This document shows, one piece after another, positions 1 to 64,000 of a stretch of 64,000 bases of DNA (the stretch's first letter is position 1; the number at the start of each line of letters is the position of its first letter). Under the pieces are notes generated by a model. It ran no database searches. It worked only from the letters and a program-made list of their open reading frames with translations, and was not told the origin of the DNA. Position numbers and translations under genes: made by a program. This DNA comes from Candidatus Hydrogenedentota bacterium (GTDB lineage: Bacteria > Hydrogenedentota > Hydrogenedentia > Hydrogenedentales > JAGMZX01). The stretch is from contig JAKQEQ010000037.1 in the NCBI GenBank assembly GCA_029556545.1, positions 1 through 64,000 on the forward strand, in the 5' to 3' direction.

Positions 1-176
1 GTGGGAAGGATAGGTTGAGTCAGCCCTTCTTCCTCCTTCGCAAAGCGCGTCGGAGGGCATCCTTCGCTTCTCTGCGGTATTCGGCGAGATGGTCGGGAAC
101 CCAGCGGCCCCCCTTCGCTCGGGGACGAGCTACGGAGGGCATGCTTCGCTTCTCCGCTGCGCGGAGAAGCGAACGA

Positions 177-234
177 TGGCGGAGAGGCAGGGATTCGAAC
201 CCTGGTTACCGCAAGCGGTAAAACGGCTTTCGAG
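177..234 (-). other. Left att site: displaced 3' half of tRNA-Ser
   Basis: On the minus strand this carries the anticodon loop (CGA), variable arm, T arm, 3' acceptor strand and encoded CCA of a tRNA-Ser; the 5' half is missing. The first 33 nt (177-209) match the intact gene at 41022 exactly. The variable arm then differs (central CCGCAAGCGG against GGTAAACC), but both versions can form a hairpin, and identity resumes to the anticodon. It ends abruptly at about 234. No function as a tRNA is possible; it is best read as the displaced host 3' end. Bases 1-176 and 235-364 show no gene I can support. Confidence 0.88.
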
Positions 235-364
235 ATCATGAAACCTGTCCTAGTACAGTTCTCATAGTCCATGCGTGCCATCGAGATGTGCAATTGGCCG
301 TTCCGCCATCACCGCAATAACGGTCCACCCACGGACCACGACACGTGGATGCGTTTGGGGGGTG

Positions 365-1351
365 TCAGCCCCACTGGTCCACCCCGTCGAAGAGGTGGCC
401 GACGGGGATGTCTGCGGGGCCGAGGTGCTCCGCGATGAGCGCCGCCACGGTGTCGGGGTCGCCCTCGTCCGCGAGCTGCGCCTCGATGCACGTAACGGCG
501 GCGTTCGTCGCCGCGTCGGGAGCGTCCGGCGCGCAGGCCAAAAACCGCGCGCCGTCGCCCTCCATGGTCAGGACGTAGGTCATGTCGTGCGGCGACGCAT
601 CGTCTGCGGTACACATGTCCACGTCGGACGCGCTGGACAGGATGATCGTGGGCGTGCCGGTGGCTGCGCCGAAGCGCTCCGACCGCGCCACCCACAGCGG
701 CACCGCCCCCGTACTGGCCCCGCCAGCGTCCACGGTGTACACACACGGCACCGCGCGTAATATCTCCCGCGCCAACGAGAGGCCGGGACCGGCCCAGTCG
801 GGGATGCCAGCGTTAGACCAATACACGACGACGTTCGTGCCCACGCCGCGCCGCCCCCAGAAGAAGTGCCGGTAGTACGCCACCACGGCGAGCACCTCAT
901 TGGCCACGGCGCGCGCGTCTTCCAGTCTGGCCACCCCGATGACTCTTCCCGCGTCAACACACAGGTTGACCACCTCGAACGGCTGGTCAGTGAGCCTGAA
1001 CGGCAACTCCGGCACGCCCGCCTCCAGACGCTCGATGGGCACCTTCCATGCAGCCAGGGTGCAGGCGATACTGATTGGATTCGTAGGTATTTCCGATGAT
1101 GAGAATGTGTCCACTGCAAACCTCCTTTCGGGCCTGGGGTTGGAGGCATCCAGGCCATAGGATGATTTGAGTGCGAAGGCGGCTTTGTAGTGGTCCGGAC
1201 CGAAAACTCCCCTCGTCTTGGTTTCATCAAACAACGGAATCCGAGGAAGAAGGAACGCTTTTGTTGGTCGCCACTTCTGTGGAAAACCAAACGGAAGCCC
1301 CGGAGCACCCATGATGACTGCATGGATAGTGTTGCGTGCACTGACGTTCAT
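365..1351 (-). CDS. Hypothetical island protein
   Basis: A 328-residue protein that I do not recognise. The C-terminal two thirds have normal composition with hydrophobic stretches and a small acidic end; no signal peptide, membrane segment or catalytic motif stands out. The start is uncertain: the first ATG (1351) has no convincing ribosome binding site, and an in-frame Met at residue 14 is an alternative. It is the first gene inside the left att site and is transcribed away from the primase-helicase at 1411, so the two may share a divergent promoter region. A role in that system is only a guess from position. Confidence 0.6.
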   Translation of the reverse strand: MNVSARNTIHAVIMGAPGLPFGFPQKWRPTKAFLLPRIPLFDETKTRGVFGPDHYKAAFALKSSYGLDASNPRPERRFAVDTFSSSEIPTNPISIACTLAAWKVPIERLEAGVPELPFRLTDQPFEVVNLCVDAGRVIGVARLEDARAVANEVLAVVAYYRHFFWGRRGVGTNVVVYWSNAGIPDWAGPGLSLAREILRAVPCVYTVDAGGASTGAVPLWVARSERFGAATGTPTIILSSASDVDMCTADDASPHDMTYVLTMEGDGARFLACAPDAPDAATNAAVTCIEAQLADEGDPDTVAALIAEHLGPADIPVGHLFDGVDQWG

Positions 1352-1410
1352 GCGGGTGAAGGTGCTATCATCGCGGGGAGAGATTGCTGTGGCTGTAAAG
1401 GCTGAAAGTA

Positions 1411-3876
1411 ATGACGACTGGAGACGAAAACAATCAGGCCCAGAGCTTTGAGGAGGCCGCTGAGGAGAACCGCCGGTTGCGTGAGGAAAACCAGCGGCTC
1501 AAGGCGCTGCTCAACGCCTTTTCACTCCGCCCGGCATCCGCACTCTCCGAGCCGAAGGCGGAAACACGGCCCAAGCCCACTGACTCTTCGGCAAGAGGCG
1601 AAAACCGGGAGAAGATACGCCTGTTCCGGTCCTACTTTCGTGGGCGTCAGGATGTCTATGCGCTGCGCTGGGAGTCCAAGAAAGGGACTTCCGGTTATTC
1701 ACCGGCCTGCGGAAACGAGTGGCATCCGCTGCTCTGCAAGAAGCCATGCTCGCGGTGCGAGAGCAAAAAGTACCTGCCCATCAGGGACGACGTGATTCAC
1801 GACCACGTCTTGGGCAAAGCAACCGTCGGCATCTATCCCCTACTGCCCGATGAAACCTGTTTCTTCCTCGTAGTCGATTTCGACAAGAAGGGCTGGGAGA
1901 GGGACGCGACAGCCTATTTGTCGGCATGCAAAGACATGGGGGTCCCGGCTGCATTGGAGCGATCGCGTTCGGGAAATGGTGGTCACGTGTGGATCTTCTT
2001 CTCGGATGCCGTTCCGGCGGTCGCGGCGCGCAAACTGGGCAGCGCGATTCTTACGCGGTGCATGGAGCGGCGTCACGCCGTGGGACTCGATACGTACGAT
2101 CGATTTTTCCCCAACCAAGACACGATGCCAAAGGGCGGACTCGGGAATCTGATTGCGCTTCCATTTCAACGCCTTCCTCGCGAAAAGGGAAACAGTGTTT
2201 TCGTGGATGAGGGCTTTCAACCCTATCCGAATCAGTGGGAGTTCCTTGCTTCGCTCCAGAAGGTGCAACCGGAGCAGGCCGAAAGTATCATCGCCGAAGC
2301 GGCTCGCCGGGGTGAAATCATCGGGGTTCGCAGCTGCAGTATCGACGAATCCGCCGAGGACGACCCCTGGACACTGCCACCCTCCCGGAAGCGCCCCGAC
2401 AAACCCATCACGGAGCCGCTTCCCAAGGCGATCAGCATCGTAAAGGCAAACCTGCTCTATGTGGCGAAGGAGGGCTTGCCTTCTCAGATGCTCAACCGGC
2501 TGATGCGGCTCGCGGCATTCCAGAACCCCGAGTTCTATCGCGCCCAGGTGATGCGTCAGTCGGTCTTTGGCAAGCCCCGTGTTATCGCGTGCGGCGAAGA
2601 GTTCCCGAAGCATATCGCGTTGCCGAGAGGTCTGGAAAACGAACTGGAGAGCATCCTGACCGCCCACGGGGTCGAGGCAAGGTGGAGGGACGAGAAACAT
2701 TCAGGGGACCCCATCGGCGTGACCTTCAAGGGAGAACTCACCCCTGCGCAGGAGTCCGCCGGACGCGACCTTCTGAAGCACGACACTGGAATCTGTGTTG
2801 CTCCGACAGGTTTCGGAAAGACCGTACTCGCCGCTTGGCTTATCGCGCAACGGAGCTGCAACACCCTCATTCTCGTGCACCGCACCTCCCTGCTGGAGCA
2901 GTGGCGCGAACGCCTCGCGGCTCATCTGGACATCTCCCTGGCCGACATCGGCGCAATCGGAGGGGGCAAGAAAGCGCCCAAAGGAATGATTGACATAGGA
3001 TTGCTGCAGAGTCTCCAAAGAAAAGGGGAGGTGAGCGATGTTGTGGGAGGTTACGGCCATGTGATCGCGGATGAATGTCACCACATCTCGGCATTCACGT
3101 TCGAGCAGATACTCAGACAAGTCCCCGCGAAGTACGTGCTGGGGCTGACGGCAACGCCCATAAGGAAGGACGGTCGTCATCCGATCATTGTCATGCAGTG
3201 CGGACCGGTGCGTGTGAGACTGCGGGCCAAAGACAGCGCACAGCAGCATCCGTTCGACCATGTTGTCTTGCTCAGGGACACGGACTTCACGATGCCGCTG
3301 TCCAGCGTCGAACCGACCATTCAGGACGTTTACAGCGCCCTGTGCGGGGACGCTCACCGGAACCGTATGATCATAGAAGATGTGGTGAAGAGCGTGGAGC
3401 AAGGACGGTCGCCCATTGTCCTGACTGAGCGCACGGAGCATCTTCAATTCCTTGCAGACGAAATAGCCAAGACCGTCCCGAACGTCCTGAAAATGAAAGG
3501 CGGCATGGGAAAGCGACAACGCGCGGCTCTCTTGGAGCGGTTAAAGAGCATTCCCGATAACGAACCCCGCGTCATCGTGGCCACGGGCCGCTACGCGGGC
3601 GAGGGCTTCGACGACGCCCGGCTGGACACCCTATTCCTCGCAATGCCGATTTCCTGGCGCGGCACGTTGCAGCAATACGTGGGCCGTCTACACCGGCTTC
3701 ACACCAATAAGCAAGTCGCCCTCGTGTACGACTACGTCGACCAGTACGTTCCAGTTCTGGTCCGCATGAACGCGAAGCGGCTCAAAGGCTATCGGTCAAT
3801 GGGCTATTCTGTGACCAATGCTTGGACGAGCGATCTTAGAACAAGGATTCCAGAAGATAGCCACGGAGTCTGGTGA
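1411..3876 (+). CDS. TOTE-type primase-helicase conflict protein
   Basis: An 821-residue fusion. Residues about 12-36 form a short Glu/Arg/Leu coiled coil. Residues about 65-300 are an archaeo-eukaryotic primase domain with the metal-binding pair D156-x-D158 and the conserved H192 (GGHVWIFF). Residues about 440-821 are a superfamily II helicase with Walker A APTGFGKT (K470), Walker B DECHH (554-558) and a TATP motif. The coiled coil-primase-helicase order matches the TOTE conflict-system family (Pfam AEP-TOTE, from memory). Such proteins are inferred to act in defence by primer or strand synthesis coupled to unwinding; the outcome is not experimentally fixed to my knowledge. Both active centres look intact. 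It is followed by a convergent AbiE-like toxin gene. Confidence 0.88.
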   Translation: MTTGDENNQAQSFEEAAEENRRLREENQRLKALLNAFSLRPASALSEPKAETRPKPTDSSARGENREKIRLFRSYFRGRQDVYALRWESKKGTSGYSPACGNEWHPLLCKKPCSRCESKKYLPIRDDVIHDHVLGKATVGIYPLLPDETCFFLVVDFDKKGWERDATAYLSACKDMGVPAALERSRSGNGGHVWIFFSDAVPAVAARKLGSAILTRCMERRHAVGLDTYDRFFPNQDTMPKGGLGNLIALPFQRLPREKGNSVFVDEGFQPYPNQWEFLASLQKVQPEQAESIIAEAARRGEIIGVRSCSIDESAEDDPWTLPPSRKRPDKPITEPLPKAISIVKANLLYVAKEGLPSQMLNRLMRLAAFQNPEFYRAQVMRQSVFGKPRVIACGEEFPKHIALPRGLENELESILTAHGVEARWRDEKHSGDPIGVTFKGELTPAQESAGRDLLKHDTGICVAPTGFGKTVLAAWLIAQRSCNTLILVHRTSLLEQWRERLAAHLDISLADIGAIGGGKKAPKGMIDIGLLQSLQRKGEVSDVVGGYGHVIADECHHISAFTFEQILRQVPAKYVLGLTATPIRKDGRHPIIVMQCGPVRVRLRAKDSAQQHPFDHVVLLRDTDFTMPLSSVEPTIQDVYSALCGDAHRNRMIIEDVVKSVEQGRSPIVLTERTEHLQFLADEIAKTVPNVLKMKGGMGKRQRAALLERLKSIPDNEPRVIVATGRYAGEGFDDARLDTLFLAMPISWRGTLQQYVGRLHRLHTNKQVALVYDYVDQYVPVLVRMNAKRLKGYRSMGYSVTNAWTSDLRTRIPEDSHGVW

Positions 3877-3903
3877 TGGTGTTTTCGATTACTCGTTCTC
3901 CCG

Positions 3904-4911
3904 TCAATATCCCAGTGCATTCAACCGGCGCTCGAATCCCTCTACCGTTTCCAGAATATCGTCGAAGCTGGGCGGTGGAGGTCCATAGAACATTGCCTCG
4001 CGCATGGCTTCGTAGTCGCGTGCCCAGTGAGGACGCTGGGTCTCAGACGGCATAAGGCGGAACGCGCCCCGCCGCATGGTCTCTTGCGAGGCCTTTGCCT
4101 TTCGGAAGAATACGGCGCGATGCTTGGCCACGGCCTCGAACAGCGGCGTATCGGACAATGCTTCGTCACCAATGCCCTGCTCTATGAGCCGCGCGAGATC
4201 ATAGTAGTGCCGGGCCAAGCGTGCCTTCGGCGGGCGGTCAACCTGACGGGACAACTCCTCATGGAGCAGCATGGCCTTCTCCCAGAAAGTCCGCTTGGGA
4301 TGCACACAGAGCACGTCGAAGAACTCGGCCTTCAGCATGGGTGTGAGGAAGGCTTTGATGGGGCGGCGTTCCGTGGGCGCGGTGTCCGAGCGCGCGCCGG
4401 GTTCAATCTTCACCACGGGACGGAGATATCCGCCTTCGGGGAATACAAGCGGGTAATGGAACAGGATGGCTTCGTTGGCGAGATCATCCCTGTCATGAAT
4501 CAATTTCCATTGCATGCCTTTGGGGAGACGACTTGTCAGACGATCTCTGAAGTTGGGCGTGAGAGTGTCAACGATGAAGTCTTGAGTTTTCTCGCCCAGC
4601 GTTTCGAGGTAGTGTTTCCATGCCTTGACACTGTTCCTCTCAGGTCCATCCGCCATGCCCAGCCGGGACCGGCTGATGACGATATCAATGTCTTCGGAGA
4701 ATCGTTGAATCAGCCCCCACCCTTTCGACAGGGACGTTCCACCTTTGAACGTCAGATGCGCGCCGATGCCAGGCAGCGAGAAGAGTTCCTTGAGTATCCA
4801 GCAAACCCAGAAATCCTTCTCGATGCTGGCGGCGGGCAACCCCAAATCAGCGGCGGCCTGCTCGCAGTAGGTGCGTTGCTCATCGGGAGGCAGGCGCAGG
4901 TAGCTGTCCAC
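3904..4911 (-). CDS. AbiEii/AbiGii-family nucleotidyltransferase toxin
   Basis: A 335-residue protein with the DNA polymerase beta-like nucleotidyltransferase signature of AbiEii toxins: FKGGTSLSK at residues 55-63 followed by FSEDIDI with the Asp pair D74/D76. Toxins of this family transfer nucleotides to targets such as tRNA acceptor ends and block growth or phage infection. It starts with GTG three bases after the stop of the upstream antitoxin gene, so the two are almost certainly translationally coupled. Length fits the family. It converges on the primase-helicase gene ending at 3876. Confidence 0.88.
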   Translation of the reverse strand: MDSYLRLPPDEQRTYCEQAAADLGLPAASIEKDFWVCWILKELFSLPGIGAHLTFKGGTSLSKGWGLIQRFSEDIDIVISRSRLGMADGPERNSVKAWKHYLETLGEKTQDFIVDTLTPNFRDRLTSRLPKGMQWKLIHDRDDLANEAILFHYPLVFPEGGYLRPVVKIEPGARSDTAPTERRPIKAFLTPMLKAEFFDVLCVHPKRTFWEKAMLLHEELSRQVDRPPKARLARHYYDLARLIEQGIGDEALSDTPLFEAVAKHRAVFFRKAKASQETMRRGAFRLMPSETQRPHWARDYEAMREAMFYGPPPPSFDDILETVEGFERRLNALGY

Positions 4912-4914
4912 CGG

Positions 4915-5541
4915 TTATGACCCCTCCTGCTCAGCGACGGCGCGCATGGTCTGGCCGATCCAGGCGGGGGCATAGCGGATGTCGTTGAGAAGCATCCTTT
5001 TTTCCTTCGCCGTGAGGCGCTGTTTCAGCGCCGAGACGATGGCCTCGTCGACATGCTGTCTGCCAAGCCAGCGCAGCGCCTGGATGACCGTGCCGCTGAC
5101 GCGGCCCGCCGTCGCCATGTTGCGCGGCGTGGTGCGCTTGAACAGGATTTCGCGATTGCCAATCCTGGTGTGACGCGAGGGGCCATCGGTGAGGAAAACC
5201 ACCTTCATGGGAACTTGGTCAGTCAGGCCCAAAAGGTTGGCCGCGTAAGCGCCCGACGGTTGCAGCCGGACAGCATCCCTTCCTTTCACCGCTTCGGCAA
5301 TCGCCTCCACGGGCGGCGCAAGCATGCCGAGTTGCGGATGGCGTTTGGGGCGGTCGTAGATGCCACGCGCCAGGCGGCGGATGTGTCCGCGCTGCAGTTG
5401 CCGTGCGAGCGCCATGTCCACGGCGCGGCGGCTGCCGAGGTCGAGAAACGCGTCCGGCGTGAAGACCCAGCCCTCGGGTTGAGCCTCAAGTCGCCGCATC
5501 ACGGCGGTGTCAACAGAATCTGAGTCTTTTTTCCCTGCCAT
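4915..5541 (-). CDS. AbiEi-like (DUF6088) antitoxin and autoregulator
   Basis: A 208-residue protein beginning MAGKKDSD; an N-terminal winged-helix-like segment (residues about 10-60) recalls the AbiEi/DUF6088 antitoxins that partner AbiEii toxins. The reading frame stays open upstream to 5706, but that extension runs through an 11-bp palindrome that looks like its operator, so the ATG at 5541 is preferred. The gene is followed after three bases by the toxin gene. By analogy with AbiEi it should bind the inverted repeat and repress its own operon. Type IV-style antitoxin behaviour is inferred from the family. Confidence 0.82.
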   Translation of the reverse strand: MAGKKDSDSVDTAVMRRLEAQPEGWVFTPDAFLDLGSRRAVDMALARQLQRGHIRRLARGIYDRPKRHPQLGMLAPPVEAIAEAVKGRDAVRLQPSGAYAANLLGLTDQVPMKVVFLTDGPSRHTRIGNREILFKRTTPRNMATAGRVSGTVIQALRWLGRQHVDEAIVSALKQRLTAKEKRMLLNDIRYAPAWIGQTMRAVAEQEGS

Positions 5542-5543
5542 CT

Positions 5544-5573
5544 TGAGGGAAATTCTATACAAAATTTCCCTCA
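5544..5573. promoter_or_regulatory. Palindromic operator of the AbiE-type operon
   Basis: Perfect 11-bp inverted repeat TGAGGGAAATT (5544-5554) and AATTTCCCTCA (5563-5573) around an AT-rich 8-bp spacer. It lies immediately upstream of the antitoxin ATG at 5541 and 41 bases before the divergent gene at 5614. AbiEi antitoxins are known to bind inverted repeats in their promoters, so this is the probable autoregulatory site and may also affect the divergent gene. Confidence 0.72.
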
Positions 5574-5613
5574 GGATCAACCCCTCTTTACCGCAATGCG
5601 CAGGGAATGACAA

Positions 5614-6195
5614 ATGCATGGCCAAAGGCGACAGACGGACGGCGCTGCTTGTCCCTACTGCGGTGCAATTCCGTCGCGCTTCCTGCGTAACGGAACACGC
5701 AGGCATATCTTCCGCACCATCGAGCAGGGCATCGTATCTCAGACCACCGGCAGCCTGACACGCTGGAAGTGCCCGGCGTGCAGGAGGTCATTCACCGAGT
5801 ATCCGGAATATGCAGTCCGGGGCAAGCGCTTCTCTCGGGGGACCATCCAAGCGCTTTGCGAGCGGTACCTTCGCGACGGCAGGACGACCTATCGGGATAC
5901 GGTCTGCGAAGACGGCGTTCCCATCGCCTATCCGGAAAGCGGGCAAAGCGCCTCCGGGTTCGATGACGACGATGCGCAGACACCGGCGCTCTCGCATACC
6001 ACGGTCTACCGCTGGATAACTACGCTTGGCGATCAGCCATCCTCCGATATTTCCGGCGATGATCCGAGATCGGACCATCCAAGTGGCACTCTGGAAGGCA
6101 TGGGGACCGTCAGCAATAGGTGCCGAAGCGCAGAGCGCGAAGCCATTCTTCGTCGATGCTGCAGGGCGCTTCTATCCGGGCGCGCAATGAGGTAA
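5614..6195 (+). CDS. Zinc-ribbon transposase-like protein, probably frameshifted
   Basis: The first ~140 residues carry a zinc ribbon: CPYCG near residue 13 and a second CPAC pair near residue 52, then a helical region, as in DUF6431-type transposase-like proteins. After about residue 140 the reading frame turns into Arg/Ser-rich sequence. The +1 frame (first base near 6077) reads as normal protein (WKAWGPSAIGAEAQ..., FFVDAAGRFYPGAQ) and stops at 6188-6190, five bases before this frame ends. A +1 shift between about 6020 and 6076, either mutation or assembly error, is therefore likely. It sits just upstream of the serine recombinase module and could belong to it. Confidence 0.6.
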   Translation: MHGQRRQTDGAACPYCGAIPSRFLRNGTRRHIFRTIEQGIVSQTTGSLTRWKCPACRRSFTEYPEYAVRGKRFSRGTIQALCERYLRDGRTTYRDTVCEDGVPIAYPESGQSASGFDDDDAQTPALSHTTVYRWITTLGDQPSSDISGDDPRSDHPSGTLEGMGTVSNRCRSAEREAILRRCCRALLSGRAMR

Positions 6196-6416
6196 CAAGC
6201 GTGCCCGCCGCCATCCCCGACTTCGCAACAGGAATGCCGGGATTCCCGTGTAGAATTCCCGAAGTGCGGCGCAACGCCCCATAAGGCGCTCCAAGCTAAG
6301 GCCTTACGCGGCAAACCGCATCAAGCATGGCGCCGTAGTCAACTTTGGGTTGCCCCGGATGGGGGCCGCTCGCAACCGCGCCGGGAGCCTACCGGAAATG
6401 GGAACAGACATGAACG

Positions 6417-7973
6417 ATGGACAGACATAAGGCACCACAGACACCCTCGCCGAAAACGCGCGCGGTCATCTACGCGCGCATGTCCACGGAGCACCAGCAG
6501 TACTCGACGGAGAACCAATCGGACGTAATCCGCGAGTACGCCGCCAAGCACGACATGGAGGTCGTGCGCAGCTACATGGACGAGGGCAAGAGCGGGCTTC
6601 GCATTGCCGGGCGCGACGCGCTCAAGGAACTGATTGACGTCGTTCAGGCGGGAAAGGCCGATTTCGAGGCCATCCTGGTCTACGACATCAGCCGCTGGGG
6701 GCGCTTTCAGGATACGGACGAAAGCGCCTACTACGAGTACATTTGCCGCCGGGCGGGGATTGCCGTCATCTACTGCGCCGAGCAGTTCCAGAACGACGGG
6801 AGCCCAAGCTCCACCATCGTGAAGAGCGTCAAGCGGGCGATGGCCGGGGAGTACAGCCGGGAGCTTTCCTCGAAGGTCTTCCAGGGGCAGTGCAGGCTGA
6901 TACAGCTGGGGTTTCGCCAGGGCGGGATGCCCGGTTTTGGGCTGCGGCGCATGCTGGTGAACATGGGGGGCAAACCAAAGGGGGTACTCAACCATGGGGA
7001 GCAGAAGAGCATCCAGACCGACCGGGTCATCCTTGTGCCGGGGCCGAAGGAGGAAATCAGCGCGGTGCGCTGGGTTTTCGAGCAGTTTGTGAAACGGGAC
7101 CGCCCGGAGAGGGAAATCGCAGCGGCCCTGAACAAGCGCGGCATTCCGACGGATCTCGGGCGGCAATGGACCCATGCCACCGTCAAGCAAATCCTGACCA
7201 ACGAGAAGTATATCGGGAACAACGTCTACAACCGAATCAGTTTCAAACTCAAGAAGAAGCGCGTCAGGAATCCGGAGGAGATGTGGATTCGCGCCGACGA
7301 CGTTTTCGAGCCCATCGTTGAGCCCGCACTCTTCTGGAGGGCGCGAGAAATCATCTTGGAGCGGGCGCGCCGCTACTCCGACGAGGAACTGATCGGCGGG
7401 CTGCGGCAGCTATACGAAGCGCAGGGATGGCTGAGCGCGGTCATCATCGACGAGTGCGAGGCCCTGCCCTCCAGTTGCGTGTTCAGCCACCGCTTCGGCG
7501 GCCTGATACGCGCCTACCAGTTGGTCGGCTACATCCCGGACAGAGACTACAGCTACCTGGAAATCAATCGCTGTCTGCGCCAAATGCACCCGCGCATCGT
7601 GGACAGCACCATCGAGGCGATGACCCGCCTGGGAGGGCGGGTGGAACGGGACCCGGATACCGACCTTCTCTCGGTCAACGGTGAATTCACCGCTTCGCTG
7701 GTCTTGTCCCGTTGCCAGAGAACGCCGGGCGGGGCGTCGCGCTGGAACATCCACTTCGACGCCGCCCTCAGGCCGGATATCACGGTGGCGGTGAGAATGG
7801 ACACGGACAACACCGCCCCCCTGGACTACTACCTCTTGCCGTCTCTGGACATGCATGCTTCGAAGATCCGCCTGGCCGAGTGCAACGGCCTCTCCATGGA
7901 CGTCTACCGCTTCGATACGCTGGACCATCTGTACGGAATGGCGCGGCGCGCCAGGATCAAGGTGGCGTCATGA
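6417..7973 (+). CDS. Large serine recombinase
   Basis: A 518-residue site-specific recombinase. The N-terminal resolvase domain (residues about 15-165) begins VIYARMSTEHQ, making S23 the likely nucleophile, and keeps the conserved DISRWGR and Arg-rich segments. A recombinase domain follows (about 190-330, including the region around the ILTNEKYIGN motif). The C-terminal part (about 330-518) has no Cys-rich zinc ribbon of the kind typical of phage-type large serine integrases and is unfamiliar to me. It overlaps the next gene by ATGA, so synthesis is coupled to a ParB-like partner. Upstream (6196-6416) are short inverted repeats such as TAAGGC/GCCTTA that could be part of a recombination site. 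Confidence 0.88.
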   Translation: MDRHKAPQTPSPKTRAVIYARMSTEHQQYSTENQSDVIREYAAKHDMEVVRSYMDEGKSGLRIAGRDALKELIDVVQAGKADFEAILVYDISRWGRFQDTDESAYYEYICRRAGIAVIYCAEQFQNDGSPSSTIVKSVKRAMAGEYSRELSSKVFQGQCRLIQLGFRQGGMPGFGLRRMLVNMGGKPKGVLNHGEQKSIQTDRVILVPGPKEEISAVRWVFEQFVKRDRPEREIAAALNKRGIPTDLGRQWTHATVKQILTNEKYIGNNVYNRISFKLKKKRVRNPEEMWIRADDVFEPIVEPALFWRAREIILERARRYSDEELIGGLRQLYEAQGWLSAVIIDECEALPSSCVFSHRFGGLIRAYQLVGYIPDRDYSYLEINRCLRQMHPRIVDSTIEAMTRLGGRVERDPDTDLLSVNGEFTASLVLSRCQRTPGGASRWNIHFDAALRPDITVAVRMDTDNTAPLDYYLLPSLDMHASKIRLAECNGLSMDVYRFDTLDHLYGMARRARIKVAS

Positions 7974-8857
7974 GCGGCGGCCAGGTGGTGCAGATGATCC
8001 CGGTGGACAAGATTCACGTTCAGAACCCCCGCAATCGCAGCCGGAAGAAGTTCGACCAGATCATTGCCAGTATCGCCCACATCGGGCTGAAGCGCCCCAT
8101 CAAAGTGAGTCCCCGGAAGCCGGGCGGCGATGGCGACGCCGAATTCGACCTCATATGCGGCCAGGGGCGGCTGGAAGCCTTTATTGCACTCGGGCAGAAG
8201 GAGATTCCCGCGTTGGTGGAGGACATTCCGCGCGAGGAGCAATTGCTCGGCAGCCTGGTCGAGAATCTCGCGCGCCGAACGCCGCGCATGATGGAGATGG
8301 CCCGGCAGGTTGGCGCATTGCGTGACCGTGGTTACAGCAATGCGGAGATCGCCCGGAAGATCGACTCGGACGACACGACCGTCGGCGGCATGCTGCGCCT
8401 GCTGGACCAGGGAGAGGAACGGCTGTTGCAGGCCGTCGACGCGGGACGCATCCCGATGAGCGTCGCCATCATCATCGCCACCTCGGACGACAAGAAGGTA
8501 CAACGGGCGCTTTCCGAAGCCTACGAGAATCACGGGCTGCGCGGCAAGGGCATCCTGCGCGCCACCCGGCTCGTCGAACAGCGCAGGACCTATGGAAAAA
8601 AGATAGGCAGAAATGGGCGGAGCGTGCGAAGCGGCGGCAACCCGATCACGCCGGAATTTATCGTTCGCGCCTTCGAGCAGGAGAGCAAGCGCCAGCGTCT
8701 TGCCATCAAGAAGGCGGAACTGTGCCAGGCGCAGCTGCTATTCATTGTCAACGCCCTGAAGTCCATCTTGGCGGACGAGAACTTCGTGAACCTCCTGCGC
8801 GCCGAAGACATGGACACCATGCCCGCCTATCTGGCGGATGCCATCGGAAGGAGTTGA
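7970..8857 (+). CDS. ParB/RepB-like protein 1
   Basis: 295 residues, starting at the ATG that overlaps the recombinase stop. Residues about 8-100 form a ParB N-terminal-like (sulfiredoxin-fold) domain with the GQGRLEAFIALGQ segment corresponding to the conserved G-x-G-R motif. A helix-turn-helix region follows (about 110-150, NAEIARKIDSDDTTV), and the C-terminal part resembles RepB partition proteins. In plasmids such proteins bind centromere-like sites with CTP; coupled to a recombinase, a role in assembling or directing recombination is inferred. No ParA ATPase is nearby. Confidence 0.8.
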   Translation: MSGGQVVQMIPVDKIHVQNPRNRSRKKFDQIIASIAHIGLKRPIKVSPRKPGGDGDAEFDLICGQGRLEAFIALGQKEIPALVEDIPREEQLLGSLVENLARRTPRMMEMARQVGALRDRGYSNAEIARKIDSDDTTVGGMLRLLDQGEERLLQAVDAGRIPMSVAIIIATSDDKKVQRALSEAYENHGLRGKGILRATRLVEQRRTYGKKIGRNGRSVRSGGNPITPEFIVRAFEQESKRQRLAIKKAELCQAQLLFIVNALKSILADENFVNLLRAEDMDTMPAYLADAIGRS

Positions 8858-8862
8858 GGCAT

Positions 8863-9759
8863 ATGGATGTCGAGTCCGTCAGGCTGGGCTTCTTGCGGGA
8901 GGGGCTGACCGTGCCCCTCGACCGCATGCTTCCAACGAAGCCGGTCAACCCGGCGATGGTCGGTGGGGCGAAGTACGCCGCCATCATGGCGTCGATAAGA
9001 GAGGTCGGCCTTATCGAGCCGCCCGTCGTCTACCCGCTGAAGGGCAAGCCCGGCAGGCACAAGCAATACCTCCTGCTCGACGGGCACATGCGCGTCGAGA
9101 TTCTCAAGGCGCTCGGCCAGACGGAGGTCTTCTGCCTCGTCTCCACAGACGACGAGGCCTACACGTACAACCACAAGGTCAACCGTCTCCCGCCGATCCA
9201 GGAGCACTTCATGATCTTGCGCGCGATTGAGAACGGCGTCAGCGAAGAACGAATCGCCAAGGCGCTCAGCGTGGATGTGGCACGTATTCGCCAGAAACGC
9301 GACCTGCTGAACGGCATTTGCCCCGAGGCCGTCAACCTGCTCCGGGACAAGCCGGTCACCACGAACGGGATGCGCGCGCTTCGGAGGGTAAAACCGGTAC
9401 GGCAGATAGAGATTGCGGAGCTGATGATTGCGACCGGGAACTTCTCTCCCCTGTACGTTTTCGCGCTCATCGCGGCCACGCCGCCGGAACTCCGCGTCGA
9501 GGGTGGCCAAGACAAGCAGACGAACAAGCTCACCCCAGAGGACATGGCCCGCATGCGGCGGGAGATGGAATCGCTGGAGCAGGGCGTCCGTGAGGTCGAG
9601 GAGAGCTACGGCCCGAACATGATGAACCTTGTTCTCGCGCGCGGCTACCTCGCCAAGCTGCTTGGCAACAGCCGGGTGGTGCGTTACCTATCGGCACATT
9701 ACGCCGACATCCTCGCGGAGTTCGAGAAGATCGTCCAGGCATCCTCCCTCGAAAAGTAG
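8863..9759 (+). CDS. ParB/RepB-like protein 2
   Basis: 298 residues; ATG at 8863 has a good GGAAGGAGT site upstream. It has a ParB-like N-terminal domain (LLLDGHMRVEILKALGQ near residues 67-83), an HTH region (SEERIAKALSVDVARIRQKR) and a helical C-terminal half like the RepB plasmid-partition family. It is a diverged relative of the preceding gene, with a DGHMR in place of the canonical GQGR motif. The trio recombinase-ParB-ParB is contiguous with 5-base spacing or overlap, so it is an operon and likely one functional unit. Confidence 0.8.
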   Translation: MDVESVRLGFLREGLTVPLDRMLPTKPVNPAMVGGAKYAAIMASIREVGLIEPPVVYPLKGKPGRHKQYLLLDGHMRVEILKALGQTEVFCLVSTDDEAYTYNHKVNRLPPIQEHFMILRAIENGVSEERIAKALSVDVARIRQKRDLLNGICPEAVNLLRDKPVTTNGMRALRRVKPVRQIEIAELMIATGNFSPLYVFALIAATPPELRVEGGQDKQTNKLTPEDMARMRREMESLEQGVREVEESYGPNMMNLVLARGYLAKLLGNSRVVRYLSAHYADILAEFEKIVQASSLEK

Positions 9760-9902
9760 CCAAGGCCCTTCGCGGTCGTCCCTTGCGTGTCATGCACGTG
9801 AAGCGAAACTCGCAGACTCCTGTCAGGCTTTTCACTTCTATTGCCGGCCAGGCATGTGAACCCTGCGATTGACTCCCGGGAGAGAGAGCCTGTCGCGGAA
9901 TT

Positions 9903-10103
9903 TCAGTCCCGCTCGAAATCCCCGTTTTCGAACGTGGTGGAGTCCTCCACTCGGTCTCGCGCCATGCCGCGCCGCAGCAGCTGCAGGCACAGGGCGAGCA
10001 TCAGCATGCGGGCCTCCGGCGCGTCCAGCGCATTCCGTCCCGGCCATACCTGGCCGCCTTCGGCGACCCGTTCCACGCGTTCCACCTTCGACAGACTGGG
10101 CAT
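9903..10103 (-). CDS. Small hypothetical protein
   Basis: A 66-residue acidic/basic mixed protein starting MPSLSKVERVER, with a good GAGGGGAAACT ribosome binding site. I do not recognise it; residues about 30-50 are a Leu-rich helix. Its first 20 or so bases and upstream region lie in the left inverted repeat; the right copy of the repeat (15373-15509) carries the same ribosome binding site and start but then diverges. That makes this gene the intact member of a duplicated pair. It lies downstream of the integrase on the same strand. Confidence 0.5.
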   Translation of the reverse strand: MPSLSKVERVERVAEGGQVWPGRNALDAPEARMLMLALCLQLLRRGMARDRVEDSTTFENGDFERD

Positions 10104-10217
10104 GCAGTTTCCCCTCGCCACCGGTTTCCGGCTCCGGCGCGTCGCGTGTAGGGCGAGCGCCGCCTCTCCCAAGAAGAGGGCCGCCACCCGGCTGTGAGCG
10201 GCGGTCCAATCGCAATG
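10081..10217. repeat. Left copy of inverted repeat around the integrase block
   Basis: About 130 bp that match the reverse complement of 15373-15509 with only scattered mismatches. It includes a GC-rich stretch with short internal inverted repeats and the ribosome binding site and start of the small gene at 9903-10103. The pair encloses the integrase and its companion operon. Confidence 0.85.
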
Positions 10218-10238
10218 TTCCCGGTGGCCTGCGTGCAC

Positions 10239-11426
10239 TCACCCGTCCGTGCCGGTGAGGTGCTGCGCCGCGACCTCGGCGCGGTCGCGCAGCGCGGTGT
10301 CGGCGAGGTGGCTGTACCGCTGGGTCATCTGGCTCGACGCGTGGCCCAGCGCCTTCTGCACCTCGAAGAGGGTCGCGCCGGACTGCACCATGTGGGATGC
10401 GAACGTGTGCCTCAAATCGTGGATGCGGAAGTCGGAGATCCGGGCGGCCTCCAGCACGGCGGCGAAGGCCCGCTGCGGCTGCATGACGGGCGTGTTCGGC
10501 ATGCGCCCGGGGAACACGAACGGGTGGTCCCCGGCGCGCAGCTGGCGCATCCGCTCTATCTCCGCCCAGGCGGCGCTGGACAGGTAGACCCGGCGCGCCT
10601 TCCCCGACTTCGTCCGCCTGAGGTGGATGGACCGCGTCTCGTCGTCCACGTCCTCCCAGCGGAGCGCGAAGACCTCGCGCGAGCGCAGTCCGCTGAACAG
10701 CAGCGTGCGCAGCCCGGATGCCACCGGGATGTTGTCGCACGAATCGAGCGCCGCGAGGAATCGCCTCACCTCGTCCCTCGACAGGTAGCGCTCGCGGCCC
10801 TGCGGCTCCTGGAACTTCTTCACGCCGATGCAGGGGTTCCTTCCCAGCAGGTCGATCTTCACGGCCCAGTTCAGCATGGCCTTGAGAAGGACCAGATGGT
10901 GGTTGGCCGTCGCCGCCGAAAGCCTCTCCCTCATCTTCGCGTGGAACTGCTGCACGTCGCGCGTGGTGATAGCGTCGATCTGCCTGTCCCTGAAATACGG
11001 CAGCGCGCCGGTGTTGAGGCGGCTGATGATGACGTCCGGCCGCCGCACGGTCGCCCTGGCGTGTTCAAGGTATTGGTCCGCGAAGGCCGCGAAGGTGGGC
11101 ATGCTCTCCCGCTTCTCTTTCGCTTCGGCGGGATTCTCCCCACGCGCCAGCATCGCCTTCATCTCCCACGCGCGGTCGCGCGCCTGCTTCAGGTTCATGG
11201 ACGGCCCGAACTCGCCGAGCCGGATGATCCGCTTGTTGTTCCTCCATCGGTAGCGAAGGAACCAGAATTTCCTCCCCGTCTTCGATACGTTCAGCCTCAG
11301 ACCCACGCACTCGGCGTCGCAGAGCTCCATCTGCGTGGACGAGCTCTCTGGATCATGCGGGGGCAGCGTCTCCAGCGCCTTCTGCGTGAAGCGGAAGCGG
11401 GTCGGGCTCTCGATCATTCTCGGCAT
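10239..11426 (-). CDS. Tyrosine-type integrase
   Basis: A 395-residue integrase. An N-terminal arm-binding domain (residues about 15-105, with KFWFLRYRW and LGEFGP motifs of the phage/ICE integrase arm type) precedes a SAM-like core-binding domain (about 110-200) and the catalytic domain, with R248 (SGLRSRE), H336 and R339 (HDLRH), H362 (LGH) and nucleophile Y371. All five catalytic residues are present. The start at 11426 follows a canonical AGGAGG. It is the natural candidate for integrating the island in tRNA-Ser, although it lies about 10 kb from the left att site and inside an inverted-repeat pair. Confidence 0.92.
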   Translation of the reverse strand: MPRMIESPTRFRFTQKALETLPPHDPESSSTQMELCDAECVGLRLNVSKTGRKFWFLRYRWRNNKRIIRLGEFGPSMNLKQARDRAWEMKAMLARGENPAEAKEKRESMPTFAAFADQYLEHARATVRRPDVIISRLNTGALPYFRDRQIDAITTRDVQQFHAKMRERLSAATANHHLVLLKAMLNWAVKIDLLGRNPCIGVKKFQEPQGRERYLSRDEVRRFLAALDSCDNIPVASGLRTLLFSGLRSREVFALRWEDVDDETRSIHLRRTKSGKARRVYLSSAAWAEIERMRQLRAGDHPFVFPGRMPNTPVMQPQRAFAAVLEAARISDFRIHDLRHTFASHMVQSGATLFEVQKALGHASSQMTQRYSHLADTALRDRAEVAAQHLTGTDG

Positions 11427-11822
11427 GGGTATTCCTCCTTTTTGTTTCGGTTGCTTCTCGTCTGGATGCGGTTGTCTTGTGCGCCAACGTCGGCTTAGTT
11501 CGTTGCACACGGGCGCATTCCCCCTGCAATCAATAGTATGTTCACGAGACGGCCCCGGCCTGACTGTACTCAGACGGGGCACCGGGTCCCGGCGGGTGCC
11601 GCCGGGCTCGCATCTCGCCGGGCGGAGCGGACGGCTGCCAGGGGTCTGGCGGGGCGCGGCGCGGTGCCGCGCCTCCCCTCCCGGTGTCCCCGTGGTGGTC
11701 AGGACCCGGCGCGGTTGCACGGGTGCCACGGGTTCCGGGGGATGGGGGCACGTGACGGTGCGCCGCGCCCCGCCGTCGTGGAGTGAAGTCAGCATCGCGC
11801 CTGCGAACGCGGCGCGATGGGG
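11427..11822. other. 396-bp gap upstream of the integrase
   Basis: The very GC-rich interval between the small-gene operon and the integrase. It holds the integrase ribosome binding site and presumably its promoter. I see no convincing gene, RNA or long inverted repeat in it. Confidence 0.5.
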
Positions 11823-12104
11823 CTACGCGGGCCTGCGGTCCGGATAGTCGCGGTAGTACTCTCGGTCGAGGGCGGCCTCGAAGCGGCAGCGGATGGCCCC
11901 GACATCCAGGAATGTCAAAGCCGCCACGAAGCAGCCGCCATCCTCAAGATGCAGGAGCAATCCGACGTGGTCCACCTCATTCGTCCACTCGACCGAGGCC
12001 ACCCGGCGTCCCTCCAGCTTCGCCGCGAGCGAGGCGAGGTAGTCCCGCCCCTCGTCGCAGCGCAGGAAGCGCGCGATGTCGGCGTGGTCGCTGCCGTCGC
12101 CCAT
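11823..12104 (-). CDS. Small hypothetical protein
   Basis: 93 residues starting MGDGSDHADIARFL; acidic, with a central beta-rich segment (RRVASVEWTNEVDHVGLLLHL). No recognised family. It begins one base after the stop codon of the 172-residue gene upstream, so it is the last member of a tightly coupled minus-strand operon running from 15226. Confidence 0.65.
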   Translation of the reverse strand: MGDGSDHADIARFLRCDEGRDYLASLAAKLEGRRVASVEWTNEVDHVGLLLHLEDGGCFVAALTFLDVGAIRCRFEAALDREYYRDYPDRRPA

Positions 12105-12105
12105 G

Positions 12106-12624
12106 TCACGCGCCCTCCAGCCGCCGCACGCCGCGCCCGTTGAGGGTGACGTACGCCGTGCGGTAGTCGCGCCCGCACCACTCCAGGAAGCGGTCGATGA
12201 CGGACTGCAGCAGCAGGGGCGTGTAGTCGAGCGTGAGGCACAGCCGCTCGTGGCGGGCGTCGTGCTGGCGGAAGAGCCCGCCGGTGAAGCCCGCGTCGCG
12301 GTAGTGCGCCAGCGTGAAGCGGACGCGCCACGCGAAGATGGCGGACGGCCCGAGGCGCGGGTCGCCGCCCGTCGCGAGGCCGTGCAGGTGCCGGGCGCGC
12401 TCCAGGATGGCCTCGGGGGCCATGCCGCGCTGCGCCCAGCCGATGTACTCGCACGAGTCCAGCCCGAGGGCCTTGCTCCTGCGGTGCGTCACGATGTGCC
12501 ACGCGTCCGGGGCGGCGTCGGCCCACGCGATGACCCGCGCGAGCGCGGGGTCGGTCGTGGTGACGTCCGGCCGCCGCTCCGAGCGCCAGACGGTCGTGGT
12601 CCTGCGGAATGTCGTTGCGGTCAT
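12106..12624 (-). CDS. Hypothetical protein
   Basis: 172 residues starting MTATTFRRTTTVWRSERRP, preceded by GGAGGAGT. No membrane segment or catalytic motif is evident. I do not recognise the family. It is followed immediately by the 93-residue gene and preceded two bases away by the 100-residue gene, as expected in a translationally coupled operon of mobile-element accessory proteins. Confidence 0.65.
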   Translation of the reverse strand: MTATTFRRTTTVWRSERRPDVTTTDPALARVIAWADAAPDAWHIVTHRRSKALGLDSCEYIGWAQRGMAPEAILERARHLHGLATGGDPRLGPSAIFAWRVRFTLAHYRDAGFTGGLFRQHDARHERLCLTLDYTPLLLQSVIDRFLEWCGRDYRTAYVTLNGRGVRRLEGA

Positions 12625-12626
12625 GG

Positions 12627-12929
12627 TCAGTACTCCTCCGGCAGCAGCAGGGTCGTGGCCTGCCGCTCGCCGGTCGCCTCGTCGATGACGGCGTCCGTGA
12701 TGATCCACAGCCTGGTTTCGCCCGATATGGTGTAGCTGCTCATCAGGCGCGCGCCCGTCTTCAGCGCGGCGGCGTTCGCCCGCTTGTCCTCGTCGCAGAG
12801 CTCGCCCCAGTCGCCACGGGCGTGGCGCTGGAGGAACTCGATGGGCAGTTGGCCCGCGTCCTCCAGCGCCGCCAGCGCGCCGGGCGTCGCGACGATCCGC
12901 CCGAGGGAGAAGGAAACGGCTTCGCTCAT
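12627..12929 (-). CDS. Hypothetical plasmid-type accessory protein
   Basis: 100 residues starting MSEAVSFSLGRIVATPGAL, with a strong AGGAGG site. The pattern (an N-terminal helix naming a residue block, GDWGELCDEDKRAN in the middle, a beta-strand end with TRLWIITDA) resembles small proteins commonly annotated as plasmid-related proteins of unknown function on conjugative and integrative elements; that recognition is from memory. A 7-bp stem-loop (12966-12990) lies between this gene and the one upstream. Confidence 0.7.
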   Translation of the reverse strand: MSEAVSFSLGRIVATPGALAALEDAGQLPIEFLQRHARGDWGELCDEDKRANAAALKTGARLMSSYTISGETRLWIITDAVIDEATGERQATTLLLPEEY

Positions 12930-13030
12930 GGAACCTCCTCGTGAGTTTGTTGATGGAAAAATGGAGGCCGGAACCGCACTGATTCCGGCCCATCCGCAAA
13001 GTGTTGTGTCGATAGCTGCGGTGCGTCGCC

Positions 13031-13510
13031 TCAGACGGCCCGCGCCTCGGGATGTGCGGCCAGCCACTCGGCCAGCGGCATGCGGCGCTCGACGGCGTAC
13101 ACGACCGCCTCGTTCCCCTCGAATGCGTAGGTGGAGCCCTCGCCCGCGCACTCCAATGCACGGCGAAGCCGCGCGGAGGAGGCGTCCGTCAGCTTCAGGC
13201 GAAGGCCGTATGCCCCGCGCCGCACGGCGATGCGCAGCCGCCGCGCCTCGCGCCGCTCGACGACCTCCACCTGGGAGACGCCGGTGACAACGCGCTCGGG
13301 CCGGTCGGACGCGCTCCAGTGCGGGGGGCGGGCCGGGCTGCCGTCCGTGAGGTGCACGGGCGTGAGGAACTGGCGGCCCGGGTCGGCCATGTCGAGGCAG
13401 CCCCATACGGCGACGCCGCCGCACTCGGCGATCCAGCGCTCGACCTTGGCGGCGTCGCGCGCGCCGACCTCCAGCATGCCCGCCGCCGGAACGCAGATAT
13501 CCGCGCTCAC
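13031..13510 (-). CDS. Hypothetical protein
   Basis: 159 residues, starting at the GTG that overlaps the stop of the preceding gene (GTGA). The frame is open further upstream, but that part is an Arg/Gly-rich shadow of the neighbouring gene, so the overlapping GTG is preferred. The C-terminal half is beta-strand rich. No known family. The next gene starts about 100 bases downstream, after the stem-loop at 12966-12990. Confidence 0.6.
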   Translation of the reverse strand: MSADICVPAAGMLEVGARDAAKVERWIAECGGVAVWGCLDMADPGRQFLTPVHLTDGSPARPPHWSASDRPERVVTGVSQVEVVERREARRLRIAVRRGAYGLRLKLTDASSARLRRALECAGEGSTYAFEGNEAVVYAVERRMPLAEWLAAHPEARAV

Positions 13511-14208
13511 GCTTCGGCCTCTTCGATCGGCATTTCCCCGACGGTTTCGACGGGGTCCGCATCTTCGGCGGGCTCGCGGGAAATGTCCGCAGTGGCGTCC
13601 CCCGGCGGGGCTTCGCCCTCGTCCGCGGGCTTCGCGGGCCGCTTGGCGAAGTTCGGGACCGGCTTCGGCGGATTCAGGGGCACCCGCTCCGCGTCCTTCG
13701 GCACCTTCAGCGCGAGCATGGATTCCTCCCACGCGTCGAGCGTGCCGGGCGACGCGAGTTTCATCATGCCCTTCTTCTCCGCGTCGGATACGAACACGCC
13801 CTCGGATTTCAGGATGGCCGCGCCGAATCCCCCGTTGCAGGAGCTCTGGCCCCTCCATGCGGGCTTCAATATGAGCGTGCCCTTGAACAGGGCCGTGCCC
13901 TTCGGCAGGCCCGCGAGCGCGGCGCGGATGGCCGCCACCTTGACCCACTCCTTCGAGAAGCGCCCCGAGGACTCGTTGGCGTGGATCTGGACCAGGATCT
14001 CGTCGCCCATGCGCCCGACCCGGTAGGTCAGCAGCCCGTCGCCCTTGGGCGAGAGCTTCGACGCGGTGGCGGTCTTCAGCACCGTCACCATCGGCCCCGC
14101 CGCTGCGGTATCGGCCCGGCTGGTCGCGGCATCAGCGCCGCTGTCTTCCGCCGCCTGCGGGGCGGCCTCCGGCGCGGCGTCACCGCGCTTCGTTTTCTTC
14201 TTCGTCAT
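13507..14208 (-). CDS. Hypothetical protein with charged ends
   Basis: 233 residues. A Lys-rich start (MTKKKTKRG) and an Ala/Glu-rich N-terminal tail of about 40 residues lead to a globular middle (residues about 40-175), then a long Pro/Glu/Asp-rich tail. No family recognised. The ATG overlaps the stop codon of the YkvA-like gene (ATGA), and its own stop overlaps the next start (GTGA), so it is translationally coupled on both sides. Confidence 0.7.
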   Translation of the reverse strand: MTKKKTKRGDAAPEAAPQAAEDSGADAATSRADTAAAGPMVTVLKTATASKLSPKGDGLLTYRVGRMGDEILVQIHANESSGRFSKEWVKVAAIRAALAGLPKGTALFKGTLILKPAWRGQSSCNGGFGAAILKSEGVFVSDAEKKGMMKLASPGTLDAWEESMLALKVPKDAERVPLNPPKPVPNFAKRPAKPADEGEAPPGDATADISREPAEDADPVETVGEMPIEEAEA

Positions 14209-14855
14209 GGTTCGTTGTCCCTTTCCTTTGGTTGCGATTCCCTGATGGCTTCGCCGTCTTTGATCTCCTGGGCCGGGACGGGTTCGCCCGCCCCCCGCCC
14301 GCGCTCCACGGGCGCGGCCCCGCGACGCACGCCAGAACGGCGGGCATCGCCAGCGCCGCGATTCGGAGGGGCAGCGGCCTTCCGGCCGCCGCGCCCCCGC
14401 TCCGCTGCTTCCTCGTCTTCGTCATGGTTCGTTGCTCCTTGCCGCCGCCTGTGTCTCGCGGGCGGCTTCCTTGTCCTTGGCCTTCCCGATTCGACCGGCC
14501 CGTCCGCTCCCCTTCCCCCGCCCCACGGCAGCAGGCCCCGCGCGCGCGCCTCGACCGAGGGCGTCACGTAGGCCGCGAGCCGATGCAGCACCAGCCCGAT
14601 GGCCGCCGCGTCGTCCAATAGCCCAATGCCCGGCAGGGCATCGGGCACGGCGTCGAAGGGGTTCACTAGGTACACGAGCGCGGCGGCGATCAGCGCGCGC
14701 ACCCACGCGGGGGTCGATTTGTCGGTGAGCAGGCAGTAGAGAACCAGCGACTGGTGGATGAGGCGCGAACTGGCCCTTCCGGGCAGCCGCGCGATCTTCC
14801 TCCAGAACGCGTCCTCCTTGAAGCCCGCCCCTTTGGTGCTTCCCCCGCGCGTCAT
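14205..14855 (-). CDS. YkvA-like (DUF1232) membrane protein
   Basis: 216 residues. Residues about 35-95 hold the DUF1232 signature: a hydrophobic helix (ALIAAALVYLVNPFD) followed by PDALPGIGLLDDAAAIG. YkvA-family proteins are small membrane proteins of unknown function. The tail from about residue 110 is a long Arg/Glu/Pro-rich region and may be disordered. The ATGA overlaps at both ends support this frame through to 14205, even though another open frame starts at 14425 within it. Confidence 0.75.
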   Translation of the reverse strand: MTRGGSTKGAGFKEDAFWRKIARLPGRASSRLIHQSLVLYCLLTDKSTPAWVRALIAAALVYLVNPFDAVPDALPGIGLLDDAAAIGLVLHRLAAYVTPSVEARARGLLPWGGGRGADGPVESGRPRTRKPPARHRRRQGATNHDEDEEAAERGRGGRKAAAPPNRGAGDARRSGVRRGAAPVERGRGAGEPVPAQEIKDGEAIRESQPKERDNEP

Positions 14856-15226
14856 GACGGCACCTCCGCGTCGCACTCCTCTAGCAGCCTCGCGCGGATC
14901 GCCGGGTCGAGCGCCGGGGAATCGACGACGATCCACGAGATGCCGTACTGGTTGTTGTGCAGGGTGCAGGTGACGAAGCAGCTGTCCTCGCGGTAGCCGC
15001 CCTCGAACAGCGCCTTGCGCAGGCCGTAGCCGACCTCCGCCTCGATCTCCGTCTCGCTCTCGCCGCCCTCGACGAGGATGGCGTAGCCGTCGTCGTCCGG
15101 GTCGTAGGTCTCGCCGTATTCCGCGTACGCCTCGATGAGGCCCTTCACCACGCGGCGCACCGCGTCGCGCACCGGCGGAGACAGGTCCGCCGCCTCCACG
15201 TCCGCCAGACTCTTGAACGTCTTCAT
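14852..15226 (-). CDS. Hypothetical acidic protein
   Basis: 124 residues starting MKTFKSLADVEAADL, with an AAGGAG site. It is strongly acidic in the middle (ETYDPDDDGYAILVEGGESETE) with a beta-rich second half (DSCFVTCTLHNNQYGISWIVV). No family recognised. It is the first gene of the minus-strand operon and overlaps the YkvA-like gene by ATGA. Confidence 0.7.
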   Translation of the reverse strand: MKTFKSLADVEAADLSPPVRDAVRRVVKGLIEAYAEYGETYDPDDDGYAILVEGGESETEIEAEVGYGLRKALFEGGYREDSCFVTCTLHNNQYGISWIVVDSPALDPAIRARLLEECDAEVPS

Positions 15227-15372
15227 GGGCAAAATCTCCTTGGCAGCCAGGTCCTGACCAAGGAGATGATTTGTGTCCGAGGGGCGCTTCGATACGGACG
15301 GAAGGGGCAAACCGTGTGGAAAGGGAGTGTCGGTCTTTCACCTCACGTGCGCAGTATTCCTTTTTGCGCATG

Positions 15373-15509
15373 GCATTGGGTTACCGCTCACAGCCGGGCG
15401 GCGGCCCCTTTCTTGGGAGAGGCGGCGCTCGCTCTTCGCGCGACGCGCCGGAGCCGGAAACCGGTGGCAAGGGGAAACTGCATGCCAAGCGTCTCGAAGG
15501 GAAGGTGGA
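15373..15509. repeat. Right copy of inverted repeat around the integrase block
   Basis: Reverse complement of 10081-10217 with scattered mismatches. It keeps the AAGGGGAAACTGCATG start region of the small gene at 9903 but then runs into the C-rich hairpin, so the gene copy here is broken after about seven codons. The pair marks block C as a unit that was inserted, inverted or duplicated. Confidence 0.85.
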
Positions 15510-15510
15510 A

Positions 15511-15570
15511 CCCCACCCACCCCAACACCCCACCTACGGCCACCAGGTTGAGGTGTTGGGGTGGGTGGGG
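15511..15570. repeat. C/G-rich perfect stem-loop
   Basis: A 19-bp perfect stem: 15511-15529 is C-rich (CCCCACCCACCCCAACACC) and 15552-15570 is its exact reverse complement, with a 22-base loop. There is no T-run on either strand, so it is not a standard intrinsic terminator. The same GGGGTGGGTGGGG motif recurs in and after the downstream genes. Confidence 0.8.
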
Positions 15571-15784
15571 TGGTCCTGTCCCCTGGAACTCATAGCGGTT
15601 GACTTGAATGAAGGATCTCAAAGACCGTAGGATGACAATGACGAAAGTGATCAAGACACCCGAAAATGGGGACTATTCCTTGACAGATTGTAACTCTTGA
15701 TAAGGCAAGGACTAACGAGTATCGCGCAGAAAGCGGGAACAGTCTGGCAGGGAATAGCTCTCTCGGGGGGACCTGCAAACGGAG

Positions 15785-18607
15785 ATGACACCGTATCACA
15801 GCCAATACTGGGCACATGCGCTGACACTGCAAAGCGCCGCCGGTAGCATCGAGACGCTCTCCCGGTCGATCTCGAATGCGCGTGTCGATCTCAATCCGCA
15901 TCAGGTCGATGCGGCCCTTTTCGCGCTACGATCCCCGCTGTCCAAGGGTGTTCTTCTCGCCGATGAAGTGGGGCTGGGCAAGACCATCGAGGCGGGCATC
16001 GTCATTGCCCAGCGCTGGGCCGAGCGCCGCAGGCGCATCCTGCTGATCGTACCGGCCACGCTCAGAAAGCAGTGGCAGCAGGAGCTCGAAGAGAAGTTCT
16101 ACCTGCCGACCGTCGTGCTGGAATCGAGGTCGTGTGCGCTGATGGAGCGGGAAGGCGTCGCAAACCCGTTCCAGCAGCACGACAGGATCGTCATCTGCTC
16201 GTACCAGTTCGCCGCTGCCAAGGCCCAGGAGGTCGCGCACACCCCGTGGGACCTCGTGGTGATCGACGAGGCGCACCGGCTGCGCAACGCGTACAAGACG
16301 TCCAGCCGCATGGCCCGCACGGTCGCCTTCGCCTTAGGCCAATCGCCGAAACTGCTCCTCACGGCAACGCCGCTCCAAAACACCCTCATGGAACTGTACG
16401 GCCTGGTCAGCGTCATCGACGAGCACGTCTTCGGCGACGCCGCGTCGTTCCGGGAGCAGTTCACGCGCGCGATAGACGAGCAGAGCCGGAATTTCATGCT
16501 CCGCGAGCGCCTTCGCTCCGTGTGCATCCGCACGCTGCGCAAGCAGGTGGTCGAGTACATCCCGTTCACGCGGCGCACACCCATCACGCAGGACTTCCAC
16601 CCAAGAGACGATGAACACGCCCTCTACGAGGCGATTTCCACCTACCTGCAACGGGAGACCCTCATCGCGCTTCCGGCCAGCCAGCGCATGCTCATCACGC
16701 TCGTGCTGCGCAAGCTGCTGGCATCGTCCACCTTCGCCATCGCGGGCACGCTGCGCAGCCTGATCGCCCGGCTGGAGGATGTTTCCGCTTCCATCGGGTT
16801 CACCGAAGAGGATTTGGAGGAAATCGGCGAACTGGAAGAGGAATGGGCCTCCGACGAGGAAGAAACCGCCGAAGGTGAATTCGATATCGACCCCAAGCTC
16901 CTGAAGGAGGAGCTTGGGGAACTGCGCCGCTTCGCGGCCATGGCCGATGCCATCCGCGTCAACGCCAAGGGCGAGGCCCTTCTCCCGGCGCTGAAGATGG
17001 CTTTTTCCAGGGCCGAGTCTCTTGGCGCACAGCGCAAGGCCGTCATCTTCACCGAATCCCGGCGCACGCAGCAATACCTCTTCGACCTGCTCTCCGAGAA
17101 CGGGTACGCCGGACGGCTCGTGATGATGAACGGCTCCAACAACGACCCTGCTTCCAAGGAGATCTACGGCCAGTGGGTCGAGCGCCACAAGGGGCAGGAT
17201 GTCGTATCCGGATCGCGCGCCGTGGATGTCAAGGCCGCCATCGTCGAGCACTTCCGCGACACCGCCGCCATCATGGTCGCCACCGAGGCCGCCGCCGAGG
17301 GCGTCAACCTCCAGTTCTGCTCGCTCGTGGTCAACTACGACCTCCCGTGGAACCCCCAGCGCATCGAGCAGCGCATTGGCCGCTGCCACCGCTACGGCCA
17401 GAAACACGACGTGGTCGTGCTCAATTTCCTCAACCGGCGCAACGAGGCGGACCAGCGGGTATTCCAACTGCTGAGCGACAAGTTCCGGCTCTTCGACGGC
17501 GTGTTCGGCGCGAGCGACGAGGTCTTGGGCGCGCTGGAGTCCGGTGTGGACATTGAGCGCCGCATCGCCCAGGTCTACCAGAGTTGCCGCACGCCGGAGG
17601 AAATCGCCGCCGCGTTCGACGCCCTGCAGGGCGAACTCGACCTGCAGATCCAGGCCCGCATGGCCGAAACGCGCCAGATGCTGTTGGAGAATTTCGATGA
17701 GGATGTCAGCGAGCGGCTCCGGGTGCACAAGGACAAGACGCTCGAAAGCCTGTCGGAGCGCGAGCGCTGGCTCCTTGGCCTCACGCGGACGGAACTCAAC
17801 GGGCACGCGGAATTCGATGCAACGCAGCCGCGCTTCCGCTATTCCGGCGACGCCGCGCCCAGGGGCTGGTATCATTTCGACTGGAAAAGGGCGGAGCAGA
17901 ACGGCGATATCTTCTACCGCCAGGGGCATCCGCTGGCCGTCCACATCATCGAAACCGCGCTGGGCCGCACTCTGCCGCCCGTGTCGCTCACGTTCCACTA
18001 CACAGGCTACGGAGCCGTCATCAGCATCCTGAAGCCGCTGGTCGGCCAGTCAGGATGGCTCGAACTCTCCAAGCTCACCGTCGAATCCTTCGACACGGAA
18101 GAATTCCTCGTCTTCGCGGCGTGCACGGACGCCGGAGACGCCCTGGACGCCGAAATGTGCCGCAAGATGCTAGCGCTCCCGGCCACGGTGGACCCCATCC
18201 ACCCCACCCAACCCAGTCTGGATGGTGTGCGCCAATCGGAAATTGACCGGCACCTCAAAGTAGTCGAGGATCGCAACGCCCGCTTTTTCGATGAGGAGGT
18301 CATCAAGCTGGACCGCTGGTCCGATGACCTCAAGCAGGGGCTGGAACGCGAGATCAAAGAGTTGGACAAGGCCATCCGCGAGGCGCGCAAGGTCTCCGCG
18401 CTCGCCGCCTCTCTAGCGGAGAAACTCGACGCACAGAAACGGATGAAAGCCCTCGAATCGGAGCGCAGCCACAAACGCCGCGAACTCTTTGACGCGCAGG
18501 ACAAGATAGACGCCCAGCGTGATGAACTCATCGGCAAGATCGAGATGCAGATGAAGCAGAAACAGATGTGCCGCCAAGTATTCACTGTCCGGTGGCGGGT
18601 GGAATAG
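15785..18607 (+). CDS. SNF2/RapA-like helicase
   Basis: A 940-residue superfamily II ATPase. The N-terminal ATPase half has Walker A ADEVGLGKT (K66), Walker B DEAH (161-164) and TATPLQN. The C-terminal helicase half has EGVNLQFCSLVVNYDLPWNP and the motif VI segment QRIGRCHRYGQ. The tail (about 780-940) is a long charged coiled coil. The layout matches RapA-like helicases that remodel nucleic acid-protein complexes. It heads a same-strand cluster with a GHKL ATPase, a type III-like Mod and Res, so a role in phage defence is likely. The ATG at 15785 has only a weak, very close GGAG, so the start is less certain. Confidence 0.88.
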   Translation: MTPYHSQYWAHALTLQSAAGSIETLSRSISNARVDLNPHQVDAALFALRSPLSKGVLLADEVGLGKTIEAGIVIAQRWAERRRRILLIVPATLRKQWQQELEEKFYLPTVVLESRSCALMEREGVANPFQQHDRIVICSYQFAAAKAQEVAHTPWDLVVIDEAHRLRNAYKTSSRMARTVAFALGQSPKLLLTATPLQNTLMELYGLVSVIDEHVFGDAASFREQFTRAIDEQSRNFMLRERLRSVCIRTLRKQVVEYIPFTRRTPITQDFHPRDDEHALYEAISTYLQRETLIALPASQRMLITLVLRKLLASSTFAIAGTLRSLIARLEDVSASIGFTEEDLEEIGELEEEWASDEEETAEGEFDIDPKLLKEELGELRRFAAMADAIRVNAKGEALLPALKMAFSRAESLGAQRKAVIFTESRRTQQYLFDLLSENGYAGRLVMMNGSNNDPASKEIYGQWVERHKGQDVVSGSRAVDVKAAIVEHFRDTAAIMVATEAAAEGVNLQFCSLVVNYDLPWNPQRIEQRIGRCHRYGQKHDVVVLNFLNRRNEADQRVFQLLSDKFRLFDGVFGASDEVLGALESGVDIERRIAQVYQSCRTPEEIAAAFDALQGELDLQIQARMAETRQMLLENFDEDVSERLRVHKDKTLESLSERERWLLGLTRTELNGHAEFDATQPRFRYSGDAAPRGWYHFDWKRAEQNGDIFYRQGHPLAVHIIETALGRTLPPVSLTFHYTGYGAVISILKPLVGQSGWLELSKLTVESFDTEEFLVFAACTDAGDALDAEMCRKMLALPATVDPIHPTQPSLDGVRQSEIDRHLKVVEDRNARFFDEEVIKLDRWSDDLKQGLEREIKELDKAIREARKVSALAASLAEKLDAQKRMKALESERSHKRRELFDAQDKIDAQRDELIGKIEMQMKQKQMCRQVFTVRWRVE

Positions 18608-18619
18608 GGAGGATAGGCC

Positions 18620-18670
18620 ATGGCGCAGACTACCGAGAAGTCACCTGTCGCACAAGGGAGGACATCATGA
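18620..18670 (+). CDS. Possible 16-residue leader peptide
   Basis: A 17-codon reading frame (MAQTTEKSPVAQGRTS) starting 12 bases after the SNF2 stop, with a GGGAGG site 7 bases before the ATG. Its TGA overlaps the ATG of the next tiny frame. It is too short to support by protein similarity; the case rests on the ribosome binding site and the overlap. It may serve to pass ribosomes from the SNF2 gene to the GHKL gene. Confidence 0.3.
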   Translation: MAQTTEKSPVAQGRTS

Positions 18671-18747
18671 GGCATGCTCTTTCCATGAAGCATACCGGGT
18701 TGCAGGTGGATGTACCGGCCACAACTGGGAGAACTCTTGAATGCTAA
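18667..18747 (+). CDS. Possible 26-residue leader peptide
   Basis: A 27-codon frame (starts MRHALSMKHTG, ends GRTLEC) with GGGAGG 5 bases upstream. Its ATG overlaps the stop of the 16-residue frame (ATGA), and its last codons overlap the ATG of the GHKL gene at 18741. Two strong ribosome binding sites in series with two overlaps look designed for translational coupling or attenuation. No protein family can be assigned. Confidence 0.35.
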   Translation: MRHALSMKHTGLQVDVPATTGRTLEC

Positions 18748-20756
18748 CCAACGTCAAAGGCAAGGTGCAAAATACGGACGTGCCCGTGTCCAAGCCATTA
18801 CTGCCTCTTTTCGAGGCCATCACGAATTCACTCCAGTCCATCGAAGACGCGGGACGGAGCCCAGGGCGAATCGACGTTACAATCCTCCGGGAACGCCAGA
18901 AACAACTTTCGGACGATGATCGCGCCTTTGCCGAAATAGTTGGTTTCCGCGTCACGGACGACGGAATCGGATTCACAGATACGAATTACCAAGCATTCAA
19001 CGAATCAGAGACAACCTTCAAGGCAGACAGGGGTGGGAAGGGAATTGGGCGTTTCACCTGGCTTGTAGCCTTCAGTGATGTCAGCATTTCTAGCGCTTAC
19101 AACGAGAGTGGGAAGAACCTGCTCCGCGTCTTTCGATTCGTACCTGTTAACGATGGAATTGCCGATGCGTCTGTCGTGCCGACAACCAATGGCCACGTTG
19201 CCACGACTATTGAGCTTCGCGGGTTCAGGGCGGCATATCAGAAACAATGTCCCAAGAAGCCGGAGACCATTGCCTCATACATTATCGAGCATTTTCTTGA
19301 GTTCTTCATTGGCCCGCGTTGTCCCGACATCTTTCTTCACGATGAAGCAGGAGGCGACCCCCTGGATCTGCGTCAAGTATTTGAGCACGAGATGGTGTCG
19401 AAATCACAGCCCGAGGGTATTCTCGTGGGTGAGACAGAGTTCACTATTCTTCACGTGCGACTCAACTCGACACATATCAAAGACCATGCCCTGCACTTCT
19501 GCGCAAATCACCGCGTGGTGTACTCCGAGAAGCTCGGGCGACAGATTCCCAATCTGACAGCGCGCCTTAGAGATGATAAGGAGCAGGAGTTTGTCTATGC
19601 AGGATATGTGGAATCTGACTATCTGGATACACATGCAAGTTCTGACCGAACGGCATTCAGCATAACTGAAGATGATTCAGAACTTCTTTCGAGCGAGATC
19701 ACCTGGACTGCAATACGCAAAGGTGTTCACGAAGCGTGCAGGGTCTTCCTAACTCCCTTTACAGAACCCGTCCGTATCCGCAAAGCCGAACGCATACAGG
19801 AGTTTGTGCGCAATCAAGCGCCAATGTACCGACCTATTTTGGACCTGATTCCCGATGAAGTCAATTCAATCAGTCCGGATGCCTCGGATGGTGAAATGGA
19901 CCTCCACTTGTATCGTGGTCTTCAGCGAATTGAACTCTCTCTGAAAGAGGAAGGGCAGAAATTGCTGAATACCACCAGTGGTGAGGAAGAGAACGTTGAC
20001 GAGTATCGGGACAAAATGAAGGAATACTTCGAGAAGGTCACAAAAATAAAGGCGGCGGACCTCGCGCGCTACGTATGCCAACGCAAAGCCATTCTTGAAT
20101 TCCTCAAGAAACAACTGAGCATCGCAGATGACGGCAAGTACCCAAAGGAAGACAGGGTACACAATATCATCTTCCCAATGGGCAAAACCTCCGATGAGGT
20201 GCGCCTTGACGAACACAATCTATGGCTGCTTGACGAAAGGCTCGTATATCATTTCTTCCTTGCGTCTGACAAGCAGCTTCGAGTTTTGGTTCCCCTCACG
20301 AATTCCGATCACAGCGAACCAGATATCATCGTGTTCGATAAGGCGTGCGCGTTTGTTGGCTCTGAGGAACATCCGTTTTCGAGCATTACCATTATTGAGT
20401 TCAAGCGCCCAATGCGGAAGGGTTACACAGAGAACACGAATCCCTTTGTCCAAGTTCGTGAGTACATTGATGAGATTCGAGCGGGAAAAGCGCGAACCCC
20501 CGATGGGCGCGACATCCCGATTCTAGCTGGGATGCCCTTCTACTGTTTCATTGTCTGCGATATCGACAGCACCATCGAAAAGCAGGCCTACGATTTTGAA
20601 TTAACCAAGACACCAGATGGTCAGGGTTTCTTTGGGTTCAAGCGACAGTACGATGCCTATTTCGAGGTCATTTCCTATAGCAAAATGGCTATGGACGCCC
20701 AGAAGCGAAATGCTGTGTTCTTTGACAAACTAGGCCTACCCTCACGGGTGGGATGA
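18741..20756 (+). CDS. GHKL ATPase with C-terminal PD-(D/E)XK-like motif
   Basis: 671 residues. The N-terminal ATPase domain shows the Bergerat fold motifs: E25-x-x-x-N29 (FEAITNS), D74-G-I-G (TDDGIGF) and the glycine loop GGKGIGRF (99-105). A helical middle region follows. Near the C-terminus D528 (EPDIIVF), then E553-x-K555 (IIEFKRP) form a spacing typical of PD-(D/E)XK nucleases, so the protein may be an ATP-gated nuclease; this is my reading and untested. The gene is noticeably more AT-rich than its neighbours. It is 6 bases upstream of the methyltransferase gene, so the two are co-translated. Confidence 0.82.
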   Translation: MLTNVKGKVQNTDVPVSKPLLPLFEAITNSLQSIEDAGRSPGRIDVTILRERQKQLSDDDRAFAEIVGFRVTDDGIGFTDTNYQAFNESETTFKADRGGKGIGRFTWLVAFSDVSISSAYNESGKNLLRVFRFVPVNDGIADASVVPTTNGHVATTIELRGFRAAYQKQCPKKPETIASYIIEHFLEFFIGPRCPDIFLHDEAGGDPLDLRQVFEHEMVSKSQPEGILVGETEFTILHVRLNSTHIKDHALHFCANHRVVYSEKLGRQIPNLTARLRDDKEQEFVYAGYVESDYLDTHASSDRTAFSITEDDSELLSSEITWTAIRKGVHEACRVFLTPFTEPVRIRKAERIQEFVRNQAPMYRPILDLIPDEVNSISPDASDGEMDLHLYRGLQRIELSLKEEGQKLLNTTSGEEENVDEYRDKMKEYFEKVTKIKAADLARYVCQRKAILEFLKKQLSIADDGKYPKEDRVHNIIFPMGKTSDEVRLDEHNLWLLDERLVYHFFLASDKQLRVLVPLTNSDHSEPDIIVFDKACAFVGSEEHPFSSITIIEFKRPMRKGYTENTNPFVQVREYIDEIRAGKARTPDGRDIPILAGMPFYCFIVCDIDSTIEKQAYDFELTKTPDGQGFFGFKRQYDAYFEVISYSKMAMDAQKRNAVFFDKLGLPSRVG

Positions 20757-20762
20757 GGAACT

Positions 20763-22436
20763 ATGAGTAATCGAGCGAAACTAGAGTTGACCTGGATTGG
20801 CAAGGAGAACCGGCCCAAGTTGGAGCCACGCATTCTCTTGGAGGATCCGGAGAAGTCGTATCACGCCAAGAGCCGGGTGTCGGAGAGCGATATCTTCGAC
20901 AATATGCTGATCTTCGGGGACAATCTGCTGGCGTTGAAGGCGTTGGAGCAGGAGTTCACAGGGAAGGTCAAGTGTATCTATATTGATCCGCCTTACAACA
21001 CGGGCTCCGCTTTCACCCACTATGATGACGGCGTTGAGCACTCACTGTGGTTATCTTTGATGAGGGACAGACTTGAGCTCTTGCGGGTTCTCCTGTCCGA
21101 AAACGGAACGATCTGGATTTCCATCGACGACAATGAGTGTCACTATCTCAAAGTGTTGTTGGATGAGATCTTCGGCAGACCGAATTTCGTCGCAACGGTG
21201 ATTTGGCAAAAGATGTTCTCGCCCAAAAGTACCGCACGCCACCTGTCAGACATGCACGATCACGTCTTGCTCTACGCGAAGAATAAGGATAAGTTTGAGC
21301 GCAATCTGCTTCCGAGGAGCGCAGAGCACAACAAGATGTACAAGAATCCAGATGATGATCCAAGGGGGCCATGGACTTCTGGCGACCTTTCTGCGCGCAA
21401 TCCTTACAGCGCAGGCATTTATCCCATTACGGCCCCATCGGGAAGGATAATCTCTGGTCCACCCAAAGGGATGTACTGGCGTGTTTCAAAGGAGAAGTTC
21501 CGGGAGATGGATCGGGACAACCGGATTTGGTGGGGGGCGAAAGGGGACAATCAGCCACGAATCAAGAGGTTCCTATCCGAAGTGATGGAAGGCATTGTTC
21601 CGCAAACGATCTGGTTCCATGAAGAGGTGGGAAACACTCAGGAAGCAAAGAAAGAGGTAATGGCCGCTGTGCCATCTGAGGCGGAGGTGTTTCAGACGCC
21701 AAAACCGGAAAGGCTAATAAAACGCGTTCTTGACATCAGCACAAAACCAGGGGATCTTGTGCTTGATTCCTTTGCCGGGACTGGCACTTTGGGCGCGGTG
21801 GCGCACAAGATGGGCCGCCGCTGGATTATGGTGGAGTTGGGCGAGCATTGCCACACGCACATCATCCCGCGGTTGAAGAAGGTTATCGACGGCGAAGATC
21901 CTGGCGGCATTACGAAGGCGGTGAGTTGGGGTGGTGGGGGTGGGTTCCGCTACTACCGGCTCGCGCCGTCGCTCCTGGAGCGGGACAAGTTCGGGAACTG
22001 GGTGATCAGCAAGAAATTCAACGCGGCGATGCTGGCGGAAGCGGTGTGCAAACTCGAAGGGTTCACCTATGCGCCAAGCGATGCGGTGTATTGGCAGCAG
22101 GGACACTCAACCGAGACGGATTTCATCTACGTGACAACGCAAACGCTGACGCGGGATATGATGCAGCAATTGAGCGACGAGGTCGGCGAGAAGCGGTCGT
22201 TGCTGGTGTATTGTGGCGCGTTCCGGGGAAAGGGCGACGCATTCCCGAATCTGACGGTCAAGAAGATACCCAAGGCCGTGCTCAGGAAATGCGAATGGGG
22301 CCGCGACGACTACAGCCTCGAAATCCGCGATCTGCCCCCACCCACCCCACCACCCCAACCCGAAGGCACACCTCCTGTTTTGAGAGGCAAGGAGCGCCGT
22401 AAGAAAGAACAAGAAGGCCAGGGAGAGTTGTTTTGA
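20763..22436 (+). CDS. Type III-like Mod DNA adenine methyltransferase
   Basis: 557 residues. Motif IV DPPYNTG (D75-P-P-Y78) precedes the AdoMet-binding FAGTGT (337-342), the beta-class order used by type III Mod subunits. It should methylate adenine in a short asymmetric site on one strand and so protect the host from the Res partner at 22905. The middle (about 95-325), where target recognition lies, is visibly more AT-rich than both ends, suggesting exchange of that domain. Two G/C-rich repeat tracts lie in the coding region: at about 21922-21948 (a Gly run) and about 22335-22362 (a Pro-rich stretch near the end). Confidence 0.9.
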   Translation: MSNRAKLELTWIGKENRPKLEPRILLEDPEKSYHAKSRVSESDIFDNMLIFGDNLLALKALEQEFTGKVKCIYIDPPYNTGSAFTHYDDGVEHSLWLSLMRDRLELLRVLLSENGTIWISIDDNECHYLKVLLDEIFGRPNFVATVIWQKMFSPKSTARHLSDMHDHVLLYAKNKDKFERNLLPRSAEHNKMYKNPDDDPRGPWTSGDLSARNPYSAGIYPITAPSGRIISGPPKGMYWRVSKEKFREMDRDNRIWWGAKGDNQPRIKRFLSEVMEGIVPQTIWFHEEVGNTQEAKKEVMAAVPSEAEVFQTPKPERLIKRVLDISTKPGDLVLDSFAGTGTLGAVAHKMGRRWIMVELGEHCHTHIIPRLKKVIDGEDPGGITKAVSWGGGGGFRYYRLAPSLLERDKFGNWVISKKFNAAMLAEAVCKLEGFTYAPSDAVYWQQGHSTETDFIYVTTQTLTRDMMQQLSDEVGEKRSLLVYCGAFRGKGDAFPNLTVKKIPKAVLRKCEWGRDDYSLEIRDLPPPTPPPQPEGTPPVLRGKERRKKEQEGQGELF

Positions 22437-22442
22437 TGGATG

Positions 22443-22469
22443 CACCACGAAGCCGCGAAGGACACGAAG
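22443..22469. repeat. Left inverted repeat of the GxxExxY cassette
   Basis: 27 bp (CACCACGAAGCCGCGAAGGA and onward) that match the reverse complement of 22861-22887 with one mismatch. It is built on a 9-bp period (..CGAAG..) like several arrays elsewhere in the window. It lies between the Mod stop and the GxxExxY start. Confidence 0.85.
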
Positions 22470-22480
22470 GGAGGCGATGA

Positions 22481-22852
22481 ATGGAGTTCGATTCGTTGTC
22501 CAACCGCGTGATCGGGTGCGCCTTGGAGGTGCATCGCCACTTGGGGCCTGGACTTTTGGAGTCCGCCTATGAGGAATGCCTTGCCTATGAGTTGCAGGTG
22601 GCGGGGCTGGCATTTTCGCGCCAGGTGGATTTGCCGGTGACCTATAAGGGTTTGCGCCTGGATTGCTGTTATCGAATGGATGTGGTTGTCGAGAATACGC
22701 TGCTGCTGGAACTCAAGAGCGTGGAGGCGTTGTTGCCGATCCACGAGGCGCAATTGTTGACCTATATGAAACTGTCCGGGCTGAAAACCGGCCTGCTCAT
22801 GAACTTCAACGAACGCTATCTGAAAGATGGACTGAAAAGGATGGTGTTATGA
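22481..22852 (+). CDS. GxxExxY protein (PD-(D/E)XK-like)
   Basis: 123 residues with the family motif GPGLLESAYEECLAYEL (residues about 22-38) and a downstream RMDVVVENTLLLELKSV segment that fits a PD-(D/E)XK nuclease-like core (D then E-x-K). Function unknown; the family is common as a small gene inserted beside other genes. Start ATG at 22481 has GGAGG 7 bases upstream. It is framed by 27-bp inverted repeats and sits between Mod and Res, breaking what would otherwise be the usual adjacent mod-res pair. Confidence 0.85.
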   Translation: MEFDSLSNRVIGCALEVHRHLGPGLLESAYEECLAYELQVAGLAFSRQVDLPVTYKGLRLDCCYRMDVVVENTLLLELKSVEALLPIHEAQLLTYMKLSGLKTGLLMNFNERYLKDGLKRMVL

Positions 22853-22860
22853 ATTTCCTT

Positions 22861-22887
22861 CTTCGTGCCCTTCGCGGCTTCGTGGTG
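22861..22887. repeat. Right inverted repeat of the GxxExxY cassette
   Basis: Reverse complement of 22443-22469 with one mismatch. It lies 8 bases after the GxxExxY stop and 17 bases before the Res start, so the small gene and its two repeats form a cassette of about 445 bp. Confidence 0.85.
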
Positions 22888-22904
22888 AACCAAAGGAGTG
22901 GCAT

Positions 22905-25571
22905 GTGAACCCCCAAGTAAACGCCATCAGCAACCGCCTGAGCCTGCGTCCGCCGCAGCGCGAGGCGCTGGAGATTTTGGACCGCGTGTGCGAGATCATC
23001 TCGCTGGAGAAGGGGGCGGACCTTGATCAGGCGCTGAGCGTCATCCGGTCCGAATTCCCTACGGTCGCCGATTTCGAGCGGGAGTTTCCCTCGCTGTGCT
23101 TCGCACTGGCGACGGGCGTGGGCAAGACGCGGCTCATGGGGGCCTTCATCAGCTACCTGTTCCGCGTCGAAAACATCCGGCATTTCTTCGTGCTGGCCCC
23201 TAACCTGACCATCTACAGCAAGCTGATCGCGGACTTCACGCCGAACACGCCAAAGTACGTACTCCAAGGCATCTCGGAATTCGCCACCACCCCGCCCGTG
23301 ATTATCACGGGCGACACCTACGAGCAAGGCATCGGCGTGCGCGAGGGCTACCTGTTCGAGGCGGGCGAGGTGCACATCAACATCTTCAACATCTCGAAGA
23401 TCAACTCCGAGGTGCGCGGCGGCAGCGCCCCGCGCATCAAGCGCCTGAGCGAGTACATCGGCGAGAGCTATTTCGAGTACCTGTCCAAGCTGGATGACCT
23501 GGTGCTGATCATGGACGAGTCGCATCGGTATCGCGCGACCGCCGGGGTGCGCGCCATCAACGAACTTCGACCTATTATCGGCCTGGAACTGACGGCCACG
23601 CCCCAGATCGAACGCGGCGGCGGGGCGGACCCGTTCAAGAACGTCATCTACAGCTATCCGCTGTCGTGCGCCCTGGACGACGGCTTCGTCAAGGAGCCCG
23701 CCGTGGCCACGCGCGAGAATTTCATCGCGGACAATTACGACCGCGACGGCCTGGAGCGGCTGAAACTCGAAGACGGCGTCCGGTTCCACGAGAACACCAA
23801 GGTCGAGTTGGAGGTGTTCGCCCGCGAAAACAGCCGCCCCATCGTAAAACCGTTCATGCTGGTGGTGGCGCAGGACACGGAGCACGCCGACGCACTGGTC
23901 AAGGTCATCGAGGATGACGCCTTCTTCGAGGGGCGGTACAGGGGGAAGGTGATCACGGTGCACTCGAACCTGCGCGGCGAGGAGAAAGACGATACCGTGC
24001 AGCAGTTGCTCTCCGTGGAGGATCCGGCCAATCCCATCGAGATCGTGGTGCACGTCAACATGCTCAAAGAGGGCTGGGACGTGACCAACCTGTACACCAT
24101 CGTGCCGTTGCGCACCGCGAACTCCCGGACGCTGGTCGAGCAGTCCATCGGGCGCGGCCTCCGCCTGCCCTACGGCAAGCGGACGGGCAATCCCGCCGTG
24201 GACCGGCTGACCATCGTGTCGCACGACCGGTTCCAGGAAATCATCGACCACGCCAACGACCCCAACTCCATCATCCGCACGGGCATCATCATCGGGCGCG
24301 ATGTCTCGGACGAACGGACGAAGGTGGTGGTGGTGCCGCCGACCATCGAGGCGCGGATAACGGGCGATGACGCCCAGGCGGCGGGCCAGCAGGGCCTGCT
24401 GTTCGACCGGCCCGAAGAGCGCCAAATCGCCCGCACCGTGCTCAACATCATCCGCGACTACGAGCGGCTGCCGCGCTCGGGCGATCTGTTGTCGCCCGAA
24501 GTGCAGAAGGAGTTGGTGGAGAAGACGGCGGCGGTGGTGACGCCGAAGCAGTACGAGATCGAGGGCACGTCCGAAAGGGTGGACCTGGTCAGGGTCGTTC
24601 GCGAGACGGCGGCGCAGTACGTGGCGATGTCGATCGACATCCCGCGGATCGTGGTGGTGCCGACCGGCGAGGTGACCGGCGGTTTCCAGGACTTCGATTT
24701 GGACACCTCCAACGTGCATCTCCAGCCGGTGGCCAACGACCTCATTTCGCAGGGGTTGCATAAAGGCCAGCGCTACCACCTGATCAGCGGCGACGGCATC
24801 GTGCCGGAGGAGCGGCTGGAAGACTACCTTGTTCGCGGCCTGATCGACTTTGACGACATCAACTATGACGATAACGCGGACCTCTTGTACAAGTTGGCCG
24901 GACAGATGGTCCGGCACCTGCAATCGTATCTGAAAAGCGAAGACGACGTGCTGAACGTGCTGCAGTATCACCAGCAGACGCTGGTTAACCTTATCCATGC
25001 GCAGATGCTCGCTTATTATAAGGAAGAGGCCACCGAGTACACGGCGCAGGTGACCAGGGGGTTCACCACCATCCGCGCGAACGCCTACAACGCGCCCGCC
25101 GATGAGCCCGTCCGTGACGTGCGCACGCCTGTGCCGGACTTGCAGAACATCCGTCGGATGCTGTTCGGCGGGTTCCGCAGGTGCCTGTATGGCGTGCAGA
25201 AATTCGATGCGGATTCGGAGCGTCGCTTCGCCGTGATCCTGGATACCGACCGCGACGTGCAGAAGTGGTTCAAGCCGGTGCGCGGCGACTTTCAGATCCA
25301 TTACGGCCATGACGACGCGGCGTACAACCCCGACTTCGTGGTGGAGACGGATAAGGCCAAGTACATTTGCGAACCCAAGGCCGCCAACGAGATGACCGAT
25401 GAGACGGTGCTGGCTAAGGCGCGGGCCGCCGCCGTGTGGTGCGAGCATGCTTCCAAGCATGCCCGCGACCATGACGGGAAGCCCTGGTCCTACCTCCTCA
25501 TCCCCGACGACCAAATCCGCGAAAACATGACGCTGCAAGGACTTGCAGCGGCGCACACCTTCCGGGCATGA
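22905..25571 (+). CDS. Type III-like Res helicase-endonuclease
   Basis: 888 residues, GTG start after AAAGGAG. N-terminal superfamily II helicase: Walker A ATGVGKT (K74), DEAH-like MDESHRYR (near residue 204), TATPQ, and a C-terminal helicase half ending in QSIGRGLRLPYG. A C-terminal nuclease motif follows: P-D810-F, then E823-P-K825 (PDFVVE...CEPK). Type III Res proteins translocate or slide on DNA and cut when two unmethylated sites meet, needing the Mod partner. Length and motif order fit the family. Confidence 0.9.
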   Translation: MNPQVNAISNRLSLRPPQREALEILDRVCEIISLEKGADLDQALSVIRSEFPTVADFEREFPSLCFALATGVGKTRLMGAFISYLFRVENIRHFFVLAPNLTIYSKLIADFTPNTPKYVLQGISEFATTPPVIITGDTYEQGIGVREGYLFEAGEVHINIFNISKINSEVRGGSAPRIKRLSEYIGESYFEYLSKLDDLVLIMDESHRYRATAGVRAINELRPIIGLELTATPQIERGGGADPFKNVIYSYPLSCALDDGFVKEPAVATRENFIADNYDRDGLERLKLEDGVRFHENTKVELEVFARENSRPIVKPFMLVVAQDTEHADALVKVIEDDAFFEGRYRGKVITVHSNLRGEEKDDTVQQLLSVEDPANPIEIVVHVNMLKEGWDVTNLYTIVPLRTANSRTLVEQSIGRGLRLPYGKRTGNPAVDRLTIVSHDRFQEIIDHANDPNSIIRTGIIIGRDVSDERTKVVVVPPTIEARITGDDAQAAGQQGLLFDRPEERQIARTVLNIIRDYERLPRSGDLLSPEVQKELVEKTAAVVTPKQYEIEGTSERVDLVRVVRETAAQYVAMSIDIPRIVVVPTGEVTGGFQDFDLDTSNVHLQPVANDLISQGLHKGQRYHLISGDGIVPEERLEDYLVRGLIDFDDINYDDNADLLYKLAGQMVRHLQSYLKSEDDVLNVLQYHQQTLVNLIHAQMLAYYKEEATEYTAQVTRGFTTIRANAYNAPADEPVRDVRTPVPDLQNIRRMLFGGFRRCLYGVQKFDADSERRFAVILDTDRDVQKWFKPVRGDFQIHYGHDDAAYNPDFVVETDKAKYICEPKAANEMTDETVLAKARAAAVWCEHASKHARDHDGKPWSYLLIPDDQIRENMTLQGLAAAHTFRA

Positions 25572-25599
25572 GGGTGGGGTGGGTGGGGTGGGTGGGGTA
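25570..25599. repeat. G-rich tract at the end of res
   Basis: GGGTGGGGTGGGTGGGGTGG and on: several runs of three or four G separated by single T, starting at the Res stop codon. It fits the consensus of a G-quadruplex on the plus strand and repeats the motif of the stem-loop at 15511. Confidence 0.75.
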
Positions 25600-25645
25600 T
25601 TCCCCAATCCGGTTGCGCAGACGCGCCAGACCATAGGTTTAGGTA

Positions 25646-26500
25646 ATGATGAATAAAGTTGATTGGGAGAGCCTTGAGCGCCTCCAGAATAGAATCGAGA
25701 AGCGCATTCACAAGCGCCTTACACGGGAGAACCGTCCCGGACTTCAGGCATGGCTCTTGGACGAGTTTCGTCTTCGGGCTGAGGCAGAAACGGAACTCGA
25801 TATCACGCTTGGCAAGGACGGATGGACGGAGCTTGAGGTTTTGAAGCTCTACCTTGACGAGCTTTCAACCGGGGAACGTGGTCTGCATGGCCGTCTCTTG
25901 CCCGATTTGATTATGGCTCTTTTTGCCGAGTTGAGACTATTTGAGGCGGCCAAGGCGTTCGAAGACGGCAACAAACGCGCTGGAAGTGTTGCGATGTGCG
26001 ACGCAGAGGCCGCGATTGCGTTCGCGGAGAATCGTGCCAAAGAAAAGAAGAAAGGCCGACGCGCAAAGTATTTCCCCGGTCCCAAAGGCGTCCGCCTAGT
26101 GATTCCGACTGAGCCGGAGCGACGAGACAAATCGGTGCGGCGTGATTCGGTCAAGTGGGCAGCCCTTTATCATCTAATGACAAAAGCGTGGAATTCCGGT
26201 GGGTGCGAACTTCGGGGTCTGCGCAAACACCCGAGGGAACGGCTGAGCAAGGTCACTTCTCTTTGGGATTCGGTGCATCGCGAAATGGAGCAAACAGGAA
26301 CTGATGTTCAAGAGTCTGTAGGCGATGAATTGCAGACCGTGCTGAACCGCTGGATGCGTAGCTTCGCCTGCCCGTCGCGTCTTTCTCCTTCGTATAGACT
26401 CTGGGCTTACGAACACCGAGACGCACTTCGAGACACATTCACGAATGAGTCCGATACAGGATTCGCCAAAGGTTCAAAGCAAGACCGTATGCGTTTCTAA
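25646..26500 (+). CDS. Hypothetical protein
   Basis: 284 residues, charged, mostly helical; Lys/Arg-rich patch (REKKKGRRAKYF region near residue 130). I do not recognise it. Its base composition is AT-richer than block D. A 75-bp gap separates it from res, so it could be the last gene of that cluster or a separate gene. ATGs at 25646 and 25649 are both possible. The 292-bp gap that follows holds no gene I can support, only a GGAGG site for the next one. Confidence 0.6.
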   Translation: MMNKVDWESLERLQNRIEKRIHKRLTRENRPGLQAWLLDEFRLRAEAETELDITLGKDGWTELEVLKLYLDELSTGERGLHGRLLPDLIMALFAELRLFEAAKAFEDGNKRAGSVAMCDAEAAIAFAENRAKEKKKGRRAKYFPGPKGVRLVIPTEPERRDKSVRRDSVKWAALYHLMTKAWNSGGCELRGLRKHPRERLSKVTSLWDSVHREMEQTGTDVQESVGDELQTVLNRWMRSFACPSRLSPSYRLWAYEHRDALRDTFTNESDTGFAKGSKQDRMRF

Positions 26501-26792
26501 GCTTCTGGTTGGTGTGAGGGTACGTCACCTCTCTTGAACCGGCGCATCCTTTTCGCTGAAGTCCATTTCCCTGCGCGTTAATGAACGCTATCACACCGAC
26601 ACTCGATTTCTCTACACCCCCCGATTTTGACAATCTCGCACGTGAGGGGCGGTTTTGCGCCGTCGCGCCGAACGGTAAGACCCCTCCCCTACCTCGTCTT
26701 GCTATCCACATCACAAGGCTGCGCATCAGCAATAATTACATGGCGTAAGAACCACTTTATGCAGCAGTCAAACTACTGGAGGTTGAAGTTAC

Positions 26793-28580
26793 ATGATGAA
26801 AGACAAGTCGAAGTTAGATGTGCCGGATGAGGCCCTCATCGCTGAAATGCAGGTTGAGGTTAACGCGGAGCGTGCGGAACTGGCCAAGGGCACGGTTGAG
26901 CAAAAGTGTGATGTTACTTACGAAAGCACACCTGACGGTGTGGTCACTACTGTCTCAGACGACGTTCTCTTTGCCGATGGCCTTCCGGTGATAGAGATGG
27001 TCGACCGTGCGCGGTACGAAGTTTCTGATGATGCCCTTCGCGCGTTGGTGTTGCGGAACACGCCGCCGTGGGTGTTCACCATGCGCCGAGAACTTGTTCG
27101 CGTCGTGCAGGATGAGAATGGCGCATTCCTGGACCCATACAATATTGACAGCCTTCGAGGTGATCTTGACAGGAGCGCTCATTATACCAGGACCGCCCGC
27201 TCGCATATCGCTGTTTCCACTATCACCGAAGCTTACGTCCGCGACATCTTAGCGCGGCGGAGATTCCCTGGGTTCCCTTCGTTGCGCGGTGTCATCACCG
27301 CACCTTGCATCAGCCCTGACGGATCCCTGATTGACACGCCGGGGTATCACGAAGAGTCTGGGCTGTACTATGCGCCCGGCTCCGGACTCGAAAGCATTCG
27401 TGTCTCTGACCGTCCGACGAAAGAGGAAGTGAAGATGTCCATCGCTCTTATCAGCGAGGTCATTGTAGATTTCTGCTTTCTGGATGAAGCCAGCCGCGCA
27501 AATGCGTTTGCCCTTATCATTACACCTTTCGTACGCCCGAACATTGAAGGTCCGGTGCCGTTAGCAATCGTCTCAAGCCCGGCGCAAGGAACGGGAAAAT
27601 CACTTCTAGCAGACGTGACATCTATCCTCTATACCGGCACGCACTACAAAGGCTTGATGCTCGAATCAGAGGCCGAAACCCAGAAGCGTTTGACGACAGC
27701 GCTGATGAAAGGCCGCCCGATTATTGTCCTTGACAACCTCGTTGGCCGTGTGTCGAGCCCGAGTGTCGCGAGGGCCGTCAGCGAATCCATTTGGAGCTCT
27801 CGTCTGTTGGGGCAAAACAGGGAGGTTGAAATCCCCGTCTGGGTTACGTGGATTGGTAACGGCAACAATGTCGGCCTGAGTTCCGAGATCGTGCGCCGTT
27901 CATATCCCATTCGTCTTGATGCCAAGATGCGGCGGCCTCACACGCGCAAGGGCTTTCGTCATCCCAAACTGCTTGCTTGGGTAAAGAAGGAACGGACCAA
28001 GATCGTGTCTGCAATTCTGACGCTGCTCAAAGCGTACTCCGTGTCTTTGGATCGGCCTCCCGTGGACGTTCCAGTCATGGGTCTGTTCGGGGAATGGGCG
28101 GAGCTTCTTGGCGGAATACTGGCCTTTGCCGAAATACCTTCGTTCTTAGGCAACCTTCAGGAATTCTGGTCGGAAGATGACGACGAAGCCCAGCAATGGG
28201 AGATTCTCTTGCTCGAAGTGTACCGAAAGTATGGTGGAAAACCGATGGAAGCGAACAAGATCGCCGCCCTGCCTGTGGAATTCTTCCCAGAGTTCCTCGC
28301 GGATTATTACGAGCGACCGTCATTTCCGGTTAGGCTCGGCAAGGCGCTGGCCAACATTAGGGACCGCGTGTTCAACGACGATGGCCTTCGTGTCGAGAAG
28401 GTGAAGTCTGTGCATGGCAAGAGTCTGTGGCGCGTGGTTACCCCGACGGCGCATTCGGATGGGCCGAATATCGTACCGCTGCCCACCGTAGCGGCATCGC
28501 CTGCACCTCTCCCGAAAAGGTCTCAGACCAGTCAAGACGACGGAAGCCAGGTCGCCCCGAACTTGCAAGCCGGTCAATAG
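26793..28580 (+). CDS. D5-like replication ATPase/helicase
   Basis: 595 residues. Walker A SSPAQGTGKS (residues 261-270, K269) in a domain of the kind found in D5/VirE-type or phage-plasmid replication ATPases, with a following Asp-containing hydrophobic strand (PIIVLDNL) as Walker B. The N-terminal 230 residues are unassigned; the C-terminal tail is Ser/Pro/Gln-rich. Next to a primase zinc finger and a polymerase, it should be the helicase of the island's replication module. Start chosen at an ATG preceded by GGAGG. Confidence 0.72.
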   Translation: MMKDKSKLDVPDEALIAEMQVEVNAERAELAKGTVEQKCDVTYESTPDGVVTTVSDDVLFADGLPVIEMVDRARYEVSDDALRALVLRNTPPWVFTMRRELVRVVQDENGAFLDPYNIDSLRGDLDRSAHYTRTARSHIAVSTITEAYVRDILARRRFPGFPSLRGVITAPCISPDGSLIDTPGYHEESGLYYAPGSGLESIRVSDRPTKEEVKMSIALISEVIVDFCFLDEASRANAFALIITPFVRPNIEGPVPLAIVSSPAQGTGKSLLADVTSILYTGTHYKGLMLESEAETQKRLTTALMKGRPIIVLDNLVGRVSSPSVARAVSESIWSSRLLGQNREVEIPVWVTWIGNGNNVGLSSEIVRRSYPIRLDAKMRRPHTRKGFRHPKLLAWVKKERTKIVSAILTLLKAYSVSLDRPPVDVPVMGLFGEWAELLGGILAFAEIPSFLGNLQEFWSEDDDEAQQWEILLLEVYRKYGGKPMEANKIAALPVEFFPEFLADYYERPSFPVRLGKALANIRDRVFNDDGLRVEKVKSVHGKSLWRVVTPTAHSDGPNIVPLPTVAASPAPLPKRSQTSQDDGSQVAPNLQAGQ

Positions 28581-28588
28581 GTGCCCCA

Positions 28589-29131
28589 ATGGATCTGCTG
28601 GATCTTCTGCTTGAGGATGGCTTCAAACCGTTGCGCAAGACGGTGAACGAATGGGCGTCGCCTTGTCCATGGTGTCCGGACCACGGGCGGGATCGGTTCA
28701 TCATCAGACGGACAGGATCCGTTCTGCGGTTCTGGTGCCGTCGTTGCGGACGCCGTGGTGCGGCGTATACGTATCTCGTCGAGTTCCGGCAACTGGCTCC
28801 CGAAGCGGCACGGCGAATCCTCGGCGTGTCCGAGCAGGAAATGCGGCGGCTTCAAGGTGATTCCTCACACCCCAATTCGCGTAGCAATTCGGACGCACGC
28901 CGCCGCCCTCCACTGATTTGGCGGGAGAAGGCGTGGCTGACCGTCCTGGCGTGTGAGCGTGAGCTATGGTCCGGCTCACAGAAGACCGAGGACGTTCTTC
29001 ATTGGCTCAGAGATGAGCGCGGTCTGTCGGACGAGACAATCAAGGAATTCCGTCTCGGTTATGTGGCGCGAACTGTCTTCCGCGAGCGCGAGAGTTGGGG
29101 CCTGTCCGACTCCAGAGAGGTACGCGAATGA
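28589..29131 (+). CDS. Stand-alone CHC2 zinc-finger primase domain
   Basis: 180 residues with a DnaG-type zinc site: C26-P-W-C29, H32, then C50-R-R-C53. The rest (about 60-180) corresponds to the start of a DnaG-like core without a TOPRIM domain. The TOPRIM domain is at the start of the next gene, whose ATG overlaps this stop (ATGA). The two therefore act as a split primase. The reading frame upstream of 28589 overlaps the preceding gene and is not used. Confidence 0.85.
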   Translation: MDLLDLLLEDGFKPLRKTVNEWASPCPWCPDHGRDRFIIRRTGSVLRFWCRRCGRRGAAYTYLVEFRQLAPEAARRILGVSEQEMRRLQGDSSHPNSRSNSDARRRPPLIWREKAWLTVLACERELWSGSQKTEDVLHWLRDERGLSDETIKEFRLGYVARTVFRERESWGLSDSREVRE

Positions 29132-31668
29132 GCGTGTTCGTTCTTCCAGAAGGCTTGCTGTTTCCCCACGTCGAGGCAGACGGCGTGACCGGGGAGGTCT
29201 CTGTTGGTCGCCTGAGAATACGGAAGGCCGAACAGAGCGGCTCGAAGTATCACACGGTGGCGGGTTCCAGCATGACGCCCCTCTGCATCGGCCTGCGCCG
29301 GACGTTCCCGGTTGTCGTAGTCGAATCGGATCTGGACGCGATGCTCGTGTCGCAGGAGGCTGGCGACCTTGTCGGGGTTGTCGCCTTGGGGTCCGTGACC
29401 AACCGCCCGGATGAGGAGACGTTCCGCATTCTCAGGAGGGTCCCCCTGATCATCGTGTCCTTGGATAGCGATCCTCCTGCGGCGCGGGAATCGCGGCAGT
29501 ACTGGGAGCGGCATTTCCCTCGGAGCGTACGCTGCCCCATACCGCGAAGGTTCGGGAAGGACCCCGGGGAGGCCTTCCGCAACGGCCTCGACATCCGAAC
29601 GTGGGTTGTCAGCGCCCTCAAGATGGCCGATTGGTCGCTGCCAGACGAGGAAGATTTGGACGCAACGCGCCTGAGCGCCTGCGATGTGCATGGCCCATCC
29701 GATCCGCTTCCCATTGAGGACGACAAGCCTGACGACTACGCAGCACCGGCGTGTGACGCGCCCGTTGCCGTTGCGTCCTCCGGGGAATCGCCCGCACCGG
29801 CGTGTGCGGTCGGCGAGACCCCGCCCGACGAAGGTCCAGAGGGTTCTCTTGCTCCGGTTCCGACGTTTGAGTACATCACGGACGACGACCACGCGCGGAA
29901 GGCCGTGGCGTCTCTGCTGGAGGCACCGAGCCCGTACGGGGCCGATATCGAAACAGCGAAGCACCCTGATTATGCCGGGCATCCCCAGAGCGGCCTGGAC
30001 CCCCACCTCTCGCGCATCCGCTTGGTGCAGATTTGCGCAGCGGGCCTGCCCATCTATGTGTTCGACTTCTCCGGGATCGACCCGAGTATCCTAGCGCCGC
30101 TGTGGGACCGCCCGATGGTCTTCCACAACGCCCTTTTCGATATCCGCCATATCCTTCACTCCGGCGCGAATCCGTCCAAGGTCGGCTGCACGATGCTGAT
30201 GGACAATGCCCTGGCGGGGGGGATGCGCGGCCTCGCCGACCTCGCGGAGGACTATCTCGGACTCGCGGTTTCCAAGGCGGAGCAGACATCAGACTGGAAT
30301 GCCCCACACCTGACAGAAGATCAGCTTGCTTATGCCGCCCTCGATGCCTGCTTGGTTCTTCAGCTCTATCACATACTCCGGGAACGGCTCGCGGGCGAGG
30401 GGCTCGGGCGATGCTACGCGTTGATGCGCGACGCGCAGCGCGCCGTCGCCGAGACGATGCTGGCGGGGCTCGGTTTCGACGTCGCGGCGCACGCCGACGT
30501 GGTCCGCGAGTGGGAGGCTCAGCGGGACACGGCGAAGGCGAGGGTGGTCGAGGTACTTGGCCCTGACATTGACCGAAACAGCCCTACTCAGGTGGCCCGG
30601 TGGTTCGAGACCCACCTTGACGAGGGAACGTTGCGGGAGTTGCCTCGAACGAAGACGGGGCAAATCTCCACGGCGGCGGAGTCCCTGGCCGCCATCGGTA
30701 ATCATCCCGCTGTGCGTAGCTTGATCGAGTACAAAGCTGTCCAGACGCTCTTGTCCACGTTCGGCGCGCCGTACGCTCGGCATGTGAACCCCGTGACCCG
30801 CCGCCTTCACGGTGGTTTTCGTTTCTGCACCTCCACGGGTCGCATGAGATGCAAGAATCCCAATGTTCAGAACGCCCCAAGGCAGCAGTCTTTCCGCGCC
30901 CTTTTTGTGGCCAAGCCCGGTCACGTTCTTCTAAAGGCCGACTACAACCAGATGCAGCTTAGAGTGGTGGCCGAGCTTTCCCAGGACGCCACCATGCTCG
31001 AAATCTTCCGGGAGGGGCGGGACATCCACCGCCTGACCGCCGCCGCTATCACCGGCAAGATGCCGTCCGAGGTGACGAAGTCTGAGAGGAGTGCTGCCAA
31101 AAAGAGCAACTTTGGTTTCATCTTTGGAATCGGACCGAAGAGATTTCGTATGGATGTTATGGAGGAATATAGTATAGATATGACATTTGAAGAAGCAAAG
31201 CAAATTCGCAGCATCTTCTTCAGGACCTATCCGGGCGTTGAGAGATGGCACAGGTGGCTGTCCGCACGTGCCAAGCAGACCTGGAGTGTCACGACGCCGG
31301 GCGGTCGTGTCCGCAGATTTCCGCGAAAGGGGAACCAGCCGCCCTACACGGAAGTGCTCAATACGCCCGTGCAGGGCGGCGAGGCCGAGGTCCTGCTATC
31401 GGCGCTGGCCCTGTTCCCCGAGCGGCTCGGGGGGCTGGACGCCAAACTCGTGAATGTCGTTCATGACGAGGTCCTGTTCGAGGTCGCAGAGGCGGACGTC
31501 TCCAAGGCGGTTCCCATTATCGAGGCCGTCATGGTCGAGGCCATGCAAGCCGTCTTCCCGGATTGCAGCACCAGGAATCTGGTGGATATCTCTGTAGGCA
31601 AGGACTGGGGTAATACGGCGAAGTACTGCGCCGACTCCGTGGCGGGCTGCGCCGGATTGGAGGGTTGA
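29128..31668 (+). CDS. TOPRIM-3'-5' exonuclease-DNA polymerase I fusion
   Basis: 846 residues. Residues about 1-170 are a TOPRIM domain with E66 (VVVESD) and D113-S-D115, the primase/topoisomerase metal residues. A Pro/Ala/acidic linker (about 170-250) leads to a DnaQ-like exonuclease: D273-x-E275, N334...D338, and Y402-x-x-x-D406. A family A polymerase follows: motif A D605-Y-x-Q, motif B R654...K658...F662 and motif C H779-D780-E781. There is no 5'-3' exonuclease. The motif B Tyr normally preceding the final Gly is Phe here (F666). All catalytic acids look intact. Joined to the CHC2 gene and next to a D5-like ATPase, this is a primer-synthesising replicase for the island. Confidence 0.88.
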   Translation: MSVFVLPEGLLFPHVEADGVTGEVSVGRLRIRKAEQSGSKYHTVAGSSMTPLCIGLRRTFPVVVVESDLDAMLVSQEAGDLVGVVALGSVTNRPDEETFRILRRVPLIIVSLDSDPPAARESRQYWERHFPRSVRCPIPRRFGKDPGEAFRNGLDIRTWVVSALKMADWSLPDEEDLDATRLSACDVHGPSDPLPIEDDKPDDYAAPACDAPVAVASSGESPAPACAVGETPPDEGPEGSLAPVPTFEYITDDDHARKAVASLLEAPSPYGADIETAKHPDYAGHPQSGLDPHLSRIRLVQICAAGLPIYVFDFSGIDPSILAPLWDRPMVFHNALFDIRHILHSGANPSKVGCTMLMDNALAGGMRGLADLAEDYLGLAVSKAEQTSDWNAPHLTEDQLAYAALDACLVLQLYHILRERLAGEGLGRCYALMRDAQRAVAETMLAGLGFDVAAHADVVREWEAQRDTAKARVVEVLGPDIDRNSPTQVARWFETHLDEGTLRELPRTKTGQISTAAESLAAIGNHPAVRSLIEYKAVQTLLSTFGAPYARHVNPVTRRLHGGFRFCTSTGRMRCKNPNVQNAPRQQSFRALFVAKPGHVLLKADYNQMQLRVVAELSQDATMLEIFREGRDIHRLTAAAITGKMPSEVTKSERSAAKKSNFGFIFGIGPKRFRMDVMEEYSIDMTFEEAKQIRSIFFRTYPGVERWHRWLSARAKQTWSVTTPGGRVRRFPRKGNQPPYTEVLNTPVQGGEAEVLLSALALFPERLGGLDAKLVNVVHDEVLFEVAEADVSKAVPIIEAVMVEAMQAVFPDCSTRNLVDISVGKDWGNTAKYCADSVAGCAGLEG

Positions 31669-31684
31669 CGTGAGAACGGAATTC
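31618..31684. repeat. Direct repeat copy 1 (end of the polymerase gene)
   Basis: The last 50 or so bases of the TOPRIM-polymerase gene plus about 16 bases beyond its stop recur at 32481-32545 with scattered mismatches, including the TGAGAACGGAAT stretch. The second copy is not coding, so this is the original. Confidence 0.8.
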
Positions 31685-31873
31685 AGAAGGCACAGGTTTC
31701 ACTTGCGCGGCCCTCCCGCCTTCGGGGGTGGCGTTCTGCCGCGTCCGACTTGGTCCGGGCGGGGTTCGGAGGCCGCGCGAGCATGGCGTGGGCCAGCATC
31801 TGATGGGCAGAGAGAACTCCTGGCAATTGGTGCCAGGAGGAAGGCGCGAAAGGCGCATTGAGAGGAATACGAC

Positions 31874-32425
31874 ATGAGTAAGAACGGAAAGACAAACAAG
31901 TCGATTGTTCGGGAGGCCGCCGACGACAGTTCCATCTGCTACGACAACCAGGCTGCCGACGGCCTGTACGAGGTCCACGTCGACAGCACGTGGGACCAGG
32001 CGGTGCTGGAGCGGAGCGGCGAGCTCTATCACCGCGTCTGCGTCGCGATGAGTGCGCGGACGGAGGACGGCGTCGAGGTGGGACTGTTCCGCGCGTACGA
32101 GGTGCGCCGGGCAGCGGACGTGCGCGACCTGCGCTGCCTCGCGGCCCAGGTGGACCTGCCTTTGAATGACGAGCGGGACATCCCGGAGCTGATCAAGCGG
32201 CTCTGGTACGAGCGGTTCAAGGTCTTGTTGTCGACGGACGACGGCGGCCGCCGGATCGTGCACTTCATCGACAAGGCACCCGGCGACCGCGACGTTCCGG
32301 ACGCACGCGACGGGGACAACATCTGGGACCATGCGTGGCATCATGAACTTCGCCGGGAGGAAGGGTTCAACAGGCACCTGAGGGAGCACGGATACGGCTA
32401 CCTGCTGCCGCAGTCTGCCCGCTGA
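31874..32425 (+). CDS. Hypothetical protein
   Basis: 183 residues starting MSKNGKTNKSIVREA, with a GAGAGGAA site. Acidic and helical with several Arg/Asp clusters; no catalytic motif or membrane segment. I do not recognise it. It is 205 bases after the polymerase and followed by a strong hairpin, so it could end the replication operon. Confidence 0.65.
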   Translation: MSKNGKTNKSIVREAADDSSICYDNQAADGLYEVHVDSTWDQAVLERSGELYHRVCVAMSARTEDGVEVGLFRAYEVRRAADVRDLRCLAAQVDLPLNDERDIPELIKRLWYERFKVLLSTDDGGRRIVHFIDKAPGDRDVPDARDGDNIWDHAWHHELRREEGFNRHLREHGYGYLLPQSAR

Positions 32426-32439
32426 ACCGCAGAAACTGT

Positions 32440-32479
32440 GGGCGATGGGGCCTGCGGAATCCCGCAGGCCCCATCGCCC
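32440..32479 (+). terminator. 18-bp stem-loop, possible terminator
   Basis: Perfect stem GGGCGATGGGGCCTGCGG (32440-32457) with its reverse complement at 32462-32479 and a 4-base loop. It lies 15 bases after the preceding stop. No T-run follows, so termination would be Rho-assisted or bidirectional. Confidence 0.6.
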
Positions 32480-32480
32480 G

Positions 32481-32545
32481 GCGAGTACGGCGCAGACTCC
32501 GTGGTGGGCTGCGCCGGACGAAGAAGTTGCCGTGAGAACGGAATC
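32481..32545. repeat. Direct repeat copy 2 (non-coding)
   Basis: About 65 bp matching the end of the polymerase gene (31618-31684), immediately after the hairpin and before the gene at 32562. It is a footprint of a local duplication that now forms the upstream region of that gene. Confidence 0.8.
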
Positions 32546-32561
32546 CGAAAAGGAGAACGAG

Positions 32562-33086
32562 ATGTCTATGCGATTGCAGATCATCAAGACTGGCGTCGCG
32601 CGGCCCGTCGCCGCGAGTTGGTATTCAAGGTGTGGGCTTACCGCGTGGAACGACTACAGCATGGGCAGGCACGACGGGGAGCTGTACATCTGCCTTAGGG
32701 GCTTCAGGGTCGGCGGCTTCGATTCGCCGGGGAAATCAACCGAGAAGTGGGTCCCCTTCTCGGTGTTCGTCCCTATTCTCGATCTGTGGCCCCGCGACAG
32801 GGCGCAGGCTTGGTCCTCGGCCATGCTGAAAGGGCTGGTCCCGCCCAACCACAACAACCAGGCCCGATTCGTAGCGGTCCTACGGGCCGAGAAACTCCTG
32901 CTCGAATGCGTGGGGGTGCCCGCGAACCCGCTCATGCCCAAGTGCGCGCGCGCCGGATACGCCAGCGTCCGCAACCGGGGCACCACTATCGCGGGCTACG
33001 TGCAGCGGATGCTCAAGAGGAGGCCGAGACGGGAGATATTCGTCGACGTGCCCGACGATATGATTTGGACGCCAAGAGGCAAGTGA
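32562..33086 (+). CDS. Hypothetical protein
   Basis: 174 residues, ATG after AAGGAG. The N-terminal half has aromatic-rich beta strands; the end has several Arg/Lys pairs. No family recognised. Position after the replication genes suggests a role in the island's maintenance, without further evidence. Confidence 0.65.
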   Translation: MSMRLQIIKTGVARPVAASWYSRCGLTAWNDYSMGRHDGELYICLRGFRVGGFDSPGKSTEKWVPFSVFVPILDLWPRDRAQAWSSAMLKGLVPPNHNNQARFVAVLRAEKLLLECVGVPANPLMPKCARAGYASVRNRGTTIAGYVQRMLKRRPRREIFVDVPDDMIWTPRGK

Positions 33087-33138
33087 CGGGACCGGCCGGT
33101 TGGATGGCTCGCGTGGAGATGTAAAGGCGCGTGGCGGA

Positions 33139-33158
33139 GTCCGGTTCGTCAACCGGAC
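33139..33158 (+). terminator. Stem-loop, possible terminator
   Basis: 8-bp perfect stem GTCCGGTT/AACCGGAC with a 4-base CGTC loop, 53 bases after the stop at 33086. No T-run follows. Confidence 0.45.
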
Positions 33159-33181
33159 ATCCATTCGTAGGCACGCGCCGT

Positions 33182-33362
33182 CCCCGACTGTCCTCCCACG
33201 GTCCACCGGCGTGATGTGGCGCGGAGCGGGGTTCCGGCTTCCGGCGGGAAACGGGCGGGCGGTTCTGCGCTTCGGCGGCGGCGGGCGGGAGTGCAGGCGG
33301 GGCCTGCTTTCCCATGGAAACGCTGGGGTTGGGCGCGGGGGCGGGCCGGGGGCGCGTCCGGA
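33182..33362. repeat. Direct repeat, left copy, flanking block F
   Basis: About 180 bp starting CCCCGACTGTCCTCCCACGG, matching 40826-41007 in the same orientation at roughly 80% or more by eye. The copies bracket the sacsin-like ATPase and HEPN-SNF2 genes. Confidence 0.85.
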
Positions 33363-33802
33363 GCCATCGAGCCTTTCCTCGCCCCACAAGGCGAGGCCCC
33401 ATTGAAGCTCTGTCTCTGTCTCTGTGTGCGCTGCGGCAGCCCCCTGCTATGACGTGCTCATCTCGTGGCTTAGTATGTCTCACCGCGATATTTTCCACCG
33501 CGGTGATAGGTGGTATCATCTCTCACGGACAGCCTGTGTAATCGTTGTGCCGCGATTCCGGCGTCAAGGCTTGGCTGCCCTCAATGATAATCAAAAGGAA
33601 ATCATCTGCCACCTCTGCCAAACCCTCGCTCGTCCAGAACCATCTTGGGTACCTGCGACAGAGATCTCTGGATTCGCCCGTCTGAAGGCTTACCCAGGTC
33701 GGGTGCAAGCGGAACGACGGGCAATACCACTACGAATATGACCGGATTCGCGCCATGCGGAGATCTATTGACAACTCCGAACAGACCTCTGCAGGCGATG
33801 CA

Positions 33803-36800
33803 CTACACACCGCGCCTCTCCGACACCATCGCCCGCAGGTCGATGGCATGGCTTTGGACGAAGCGGATGGTTGCAGATTCCTCGCCAAGCGTGACGGGCA
33901 ACTCCAGGGCGTCGCCGATTTGGGCAAAGGCATCCCGGAGTGTGTCTCGCGCATCGTCTGATCCATGGAACACGAACTCATCGTACTTAGCCGCGCAGAC
34001 CGGGCAAAGGGCAAGGTAGTTGGCGTCAAGTTCCTTCGGCAAATCGAAGGCTTCGACCTTCTCGAAGTAGTGCTTGCCGTTCTTCTCTCGGAAGGGCATC
34101 TCGTCCTGGCAGATCTGGCAAATCAGCTGATCATCGTCATTCGTGTAGAGATCTCGAAGGTACGCTTCCACTTCGGCTTTGCCTTGCGTGCGGCTGGTTC
34201 GGACGCTTCGCTCCCGCTTCTCGTGCTGCTTATCGGGTGCGCCAGCCGCTTTCTCCTTAGCCTTTCTTTTGCGCCGTTCTGGATCAGCGGAGGTCCGCTC
34301 CGGGAACGCGGGTTGCGCTTGCCGGCTTTCCCGCCACCTCTGAAACCCCTCGGGATCCTCTTTCTTCAGCCTGGCCATTTCCTTAGCTTCTTCCAATGAA
34401 TCGAAGCCGACATCTTTTATCGCAGCATCTATGTCTTGCTGCTCAGAAAGCATCACTCCTAGAGCCCTTGCCAGTTGTTCGTTTCTGTTCCAATCTTCAG
34501 GAAGGTCGTGATAGCGCACATCGTTAGGTCTGCGAAATCCACCGGTGCCGTCCGGAATCCACTCCGTGTGATGCAGCAACTGGCCTGCCTTAGAAAACTG
34601 CTCTTCGCGTTTCTGTGGAATGAAATCCTTTGTCACGTACTTGCCATATGTATTGCATTCTTCAACTGTCCCTTTGATGAAACGCAAACGGTTTAAGAGA
34701 AGCTCATTCCAGATGTATGCGCTCTTCTCCATTGAGGCCGGGAGCTCACTCAAAGCAGTTTTCAGATGCTCGATGTCAAAATCTGGATGGAACCCATCAA
34801 GGCATCGAAGTTTGTGAGAATAGGATCGTTCAATGCGAACGAGTTGACCTGCCTTTCCGTCTCCATGGTAAGTCTTCGGGGATGATTGCACACTCATCTG
34901 GCCCAACGCAGACCCAAGAACTTCAATGACATCTTCGTGTACGAGCCACACTTTTTCATTCCCGTGCAGATAAGCCAGGAGCCCGTCGTCTTCTGGAAGC
35001 CAGACATCGCCGGGTTTCTTTAGAGCCAATTGCATGTTGCCAGCATTCTCAGCCTTTATGAATGGCGTCTTACGGCACTCCGTAAGTAAGCGCTCAGTCT
35101 TCTCCTTAGAGTCACTTAACAGTGCGCTGACTATACGTTTGAGCTCTGCGGAAGTAGGAAAATCTACGGTTTCAAGATCGGGAGCAGTCTGATACTTTGA
35201 GAGGATGGTCCTGATTACGCGTTCAATCCTATCAAGCTCTTGTACTCCTACTTCGCTCAGAAACGTCTTGGCTTTCTCCTTCTGACTGTCATCGCTTCCA
35301 CTAGAATAGACGCCGCTCGCGACTCGGGGAAACTCGTCTTCGTGCTCAACCCCGTCGGTCGGGAAGAAGCATTCGCTTCCCTTGCGATAAGTCTCATCAC
35401 TGCATCGAACAAGAGCAAGATTCTTAATAGTCGTTGTTCTTTCCGTCTTTGCATAGCTAGGAGGCGCATTCAGGTACTCATTCAACATGGAATATAGCGC
35501 TTGATGCCATCTTTCATCCTTGCTACCCATCCATTGCCCCAGGGCATCCTTGTTCAGCCTGCCCAATGCTTTCACGACTGCGGCTGTGTCCCATTGCTCA
35601 ATACCGAGCATCGACGAAAAGTTGTCCTCACGCTGATTGCGCTGGGGGGGATTGGAAGCCCATATCGGAGCAACATAGTTGTCACCCAAGAGCGTGAGCA
35701 TATCGTCATCATCAATAAGGTCCGAGAGTGCCTTCGTGCCCCGAAAGATGCCGTCGGCCGCGGCGTGGCTGCCGCGCTTCATGGGGACAAGATCCTCTTC
35801 CTTGAATTCCGTAACTAGCCGTCCCATTAGCGGCACGTAGAACTCCGACAGATTGTCCCTGTCGTTGGGAAGTACCGCCAAGGCTCGTACGGTCAGCAAG
35901 CCTTGATCGCGGATCGCGGACATCGATTCGGCCAGCAGCTCGGCCAGGTGATCGCGCAACACATTGTTTCCCGCACAATCGCGGACACTGTCGCGCGCGA
36001 CCGTTGAGGCGAACGGCGCATGGAGATGGAAACGCAGATTGGAGGTTTCTTTGTCCGCCGGGAAATAGATGCATACGCGTCCCGGCTCCATCGCCGCGAG
36101 TTCCCACTCGGGGGTGGCAACCGCGTCGTCGCCTTTCTTTTCCTTGGCACCCGCCTTCGCTGCAACTGGCGACAATCCGAAGGCCACGGCGATGCGGCAG
36201 AGCTTTGTTTTCTCGTCTTCCTTTTCAGACTCTTCGTCTTCAACCTCCACTTCCTTATCGAACTTCAAGAACCAGGTCGATGAAGGGGCAAGTTCGTTCG
36301 GTTGTTGGACGCGAATCTCGTAGCGGTTGTAACCAATGTCGATTCGTTCAATGTAACCGAGCGATGAATCAGGGAGAAGATACTCTATCTTGCGGATGTG
36401 CGTAAGGAAGAGCAAGGTTGTCGCGCCGAGCGCCTTTAACAGTCTTTCGATCTCGCCCTTTGCCTGCTCCGGTCCCTTTTTGTGGTTATCAAACGGCAAG
36501 ATGAATCGCGTTTGCTTGTCCCCCAATTGGCTTCTTGAACGCCCGTTCGGTTCTGGAACCACCATATCACGAATTCTGAAATGAAACTCACCAGATTCGA
36601 CTTCCGGTGTTTCAGTGTAGGCAAACACGGCTTTGAATCCAACGCCGAATTGACCGATACTGGTTGCGTCATCGCGTTTGGTGCTGAACCCGATGCTGGT
36701 AATGGCATCCACGTTATCGATAGAAAAAAGTCGCTCGCCGTCGTGCTCGAATTCGATGCGATCCTCATGCAGGATAAACCGCACCTCTTGAGCTCGTGCG

Positions 36801-36970
36801 TCCTCGGCATTCTGAAGCAATTCATAAATGAAATGGGCATTGTCCGGATAGAGGTCCGTGAGCAGGCGCTTGAGACCTGCTTCAAATCCGTTCTCTCGGT
36901 TTGCGTCAACCCATTTTCGGCGTTTCAAGGCGATGGACTCGATCGTTTCAGGCATGGCTTCACTATCCAT
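33803..36970 (-). CDS. Sacsin-like GHKL ATPase with C-terminal zinc site
   Basis: 1055 residues. The N-terminal ATPase of the sacsin/Hsp90-like type has E50-x-x-x-N54 (YELLQNAEDA) and the glycine loop SIGQFGVGFKAVF near residues 103-115. The long middle is mixed helix and beta without a known motif. Near the C-terminus (about 945-990) CQIC and CPVC pairs with an intervening HYFE segment form a treble-clef-like zinc site. It overlaps the SNF2 stop by 8 bases (36963-36970), so the two proteins are made together. A defence role, with the ATPase as a chaperone-like switch, is inferred from context. Confidence 0.82.
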   Translation of the reverse strand: MDSEAMPETIESIALKRRKWVDANRENGFEAGLKRLLTDLYPDNAHFIYELLQNAEDARAQEVRFILHEDRIEFEHDGERLFSIDNVDAITSIGFSTKRDDATSIGQFGVGFKAVFAYTETPEVESGEFHFRIRDMVVPEPNGRSRSQLGDKQTRFILPFDNHKKGPEQAKGEIERLLKALGATTLLFLTHIRKIEYLLPDSSLGYIERIDIGYNRYEIRVQQPNELAPSSTWFLKFDKEVEVEDEESEKEDEKTKLCRIAVAFGLSPVAAKAGAKEKKGDDAVATPEWELAAMEPGRVCIYFPADKETSNLRFHLHAPFASTVARDSVRDCAGNNVLRDHLAELLAESMSAIRDQGLLTVRALAVLPNDRDNLSEFYVPLMGRLVTEFKEEDLVPMKRGSHAAADGIFRGTKALSDLIDDDDMLTLLGDNYVAPIWASNPPQRNQREDNFSSMLGIEQWDTAAVVKALGRLNKDALGQWMGSKDERWHQALYSMLNEYLNAPPSYAKTERTTTIKNLALVRCSDETYRKGSECFFPTDGVEHEDEFPRVASGVYSSGSDDSQKEKAKTFLSEVGVQELDRIERVIRTILSKYQTAPDLETVDFPTSAELKRIVSALLSDSKEKTERLLTECRKTPFIKAENAGNMQLALKKPGDVWLPEDDGLLAYLHGNEKVWLVHEDVIEVLGSALGQMSVQSSPKTYHGDGKAGQLVRIERSYSHKLRCLDGFHPDFDIEHLKTALSELPASMEKSAYIWNELLLNRLRFIKGTVEECNTYGKYVTKDFIPQKREEQFSKAGQLLHHTEWIPDGTGGFRRPNDVRYHDLPEDWNRNEQLARALGVMLSEQQDIDAAIKDVGFDSLEEAKEMARLKKEDPEGFQRWRESRQAQPAFPERTSADPERRKRKAKEKAAGAPDKQHEKRERSVRTSRTQGKAEVEAYLRDLYTNDDDQLICQICQDEMPFREKNGKHYFEKVEAFDLPKELDANYLALCPVCAAKYDEFVFHGSDDARDTLRDAFAQIGDALELPVTLGEESATIRFVQSHAIDLRAMVSERRGV

Positions 36971-39900
36971 TGGCGGTTCTCTCTACCCGCAGCATCCCCC
37001 ATCCAACGGGGCGGGTGGTGATGTCGGCTTTCTGTGTGGCTTCCTCAATTTCGCTGATGTGGCGGTCGAAGTCGGCTTGAGCGTTTTCCTTCTGACGTGA
37101 TTTCATGGTGCGGATCTTGTCGTTTCGGGCCTCGGCCAGTTGGGAGTCAAGGACCGCCATGCGGGCCTTGTGGCTGGTATCAAGACTGGAGCGGCGAAAC
37201 TCGGCAACGCGCTGAGTGTTCTCGATATGTCCCGCGCGGGCATCGGACCAGGCTTCGTAGTGGCGGCTTTCGAGCGCGTTGCGCGTTTCCTCGGTAATCC
37301 TGTCGGAAGCAACCTCGAACCCCTCGGCGTCGGCCAGCAACCGCAGGAACTCGCCGGTGAGGGCCGGATTAGTCGTGACGGGCCGGAACTCGACATCGTC
37401 GCGGATGCCGTGGTACTGCCACTGATAGACGGCGAAGGGATAGTCGCCCGGTGAGACGGCGTCGGTAGAGACACGAATGCCAACGACGGGCACGCCGTCA
37501 CCGGCTCCTCCGACGGTACGGGCAGCTTGTACGGCCAACGGGTGAATGGGCGTGATGAGACAGATGGTCCGATCCTCGACTGCGCAGGCCGAATCGAAGG
37601 TGACGGCCAAGTTTGGCTCATTGCCCTTAAGCCATGTTTCCCACTCCCGGGCGATGGGAGAAGTACGGTTCTCGATCGCCGCAAAATCCTTTAGCAGCGC
37701 CTCGCGGACCTCGCGGGCCAGACGCAGGCGTTTCTTCGGGCCATCTCCGCTAAGGGGGGATTCCTCCTTTCCGGCGCGGCCGCGCAAGTATTCCACGACC
37801 AGGCGTTCGAGCGAGGTGGCGGAGAGCCAGTAGCTGGAAGCGTCCTCGATATCCTGCTTGAACTGATCGGCGGGCATGCGCAGGCCGAACAATTCAGTCT
37901 GGCGCGTTTCAAGATCCTGTTGTTCCTTGACAAGCCGAATGCTGTTGTCAGCGAGTTGTTCCAGTTTGGCCTGACGTTCCGCCGGCGACAGGGAGAGGTT
38001 TTCGGCAACGCTTGTGATCTCGCGGGTGACTTCGCCCAGGATCGCCTCGTTGGCCCCAAGCGCGCGTTCGAAGACGCCGATGCGCAGCAGACAGCGTTCG
38101 TAGATTTCGGCGTCGATGGTGTCCGGGGTGATGAGGTTGTAGATCGCCACGGCCTCGCTGGTCTGCCCCCAGCGGTCAATACGACCGATGCGCTGGTCGA
38201 TGCGCATAGGGTTCCAGGGCAGGTCATAATTCACCATGCAGTCGCAGAACTGATAATCAAGCCCCTCGCAACCGACCTCGGAGAAGAGGAGCACATCGAG
38301 GGCTTCGGCATCGTCACGGTTCGTTTCGAATCGCGCGCGAAGCGCGACGCGTTCGTCGTCGCCTACGCCGCCATGGATCAGACCAACGCGGAAACCTTCA
38401 TCCTGAAGCGCCTTGTAGAGGTAGGCGAGCGTGTGGCGGAAACTGCTGAACAGCATGACTTTGTTATTCGGGAGCGCCTGTTTGTCTTCGAGAATGCCTT
38501 TCAGGGCAAGGAACTTGGGGTCGGCGTCGGGATCGCATGGCAGGGTTTCAGCCTGACGCAGGGCATCGTCGATGAGTTGCCGAACCGTCGGCGCCGCGCG
38601 GTCGATGTCGAGGTCAATCCCGTCGTCCTCGCCCTCCTCCACACTCAGGCAGTCGAGTTCGTCAAATCGGCGCGAGAGGATGTCCTGGAGGAACGGTGCC
38701 AGCGCCTGGATACAGCTCGCCGCCTGTCGGCGAATGGTCGTGAGGAGAAACCGGACCGATTGAACGCCATGCAGTTCGGCATAGACGGCGGCCTGGGCGG
38801 CGATGACGGCATCGTGCAGACTCTTCTGCTCGGGGGTGAACTCGACTGTCACCGTCTGGGGTTTGCGTTGGGTGAATTCGCCAATGTCGCGGCGCAGAGT
38901 ACGGTTCATCAGGCCGGACAGCGTGTGCAACTGCTCAATGCTTCGAATCGCATGAACGCGCACAGCCCGGTCGTCCCCGGCATGGGCGAGGGAATCAAAG
39001 ACCTCCTGAAAGCGTGGGTCATTCCGCAGCACTGACCGGCCCCAGGGCGTTCCGGCGGCCTCCGTCAAGGCTTCACGCGCTTCTTCGGCCCAGCCAGGGC
39101 CACCCTTGCGTGCGCAGAGAGCGGCCTGGTTGATGTGTGCGTTCGGTTCTGTGATGGCCCCATAACTGGCCTTGTCGATGATGATGTCGGGACGCAAGGT
39201 GTTCAGAAGCACGAAAAGATCGTTATCGCTCATCTGAATCGGTGTCGCGGTGAGAAAAACGACGGCTTCGGCGTTTTCGCAGAAGAATCGAATGGCCTCG
39301 TGGCGCTGCGTATTCGTGTTGCGGATGTGGTGCGCCTCGTCAACGACCACAAGGTCGAACTGCGGCGGCGGGTCGAGTTGGAGCAGGCCCTTCCGGCGCT
39401 TGCCGCTCCCATGCAGGACTTCGTCGGTCAGGAGCGAGAAGGGGAGGATGGCCTTCTCGTAGCGCTGCGGCCATTCGCCGTCGAGGTCCATTTCGGAGAT
39501 GCAATGGCGTAATTTGGGGCCGTCGAGATGTTCGAAACGCTCATCGAATCGCTTCATTTCCCGTCGCCATTTCTCCTCCGTAACAAGTGGGCGGGGACAG
39601 GCGATGAGCACGCGCCGGATATCGCGGCGGGCCTGGAGTTCGCGAAGAATCAGCCCGGCCTCGATCGTCTTTCCAACGCCGACACTATCGGCGATCAGTA
39701 AGCGCGGCCGGTCGGAGCGGATGAACTTCAGTACGGGACGGAACTGATAGGGGATCAGTTCGATGCGCGCGGCGTGGAGCGAGTAAAGATTTGATATGCC
39801 CGGGTGTAGCAGTTGCAGGGCCGTCAGGTGGGCATGGAATTCACGCAGAGACGCAACAGTCATCGACTCGTCTTTGAAGTCGCCCGGCATGAGTTGGCTT

Positions 39901-40559
39901 TCGTAATAAGAGGCCTTCCCGCCGTCGAGGAAGACGTGGTAGCGGGTTTCCTTTTCGCCTGGCATCGCGGCGATAACCGCGCCGGATTTTGAGGGATTGG
40001 CGCGCAGCCGAACGACGTCGCCGGGGGCGTATGTCGTCTGCCGCTCTGGTTGCGAAGCGGCCTGCTGCTGGAGCGCAGTTTCAGGGTATGGAGATGGTGG
40101 CTTGCTCAAAACGGTTTCCTTTGCTTCCCGAATCTCCGATAGAAGCGGGTCGTCGGGGGCAAGGAGAATCAGGAAACGCTGAAGCGTATCCAGATCACGA
40201 TAGATGTCTTCGCCCGATGGAGCCGCCACCTGCGCGTGCGCCCAGCGGTTGCGGACCGTCTGCATCTCCTTGACGAAATTGCGACTCTCGTAGGGCCAGT
40301 TCCGTGATTGCACGAGCTCGAACCAGTTTTGATCCAGAACGCGTAGCAGCGCGGCAAGGTCGAGTTGTTCCAGATGGTCGATGCCTTGACGTTCCACGGC
40401 CTCCTGTTGCCGAAACGAGAGTTTGCCATAGACCCGCTGGCCCCACCAATCCGAGCCGAGAATGGGCAACATCTCTTCCAGAGCATGGCAGAGTGAATGG
40501 GCTGCTTTCTGCAGCAGACCTTGCATGCTTACTAGGTGGGGGTTGACGTCTGTATCCAT
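36963..40559 (-). CDS. HEPN-SNF2 helicase fusion
   Basis: 1198 residues from the ATG at 40559 (the frame is open to 40700, but the extra part looks non-coding). Residues about 10-115 are a Swt1-like HEPN domain with the R-x4-H motif RNRWAH (R103, H108), the catalytic signature of HEPN RNases. A linker with a beta-strand module (about 175-225) leads to the SNF2 ATPase: Walker A SVGVGKT (K297), DEAH in VVVDEAHH, TATPIQ, and motif VI QRIGRIDRWGQ. The C-terminal end is coiled coil. Fusion of an RNase to a DNA-translocating ATPase fits abortive infection: sensing by the helicase, RNA cutting by HEPN. Confidence 0.85.
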   Translation of the reverse strand: MDTDVNPHLVSMQGLLQKAAHSLCHALEEMLPILGSDWWGQRVYGKLSFRQQEAVERQGIDHLEQLDLAALLRVLDQNWFELVQSRNWPYESRNFVKEMQTVRNRWAHAQVAAPSGEDIYRDLDTLQRFLILLAPDDPLLSEIREAKETVLSKPPSPYPETALQQQAASQPERQTTYAPGDVVRLRANPSKSGAVIAAMPGEKETRYHVFLDGGKASYYESQLMPGDFKDESMTVASLREFHAHLTALQLLHPGISNLYSLHAARIELIPYQFRPVLKFIRSDRPRLLIADSVGVGKTIEAGLILRELQARRDIRRVLIACPRPLVTEEKWRREMKRFDERFEHLDGPKLRHCISEMDLDGEWPQRYEKAILPFSLLTDEVLHGSGKRRKGLLQLDPPPQFDLVVVDEAHHIRNTNTQRHEAIRFFCENAEAVVFLTATPIQMSDNDLFVLLNTLRPDIIIDKASYGAITEPNAHINQAALCARKGGPGWAEEAREALTEAAGTPWGRSVLRNDPRFQEVFDSLAHAGDDRAVRVHAIRSIEQLHTLSGLMNRTLRRDIGEFTQRKPQTVTVEFTPEQKSLHDAVIAAQAAVYAELHGVQSVRFLLTTIRRQAASCIQALAPFLQDILSRRFDELDCLSVEEGEDDGIDLDIDRAAPTVRQLIDDALRQAETLPCDPDADPKFLALKGILEDKQALPNNKVMLFSSFRHTLAYLYKALQDEGFRVGLIHGGVGDDERVALRARFETNRDDAEALDVLLFSEVGCEGLDYQFCDCMVNYDLPWNPMRIDQRIGRIDRWGQTSEAVAIYNLITPDTIDAEIYERCLLRIGVFERALGANEAILGEVTREITSVAENLSLSPAERQAKLEQLADNSIRLVKEQQDLETRQTELFGLRMPADQFKQDIEDASSYWLSATSLERLVVEYLRGRAGKEESPLSGDGPKKRLRLAREVREALLKDFAAIENRTSPIAREWETWLKGNEPNLAVTFDSACAVEDRTICLITPIHPLAVQAARTVGGAGDGVPVVGIRVSTDAVSPGDYPFAVYQWQYHGIRDDVEFRPVTTNPALTGEFLRLLADAEGFEVASDRITEETRNALESRHYEAWSDARAGHIENTQRVAEFRRSSLDTSHKARMAVLDSQLAEARNDKIRTMKSRQKENAQADFDRHISEIEEATQKADITTRPVGWGMLRVERTANG

Positions 40560-41021
40560 CCTGGCTTTCGTCCTCTCATGTGGTCTCCATGATCCATTGC
40601 GGTGCTGGGCGAGGTCTCGGTTCGATTGCAGCCCTCTGGCGACGGCGAGTTCGCGTGCGCGTATTCGACTCGTGAGTACATGTTCTGTGGCCGCGTGCAC
40701 TATATTCTACAGTTACACCACATGCCTGCTCAATTTGGAACCGCTGGGTTCAACAGCAGTCTTTGCCGTTACTGATTCTCGTTTCGGGTTCGTTACCCAA
40801 CGATGCGTTCCCGGCCGTCCAGGAGCCCCGACTGTCCTCCCACGGTCCACCGGCGTGATGAGGCGCGGAGCGGGGTTCCGGCTTCCGGAGCGAAAGGGCC
40901 GCACGGTTCTGCCGTTCGGCGGCGGCGGGCGGGATCGCAGGCGGGGCCTGAATTCCTCATGGAATCGCTGGGCTTGGCGCGGGGGGCGGGCCAGGGGCGC
41001 ACCCGGAAAAGTGCAGGAAAA
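40560..41021. other. 462-bp gap between the HEPN-SNF2 gene and the tRNA
   Basis: Holds the upstream region of the HEPN-SNF2 gene and the right copy of the direct repeat (40826-41007), which ends 14 bases before the tRNA 3' end. No gene I can support. Confidence 0.6.
40826..41007. repeat. Direct repeat, right copy, next to tRNA-Ser
   Basis: Same-orientation match to 33182-33362, beginning CCCCGACTGTCCTCCCACGG. It lies between the HEPN-SNF2 gene and the tRNA-Ser 3' end, i.e. at the island's right edge. Confidence 0.85.
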
Positions 41022-41079
41022 TGGCGGAGAGGCAGGGATTCGAACCCTGGTTACGGTAAACCGTAAAACGGCTTTCGAG
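41022..41079 (-). other. Right att site within tRNA-Ser
   Basis: The 3' half of the tRNA gene, from CCA to the anticodon loop, that is repeated at 177-234. The end of identity at the anticodon loop marks the probable crossover region, as is common for tyrosine integrases using tRNA genes. Confidence 0.85.
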
Positions 41080-41111
41080 GCCGCCGCCTTCAACCACTCG
41101 GCCACCTCTCC
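41022..41111 (-). tRNA. tRNA-Ser(CGA)
   Basis: Folds as a class II tRNA: 5' GGAGAGG pairs with 3' CCTCTCC, G discriminator, encoded CCA. The anticodon loop CTCGAAA gives anticodon CGA (reads UCG). It has a long variable arm (ACGG/CCGT hairpin) and T arm CAGGG-TTCGAAT-CCCTG. It is intact and remains functional because the island replaced its 3' half with an equivalent sequence. Confidence 0.95.
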
Positions 41112-41290
41112 GCGGTAAGTCGCCGGTTGATGTGAGGAATGTACACGCTGTTACCCGGAAGGATAGCAAACGTCGCGCGGGTCGTTCCACATAGGAGCGC
41201 GTTCGCGGGTACGTCGGGACATGGGCAAGATGCCCATGCCACGGAAGAAGCTGCCCGCGCGCGGGGCGCCGGAGGGCGCGGGAACAAGGC

Positions 41291-41320
41291 AACGCCCCCG
41301 CGGGCAACCGCGAGGGCGTT
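41291..41320 (-). terminator. Hairpin after the porin gene
   Basis: Stem AACGCCCCCGCGG against CCGCGAGGGCGTT with one mismatch and a short loop, 31 bases downstream of the porin stop on the minus strand. No long T-run. Confidence 0.65.
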
Positions 41321-41351
41321 GTAATGATCAGGTAGTCGCGCTTCGAGAAGA

Positions 41352-42686
41352 CTAGAAGCGGATCTCCGTCTCAAGGAACAGATAGTCGATGTCTTCGTCC
41401 TCATCCGCGACGAGAGGCGCCAGGCCGTTCAGACCGACCAGGTTGCCTTCTTCGATGCCGTCGTCGGCGAACAGATGAGCCCACCCGGCACGGAAGACGA
41501 GGTCTTCGCTGTACTGGTAGTTGGCATAGAGACCGACTTCAAGACCCAGGTCTTCGTCGGCCGTCCAGCGCCAGAACCACCAGCCGCCTTCCAGTTCCTC
41601 GTCCACTTCCAGGTAGGTCAGGGCGAGGGCGAGGTCAAGGCTCTCGGTCGGCTTGACACTCAGGCCGGCGCGATAGATGAACACGTTCGACAGGTTGGCC
41701 GCCGACACGTTGTCCAGGACTTCGGTGTACTCCCAGTCGGAGAACAGGCGATTGAAGGCCAGATCATCGTCGTCGTTCCACCAGCCCCAGCCGTTGTCCT
41801 GGTCGCCGCCTTCGAACCAGGCGGCACCCAAGTAAATACGGGGCTGCCAGCTGGCGTCGAAGGTGTAACCGAGTTCAAGGTTGACGCCGAACGCGTCGAT
41901 GTCCGCATCGTTGTCCCACCACAGGAATCCGGGCAGGTCCCATTCGCCGAACTGATAAGCCACTTCGGCTTCGAAGTCAAACGCACCGATTTCGCCAGCT
42001 CCGCGGAGGCCGATGGTGTGGAGGTCGATGTCGGCGTTCGTCAGCGACTCGTCATCGCGGATGAACAGCCAGTAGGCGTCGATGACAACGTCCTCGAGGC
42101 CGAGGTAGCTGCCGTAGATGCCGTACAGGTCGACGTCGTCATCGCCGAAGTCCGAGAAGGTCTCGTTCAGCTTGGCCGCGAAGGCGCTGATGCTGACGAT
42201 ATCCGTCCCGTAGTTCAGCAAGAGGGCGTCATAGGACAGGCCGCGGAACAGGGCGCTGGTGTCGTTGTTGCCGAGCAGCCACTCGCTCCCGAACTGCAGT
42301 TCCTGGCGGCCGACGCGCATCATCAGCGGGGTGTCCCACATCTCGCTCGCTTCGATGTACGCCTGGTAGACTTCCACATCATCGCCGCTGGCGGCACGGC
42401 CGTCGACGCCGGTGATGTAATTGGAGCGGAAGTCTTCGCCCCAGATGTCATAGCTGTCGAGCTCGATGAGCGCGCTGACGTTGTCGGTGAAGTCGGCCTT
42501 CACGCTCAGACGGGTGCGTTGTTCGACGAATGCCGTGTCGAGCACGTCCGCTTCGTCCGCTTCCCACACGTTGCCGCGAATGCGGATGTTGCCGCCGACT
42601 GAGACATTCTGCAGTTCGGCGTAGGCGCCGACGCCCATGCACACCACGAGCGCGGCCAGAACGGTTACTTTCATCAGAGAATGCAT
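41352..42686 (-). CDS. AlgE-like outer-membrane beta-barrel porin
   Basis: 444 residues: signal peptide (about 1-23, VTVLAALVVCMGVGAYA), then alternating aromatic/hydrophobic strands throughout and a C-terminal YLFLETEIRF ending in Phe, the signal for outer-membrane insertion. The pattern fits the alginate-export (AlgE)-like porin family. The protein is very acidic and Trp-rich, with many DDD loops. It would form an outer-membrane channel, substrate unknown. ATG at 42686 follows GGAGATT. Confidence 0.8.
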   Translation of the reverse strand: MHSLMKVTVLAALVVCMGVGAYAELQNVSVGGNIRIRGNVWEADEADVLDTAFVEQRTRLSVKADFTDNVSALIELDSYDIWGEDFRSNYITGVDGRAASGDDVEVYQAYIEASEMWDTPLMMRVGRQELQFGSEWLLGNNDTSALFRGLSYDALLLNYGTDIVSISAFAAKLNETFSDFGDDDVDLYGIYGSYLGLEDVVIDAYWLFIRDDESLTNADIDLHTIGLRGAGEIGAFDFEAEVAYQFGEWDLPGFLWWDNDADIDAFGVNLELGYTFDASWQPRIYLGAAWFEGGDQDNGWGWWNDDDDLAFNRLFSDWEYTEVLDNVSAANLSNVFIYRAGLSVKPTESLDLALALTYLEVDEELEGGWWFWRWTADEDLGLEVGLYANYQYSEDLVFRAGWAHLFADDGIEEGNLVGLNGLAPLVADEDEDIDYLFLETEIRF

Positions 42687-43151
42687 GATGCGAAATCTCC
42701 TTCGCTTATGCTTACCGCCTTTCGGCGGTCACACCATGGCGCGCTTTCCAAGGGTCGCCCCACTATATTGGCAACCTCACGCGCCACGCCACTATATATG
42801 GCCACATCCCTTTCCCCGACGCACTGGGAGCAAGCCTTACGCTCGCTGGGGTTTCATCCCTCCTTTCCTCTCCAGTCTGTACGTCGGGCCGGATGCGAAA
42901 AAGCGCTTCTCAGCTCCTTTTTATACAGGGAAACTCACTCAGGAAGGCCCGAGCTTTCCCCTCGCCGACCCGGATGCTAGCATATCGTCGAAGCCATGTC
43001 AAGCGTTTGATCGATCGAAATTTGCTCTGTGGCCGCCGGTTCGGCGCCCCCTTGGCGGGGGGATATTCCGGGTGTTTGCGCCGCGCCTGACACGGCGGAG
43101 CGTTATCTGTTACCCTTGGCGGGAGGCGATGCACGCTTGGGAGGTATGACC
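42687..43151. other. 465-bp divergent intergenic region
   Basis: Between the porin (minus) and the DUF4838 gene (plus). It contains a CCGCC/GGCGG hairpin (42716-42729) and two similar AT cores (CCACTATATTGG and CCACTATATATGG, near 42760-42800) that could be promoter or regulator sites. No gene. Confidence 0.5.
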
Positions 43152-45740
43152 ATGCCGTGGGTGAAAAAGTGGGTGTTCTTGCTGCCGTTGCCGGCCTTGG
43201 CTGGGCTTCCAGCGTCTTCCGGGCCGTATTGGCTTGGGGCGCACGAATACGGCGAGGTGGAGGTCGTGGTGGCGGAGGCGGCCTCGCCTTCGGAGCATTA
43301 TGCGGCGCGGGAGTTCCAGAGGTACTGGGCGCTGTGCACGGGTCACGAGCCGCCGATCCGGGATGTGGCCACGCCCGGCGTGACGACGGTCTGGATTGGG
43401 CGGCTGGGGATGCGCCTGGCGGAGCGGCTGAAGCTCGACGGTCTCGGCGACGATGGTTTCCACCTGCGGACGGCGGTCTTCGAGCAGGAACCGAAAGTCC
43501 CATACCTGACCTTCCGCCACAAGACGCGCTTCCCGTTGCAGGCGCGGCATCTACTAATCGCCGGCGGGTCGCAGCGGGGCACGCTTTACGGGGTGCACCA
43601 GTTTTTCCATGACTATTTCGGCGTGCGGTGGCTCACGCCGGAGACGACCCACGTGCCGCCCGCGCCAGAGGGCGTTCCGGAGATCAACTATCGCTATGCG
43701 CCGCCGATCCCGTATCGGGACACGAATTACTGGGTGTTCACGCGACACCCGGAGTTTGCCGTCGCGCACCGGCTCAACGGCAACAGTGTGGCCGCAATCC
43801 CTGAGGAAATGGGCGGGTTCATGGGCTATGCGGGCGGGTTCTGCCACACGTTTTACGGTCTGGTTGATCCCGACAAGTACTTCGAGACGCATCCCGAGTA
43901 CTTCTCCGAGGTCAACGGGAAGCGGATGCGGCAGTCGCAACTCTGCCTCACTAACCCGGAGGTGGTCCGCATCGCGACGAACAGCGTGCGCGAGCACCTG
44001 CGGAACAATCCGCCGAATCGGCGCATCGTCAGCGTGACCCAGATGGACTGGCCGTTCTGGTGCGAGTGCGCCGATTGCGCCGCCGTGGACGCGCGGGAGG
44101 GATCGCAGGCGGGCACGATGATTCGCTTCGTGAATGCGATCGCCGAGGCCATCGCGGACGAGTTCCCCGAGGCGTTCATCGACACCTTCGCGTACACGTA
44201 CACGCGCAAGCCGCCGAAACACGCGCGGCCACGGGACAACGTCATCGTGCGGCTGTGCTCGATCGAGTGCGATTTCGCGCGGCCGCTCGGGGACCGTTCG
44301 AGCGCCGACAACCGGGCGTTCCAGGAGGATATCCGCCGTTGGCGCCGCATCGCGAAGCATCTTTACATCTGGGACTACACGCAGAATTGGCACGCCTTCC
44401 AGGGGCCGCACCCGAATTTCCAGGTGTTGCAGCCGAACGTGAAGTTCTTCGTCGACAATGGGGTCAGCGGGGTCTTCGAGCAGGCGGCGCACTCGCCGGG
44501 GGCCGATTTCGAGTATCTGAAGGCGTACATCCTCGCGCAGGCGCTGTGGAACCCGGAGGTCGACTGGCGCGCGCTGTACGACGAGTTCCTCGCGTTGTAT
44601 TACCGGGAGGCCGCGCCGTTCATCCGCGAGTATCATCGGCTAATCACGGACAAGGTCTTCGCGGACGACTATGTGTTGGGCATCTTCACGAAGATGGAGT
44701 GGATGGACCACACGACGGTCGAGCGGGCGGAGGCCGTTTTTCAGCGGGCCTTCGCGGCGGTTACGGACCCGGAGATCGTCGAGCGCCTCCGGCGCGCGCA
44801 CTTGCCGGTCCAGTACGCCGCGCTGGTCTGCCCGCCGGAGATCGAGATCGCGGAGGACCACTATGTGCTGCGCCGTCCGCCGAGTCTCAGTTTCGATGAG
44901 TACTGGGGCGTGCTCGCGGGCCACGGGGTGACCCACCTCGGCGACCCGGACATAGAGGCGTTCCGCGAGCGGCTCGAAGGGCGGACGCCGCCGCGCTACC
45001 AGGAAATCCCGTTTGCGCGCCTCGAAAACAAGCGCTACGAGGTGTGGGTCGTTCCCGAGGTCGGCGGATCGGTCGTCCGTTTTCGCGACAAGGAGCGCGA
45101 TCACGAATTGTTGCGGGGGTACGCCGCGTTGAGCGCCGGCAACGGCATGATCCAGGACTGGCGCATCATGGACGCGGACGCGCCGGAAATCGAGAGGCGA
45201 GTCGCGGACCGTTACGAGACGGTCGCGCAGGCGGAGAACAGCGTTTTTGTGCGGGCCGCGCTGGCAAACGGCCTCGTGGTCTCGCGGCAGGTGTCGTTGG
45301 ACGACGAGGGATTGCGCGTCACGCTCGAAGTGAGCAACCACGGCGGGGAATTGGTGGCGCCGCGGGTGAAGTTGCACCCGGAGTTTACTTACGAGGGCAA
45401 GAACTTGCCGGAAATCTGGATCGAGCGCGACGGGATATGGGCGCGGCAGCCGCTACGCTTCGTCACGGGAGACACCGTCGCCTTCGACCGGATCGAGGCC
45501 TCGGGGGTAACGCGCTGGGGTCTGCGCCTGCCGGGGAAGAAGGGTTTTCTCGTCAACGAAGTCGACGCGGACCAATTGGAAGCACTGTTCTATTTCTGTA
45601 ATCGTGCCACGGGCATGGTTAATCTGGAACTGTATCCGAGTCAAGCGCCACTCGAACCCGGCGAGTCTTGCGTCGTGGCGACGGGCTACCGCGTCGAAAA
45701 CCGCCATAAACCGCCGAATCCATCCCATAAGACGCCATAA
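43152..45740 (+). CDS. DUF4838-family secreted protein
   Basis: 862 residues. N-terminal signal peptide (WVFLLPLPALAGLPASS). An N-terminal domain of about 150 residues resembling the alpha-glucuronidase-type N-terminal module is followed by a large DUF4838 TIM-barrel-like region (about 175-500, with the CECADCAAVD segment) and a beta-rich C-terminal part. DUF4838 proteins are putative carbohydrate-active enzymes of unknown substrate. GGGAGG 7 bases before ATG 43152 supports that start. It is followed by a GxGYxYP gene 14 bases downstream, so the two probably form an operon. Confidence 0.8.
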   Translation: MPWVKKWVFLLPLPALAGLPASSGPYWLGAHEYGEVEVVVAEAASPSEHYAAREFQRYWALCTGHEPPIRDVATPGVTTVWIGRLGMRLAERLKLDGLGDDGFHLRTAVFEQEPKVPYLTFRHKTRFPLQARHLLIAGGSQRGTLYGVHQFFHDYFGVRWLTPETTHVPPAPEGVPEINYRYAPPIPYRDTNYWVFTRHPEFAVAHRLNGNSVAAIPEEMGGFMGYAGGFCHTFYGLVDPDKYFETHPEYFSEVNGKRMRQSQLCLTNPEVVRIATNSVREHLRNNPPNRRIVSVTQMDWPFWCECADCAAVDAREGSQAGTMIRFVNAIAEAIADEFPEAFIDTFAYTYTRKPPKHARPRDNVIVRLCSIECDFARPLGDRSSADNRAFQEDIRRWRRIAKHLYIWDYTQNWHAFQGPHPNFQVLQPNVKFFVDNGVSGVFEQAAHSPGADFEYLKAYILAQALWNPEVDWRALYDEFLALYYREAAPFIREYHRLITDKVFADDYVLGIFTKMEWMDHTTVERAEAVFQRAFAAVTDPEIVERLRRAHLPVQYAALVCPPEIEIAEDHYVLRRPPSLSFDEYWGVLAGHGVTHLGDPDIEAFRERLEGRTPPRYQEIPFARLENKRYEVWVVPEVGGSVVRFRDKERDHELLRGYAALSAGNGMIQDWRIMDADAPEIERRVADRYETVAQAENSVFVRAALANGLVVSRQVSLDDEGLRVTLEVSNHGGELVAPRVKLHPEFTYEGKNLPEIWIERDGIWARQPLRFVTGDTVAFDRIEASGVTRWGLRLPGKKGFLVNEVDADQLEALFYFCNRATGMVNLELYPSQAPLEPGESCVVATGYRVENRHKPPNPSHKTP

Positions 45741-45754
45741 AACCACCAAAGCGA

Positions 45755-47479
45755 ATGAAAATCAACAGATCGAAGATCGCGAGGGCGCGCGGCATGAGTG
45801 CAACGTGCTGGTGTGCGATCATGGGCATATCGGTCGCGCGCGTGGCCGTCGCCGGGCCACCTGAGCGGCTTTTCCCGCCGTGTTCGCCCGTTGCGGCTTC
45901 CGTGGACGTAGTCGATTTCCGGGATGCGCCGCCGTCGCGGCGGTTGGCGGCAACCACGCTTCAGGGTCTGGTCAATGGGGGCGCGGAGGCGCGCGTGTAC
46001 CTGCTGCTGCTGCCCACGGATGCGTTCTGGCTGGACCGCATGGTGGAGAAGGGCCAGATTCGCCAAGTGCGCCGGTTGGCGCCGGAGGCGTTCTTCGCAG
46101 AATACGCGCCGCTGGTGCAGCGGGTTTACGCTTACGACGGGGCCCTGCCGGCGACAATCAATGTCGCCACGATGCTGGCCGCGCTCGAAAACGGGGTCGT
46201 GGCCGATCCGGGGGACGCGGGGGCGCTGATGCCGGGCAAGCCGATCGAGCACCTCAGTGGCCGCTGGGCGGATGCGGCCTCCACTTATGAATGGGCCTTC
46301 ATTGAACTGTGGCCGCGGCTGCGCCATGACGTCCTGGCCTGTTACCACCCGAGCGCGAAGATGACGGGGCTCCGGGATTACCTGGTCCGGCAGCGGGTCT
46401 TCACGTTCTGGGTTTCGGCGCCGGGTGATGAGGGCGCGCCGAATCCGGGGCACGCACGGGAGCGCGCGCTGGCGGAGCGCGTGCTGGCGGCGGCGCCGCC
46501 TAATACGGCAATACTCGGATTCTGGTACAGTGGTATTGACTCGGGGATCGGCGAATACGACGGGGTGGGGTTGGCGGGGGAATACGGCAAGATCACGGTG
46601 GTCTCCGACTGGAGCACGAACCTCAGTTTTCTGGGCGGCGTATCCGTGGATTTCGCGCCCATCGCGAAGGCGCAACAGGCGCGCCAGGACATTCAAGAGC
46701 CCGCGTTCGACCCGGAGAAAGTCTACATCGGGTTCAACGTCGTCGAGTCGGGCGACGCCCCCTGCTACCTGCAAACGCGGCAGACGGCGGTGTGGGCCGA
46801 TCCTGACCGGGGGCGGATCCCCATCGGCTGGGGCATGGGCTTGGGGGCGCTCGAATTGATGCCGCCCGTGGCCGCCCATTTCCTGGAGACGGCCACGCCG
46901 AACGATCATTGGTTCGCGGCGATCTCGGGGGCGGGATATGTCCACCCGTATCGGCGTTTCATGAGCCGCGTCGCAGACCCCGGGGCGGGCTGGTCGGCGT
47001 ATCTGCGCTTGACCGAGACCCTGATGGGGCGGGCGGGCTTCGCGGAACTGGGGCTTTACACCGACGCCTGGAAGCCGTATGAGCGGGGCGTGATGGACCC
47101 GGTCACGCTTCGGTTCGCGGAGGGCGTGCCGTCCGCCGCGCTGCTGCTGCTGGGCATGGGCCGGGACGAAGGGGTCACGGCGGCGAACGGGGTTTACACG
47201 ATTGGCGAACGCGGCGTGACGGCGGCGCACATCCTGACGCGCTGGCCCACGGACTACGCCGCGCTGGACCGGGAGACGCGCGTTGCGCGGCTGCTTGGCG
47301 AAATTCGGGAGCAGACGCCGCCCGCGCGCCCGGCCTTCATGCAGGTAATGGCGCTGAGTTGGGCCTATGGTCCGGGCGAGATCGCCGAGGTCGCCGAGGC
47401 GCTCGGGCCGGAATATGAGGCGGTGTCCCTGCCGCAGTTCCGCCGCCTGTGGCGCGCGGCTGCCAGTGTTGGCCGCTGA
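45755..47479 (+). CDS. GxGYxYP-family putative glycoside hydrolase
   Basis: 574 residues with an N-terminal signal-like segment. The family motif appears as SGAGYVHPYR (GxGYxHP) near residue 390. The domain is a predicted glycoside hydrolase of unknown substrate. The ATG at 45755 lacks a clear ribosome binding site; 45794 is an alternative start. It sits 14 bases after the DUF4838 gene, suggesting both act on the same polysaccharide outside the cell. Confidence 0.8.
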   Translation: MKINRSKIARARGMSATCWCAIMGISVARVAVAGPPERLFPPCSPVAASVDVVDFRDAPPSRRLAATTLQGLVNGGAEARVYLLLLPTDAFWLDRMVEKGQIRQVRRLAPEAFFAEYAPLVQRVYAYDGALPATINVATMLAALENGVVADPGDAGALMPGKPIEHLSGRWADAASTYEWAFIELWPRLRHDVLACYHPSAKMTGLRDYLVRQRVFTFWVSAPGDEGAPNPGHARERALAERVLAAAPPNTAILGFWYSGIDSGIGEYDGVGLAGEYGKITVVSDWSTNLSFLGGVSVDFAPIAKAQQARQDIQEPAFDPEKVYIGFNVVESGDAPCYLQTRQTAVWADPDRGRIPIGWGMGLGALELMPPVAAHFLETATPNDHWFAAISGAGYVHPYRRFMSRVADPGAGWSAYLRLTETLMGRAGFAELGLYTDAWKPYERGVMDPVTLRFAEGVPSAALLLLGMGRDEGVTAANGVYTIGERGVTAAHILTRWPTDYAALDRETRVARLLGEIREQTPPARPAFMQVMALSWAYGPGEIAEVAEALGPEYEAVSLPQFRRLWRAAASVGR

Positions 47480-47538
47480 CGCGCGGCCAGGGCTTGCGTG
47501 AGCTTCGAATATCGACGCATTGCCGGAGCGGGGTTGGG

Positions 47539-48624
47539 TCAGCGTTCCGCTTCGAGCGCGCGCCGCTGCACGCTGATGTCGCGCCGGAACCGCGCGACGG
47601 CGCGGTTGTGTTCGTCGAGGGTGCTGCTGAAGGTGTGGGTGCGTCCGTCGGCATTCGAGACGAAGTAGCGGTAGCTGACGTTGGCGGGCTGCAACGCGGC
47701 GCGGAGGCTGGCGCCGCCGGGATTGGCGATGGGACCGGGCGGCAGTCCCGCGTAGCGGTAGGTGTTGTAAGGCGAGTCCGCCTGCTTGTCCGCTTCGAGC
47801 AAGCGTTGGCCGTACTTCCCGAGGGCGTATTGCAGCGTCGCGTCGATTTGGAGCGGCATCCCGGCGTCGATCCGGTTATAGATGACCGCCGCGATGAGGG
47901 GGCGTTCCTCGTCTATCTTGGCTTCCTCCTCGACGAGCGAGGCGACCGTGACCACCGTGAGCGGGTTGACGGCGGGCACATCGCGCGCGAGCCGGACGTA
48001 TTCCGCCTGAAACTGGCGGAACATGCGCTCGACCAGGTCGCGGGCCGTCGGCTCCCGGTCGAAGAAATACGTGTTGGGCATGAGGAACCCTTCGAGGGAC
48101 TCGACCTTGAGGCCGAGTTCCGCGATGAGATCGGGGTCGCGCGCCGCTTCGAGAAACGCATCGGGGTCCTCGAAGAGGGCGGCGGTCTGCGCGAGGGACA
48201 GTCCCTCCGGTATGGTGACGCGGAACCGGTCCACGTCGATGGGGCGGAGCGGGCCTTCATAGAGCGCGTGCAGCAGTTGCAGGGCGCTGAGGCCGTGGGG
48301 GAGTTCGTAGACGCCGTGACGGATGGGCGTGTTCGCCCCGTCGTACTTGAGGGCGATGCGGAAGAAGAATTCGTGGTCGATGAGCCCGGCGTCGGCAAGC
48401 AATTCGCCGACTTTCTGCGCCGGCACGCCTTCCGGCACGATGAACGTGACGGGCGGCCCCGCCACGCCGGGCTGGAGCGCGTGTTCGTAAATGAGCAACG
48501 CGACAAAGCCGACGGCGATCCCGAGCAGGCCCACCACCACCCAGGCAAGCAATACGGCGCGCACCAGCCACAGCGAAAACCGTGACCGCCTGCGCGGCGC
48601 CTGCGCATCCTTTGCGTTCGTCAC
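47539..48624 (-). CDS. mltG: Endolytic murein transglycosylase MltG
   Basis: 361 residues with one N-terminal membrane helix (LWLVRAVLLAWVVVGLLGI), a LysM-like middle and the YceG/MltG catalytic domain containing VASLVEEEAKIDEERP, where the catalytic Glu lies, and IYNRIDAGMPLQID. It cuts nascent peptidoglycan strands to set chain length. No good ATG is available; the GTG at 48624 is chosen. Immediately upstream is a 9-bp-period array (48631-48675) that would encode Ala-Glu-Asp repeats. It follows ruvX on the same strand, a common pairing. Confidence 0.88.
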   Translation of the reverse strand: MTNAKDAQAPRRRSRFSLWLVRAVLLAWVVVGLLGIAVGFVALLIYEHALQPGVAGPPVTFIVPEGVPAQKVGELLADAGLIDHEFFFRIALKYDGANTPIRHGVYELPHGLSALQLLHALYEGPLRPIDVDRFRVTIPEGLSLAQTAALFEDPDAFLEAARDPDLIAELGLKVESLEGFLMPNTYFFDREPTARDLVERMFRQFQAEYVRLARDVPAVNPLTVVTVASLVEEEAKIDEERPLIAAVIYNRIDAGMPLQIDATLQYALGKYGQRLLEADKQADSPYNTYRYAGLPPGPIANPGGASLRAALQPANVSYRYFVSNADGRTHTFSSTLDEHNRAVARFRRDISVQRRALEAER

Positions 48625-48674
48625 TTCTTCCGCGTCCTCCGCGTCCTCCGCGTGTCGCGCGCGTTTCGCGTCGC

Positions 48675-49130
48675 CTACGTTTCTTCCGCCCTCTTCGCGG
48701 CCGCAAGGCGGTCCAGGAACGAGCGCAGAATCTCGGCGGCCGCGACTTGATCGATCACCTTGCGGCGTTTGCGGCCGCGGACCTCCGCCATGCGCAGGGA
48801 GCGCTCCGCCCCGGCCGTGGTGAACCGCTCGTCCACGGTCTCGACCGGTATATCCAGCGCCGCGCGCAGTTGTTCCACGAAGGCGAGCACCTTTTCCGCC
48901 TGCGGGCCGGGTTTGCCCTCGCGGTCGTAGGGCACGCCCACGACGACGCAGACGGCCTCCGTCTCGGCGACGGCGCGACGTACCGCCTCGATATTGGCCG
49001 CCGGGGCGGCCATGGCGATGGTGTCGCGCGGCGACGCGATCATGCGCATGGGGTCGCTGACCGCGACGCCCGTGCGCACTTCGCCCACGTCCAACGCGAG
49101 GACGCGGCCCATTTCCGGCAGAGAGATCAT
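48675..49130 (-). CDS. ruvX: RuvX/YqgF Holliday-junction resolvase-like protein
   Basis: 151 residues with the RNase H-like start RVLALDVGEVRTGVAVSD (Asp at the active site) and the VVGVPYDREGKPG and VDERFTT motifs. YqgF proteins act on rRNA processing and are also predicted junction resolvases. Start is ATG 49130; an internal Met at residue 8 is an alternative. Its stop is directly followed by the array before mltG. Confidence 0.88.
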   Translation of the reverse strand: MISLPEMGRVLALDVGEVRTGVAVSDPMRMIASPRDTIAMAAPAANIEAVRRAVAETEAVCVVVGVPYDREGKPGPQAEKVLAFVEQLRAALDIPVETVDERFTTAGAERSLRMAEVRGRKRRKVIDQVAAAEILRSFLDRLAAAKRAEET

Positions 49131-49438
49131 GGTGTGATTCCGTTTCGTCTCGTGGTCGGGCGCTTACTATACCATCCGCGTCGGTCGGGGGCATCTCACG
49201 GGCCAGCGCGGCATTTTTGCCGCGACCAGAATCTTGCGTCGGCGAGTGCAGTAAGTGACACACCTGGGCCGAAAGGACCAAAAGGACCAAGAGGACCAAA
49301 AGGACGGAAAGAAGGACTTGGTTCGGGCACACGCTTTGCAGGCTTTGCGTCTTGGCGTGAGGGTTCTTCTCTTGCGTCACGCAAGGACACCAAGGTCGCA
49401 AAGAATGCCCCTCCGCGTGGGAATGGGCGAGGGTTCAT
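49131..49438. other. 308-bp gap with two 9-bp-period arrays
   Basis: Between ruvX and the C26 amidotransferase. It holds GACCAAAAG-type units at 49270-49306 and CGCAAGGAC-type units at 49378-49404. No gene I can support. Confidence 0.6.
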
Positions 49439-50299
49439 CTACCGCGGCTGATCTCCCGACGGCGACTCCGCGTGCGCCCGATCCCGTCGTGCGCGGCGCA
49501 CCTCGTCCATGAAGCGCGCGAACAGCGCGTCGAACCGGGCGTCCTTCGCGCGCAGCCGCTCGGGGTGGAACTGGACGCCGAGCATGAACGGCGGTTCCCG
49601 GCGCTCGATGGCCTCGACGAGGCCGTCCTCGGTTCGCGCGGACACGACGAACCCGTCCGCGAGCCGCTTCACCGCTTGATGATGATACGTATTCACGACC
49701 AGCCGCGTGACGCCGAAAACCTCGTGCAGCACCGTGCCTTCCTCGATCACGATGGGATGCTCCCGCCGTTCCTTGCTCGATAACGGGAACCGGTGCGCGA
49801 CCGGCGGGTTCCCCTCGAAATGCGACGGGATGTCCTGGGTGAGCGACCCGCCGAAATGGACGTTCATCACCTGGTGCCCGCGACAAATCCCGAGCACCGG
49901 CAGCCCGCGCTCGATCGCGTAGTCAAGCGCCGTGAATTCGAGTTCGTCCAGCGCCGCATCCGTCTCCTCGAGCTTGTCATGCCGATCCTCGCCGTAGAAC
50001 TTCGGGTCCACGTCGATCCCGCCCGGCAACAACACCCCGTCCAACGACGCGAGCGCCGCGTCGAGCGCCGCCCGATCAAACGACTGCGCCAACACGGCCA
50101 CCGCGCCGCCGTTCTCCTCGATGGCCGCGCGATACCGCCGCAGGTCGTCCTTGCCCTCCCGTTCGAGCCGATCGTGCTGCGCCGTCGTATACACCACGCC
50201 GATGACCGGCGTTTCCGCCGCAGCCCACGCGAGAGCCAGACACAACGACAAGACCGCGAAGATAACGCGCTTGCACCTTGAATGCTTCCTGTCCCGCAT
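49439..50299 (-). CDS. Secreted C26-type glutamine amidotransferase (PuuD-like)
   Basis: 286 residues with a signal peptide (VIFAVLSLCLALAWAAA). Class I amidotransferase: nucleophile Cys in GICRGHQ, catalytic His in VQFHPE, plus LLPGGIDVDP. It resembles gamma-glutamyl-gamma-aminobutyrate hydrolases, but the export signal points to a periplasmic substrate, so the exact reaction is uncertain. ATG after GAGGAGCAACG. Confidence 0.82.
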   Translation of the reverse strand: MRDRKHSRCKRVIFAVLSLCLALAWAAAETPVIGVVYTTAQHDRLEREGKDDLRRYRAAIEENGGAVAVLAQSFDRAALDAALASLDGVLLPGGIDVDPKFYGEDRHDKLEETDAALDELEFTALDYAIERGLPVLGICRGHQVMNVHFGGSLTQDIPSHFEGNPPVAHRFPLSSKERREHPIVIEEGTVLHEVFGVTRLVVNTYHHQAVKRLADGFVVSARTEDGLVEAIERREPPFMLGVQFHPERLRAKDARFDALFARFMDEVRRARRDRAHAESPSGDQPR

Positions 50300-50376
50300 C
50301 GTTGCTCCTCTGTTCGCGCCCTACGCCGTGGCATAGGCGACCCGCCCATGATTCAGGGGTCGCCCTCGGAAGTCAA

Positions 50377-51915
50377 TCACGGGCGAGACGCCTGTGCAGC
50401 CGCGGGACTATTCGGCGCGATGCGCGCCTGGAGGTAGCGGAGGGTGTTGCCGACCTGGCCGAGGAGGTCGATGGTGTTGGAGGGGGCGTTTCCGGCGCGG
50501 ACGCCGGCGAGGCAGAAGGACGGTAGCGGGGCTTGGGCGGGAATGGGGATGAGGGGCGGGTTCTCGACGGGGGGATGGACCTGGAGGAGCTTGTTGCCGG
50601 GGTCGGGTCCGGTGACGTAGAGGACGGCGTAGAGAGTGCCATCGGCGGCGACGTGGAGCCGGGCGCAGCCGGGTTGGGTGTTTTCGTCGCCGGGGTAGAG
50701 GAGGCGGCGCGCGATGACCGCGCCGGCGTCGGCGGCCGCGGCAGCCGCTTCGTCGGACTTATCGGACAGATCGGACTGATCGGACGGATCGGACGGATCG
50801 GACCGATCGGACCGATCAGACCGATCAGACCTATCGGGCTTATCGGTTTTGTCGCAGTTGTCCATGTCGTCCGTAGCGGGGCCCTCGGGCGCCGGGCCGC
50901 CGCTCACGATGGCGAGGCGCAGCGAGGCGATGATGGACTTTCCGGGGAAGAACTTGTCGCGCAGGAGGGCGGAGGCCACTTCGCGCTCGGTGTAGAGGAT
51001 GTAGGCGTCGCCGTCGGGGCTGATCCAGAGGTCCTGGTTCGAGATGTGGCCGCCGGTGGCGTCGACGTTGGCGATGTCGAGGGGCGCGGCGAAGGCCGAC
51101 TTGGCGATGTCGTGCGTTCGGGTGTAGTAGAGGATGCGGAAGACGTAGTCCCACGCGCTTTGGGTCTGATCGAACTTGTAGGTCCGCCACTCGGGGATCG
51201 GCTCGACGATGTCGCCGATGGCCAGGACGTGAACGGCGTTCCCGCGCAGCGCGACCTGGGGGTAGCAGGCGCGAATCGGGAAGCTGACGGACGCCGTGCC
51301 GACGGTCTCCCCGTCGGCGGTCATGAGGCAGGCGTTCTGCTCGCTGGTGTTCGCGTCGATGTTGAGCAGGACCACTTTGCCCGCGGGCGGGTCCGCCGCG
51401 AAGCCGCGGTAGCTGTGGTCGGTGAAGGTGTGTTGTTTGGCCCAGGCGGGTGAGAGCTTGGCGCGCGCGACCTCGCCGTCCGTGAACGTGAAACGGAGCA
51501 CGTGAGGCTCGCAGTTGCCGTACTTCGTGCCGGGGGGCTGGGTCGAGTCGTTCACGGACAGGAAAAGCGTGTCGCCGATGACGGCGAGCGGGCACGGCTC
51601 GCGTTGGACGAAGCGGTCGGCCTCGGCGACGGCCACCCAGCCCGCGTCACGGCGTTCGAGGAGGCGCCAGCGGGTGTTGCTGAGCGGCGGGACGCCTTCG
51701 CCGGTCTCCATCTGGCAGACGAAGACGCGGTCGTCGGCGCGGGCGATCTCGGTGCTGCCGTAGGCCCACATGGGCCCGGACCCGTTGTCGGGGCTCACGA
51801 AGGCGTAGACTTCTTCTTCGGCGAGCACCTGGACCTCGACGGCACCGGCGACGCACGTCAGGCAGGTGAGGAACACGAGGAGCAGTAGTCCGCGCTTGTT
51901 CGTGGAGTCTTGCAT
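50377..51915 (-). CDS. Secreted protein, beta-propeller-like
   Basis: 512 residues with a signal peptide (LLLLVFLTCLTCVAGAV). Repeating WxxxG and DG-type beta segments suggest a BNR-like beta-propeller, but no family is certain. Near residue 360-390 it carries a run of Ser-Asp-x repeats encoded by a 9-bp tandem array (50752-50850). Function unknown. Confidence 0.6.
   Translation of the reverse strand: MQDSTNKRGLLLLVFLTCLTCVAGAVEVQVLAEEEVYAFVSPDNGSGPMWAYGSTEIARADDRVFVCQMETGEGVPPLSNTRWRLLERRDAGWVAVAEADRFVQREPCPLAVIGDTLFLSVNDSTQPPGTKYGNCEPHVLRFTFTDGEVARAKLSPAWAKQHTFTDHSYRGFAADPPAGKVVLLNIDANTSEQNACLMTADGETVGTASVSFPIRACYPQVALRGNAVHVLAIGDIVEPIPEWRTYKFDQTQSAWDYVFRILYYTRTHDIAKSAFAAPLDIANVDATGGHISNQDLWISPDGDAYILYTEREVASALLRDKFFPGKSIIASLRLAIVSGGPAPEGPATDDMDNCDKTDKPDRSDRSDRSDRSDPSDPSDQSDLSDKSDEAAAAAADAGAVIARRLLYPGDENTQPGCARLHVAADGTLYAVLYVTGPDPGNKLLQVHPPVENPPLIPIPAQAPLPSFCLAGVRAGNAPSNTIDLLGQVGNTLRYLQARIAPNSPAAAQASRP
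50752..50850 (-). repeat. 9-bp tandem array inside the propeller-like gene
   Basis: About eleven units of ATCGGACNN type (as read on the plus strand), giving Ser-Asp-x or Pro-Asp-x triplets in the protein. The length keeps frame because 9 is a multiple of 3. Confidence 0.85.
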
Positions 51916-51949
51916 GATTTTTCAGCCTCTTCTGACGTCTGGTTAGGTG

Positions 51950-53611
51950 CTATTCTTGTGTTTCTGGGTTCCCGCTTTCGCGGGAATGACGGATAGGAGC
52001 GCCGCTTTCCTCGGGTATGTACCGGCCCGGCGCGAGGATGCCGGCGGGATCGAGGGCGCGCTTGAGGTCGCGGAGCAGGTCTTGGAAGGTATCGTCGTCG
52101 CGCCAGAGTCGGGCCATGCCGTGGACGGCCACCCGGTAAGGGGGATAGCCCGCGTCGAGGAGGGCGTCCATGACGGCGTGGTAGCAGCGGGCGGCGGCGG
52201 CGCATTCTTCAGAGAGCGTCTTGTCGAAGGAGATGTTGAAGATGCCGATCATGGCGCGCTCGTTGATGAAGGTGAAGGTGGCGAGCAGGTCGAAGCCGGC
52301 CTCGTGGAAGCGCGGCGCGACGATATCGAGGACGGCGCGGGCGTCTTCGCCTGTGGCGGGGACGACGGGGGATATCCAAAGCAGGCCGCAGGCTGCGGCG
52401 AGGGGATCGTCCCATTGCGCAGGGGCTTTCCGCAGCCGCCAGGCGAGGGCCTGCAACGGGAAGTCCGTGGGGATGCCCTTCAGGAGGCCGTAGTTTGGGC
52501 GGAGGGCTTCGAGTTGCCGCCGCAAGCGCGCGCCGAGCCCGAATCGCCCGAGCGCGCCCGCGACCCAATTGCCCAGGGCAAGGCGGGCGTCGTCGACGAA
52601 GACGACGCGGCCGAGGCCGCGCATGGCGCGCTTGAGCATGCGGCGCGCGCCGCGCACCTGATCGCGCGTCCCGGTCAGACTGCCGGACACGTTCCATGCG
52701 CCGACGCCCCAGCGCGCCCGGAGCGCCGCGCGCACGGGATCGGGCAGGGGCGTGCGCCCGTCTGCGGCCTCCCAGGGATATTGCTGCTGGCTGCTGACAA
52801 TGCGGAGGTCGTTGCCGACGTGTACGGCGCTGTTCAACACGCCGTCCATGCGGAGGGCGCGCAGGCGATCGATGACCGGTTCGAGGGCGGCATCGCGGTC
52901 GACTTTGACGTAGAAGAAGGTGAATGCGCGGGGCGCGGGCTGGAGCCAGAGACCGAGTTTCGTGACGATGCCGAGGTTGGACTGCATGAACAGGCCGTCG
53001 ACCGCGGGCCCGACGCCGTAGGGGTAGACGTGGACGGTCCGCGCGTTCGCATGATGGCCGAAGCCGGTGAGGACCGCGCGCCCGTTCGGCAGGACGACCT
53101 CGATGCCGCAGGTGGTGCGCACGTGGTCGCCATAGGGGGTGTGGCCGAAGCCGCGTTCGAGCGCGTTGCCCACGATGCTCGCGTCGGGCCCCGCGCCGGT
53201 GGCGTCCATCCAATAATCGGGGGCGTGGCGCCGGAGGTGATCGAAGAGTTGTTGTTGCGTGACGCCCGGCTCGATGACGACGTAGCCGAGGCGCGTGTCC
53301 AATTCGAGGATGCGGTTCATGCGGCCGAGATCGAGGATGACCGCGCCTTCCGTCGGGGCGCAGGCGTCGCCGTAGCCCAGGTTGCGTCCGCGCGAAATGG
53401 GATACAACGCGACCCGGTGATCATTCGCGAGGCGGACAATCGCGGCGACCTCTTCCGTCGTCGCCGGGAAAAGGACGGCGGCGGGCCGCGTGCCCGCGGG
53501 TTGCGTCGTGCGCGCGTAGCGGTCGCGGGCGGTCGCATCGGCGCACACCGCGTCGTCCGGCAGGACCTCGCGCATGGCGCGCAGAAACGCCTCGATATCG
53601 GGCGTGCTCAT
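51950..53611 (-). CDS. FAD-linked oxidase, VAO/PCMH type
   Basis: 553 residues. An N-terminal PCMH-type FAD-binding domain includes ISRGRNLGYGDACAPTEGA and a GNALERGFG segment, with a C-terminal cap domain as in vanillyl-alcohol oxidase and 4-cresol dehydrogenase. It would oxidise an alcohol or phenolic substrate, unknown here. Start ATG 53611 follows GGAGGAG. The last ten or so residues read through a dispersed palindromic repeat (51966-51993), encoding HSRESGNPE. Confidence 0.85.
   Translation of the reverse strand: MSTPDIEAFLRAMREVLPDDAVCADATARDRYARTTQPAGTRPAAVLFPATTEEVAAIVRLANDHRVALYPISRGRNLGYGDACAPTEGAVILDLGRMNRILELDTRLGYVVIEPGVTQQQLFDHLRRHAPDYWMDATGAGPDASIVGNALERGFGHTPYGDHVRTTCGIEVVLPNGRAVLTGFGHHANARTVHVYPYGVGPAVDGLFMQSNLGIVTKLGLWLQPAPRAFTFFYVKVDRDAALEPVIDRLRALRMDGVLNSAVHVGNDLRIVSSQQQYPWEAADGRTPLPDPVRAALRARWGVGAWNVSGSLTGTRDQVRGARRMLKRAMRGLGRVVFVDDARLALGNWVAGALGRFGLGARLRRQLEALRPNYGLLKGIPTDFPLQALAWRLRKAPAQWDDPLAAACGLLWISPVVPATGEDARAVLDIVAPRFHEAGFDLLATFTFINERAMIGIFNISFDKTLSEECAAAARCYHAVMDALLDAGYPPYRVAVHGMARLWRDDDTFQDLLRDLKRALDPAGILAPGRYIPEESGAPIRHSRESGNPETQE
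51966..51993. repeat. Dispersed palindromic repeat at the oxidase 3' end
   Basis: GGTTCCCGCTTTCGCGGGAA with flanking bases: the CCCGC/GCGGG palindrome of a widely dispersed element whose translation, RESGNP, recurs in many bacterial proteomes. It can act as an RNA hairpin at the end of the transcript and supplies the oxidase tail. Confidence 0.75.
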
Positions 53612-53857
53612 GGCGGCGACTCCTCCCGCGCGAGTGTAGCATGGGCTTGCGCGGCGGCGCGAAGGAAGCAGGCGAGGCGAACCCTCCGGCGCACGTAAAC
53701 TCCTTGGACAATTGGCGGTGTAACGTGCAAGAATCCCTAACGAGTAATCTGGCGTTTCGGCGCGGCGCTTCGGGGCGCGCGCGGACGTCATCGAAGTTGC
53801 GGGTTGGACGTCAGACATGACAGGCCCGTCTTGAAATCAGACACGGAACGGAGCCAC

Positions 53858-54955
53858 GTGGAAACAACCGTACTTAACGTCGCGCTCGGCGCGCGGTCCT
53901 ACCCGATCCATATCGGGGAGGACACGCTGGACAGGCTGCCGGAAGTCCTGCGCGGTGTAGGCGCGCGCGGGGCGGTGGGTCTCGTGACGGACACGCAGGT
54001 GGGCCTGCTCCATGGGGCGCGGGTCGAGGCGCTGGTGGCGGCGGCGGGCTTCCGTTGCGTGACGTACACGATGCCAGCGGGGGAAGAGCACAAGCGGCTC
54101 GATGAAATCGAGAAGATGTGCGGCTGCTTTCTCGATGGGGGGCTTGACCGGTCGAGCCTGATCATCGCGCTTGGCGGCGGGGTACCGGGCGACATGGCGG
54201 GGTTCGCGGCGGCGGTCTTCATGCGCGGGGTGCCGTTTGTGCAGATTCCGACGACGATCGTGGCGCAGGTCGATTCGAGCGTGGGCGGGAAGACGGGGGT
54301 GAACCATCCGCTGAGCAAGAACAGCATCGGCGCGTTCCACCAGCCGCGGGCGGTGATCATCGATATGGCGCTGCTGCGCACGCTGCCGGAGCGGGAACTG
54401 CGCGCGGGTCTGGCCGAGGTCATCAAGCACGGCGTCATCGCGGACGCGGCGCTGTTCGCCTATATGGAGGAGCGTCGGGACGCGGTATTGGGCATGGACC
54501 TCGAGGCGCTGCGTGTTCCGATAGTGCGGTCGTGCGAGATCAAATCGGTCATCGTGGCCGAGGACGAGACGGAGCAGGGCCGGCGCGCGAATTTGAACTA
54601 CGGGCATACGTTCGGGCACGCCATCGAGGTGGTAACGGATTTTGCGCGTTTCCTGCACGGCGAGGCGGTGGCGCTGGGCATGTGCGCGGCGGCGGCGCTC
54701 GCGCGGGACCTTGGCATGGTGGATGACGGGTTTGTCGCGCGGCAGCGCCGGTGCCTCGCTGCGTACGGCCTGCCTACGGCGTGGGCGGAGTTGCCCGTCG
54801 AGGACACGCTGCGCGCGATGCGCAAGGACAAGAAGGTGCGGGCCGGAACGATGAAGTTTATCCTGCCGACGGCGCTGGGCGTTGTCGTGCAGCGGACGGA
54901 CGTGGACGAGGCGCAGGCGCGGGCCGCGCTCGAGGCGCTGCGGTCGGGCGCATAA
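53858..54955 (+). CDS. aroB: 3-dehydroquinate synthase
   Basis: 365 residues, GTG start after GGAG. Motifs of AroB: GGGVPGDMAGFAAA for NAD, PTTIVAQVDSSVGGKTGVNHP for substrate and metal, and NLNYGHTFGHAIE with zinc-binding His. It makes 3-dehydroquinate from DAHP in the shikimate pathway in the cytoplasm. Normal length. A TPR gene follows after 12 bases, so they are probably co-transcribed. Confidence 0.95.
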   Translation: METTVLNVALGARSYPIHIGEDTLDRLPEVLRGVGARGAVGLVTDTQVGLLHGARVEALVAAAGFRCVTYTMPAGEEHKRLDEIEKMCGCFLDGGLDRSSLIIALGGGVPGDMAGFAAAVFMRGVPFVQIPTTIVAQVDSSVGGKTGVNHPLSKNSIGAFHQPRAVIIDMALLRTLPERELRAGLAEVIKHGVIADAALFAYMEERRDAVLGMDLEALRVPIVRSCEIKSVIVAEDETEQGRRANLNYGHTFGHAIEVVTDFARFLHGEAVALGMCAAAALARDLGMVDDGFVARQRRCLAAYGLPTAWAELPVEDTLRAMRKDKKVRAGTMKFILPTALGVVVQRTDVDEAQARAALEALRSGA

Positions 54956-54967
54956 GAGGAGTATCCG

Positions 54968-55810
54968 ATGGCTTTCGGAGGCGAAAGTGCGGAGAGTTAC
55001 TATGACGAGGGGCTGACCGCCGCTATGAAGGGCGACGTCGAGCAGGCCATTGCGCTATTCAAGCAGGCGGTGCAGCTCGACAGTTCCTTCCTTGCCGCGT
55101 TCCACCAACTCGCGCGGTGCTACCTGCGCACGGGCCAGTCGGAGAAGGCGGCGGAGCTGCTGCGTCGGGTGCTGGCGATCAACCCGAGGCTTGTCCCGCC
55201 GCGCGTGGATTTGGGTTTCGCGCTGCTCGAGCTTGGTCACGCGGAGGAAGCGCGCAAGCACTTCAGCGACGCCATCGCGATCAAGGAGAATGATGCTCGC
55301 GCCCATCTCGGCCTTTCCCAATGCGCTTATGACGAGTGCCAATGGGACGCCGCGACGGAGTTGGCGCGGGCGGCGGTGAATTTGGGCGGCGCCAATTTCG
55401 CGGGGCTGTTCCTGCTGGGTCGGGCGGCGCGTCTGGCGGGGTTTCTCGAGGACGCCGCCGAGGCCCTCACCCGAGCGGACGCACTCCTCGAGAAGTCCAT
55501 CGAATCGAGTCCGGAGGCGCCCGAGGCGTATTATCTTCGGGGAGAGGTCTGCTTCGTGAAGGAGGACTACACGAAGGCGCTGGACTTCTTCCGCGCGGCG
55601 GAGGACCGCGCCGAGCCGGGACGCCGCTACACGAGCTACGGCGAGACGTTCACGCGCGCGGACGTGCTCGCGAAGCGCGGGCTCTGCCTGCAACATCTGG
55701 GCCGCATCGAGAACGCGCGCGAACTGGGCGAACAGATTCTTCTCCTTGATCCGAATCATCGTCTCGGCGCGGCGCTGGCCGACCTCGGCAAGGAAGGCGG
55801 TGAGCCATGA
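54968..55810 (+). CDS. TPR-repeat protein
   Basis: 280 residues with five or six tetratricopeptide repeats (e.g. IALFKQAVQLDSSFLAAFHQ). These form superhelices for protein contacts. Its stop overlaps the start of the next gene (ATGA), so the two are coupled and may interact. Specific role unknown. Confidence 0.85.
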   Translation: MAFGGESAESYYDEGLTAAMKGDVEQAIALFKQAVQLDSSFLAAFHQLARCYLRTGQSEKAAELLRRVLAINPRLVPPRVDLGFALLELGHAEEARKHFSDAIAIKENDARAHLGLSQCAYDECQWDAATELARAAVNLGGANFAGLFLLGRAARLAGFLEDAAEALTRADALLEKSIESSPEAPEAYYLRGEVCFVKEDYTKALDFFRAAEDRAEPGRRYTSYGETFTRADVLAKRGLCLQHLGRIENARELGEQILLLDPNHRLGAALADLGKEGGEP

Positions 55811-56454
55811 GCGACATCAACGTGCAATTGGCCCGGGAATGCTTCGAGTTGAACTTGTTCCAGGTATTGCCTTATTGGCGGCACGCCCAGCCCGCCTCCG
55901 TGAGCGCTTTGCCCGCTCTGGCCGGCGACGCCCCGCTGCTTCTTTTCGTCGAGAACTCGCGGCCCGAGGCCGTGCGGCCCGTGGACTTTCTGATCGAGCC
56001 GGGCGACGTCGCGGGATTGCAGCGGGCCGTGGTCGAGGTTCGCGCGTGGCATGCGGACCGGTTCTACGCGTCGGTCATCGAGGCGAATCCGGTGCTGGGC
56101 CACGTCGCCTACGAGGAGACGCGCCAATTGGCGCGACAGGTCTTCGGCGGGCGCGAGTTCGCGACGGTATTGGTCATTTCGGAGCTGCCCGCGTCGCCGG
56201 ATGCGCGGGACCGGGCGCTACGCTTGCTGCGCGACCTCGATATTGATCATGTCATCGAGTTCCCGACCCTGCTCGAAGAAGTGCTGTTCAAGGTCAGCGC
56301 CTACGGCCAGTACGCGCCCTCGGCGACGCTGCAGACGCTGCGCCTCCTCAAGCGCTACAGCCTGATACGGCGCCTGCAACTCGAATTCGCGTTCGCGACC
56401 GAGCCGCCGCCGCCGCCCGCCGAAGCGCAGGACGCGCTTGCCCAAAGGACGTAA
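55807..56454 (+). CDS. Hypothetical protein coupled to the TPR gene
   Basis: 215 residues; soluble, with alternating strands and helices (VLVISELPASPDARDRALRL, FPTLLEEVLFKVSAYG). The end is Pro-rich. No family recognised. Translationally coupled to the TPR gene by ATGA. A 9-bp-period stretch (GGGACGTAA units) lies at its 3' end, 56446-56474, covering the last codons. Confidence 0.7.
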   Translation: MSDINVQLARECFELNLFQVLPYWRHAQPASVSALPALAGDAPLLLFVENSRPEAVRPVDFLIEPGDVAGLQRAVVEVRAWHADRFYASVIEANPVLGHVAYEETRQLARQVFGGREFATVLVISELPASPDARDRALRLLRDLDIDHVIEFPTLLEEVLFKVSAYGQYAPSATLQTLRLLKRYSLIRRLQLEFAFATEPPPPPAEAQDALAQRT

Positions 56455-56576
56455 GGGACGCAAGGGACGTAACGGATAAAGACGGGGCCCGGGTATCGGA
56501 CGACGCGAGAGTCGCCCCCGGCGCCCGAGGTTGAGGCGATCCAGGGGGTCATTGCGGCGCTGCGACGGCCCGCGGA

Positions 56577-57023
56577 TCAAAGGTCCTGGAGCCCTCGAAC
56601 CAAGCGCTTTTCTTCTTCTCGCTCCATTTCGAGGATGGCGTCGATCGCGGCGCGGAGGTCGCCGGGAAGGGCCTGTTCCGCGAGGCGCTGATAGAATGCG
56701 ATGAGCGCCTCGTCAAATCGGATGGCGAGGCCCAGGACTTCCTCGACGGACATTTCGGGATTCACGCGCTTCTCGCGCAGCCCGTCCGGATATTGGAAAT
56801 CGGGCGGGTTCTTGAGCCACGCCTGGGTCACGGGCTTAGGCGCGGCGACTTCATAGTCATGAAAGCACAGTTGCAGGCACCGCTCGTGGTGGGCCATGTA
56901 ATCGAGCGCTTGCCGAACGTCCTCGCGGCGCATCTCGTGGCCCAGGCGCTCGTAATAGTCGGCGAGGTCCTTGTGGAATTGTTCGGTAAATCGCAGCAGG
57001 TCGATCATCTGATGCGCGGCCAT
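56577..57023 (-). CDS. Ferritin-like four-helix protein
   Basis: 148 residues that form two helix pairs: FTEQFHKDLADYYERLGHEM with AHHERCLQLCF, and IRFDEALIAFYQRLAEQAL with AILEMEREEEKRL. Glu and His residues at heptad-like positions fit a di-iron or ferritin-like fold. The assignment is by pattern and moderate. GAGGGCTGG lies just before the start on the minus strand. Confidence 0.6.
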   Translation of the reverse strand: MAAHQMIDLLRFTEQFHKDLADYYERLGHEMRREDVRQALDYMAHHERCLQLCFHDYEVAAPKPVTQAWLKNPPDFQYPDGLREKRVNPEMSVEEVLGLAIRFDEALIAFYQRLAEQALPGDLRAAIDAILEMEREEEKRLVRGLQDL

Positions 57024-57312
57024 GACCAGCCCTCCTTCGTTTATGTGCCCTCTTATATGATACGCTCTTTGGCGGTGCTGTCAAGGCTTTTGTTGGCGCG
57101 AGGCAGGGTCTCCGCGCATGGCCGCCAAGACGGCGGGTATGGTTCTCGTCGAATTTTCCTTGATTTTTCGGCACGGGGCTGCTAGACTACGTGCCCGGGA
57201 TGTAAGGGTTCGCCTTTGTCCCTCGTAGTGTGTGCGAAACGCCACATATATTCCCCGAGTCGCAGACAAGAGTGCACCGTGCTCGGGCCGTATGCGGCAG
57301 GAGGATGTGTTT

Positions 57313-57513
57313 GTGGCTACGGGTACGGTGAAGTTCTTTAGTGATCAAAAGGGTTACGGTTTTATTACGGCGGACAGCGACGGCAAGGATTTGTTCGTCC
57401 ACCGCTCGAACATCGAGGGCGCCGATCAGAGTTTGATCGATGGTCAGCGCGTCGAGTTTGAGGTTGGCCAGGGCCGAAAGGGACTGGAAGCACGGAACGT
57501 GCGCGTTTTGTAA
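57313..57513 (+). CDS. Cold-shock domain protein
   Basis: 66 residues beginning ATGTVKFFSDQKGYGFIT, with the RNA-binding motifs KGYGFI and DLFVHRS. Binds single-stranded nucleic acid as an RNA chaperone. The GTG at 57313 is chosen because AGGAGG lies 8 bases upstream; an in-frame ATG at 57292 would put that site inside the gene. The 289-bp region before it is a likely long 5' leader. Confidence 0.92.
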   Translation: MATGTVKFFSDQKGYGFITADSDGKDLFVHRSNIEGADQSLIDGQRVEFEVGQGRKGLEARNVRVL

Positions 57514-57560
57514 CGGCACGACCGTAAGTCCGGCGTCCTCATAGCGGGAAGTAGTGTATC

Positions 57561-57785
57561 ATGATGAAGCCTAAGCGATGCGACGCACCGACGGGACGGC
57601 ATGACTCGGCGGCGACCCGGCGCGAGCAGGCGCTGTGCAAAGCGGCGCTCGAGTCGGGCGATTGTGACGCTATGTCCGATGACGAATGGGTCGCGCTGTG
57701 CGAGGCTGTCGCCGGGGCGGCCGGCACGGATTCGTCCGAGGGAGAGTACGTGCAATCCGGGTCGGGGGCCAAATCGGCGTTCTGA
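57561..57785 (+). CDS. Small hypothetical protein
   Basis: 74 residues starting MMKPKRCDAPTGRH; acidic second half with DDEWVALCEAVAGAAG. GGGAAG lies upstream. Nothing recognised; may be a chance frame. Confidence 0.4.
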   Translation: MMKPKRCDAPTGRHDSAATRREQALCKAALESGDCDAMSDDEWVALCEAVAGAAGTDSSEGEYVQSGSGAKSAF

Positions 57786-57980
57786 CCGCGTTATCAGCGC
57801 TTCGTTCCACGCTTCACCCGCAAGTTCATCCCTTCGGCGCGTGTTAAGAGCTTGGCCGTTACGTCGTGCGCGCGTCTCGTTGAGGACCTGCATCACCGCC
57901 GGGAAACGCCTCGTTTGGCGCGAGGCGGACTTGTGTCGGGGATGCGTGCGCCGGCAGACAGCACACGGGGAGGTTCGGCG

Positions 57981-59930
57981 ATGTTACACGGTGCGTGCGC
58001 GTATCCAATGCCGGTTATGGGGCTCGTGTTGCCGCTGTTGACCGCAGGGGCACTGTGTCATCCCGCAGCGGGGACCGTACTGCGCGTCGAGACCGACGCG
58101 GACCATGCGGCGATCACCGCGTTGAGTTGGGACACCGCGGGCGGCGACCGCGCCAAGAACAATCTCCTGCGCGCGCCGGTCGGGCCGCAACTCCGAGCCG
58201 CGGGAGAATGGCGCGACGGGGTTGGCGAAAGGGTATCGGCGGACGCGGCGCGCGTCATCTACCGGGTCCGTTCGGGTGAATCCGCCACGTTGGTGTGGAC
58301 GATTGGTCTTAATGACGCAATTATGACCATGGGTTTCAAGGGGAGCGGCTGCGACCGGGTCCGACTCGTGTTTCCCTTCGATGCGCGCATGGCCGCGACC
58401 ACCGTATTCCCTGCCTCATGGACCGCAGACGGCAGCCTGCGGCTGCCCGCAGTCCTGAGCGCGCCGGATTTCGGCCAGGTGCTCGTGACCTCGGACGAAA
58501 GCGCTGATATCGCGGGCGAGCTTGTGGGCAGCCGTAAGCAACACACGGTGGATTTCGTTCTCGACCTGCCAGCCGTCTGTTCCCTCCGATTCACACCGCT
58601 GTTGCTGGGCATGCCGGAGGGATTCCACGACACGGCCCGCTGGCGCGACGCGCGGCGCGGCTGGTTCAACATCTGGCAACCGAGCGCGCGCTGGGGCGAT
58701 CAAGGGCATCCGTTCAGCGCGCCACCCGGCATCCTCTCGAATAATGTCATCAGCGATCCGGTCAGTTGCCTTATCCACCTCTACGCGGACCAGGCGTTTT
58801 TCACGCCGGAAATCGCGCCGGGCGTCTCCATCGCGGCGCATGTCCGGCGGACGGTGGACTACTGGATCATGGAGAAGACGCGCTCCACAGGCGAGGTGGT
58901 GGCCTACTGGGACTATGGCGACATGTTGGACGCGAACGCGAGTCCGATCATCGCCGCGTGGGATTACGTGGAGTCGACGGGCAACGCCGACTGGCTGGAA
59001 GGGCGGATCGAGCGTCTGGAGTTCGTGGCGGACTACCTCGCGGGACGCGACGTGGACGGGGACGGTCTCGTGGAGTGCACGCACAGCGGCAATTACGGGA
59101 CGCTGTTCGATCCGGCGCGCAGCGCGTCGGCTTATGACACGATCAATGCGGGGCACAAGGACGCCTACAGCAACGTGTTGACGTATCGCGCATGGCGGTG
59201 CCTCGCGGACCTGGAGGCGAAACTGGGCCGCGAGGAGCAGCGCGCCCGCTACACGCTGCTGGCGGACCGTCTGAAACAACGGTACTTCCCCACGCTGTTC
59301 GACCCGGCAACCGGCTGGGTTGCGTGGTGGAAGAGCGAGGATGGGGAATTGCACAACCTGGGGTCGCCCATGATCAATGCCCTTGCAATCGTGTACGGGC
59401 TGGTCCCGGCGGACACCGCCCGCGATATTCTGCTTCGCCTGTGGGCGAAGATCGAGGAGGCGGGTTTCACGCGCTTTGACTTGGGTGTTCCGCTCACGCT
59501 CACGCCCGTCCGCCGGGGGGACTACCTCCAGCCGAAGCCCGGCAATCCGGCGGCCTCGATTTGCGGCGCGCCGGAACGCGAGGACGGCACAGACACTTTC
59601 GGCAAGTATCTGAACGGGGGCTGTTGTGTGAGCGACGCGGTGCACTTCATGACCGCGCTGTATATGACGGGCGAGCGTGAAAAGGGCGACCTCATCTTGA
59701 ACGCCATGCTTGAGCGCCAGCGGCGCGGTGTTTTCCCCAATGGCGGCGCCTTCCAGAACGGCATTGTGGATCAATATCCGCGCGGCGCGGAATTCTTCGA
59801 CTGGCAAGGCAATACGTGCGGGTATGAAGGCCACCTCACGTACAGCTTCTCGTTTTTGCAAGCCGTTCTCTTGCGTGAGCCGGAGTTTCGCGAGCGGTTG
59901 CTCCGCCCGCTTCGGTCCGCGGACGAGTAG
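57981..59930 (+). CDS. Secreted six-hairpin-type glycosidase
   Basis: 649 residues with a signal peptide (PVMGLVLPLLTAGALC). After a beta-rich N-terminal domain (to about 230) comes an alpha/alpha barrel region with YWDYGDMLDANAS, YVESTGNADWLEGR and DVDGDGLVECTHSGNYG motifs, as in six-hairpin glycosidases. Substrate and GH family are not clear to me. ATG 57981 follows GGGGAGG 7 bases upstream; the open frame before it is not used. Confidence 0.75.
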   Translation: MLHGACAYPMPVMGLVLPLLTAGALCHPAAGTVLRVETDADHAAITALSWDTAGGDRAKNNLLRAPVGPQLRAAGEWRDGVGERVSADAARVIYRVRSGESATLVWTIGLNDAIMTMGFKGSGCDRVRLVFPFDARMAATTVFPASWTADGSLRLPAVLSAPDFGQVLVTSDESADIAGELVGSRKQHTVDFVLDLPAVCSLRFTPLLLGMPEGFHDTARWRDARRGWFNIWQPSARWGDQGHPFSAPPGILSNNVISDPVSCLIHLYADQAFFTPEIAPGVSIAAHVRRTVDYWIMEKTRSTGEVVAYWDYGDMLDANASPIIAAWDYVESTGNADWLEGRIERLEFVADYLAGRDVDGDGLVECTHSGNYGTLFDPARSASAYDTINAGHKDAYSNVLTYRAWRCLADLEAKLGREEQRARYTLLADRLKQRYFPTLFDPATGWVAWWKSEDGELHNLGSPMINALAIVYGLVPADTARDILLRLWAKIEEAGFTRFDLGVPLTLTPVRRGDYLQPKPGNPAASICGAPEREDGTDTFGKYLNGGCCVSDAVHFMTALYMTGEREKGDLILNAMLERQRRGVFPNGGAFQNGIVDQYPRGAEFFDWQGNTCGYEGHLTYSFSFLQAVLLREPEFRERLLRPLRSADE

Positions 59931-60187
59931 CGACCTGGACGGGACCGTCTGCCGCCGGAACGCCGGAAAGGAATAGGGCAGTTGATTCAGGACGGGGCAT
60001 GCCGAACGTGAAGATGCGCTCGATTCGCGCACTTGACGAATTGCGCGCCTTCAGATATTGTAGTCTCATTGGCTGTTTGGCGCCGGGGGTGATGGAGCTG
60101 CGGAATTCTGGTGTATGAGGCCGACTCGGGGCGAGACCTACAGCCCCGGTCAGGGAATGGCTATAGGCCCAAGTAGGAGGAATCGTC

Positions 60188-60601
60188 ATGCGGCGTCTTA
60201 TTCGATTGGCGTTGTATTCCGCCGTGCCCGCGCTAATCGCGCTGGGCGCGTTTGTCCTGGGGGGCAGTGACACGCCGCTTCCCGCGGACGGGGAGATCGC
60301 GGCAACGCCCGCCTCCCCGTCGATGCCCGGCGTCGAAACCGGACCGGCCGTCCAGGCGTATGTGGACGAGGCGGGCAACCTGGTCGCGCCGCCGGCGGGC
60401 GCGCTTCCGAAAAAGCCGGGCGTAACGCGGTCGTTCAGCCGATTCACCATGGAGCAGACGGACCGAGGCGGCGTGCTGGTGAATTTCAACGACGGCTGGC
60501 AGAACGCGGCCATTGCGCACGTGGGCCCGGACGGGAAGGTGCACGTTGAGTGCGTCCCTGTCGGCGATGCCGCGCCAGGGACCGCCGAGGGGGAGGAATA
60601 G
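60188..60601 (+). CDS. Hypothetical secreted protein
   Basis: 137 residues with an N-terminal hydrophobic segment (LIRLALYSAVPALIALGAFVL), then a Pro/Ala-rich region and a small beta domain (GGVLVNFNDGWQNAAIAHV). Function unknown. Its stop is 2 bases before the next ATG, so it is coupled to the metalloprotease gene and may be its inhibitor, chaperone or substrate; this is inference. Confidence 0.65.
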   Translation: MRRLIRLALYSAVPALIALGAFVLGGSDTPLPADGEIAATPASPSMPGVETGPAVQAYVDEAGNLVAPPAGALPKKPGVTRSFSRFTMEQTDRGGVLVNFNDGWQNAAIAHVGPDGKVHVECVPVGDAAPGTAEGEE

Positions 60602-60603
60602 TC

Positions 60604-62727
60604 ATGCGTACCCGCACCCTATTCACTTGCTCCGCAGTCCTGGGGCTCTTGATCGCGCCCGCAGCCGGAGCGGCGTTCAACGTGAACATCACGTATGCGG
60701 ACAGCGCGGGCGAAGGCTTCAACGACGCCACGCTGGGCGCGCCGCGCCGCGCGGCGCTGGAACACGCCGTCGCCGTGTGGACCAGTCAGCTCGATGGCGC
60801 CATCGACCTCGAACTCAAGGCAACTTTCGATCCGCTCGGCGGCGACGCAAGCTCCGCGGTGCTCGGTCAGGCGGGCTCGACGGCGAGCGTGCGCGACGAT
60901 CCCGCTCTACCGCTCGCGGGGACGTGGTATCCGGTGCCGCTTGCCAGCCAGCTCATCGGGGTCAGCATCCCGTCTTCGAGCGGCCCGAACGCGGGTTTCC
61001 ACATGGCGGCGGTGTTCAATTCGGACGTGGACGGGCCGGTGGTGCTGGGGTCGACGACGTTCTATTACGGTACGGACGGCAACCCGCCCGGGGGAACGGT
61101 GGATTTCGTTTCGGTAGCGTTGCATGAGTTCGGCCATGCTTTCGGTTTCTTCGACATGATCGATCCGGTGACAGGCGGCTTTTTCAATGGGTTTCCGGAC
61201 GCCTACGCGGTGAACCTGAGACGCACGGGGGCCGTGAACAAGAACTTCACCGATATGACGAACACGGAGCGGCTGGCGGCGCTCACAAGCGGCGAGGTGT
61301 ACTGGAAGGGGTCGAGCATCATGGGCGCGGGCATTTCGAGTCCCGCCCCGTTCGTCAACGCCCAGGGCGAAGTCGAGATTTTCGCGCCGGGAACGTATCA
61401 AGCGGGATCGAGCATTTCGCACTGGGAATCGGGTCATACGCCGGACTTGCTCATGGAGCCCGTGCTCACGAGCGTTTTCAGCGGCATCGACGTCACGGGC
61501 GCGGCTTTGAACGACATGGGCTGGAACCTTCAGGCAAGCGAGGGCGAGGGAGAAGGCGAGGGCGAGGGAGAAGGTGAAGGTGAGGGAGAAGGTGAAGGAG
61601 AAGGCGAGTGTCTCGTTTATGCGAGCACCGATGTGCCGCGCCTCATCGATTACATCGTGTTCCCGGTAACTGAATCGACGCTGGTGGTTCCGGGGCCCCT
61701 CGTTGTGAGCGACCTGAACGTCAAACTCAACATCACGTATCCCTTCGACGTGGACCTCACCGTCAATTTGCGATCGCCCATCGGCACCGAGATCACGCTG
61801 TTCACCGGCGTGGGCGGCGGCGGCAGCAACTTCACGGACACCGTGCTGGACGACCAAGCCGCGACGCACCTCAGCGCGGGTGTGGCGCCGTTCACCGGCT
61901 GTTTCCGGCCGCAGTCCAACCTATCGGCCTTCACCGGCGTGAATGCGGCGGGCACGTGGCGGCTGAGGATTCAGACGAGCGACTTCTTCGAGACCGGATC
62001 GCTCACGGGCTGGGAACTGCATTTCGGGTGTCAATGCCCGCTGAGCAGCGAAGGCGAGGGAGAAGGAGAAGGAGAAGGAGAGGGCGAGGGAGAGGGCGAG
62101 GGAGAGACGTGCCCGTGGACCGGACCGTGCCCGGATTTCGACGCGGAAGGCGCGGCGGTATACGGCTTGTTGAGTCTAGACTGGAATACAACCGACCTCG
62201 ACCTGACCGGTATCATCGACAGTTGGGAGGTGGCCCTGTTCAGCGAAGTGTTGTGCAAGCGATCCGGCCCCTTGCGCAATGCCGCGGCCTGCGCGTTCCT
62301 CCACAACCTTGAGACGCTGCGGGCGGAACCGGGCTACGCGCTTGCCGCGCCGTACGAGAACGTGGCGGCGGCGCTTCTGGCGGTCAGCACGGAACTGCAA
62401 CAGACCATCGTCGCCAGCCTGTCGCTGACGGGTACGTATCGCGTCGCGGGCGGCGCCGCCAAGGCCTGGGGCGAACCGCTGGCGCCGCAAGGCGATCCGG
62501 ACGTCGACAGCCTCACCAACGCGCAAGAATACTTGAACACCGTAAGTGCCAGCCTGGACCGCGCGGATTACGTTATCGCGGCACTGAATCCGCTTCTGGA
62601 CGGGAGTGTCGGGGCATCGGCCCTGCCGTTGCTGGGAGGGCTGGGCCTGTGCGGGCTTCTGGCATGCGTGACGGCGTTGGGCACGGCCGGGCTTGCCCGG
62701 CGGCGGGGGGCGCGCGACGCGGAGTAG
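60604..62727 (+). CDS. Secreted metalloprotease with P-domain and Gly-Glu linkers
   Basis: 707 residues. Signal peptide (TLFTCSAVLGLLIAPAAGA). A zinc protease domain has HEFGHAFGFFD (H174-E175-x-x-H178-x-x-G181-x-x-D184). A Gly-Glu linker (61545-61610) leads to a proprotein-convertase P-domain (about 340-480), then a second Gly-Glu linker (62045-62106) and a C-terminal region. The end has a short motif with two Gly, a hydrophobic helix and an Arg-rich tail, like proteins processed by exosortase- or rhombosortase-type systems (inference). GGAGG upstream of the ATG supports the start. Confidence 0.85.
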   Translation: MRTRTLFTCSAVLGLLIAPAAGAAFNVNITYADSAGEGFNDATLGAPRRAALEHAVAVWTSQLDGAIDLELKATFDPLGGDASSAVLGQAGSTASVRDDPALPLAGTWYPVPLASQLIGVSIPSSSGPNAGFHMAAVFNSDVDGPVVLGSTTFYYGTDGNPPGGTVDFVSVALHEFGHAFGFFDMIDPVTGGFFNGFPDAYAVNLRRTGAVNKNFTDMTNTERLAALTSGEVYWKGSSIMGAGISSPAPFVNAQGEVEIFAPGTYQAGSSISHWESGHTPDLLMEPVLTSVFSGIDVTGAALNDMGWNLQASEGEGEGEGEGEGEGEGEGEGEGECLVYASTDVPRLIDYIVFPVTESTLVVPGPLVVSDLNVKLNITYPFDVDLTVNLRSPIGTEITLFTGVGGGGSNFTDTVLDDQAATHLSAGVAPFTGCFRPQSNLSAFTGVNAAGTWRLRIQTSDFFETGSLTGWELHFGCQCPLSSEGEGEGEGEGEGEGEGEGETCPWTGPCPDFDAEGAAVYGLLSLDWNTTDLDLTGIIDSWEVALFSEVLCKRSGPLRNAAACAFLHNLETLRAEPGYALAAPYENVAAALLAVSTELQQTIVASLSLTGTYRVAGGAAKAWGEPLAPQGDPDVDSLTNAQEYLNTVSASLDRADYVIAALNPLLDGSVGASALPLLGGLGLCGLLACVTALGTAGLARRRGARDAE

Positions 62728-62748
62728 AAGATCGCAACCGCATATGAT

Positions 62749-62782
62749 GCGCCCCGGCGCTCGCAACGAGCGGCCGGGGCGC
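62749..62782 (+). terminator. Terminator after the metalloprotease
   Basis: Long hairpin GCGCCCCGG...CCGGGGCGC with an inner CGCTCG/CGAGCG stem, followed by TTGCTT. It may serve both converging genes. Confidence 0.8.
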
Positions 62783-62805
62783 TTGCTTATCAACCGTCTG
62801 CGCGA

Positions 62806-64000
62806 TCAGCCGACCTGATAGGGCGCTTTCAGACACCAGCCGTTCAGATACGGCCGATACGCCCATGCATTGCCTTTCTTCGCGGTCTCGTCCTCGCCCT
62901 TGAACCGCTCCGTTTCGAGGTCCCAGTAGAGCCTGCCGCCGGCCACGTACGAGCAGGTGCCCATGTGGCAGGTGCGCGTCGTGTTGTGGAGGAGTTCGAC
63001 GGTCGAGATGGGATCTTTGCGTTCGCGGACGCACTGGCAGAAATTCTCCCAGTGCGGCTCGTTGATCGGGCTTCCGCCGCGCTTCTTTGGTTCGCACCCG
63101 CCGTTGTTCGGCACGGGATAGACCTCGTAGCCGCCGCGGTCGACCCGCAGCGTGCCCAGCGGCCCGTGAAAGAGGACGCCGTGGCTTTGGAATCCCTGCG
63201 GCAGGAACTGGTTCCAAACGCGGTTGGAGAACTTGAGGGTGAAGGTGTCGTACTCCCAGACGACATCGAGCGTGTCGGGCGTGGTACGGTTGTCGTTGAC
63301 GACGTACTTGCCGCCCATGGCGCAGGCGGAGATCGGTTGCTTCTCGGCGTCGCCCATGCCCCAGAGCGCGACGTCGATGAGGTGCGCGCCCCAATCCGTG
63401 ATCTTGCCGCCGGAGTAATCGAGGAACCAACGGAAATTGTAAATCCAGCGGTTTGTATTGAAGGGGCGGTGTTCGACCCAGCCCTGATGGAATTCCCAAT
63501 CCAGCCCCTCCTTCTCCCACTTGGCCTGATCGTCATCGCCCATGCCGATGCCGTCCGTGGTTTCCTCGTCGTGGATATACGCCTCGACGCTTCCGACGGG
63601 GCCGATGTAGCCGTCGCGCACGAGCGCCATGGCCTCCTGAAAATGGGCGCCGCTCCGTTGCATGTTGCCGCCCTGGAACACCACCTTGTTCCGCCGCACC
63701 GTCTCAATCATGACGCGGCCTTCCTCAATGGTGGTGGAAAGCGGCTTCTCGCAATAGATGTCCTTTCCCGCGTCCGCGGCATAGAGCGTGCAGAGGCAAT
63801 GCCAGTGGTCCGGGGTCGCGATAACGACCGCATCGATGTCCTTGTTTTCAAGCAGTTCGCGGAAATCGTGGTGCTTCGTGATGTTCGGAAATTTCTGCGA
63901 AGCCATCTGCGCGCCCCGCTCGAGGTTCTTGCGATAGAGGTCGCAGACCGCCACGATCTCCATGTCGTCGCGCTGCATGACGAAGCCGAGATTGGCCCGG
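62806..64000 (-). CDS. Gfo/Idh/MocA oxidoreductase, N-terminus cut by window end
   Basis: The 398 codons visible here lack the start, because the frame is open through the right edge (it reads RANLGFVM before the first internal Met at 63978). The NAD(P)-binding end is partly present (IVAVCDLY, then IDAVVIATPDHWH and GKDIYCEKPLS, the family signature). The catalytic domain has WFLDYSGGKITDWGAHLID. Such enzymes oxidise or reduce sugars and sugar acids. It converges on the metalloprotease gene across the terminator at 62749-62782. Confidence 0.88.
   Translation of the reverse strand, partial: RANLGFVMQRDDMEIVAVCDLYRKNLERGAQMASQKFPNITKHHDFRELLENKDIDAVVIATPDHWHCLCTLYAADAGKDIYCEKPLSTTIEEGRVMIETVRRNKVVFQGGNMQRSGAHFQEAMALVRDGYIGPVGSVEAYIHDEETTDGIGMGDDDQAKWEKEGLDWEFHQGWVEHRPFNTNRWIYNFRWFLDYSGGKITDWGAHLIDVALWGMGDAEKQPISACAMGGKYVVNDNRTTPDTLDVVWEYDTFTLKFSNRVWNQFLPQGFQSHGVLFHGPLGTLRVDRGGYEVYPVPNNGGCEPKKRGGSPINEPHWENFCQCVRERKDPISTVELLHNTTRTCHMGTCSYVAGGRLYWDLETERFKGEDETAKKGNAWAYRPYLNGWCLKAPYQVG

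Follow-up and report, generated by a model that had tools for sequence, protein, structure and literature searches.

A SNF2-bearing type III-like restriction-modification operon with probable exchangeable cargo in a Candidatus Hydrogenedentota contig

The window (the whole 64,000-nucleotide stretch of Candidatus Hydrogenedentota DNA analysed here) contains a five-gene operon that we read, with a probability of roughly 0.78, as a type III-like restriction-modification chassis of SNF2, Mod and Res, carrying an independent GHKL-nuclease gene as cargo in one slot and a GxxExxY cassette in a second. An earlier note on this DNA had joined all five genes in a single system. They are instead a chassis with exchangeable cargo, in which GHKL and GxxExxY are embedded passengers rather than obligate parts, and do not make up a new machine of five components.

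Gene content of the operon

Five open reading frames, all on the plus strand, lie within positions 15785–25571 of the window in the order SNF2, GHKL, Mod, GxxExxY, Res (Table 1), and the family matches of their proteins are far above chance level. The same layout had been proposed in the earlier note and is borne out by the ORF calls and profile matches. Two residues named in the note also fall where they should, with K66 being the Walker A lysine of SNF2 and D75 the aspartate of DPPY in Mod.

Table 1 Features of the operon, with positions given in the window.
Feature	Position	Strand	Description
SNF2 (RapA/DrmD-like SF2) ATPase, core gene 1	15785..18607	+	940 aa; K66 Walker A, DEAH 161-164; motif conservation across 63 loci
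Slot 1, exchangeable cargo site SNF2/Mod	18608..20762	+	2155 bp here; slot size and contents vary across loci
Cargo: GHKL ATPase with C-terminal PD-(D/E)XK nuclease motif, paraMORC3 / VcSduA (type I-D Shedu) type (predicted)	18741..20756	+	671 aa; E25, N29, D528, E553, K555
Mod, beta-class DNA aminomethyltransferase, core gene 2	20763..22436	+	557 aa; DPPY 75-78, FAGTG 337-341
Mod variable target-recognition region, about residues 149-310	21207..21692	+	Hypervariable; decoupled from Res distances; swapped in natural E. coli pairs
Slot 2 cassette, 27-bp inverted repeat at both ends	22443..22887	.	445 bp; repeat copies 22443-22469 and 22861-22887, 96% complementary
GxxExxY protein (PDDEXK_3 family), within cassette	22481..22852	+	123 aa; TIGR04256 match; missing from G010
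Res, SF2 helicase with C-terminal PD-ExK nuclease, core gene 3	22905..25571	+	888 aa

The SNF2 protein matches Pfam SNF2-rel_dom (3e-36) and Helicase_C (3e-17), its Walker A motif reading DEVGLGKT and its DEAH box starting at residue 161. RapA is the nearest solved structure by sequence, and the profile scan returned no match to any nuclease family. The closest homolog in the species genomes belongs to a Candidatus Hydrogenedentes MAG (87% identity; L040). Mod matches Pfam N6_N4_Mtase (5e-48) and PADLOC MTase_III (752 bits), and bears the arrangement of a type III methyltransferase, with DPPY preceding FAGTG and a recognition region in between that is hypervariable over residues 149-305. Res likewise belongs with the type III enzymes, being an SF2 helicase with a C-terminal PD-(D/E)XK nuclease that is encoded near mod; it matches PADLOC REase_III (755 bits), carries the helicase motifs GVGKT, DESH and TATP, and has its C-terminal PD...ExK at P809, D810, E823 and K825.

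The SNF2-Mod-Res chassis across genomes

In the nearest complete relative (G010, from the same order and another family), SNF2, Mod and Res are 81–83% identical to those of the window, Mod being counted outside the recognition domain and SNF2 and Res lying at 82–83%, and the operon has neither a GHKL nor a GxxExxY gene. An alignment-based scan for SNF2 across one genome per species found 419 relatives. The top-scoring 80 were retrieved with their flanks, and among SNF2 loci with at least 9 kb downstream Mod was present in 43 of 45 and Res in 41 of 45. The reverse scan, anchored on Res, was run in two other phyla because the window's own phylum is represented by only 68 genomes in the searched set. 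Where at least 9 kb lay upstream of Res, it recovered SNF2 in 21 of 27 loci. Some Res-anchored loci are the same contigs as SNF2-anchored ones, which makes the two scans only partly independent of each other. Four Res-anchored loci (L120, L148, L154, L155) had no nearby SNF2 even after extension, and two others (L133, L144) were limited by contig ends. Plasmid records with Res also carried SNF2 in at least 22 of 23 cases.

Together, the SNF2-anchored, Res-anchored and plasmid loci provided 63 non-redundant loci with all three genes, from many phyla. The order SNF2-Mod-Res on one strand was found in every one of them, and the catalytic motifs of SNF2, those of Res (GVGKT, DESH, TATP and PD...ExK) and the DPPY and FxGxG motifs of Mod vary little or not at all. 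Distances among SNF2 proteins follow those among Res proteins (Spearman rho 0.63; 0 of 1000 permutations as high). The window operon has the gene features of a type III system with an additional ATPase, in the form of a recurrent SF2 ATPase 5′ of mod that is not homologous to Res, and the joining of SNF2 to Mod/Res that the earlier note had seen in one sequence recurs in the same gene order in many phyla.

The same note held that a system with such extra ATPases was undescribed, which does not stand. Murray et al. (2021) described Eco86II and BspHIV, characterised type III systems of the m4C kind in which a further, helicase-like ATPase gene lies 5′ of mod, and reported such an ATPase in >500 genomes (PMC8259958). 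The GHKL-nuclease corresponds to paraMORC3 (2008) and to VcSduA, a type I-D Shedu protein (2025). As in the window, the ATPase of the Eco86II/BspHIV type is SNF2-like, lies upstream of mod and res on the same strand, is not homologous to Res and has no nuclease motif; the window operon differs in having cargo between SNF2 and Mod. In E. coli NCTC86 (L216) we found a SNF2-Mod-Res locus, which from strain and gene order is probably Eco86II. Its SNF2 is 45% identical to that of the window over its length, whereas its Mod and Res are longer (1040 and 1126 aa) and its Mod core is only 27% identical. L037, like NCTC86, combines a SNF2 of this family with the second and much longer type of Mod/Res, whose Mod measures about 1040–1060 aa, so that the motor is common to two type III lineages.

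In the type III enzyme EcoP15I, Mod and Res bind unmethylated DNA and, with ATP, begin to slide along it; the Res nuclease fires when two such complexes collide. By analogy, Mod and Res of the chassis would bind unmethylated phage DNA, ATP would convert the complex to its sliding form, and the meeting of two complexes would trigger the PD-ExK nuclease of Res. Mod, judging from its family, would recognise an asymmetric site through its exchangeable central domain and methylate one strand of host DNA. For SNF2 we infer an accessory role in restriction, most likely as a translocase on double-strand DNA that might, for instance, clear or remodel proteins ahead of or at the restriction complex; this role is the weakest step of the proposed mechanism. 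SNF2 does not appear to be absolutely required, given the four Res-anchored loci that lack it. The extra ATPase of Eco86II is not needed for methylation and yielded no peptides in a partially purified DNA-cutting preparation (PMC8259958); these published data argue that SNF2 would lie outside the minimal cutting complex.

The same observations, that Eco86II cleaves and methylates without a detectable extra ATPase (PMC8259958) and that four Res loci have no SNF2, are compatible with a view of the operon as two or three independent neighbours, in which mod-res would be an ordinary type III system by itself and SNF2 a separate defence or regulatory gene travelling along. We regard this as unlikely. 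Order and strand are fixed in 63 of 63 loci across many phyla, SNF2 remains directly next to Mod in the 18 loci that are free of cargo, SNF2 co-diverges with Res, and the SNF2 family is also found with the very different Mod/Res of NCTC86. The reading of SNF2 as part of the chassis bears on a protein that was left without a function in 2021 and that is here a near-constant component with intact catalytic motifs in many phyla.

Several loci depart from the common arrangement. In L042 (6199-12664), the genes after a SNF2 of the chassis family are not Mod/Res but an ISL3 transposase and the type I-E CRISPR genes cas3 and cse1. A C-terminal Res fragment (residues about 538-885) lies at L039:14179-15219, in G014, with no SNF2 or Mod nearby, and is probably a decayed copy. 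In L076 (20756-22832), a 541-aa ORF interrupts Mod; it begins with an HNH motif in its N-terminal part and may be an endonuclease element that has inserted there. Upstream of SNF2, five E. coli loci (L210, L211, L213–L215) carry a short HTH gene whose annotation is MAD1, a component of the methylation-associated defence system (MADS), and Aeromonas plasmids carry a WYL-domain gene. Neither a MAD1-like HTH nor a WYL gene was found upstream of SNF2 in the window, and the MAD1 annotation in some E. coli loci is all that would connect the operon with MADS, so we did not retain membership of that system.

Cargo slots and natural exchange

The interval between SNF2 and Mod (slot 1) exceeds 600 bp in 42 of the 63 loci and measures at most 120 bp in 18, and the interval between Mod and Res (slot 2) exceeds 600 bp in 12. 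Slot genes were scanned after being picked from the larger clusters and by size. Those in slot 1 include OLD-type ATPase-TOPRIM, AriA-like and LmuB-like ATPases, AIPR/AbiU, AbiD, GmrSD-like (HEC-06/Orf5), ietAS, HEC-01A/B, HerA, Schlafen AlbA_2 and BRO-N (PDC-S13) genes, and those in slot 2 include YhcG (PDC-S02) and RhuM (PDC-S05); DUF2130 and a few others had no such family match. Slot cargo mostly matches known or proposed phage-defence families, which is an observation among the scanned genes and not an enrichment figure. The gap beside SNF2 is a repeated landing place of defence-type genes, so that new defence genes may be found by reading the SNF2/Mod interval.

Exchange can be followed among 28 E. 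coli genomes with near-identical SNF2 and Res, in which the two genes stand at four start-to-start spacings (7620, 6424, 6544 and 7605 bp). Between L210 from strain TB06051, with Abi and AIPR genes, and L215, with a 67%-identical Abi gene and IS1, SNF2 is 98.9%, Res 99.9% and the ends of Mod 90–100% identical, while the cargo differs and the middle of Mod is about 30% identical. L210 and L214 share cargo and flanks at 97–99% identity and differ mainly in the middle of Mod, and L210 and L213 are 99.8–99.9% identical apart from a deletion in the AIPR gene. These comparisons show the chassis persisting through changes of cargo and recognition domain. The L214 and L210 pair is in itself a natural switch of the recognition domain alone.

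The wider set of loci displays the same partition within Mod. Its middle region has a mean distance of 0.74 and hardly follows Res (rho 0.15), as is expected of an exchangeable recognition domain, whereas its C-terminus does (rho 0.65). In the window, GC3 is 0.84 for SNF2 and 0.87 for Res against 0.57 for the GHKL gene and 0.61–0.72 for Mod, and the GHKL and Mod block is compositionally unlike its SNF2 and Res flanks. SNF2 and the Mod-end/Res flanks thus stay in place as the cargo changes, often along with the recognition domain. We hypothesize that homologous recombination in these flanks is the route, and a single operon would in this way deliver several defence layers together.

Embedded defence genes have precedents in PrrC, which lies within the EcoprrI restriction-modification operon (PMC3874165), and in DarTG2 within a type I system and 'guilt-by-embedding' (PMC12255303, citing Payne et al. 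2024). In the accounts consulted, both resemble the window operon in placing unrelated defence genes at a recurrent position of a restriction-modification operon, but their hosts are type I systems, whereas the host here is a SNF2-bearing type III chassis with visible exchange of cargo and recognition domain. The extra type III ATPase (PMC8259958) and the embedding of defence genes in such operons (PMC3874165, PMC12255303) are already known separately. In the literature searched we found no account of their combination, a type III chassis with SNF2 that occurs across many phyla and whose recurrent slot changes its cargo along with the recognition domain.

The precedent of PrrC (PMC3874165), together with the persistence of effectors inside the operon and not beside it, several of them abortive-infection-like (AbiD, AbiU, OLD, ietAS), raises the question of whether cargo and chassis are coupled. 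The cargo could be a back-up weapon that the SNF2-Mod-Res complex holds in check or whose release follows failure of that complex, after the model of PrrC and EcoprrI; SNF2 would then be the coupling element. This seems improbable to us, since 18 of 63 chassis loci have SNF2 and no cargo, VcSduA is effective alone (PMC12137116), and the cargo families are structurally unrelated, leaving no common interface visible. We are equally doubtful of a general weapon rack across phyla, in which the SNF2 motor would couple Mod/Res recognition to whichever unrelated effector fills the slot; if true, one cassette swap would alter target specificity and effector together. The E. coli pairs that are near-identical save for cargo and recognition domain offer a direct setting for the role of SNF2 and for any coupling of cargo to chassis.

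The GHKL-nuclease and the GxxExxY cassette

Evidence for the GHKL assignment comes mainly from homologs and fold. The window protein itself has no Pfam match at E<0.01, and its homologs match HATPase_c/HATPase_c_3 at about 1e-5. A predicted model (pLDDT 82) matches the folds of Hsp90, GyrB, MutL and SMCHD1 with E values of about 1e-9 to 1e-10. This fold comparison established the ATPase part, whereas the nuclease domain did not stand out in it. When the GHKL profile was run against PDB sequences, only weak histidine-kinase matches appeared, and Pfam SduA_C (DUF4263) was matched by one of 10 homologs, at E=0.15, and not by the window protein. Across 24 homologs the GHKL-motif residues E25, N29, D73, G75, G77, G98, G101 and G103 are invariant, as are D528, E553 and K555, in agreement with the earlier description of an ATPase with a nuclease-like triad at these last three positions.

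GHKL motifs and a C-terminal E-D-ExK occur here in one protein, the combination that marks paraMORC3 and type I-D Shedu. The paraMORC3 group was defined by Iyer et al. in 2008 as GHKL proteins with a C-terminal RE-fold domain bearing E-D-ExK, and is partly stand-alone (PMC2292703). VcSduA alone protects E. coli and V. cholerae from phage and requires E27 and K557 (Nature Microbiology 2025; PMC12137116). On these motifs, the window protein is a predicted paraMORC3/VcSduA-type protein, a type validated as stand-alone defence. It shares with VcSduA the N-terminal GHKL ATPase, the C-terminal PD-(D/E)XK motif and the frequent stand-alone occurrence, and E25 and K555 correspond to E27 and K557 by motif only and not by sequence alignment. 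It differs in that its gene is embedded in a type III operon and its defence activity is predicted. Most likely, it would act alone like VcSduA, forming a dimeric clamp that is gated by ATP and cleaves invading DNA with its C-terminal nuclease.

Homologs of the GHKL protein (27–53% identity) lie beside unrelated genes in plasmids. One is encoded by phage vB_RanS_PJN03 near the genome end, beside a phage integrase, and 34 viral contigs contain others, which were detected by an alignment-based scan where a single-protein query found no match. In a chassis slot, the GHKL gene was seen elsewhere only in L076, at 53% identity, among the loci examined. Its absence in G010, its stand-alone occurrence in plasmids, phage and viral contigs, its deviating GC3 and the activity of VcSduA alone identify it as cargo. 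A functional link to the chassis may nevertheless exist, as the gene ends 6 bp upstream of mod and recurs in L076.

The GxxExxY protein matches TIGR04256 at 1.5e-44, and its segment is best read as an inserted cassette. In G010, where the gene is missing, mod and res overlap by 4 bp. No further copy of the 27-bp inverted repeat was found in the genome, which has only two diverged GxxExxY homologs, and we therefore rejected a many-copy mobile repeat as its origin.

One strand, short gaps such as the 6 bp between GHKL and Mod, and the SNF2-...-GHKL-...-Mod succession in L076 could be taken to mean that SNF2, GHKL-nuclease, Mod, GxxExxY and Res form one integrated machine. We consider this very unlikely. 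The GHKL gene is absent from G010 and from every chassis locus examined except L076, unrelated genes occupy its position elsewhere, its homologs are found away from the chassis in plasmids and viral contigs, and GxxExxY is framed by its own inverted repeat. The search for recurring neighbourhoods that the earlier note had called for divides accordingly: SNF2-Mod-Res recurs and SNF2-GHKL-Mod-Res does not, L076 being the sole other case among the loci examined and G010 lacking it. No other locus has all five genes or even both extras, L076 sharing the GHKL gene only.

A DISARM variant, with SNF2 as DrmD and the remainder degenerate or replaced, can be set aside as highly improbable: the best profile match of SNF2 is indeed DrmD/DrmD_b (PADLOC 698 bits, NCBIfam 707 bits), and class 1 DISARM likewise combines a DrmD/RapA-group SNF2 helicase with a DNA methyltransferase, but the score is under the curated DrmD_b cut-off of 950, no DrmA, DrmB or DrmC was found in the operon, and the remaining proteins fall solely into the type III Mod/Res, GHKL and GxxExxY families. 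The earlier note, too, had found no match to DISARM. As a DrmD equivalog, SNF2 was rejected on both models (NF038318, 707 bits against 950; NF038317, 263 against 610).

Around the operon, the window has a tyrosine integrase at 10239-11795 (minus strand) and phage-like primase and DNA polymerase A genes at 26793-31665 (plus strand). The integrase on one side and phage-like replication genes on the other suggest that the operon resides in an element that is mobile or derived from a phage. G-rich repeats, similar to one another and about 31 nt long, which may be low complexity, are located at the operon ends (15539-15576 and 25564-25603), with an inverted copy at 22336-22367 in the proline-rich tail of Mod.

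Follow-up and report, generated by a model that had tools for sequence, protein, structure and literature searches.

The two-gene locus studied here lies on the reverse strand of the window, that is, the whole 64,000-nucleotide stretch of Candidatus Hydrogenedentota DNA that was analysed. It is composed of a gene encoding a 1198-aa HEPN-SNF2 helicase of the RapA/DrmD-like type (36963..40559), recognized as an open reading frame and by Pfam, PADLOC and NCBIfam profiles, followed by a gene encoding a 1055-aa sacsin/HSP90-type GHKL protein (33803..36970), recognized as an open reading frame, by profiles and by a structural model. Both reading frames were found where the preliminary description had placed them, together with their 8-base overlap (36963..36970). 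The helicase start was assigned to the ATG at 40559; an alternative in-frame GTG is present upstream, at 40700, and the ATG was favoured because the alignment with relatives begins at about residue 10. A direct repeat of about 160 bp flanks the module; its left (33182..33340, forward strand) and right (40826..40984, forward strand) copies are 89% identical, are the only two found in the genome and adjoin a tRNA-Ser(CGA) gene (41022..41111, reverse strand) placed 38 bases past the right repeat. These flanking repeats suggest acquisition of the module in one piece. A search for the empty integration site in the genus-mate genome G001 found none; the tRNA-Ser match there is close to the end of a contig, and that genome lacks the left flank.

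For the upstream gene, Pfam, PADLOC and NCBIfam agreed on a HEPN_Swt1 domain joined to an SNF2/RapA-type helicase. The motor comprises an SNF2-related ATPase domain (PF00176, residues 287-595, 38775..39701) and a helicase C-terminal domain (PF00271, residues 684-798, 38166..38510), with the Walker A motif VGVGKTIE at residues 293-300 (39660..39683). K297 of this motif, the DEAH box and the arginine motif were kept in all 84 aligned rows. The best profile match was DrmD, along which residues 176-1180 could be aligned, with a DISARM_DrmD score of 306 bits, below the NCBIfam equivalog cut-off of 610; the RapA score, 169 bits, was likewise under its cut-off of 576. The window helicase shares a RapA-like core and a defence context with DrmD, RapA and BrxHII-type Swi2/Snf2 helicases, but scores below the curated cut-offs and carries an extra HEPN domain. 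DISARM also differs in its DrmA/B/C components, in place of which a constant sacsin-like partner is found here: no DrmA, DrmB or DrmC was detected among ten window ORFs searched with PADLOC (14-33 kb) or among the ten scanned with Pfam.

The Swt1-like HEPN domain spans residues 28-130 (40170..40478) and matched PF18731 with 52.5 bits against a curated cut-off of 27.5 (E 7e-14). Its R-x4-6-H catalytic motif, R103-N-R-W-A-H108 (40236..40253), is conserved in relatives, R103 being present in 64/66 and H108 in 62/66 of the rows having a residue there, which upholds the N-terminal Swt1-like HEPN with R-x4-H proposed in the preliminary description. PF18731 was also matched by 56 of 56 aligned HEPN segments, all preselected for the R and the H. 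The predicted structure is all-helical, with a pLDDT of 90, and places H108 after the helix bearing R103. Foldseek against the PDB gave no significant match to a solved HEPN structure: the best E value was 0.57, with HepT (6m6u) and AbiF (8vz6) at about 2.5, and a sequence search found no solved relative. Because of this Foldseek result, the HEPN identity rests on the profile and the motif. Where it is present, the domain probably works as an RNase.

The partner matched the Pfam SACS family (E 2e-17), and its GHKL nucleotide-binding domain, corresponding to the sacsin N-terminal domain, occupies residues 33-135 (36566..36874). Profile comparisons retrieved the SR1 structures of lizard sacsin (5v47, E 2e-20) and human sacsin (5v44, E 5e-19), and Foldseek on an AlphaFold2 model (pLDDT 83.5) retrieved HSP90 (E about 1e-9) and sacsin (E about 1e-7), so that the GHKL fold was confirmed by both approaches. 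Moreover, the Bergerat N and G2 boxes (E50/N54/D57 and G106/G109/G111/K113) were complete in 76/76 rows. The preliminary description had noted a C-terminal CxxC/CxxC site, which is indeed present (C951/C954/C989/C992) and conserved in relatives, the last cysteine being replaced by histidine in about one third of them; what had appeared as merely paired CxxC motifs could be refined to an HNH-type treble clef (residues ~946-1000, 33971..34135) matching the HNH domain of McrA (6ghc, E 1e-5). An active HNH nuclease was considered for this tail and rejected, since the catalytic His-His pair before the second CxxC is missing. When McrA 'YLEVHHV...ALCPNCH' is aligned with 'YFEAVEL...ALCPNCA' of the partner family, 'EVHHV' stands opposite 'EAVEL' and the last histidine of McrA opposite an alanine, which indicates that the catalytic histidines were lost. 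The tail most probably serves as a zinc module for docking or for binding DNA.

With human sacsin the partner shares the SR1-type GHKL domain. Human sacsin also carries a HEPN domain, but it is from a different family and sits within the one polypeptide, whereas the bacterial layout divides the functions between two genes, places a Swt1-type HEPN on the helicase and showed no DnaJ domain. Tiamat is a single-gene system. To our knowledge, sacsin-like GHKL ATPases occur in bacterial defence, as in Tiamat, with no task assigned to them. The N-terminal half of the partner matches the TmtA profiles of Tiamat in PADLOC (E 2e-60), but the best match covers only positions 5-575 of the 1302 in the model, short of full length; the partner differs further in its position, next to the helicase in every locus retrieved, and in ending in an HNH-like zinc domain. 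Variants of the partner were also observed: in a HEPN-less Poribacteria locus (L053, 11092-14817) it has an Hfq-like end (Pfam Hfq E 5e-7, above cut-off), and in L012, L033, L039, L063 and L126 it is long, about 1500 aa, probably owing to extra repeats.

The conservation of the pair was assessed in the 80 best relatives retrieved when a helicase alignment was run against GTDB, each species being represented by a single genome; the partner played no part in the selection. These relatives, mostly from metagenome assemblies, come from about 20 phyla by their record names. Culturable carriers include Pseudomonas sp. BN417 (L075) and Aromatoleum toluolicum (L062). A sacsin-like gene was the next gene downstream in 69/69 relatives with at least 700 bp of sequence there, and in 57 of the 69 the two genes overlapped or lay at most 20 bp apart, which bears out the earlier proposal of a two-gene set conserved together. 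Similarly, among 68 genomes of the window's own phylum five had the helicase and six had the partner, including all five with the helicase; the lone partner sits on a 6-kb contig. The two genes are neighbours in four of the genomes with both, and in G060 they are on separate contigs, the helicase being cut at a contig end. Such co-occurrence would be expected by chance with a probability of about 6e-7 if the genes were independent (6/C(68,5), calculated by hand and ignoring relatedness). In G002, from the same order as the window, both proteins are identical to those of a Hydrogenedentes record (L026). Phyla are intermingled in the helicase tree, suggesting horizontal transfer. Phages rarely carry the helicase, which turned up in five contigs of IMG/VR and in a handful of gut-phage records lacking annotation.

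The HEPN domain proved to be an optional element of the helicase. A six-frame profile search in the 80 relatives scored it as absent in 17, one of which (L044) is cut at a contig end, and three rhizobial plasmid copies with a helicase about 48% identical lack it as well; a constant HEPN component was rejected on these grounds. Mapped on the helicase tree, the HEPN state required a minimum of five changes, three of them forced by well-supported branches, on a tree that does not separate gain from loss. HEPN-less members must act without that RNase, so HEPN cannot be the sole output of the pair. Consequently, the earlier idea of an RNase gated by a DNA translocase suits most members and leaves the 17 relatives and the rhizobial copies outside. 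Comparison of neighbour genes found no consistent replacement effector beside HEPN-less members. A small upstream gene in the rhizobial loci was considered as a detached HEPN and rejected, as it matched no Pfam family and did not align with HEPN; by eye it looks sigma-factor-like. A DUF6883 gene lies directly upstream of the HEPN-less helicases of L049 (2693-3220) and L057 (7432-7788), and a small family of about 200 aa is located between the two genes in four loci, with and without HEPN alike.

The partner varies in another manner, by exchange. On average across loci, helicase cores were 55% identical and partners 31%, and several pairs of loci combined closely related helicase cores with dissimilar partners: 89% versus 33% for L057-L049, 88% versus 29% for L044-L013, 87% versus 36% for L077-L072 and 86% versus 25% for L016-L013. 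Other pairs of loci with helicase cores 83-85% identical had partners at 63-70%. Compared with genomes G004 and G048, the window shows about 85% identity in the helicase core and 29% in the partner, and in both genomes two different partners stand in tandem behind one helicase. The same tandem arrangement of two different sacsin-like genes after one HEPN-SNF2 gene was observed in L106 (1453-8212) and L107 (1516-8275). Helicase sisters are separated in the GHKL tree, and AU tests rejected co-descent in five of the six pairs that had been named from the helicase comparison before that tree was built (L049-L057, L013-L016, L072-L077, window-L010 and window-L106); for the sixth, L014-L022, co-descent was not rejected. 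Among related partners, the N-terminal ATPase half is conserved, identity falls to 16-40% over residues ~450-900 (34271..35623 in the window), the most variable stretch of the protein, and becomes high again in the zinc tail. In several partner pairs the flanks of this middle were 50-82% identical, and the region was delimited from the drop in identity together with column conservation. Such a profile would suit a region that diversifies for recognition while the working ends on either side stay conserved; the variation could also reflect relaxed constraint instead of recognition. Taken together, partner exchange and the variable middle make the sacsin-like protein the favoured candidate for the recognition subunit on a conserved motor, a role that is put at an even chance.

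The genomic neighbourhood adds a functional context. The neighbours scanned were hand-picked large ORFs from nine relatives, which show occurrence and not enrichment over background; they included Type I, IIG and III restriction-modification (R-M) proteins, DruE-, DpdE- and DrmMI-like proteins, the last beside the L083 relative, and the PADLOC candidate PDC-S68, while the neighbours of L032, one of the nine, gave no match. The neighbours vary by locus (Type I, IIG, III, PDC-S68, non-defence genes) and only the sacsin-like gene is constant. In the window itself, a Type III R-M cluster is located on the forward strand at 15785-25571, 8-18 kb from the pair. It is formed by a DrmD-like SNF2 helicase (15785-18607; PDLC02619, 698 bits) and a 671-aa protein without a match (18741-20756), both ahead of the Type III methyltransferase (20763-22436) and restriction endonuclease (22905-25571). 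This context of Type I/III R-M and DISARM/Druantia-like genes strongly suggests a putative defence function for the pair, which we hold to be likely. Other neighbours were observed in passing. PDC-S68 holds the position directly downstream of the pair in L019 and L040, and a TM0106-type RecB-like nuclease/helicase does so in L008 (15177-18566), on an Ensifer plasmid. Between the two defence loci of the window, a gene at 29095-31668 (forward strand) encodes an 857-aa family-A DNA polymerase with a 3'-5' exonuclease domain; it weakly matches the polA-associated DRT model of PADLOC and, with its surroundings, is absent from the genus-mate G001.

The whole would be best explained by a compact anti-invader system, most likely antiphage, a reading to which we give about as much credence as doubt. 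In such a system, the RapA/DrmD-type DNA translocase would be the conserved chassis and the sacsin-like GHKL protein an exchangeable subunit for recognition and switching, whose ATP-gated N-terminal domain would clamp, whose variable middle would recognise the invader, and whose catalytically dead HNH-type zinc finger would dock on DNA or on the helicase. The N-terminal HEPN of the helicase would be an add-on ribonuclease kept inactive in the resting complex. Recognition by the sacsin-like subunit, together with translocation on invader DNA, would release or dimerise HEPN, which would then cut RNA and stop the infected cell or the phage.

The optional presence of HEPN on an otherwise conserved pair would also fit a system in which the helicase and the sacsin-like protein were themselves the primary interference, blocking or stripping invader DNA, with HEPN as a fail-safe that the intact complex restrains and that is freed only once a phage inhibitor disables this complex. 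The same logic is proposed by Anantharaman et al. (PMC3710099) for HEPN domains attached to restriction systems, and an N-terminal HEPN on DUF499 ATPases has been termed a backup effector (PMC12839542). However, no active nuclease can be recognised in the pair, the HNH domain being dead, which leaves the primary output unexplained, and we consider this arrangement unlikely. A toxin-antitoxin or addiction function is improbable. It would make the HEPN-helicase a toxin and the sacsin-like protein a chaperone-like antitoxin, kept for element maintenance, as the two-gene operon, the mobile context with flanking direct repeats and the HEPN toxins known from MNT-HEPN pairs (PMC3710099) might indicate; yet HEPN-less members retain the same partner, a diversifying ATPase of 1055 aa is unlikely as an antitoxin, and the partners are freely exchanged, which cognate antitoxins rarely tolerate.

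The similarity of the helicase core to RapA, and the RapA-like architecture shared by such defence helicases (PMC12839542), might instead recall a role in transcription recycling or stress, coupled to RNA processing and unrelated to defence. This is very improbable, given a score far under the RapA cut-off, a patchy distribution (5/68 phylum genomes), a cross-phylum spread and restriction genes as neighbours. Equally remote is the notion that the pair belongs to DISARM, or to the window's Type III R-M cluster, as a peripheral component and does not form an independent system: DrmD is the best profile match, that cluster has its own DrmD-like helicase and L083 adjoins a DrmMI-like gene, but the DrmD score is about half the cut-off and the neighbours differ among loci, around a sacsin-like gene that alone is constant.

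Several known systems come close to this pair. The fusion of a Swt1-like HEPN to an 'SWI2/SNF2-ATPase (WQE_15321), active' was listed in 2013 by Anantharaman et al. (PMC3710099); the window gene is likened to it by its description, as the same domain fusion listed as catalytically active, and not by sequence, and the passages of that paper on the fusion describe neither a sacsin-like partner nor HEPN-less members. HEPN domains serving as accessory effectors are already known from BREX-related and Dnd systems (PMC12839542, PMC10853773). In the DUF499-centred BREX-related (Hma) systems, the ATPase that neighbours a Swi2/Snf2 helicase carries an optional N-terminal HEPN as such an effector (PMC12839542), whereas here HEPN is on the helicase and there is neither a methyltransferase nor a DUF499 ATPase. 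In Hachiman HamAB, a helicase restrains a nuclease until aberrant DNA is sensed (PMC12278908); it differs in its helicase family, in the DNA-cutting HamA nuclease and in having no GHKL protein. The HEPN/SNF2-sacsin pair found no description in PADLOC 2.0, NCBIfam 20 or the literature searched, which mostly excluded preprints and subscription papers. The HEPN_Swt1-SNF2 fusion is therefore already known, and its pairing with a sacsin-like gene looks undescribed.

More broadly, we tentatively propose a widespread, so far undescribed immune system built on one conserved SNF2 motor, into which sacsin/HSP90-like GHKL ATPases would fit as interchangeable subunits for pathogen recognition, with an optional HEPN RNase as output. 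The natural exchanges, in which near-identical helicases have unrelated partners, make the task of the sacsin-like protein directly testable. If the proposal is true, a two-gene system across about 20 phyla would be added to the known immune systems, and a sensor role for the sacsin-like subunit would be relevant to the question of why animals possess sacsin, an HSP90 relative with a HEPN domain.
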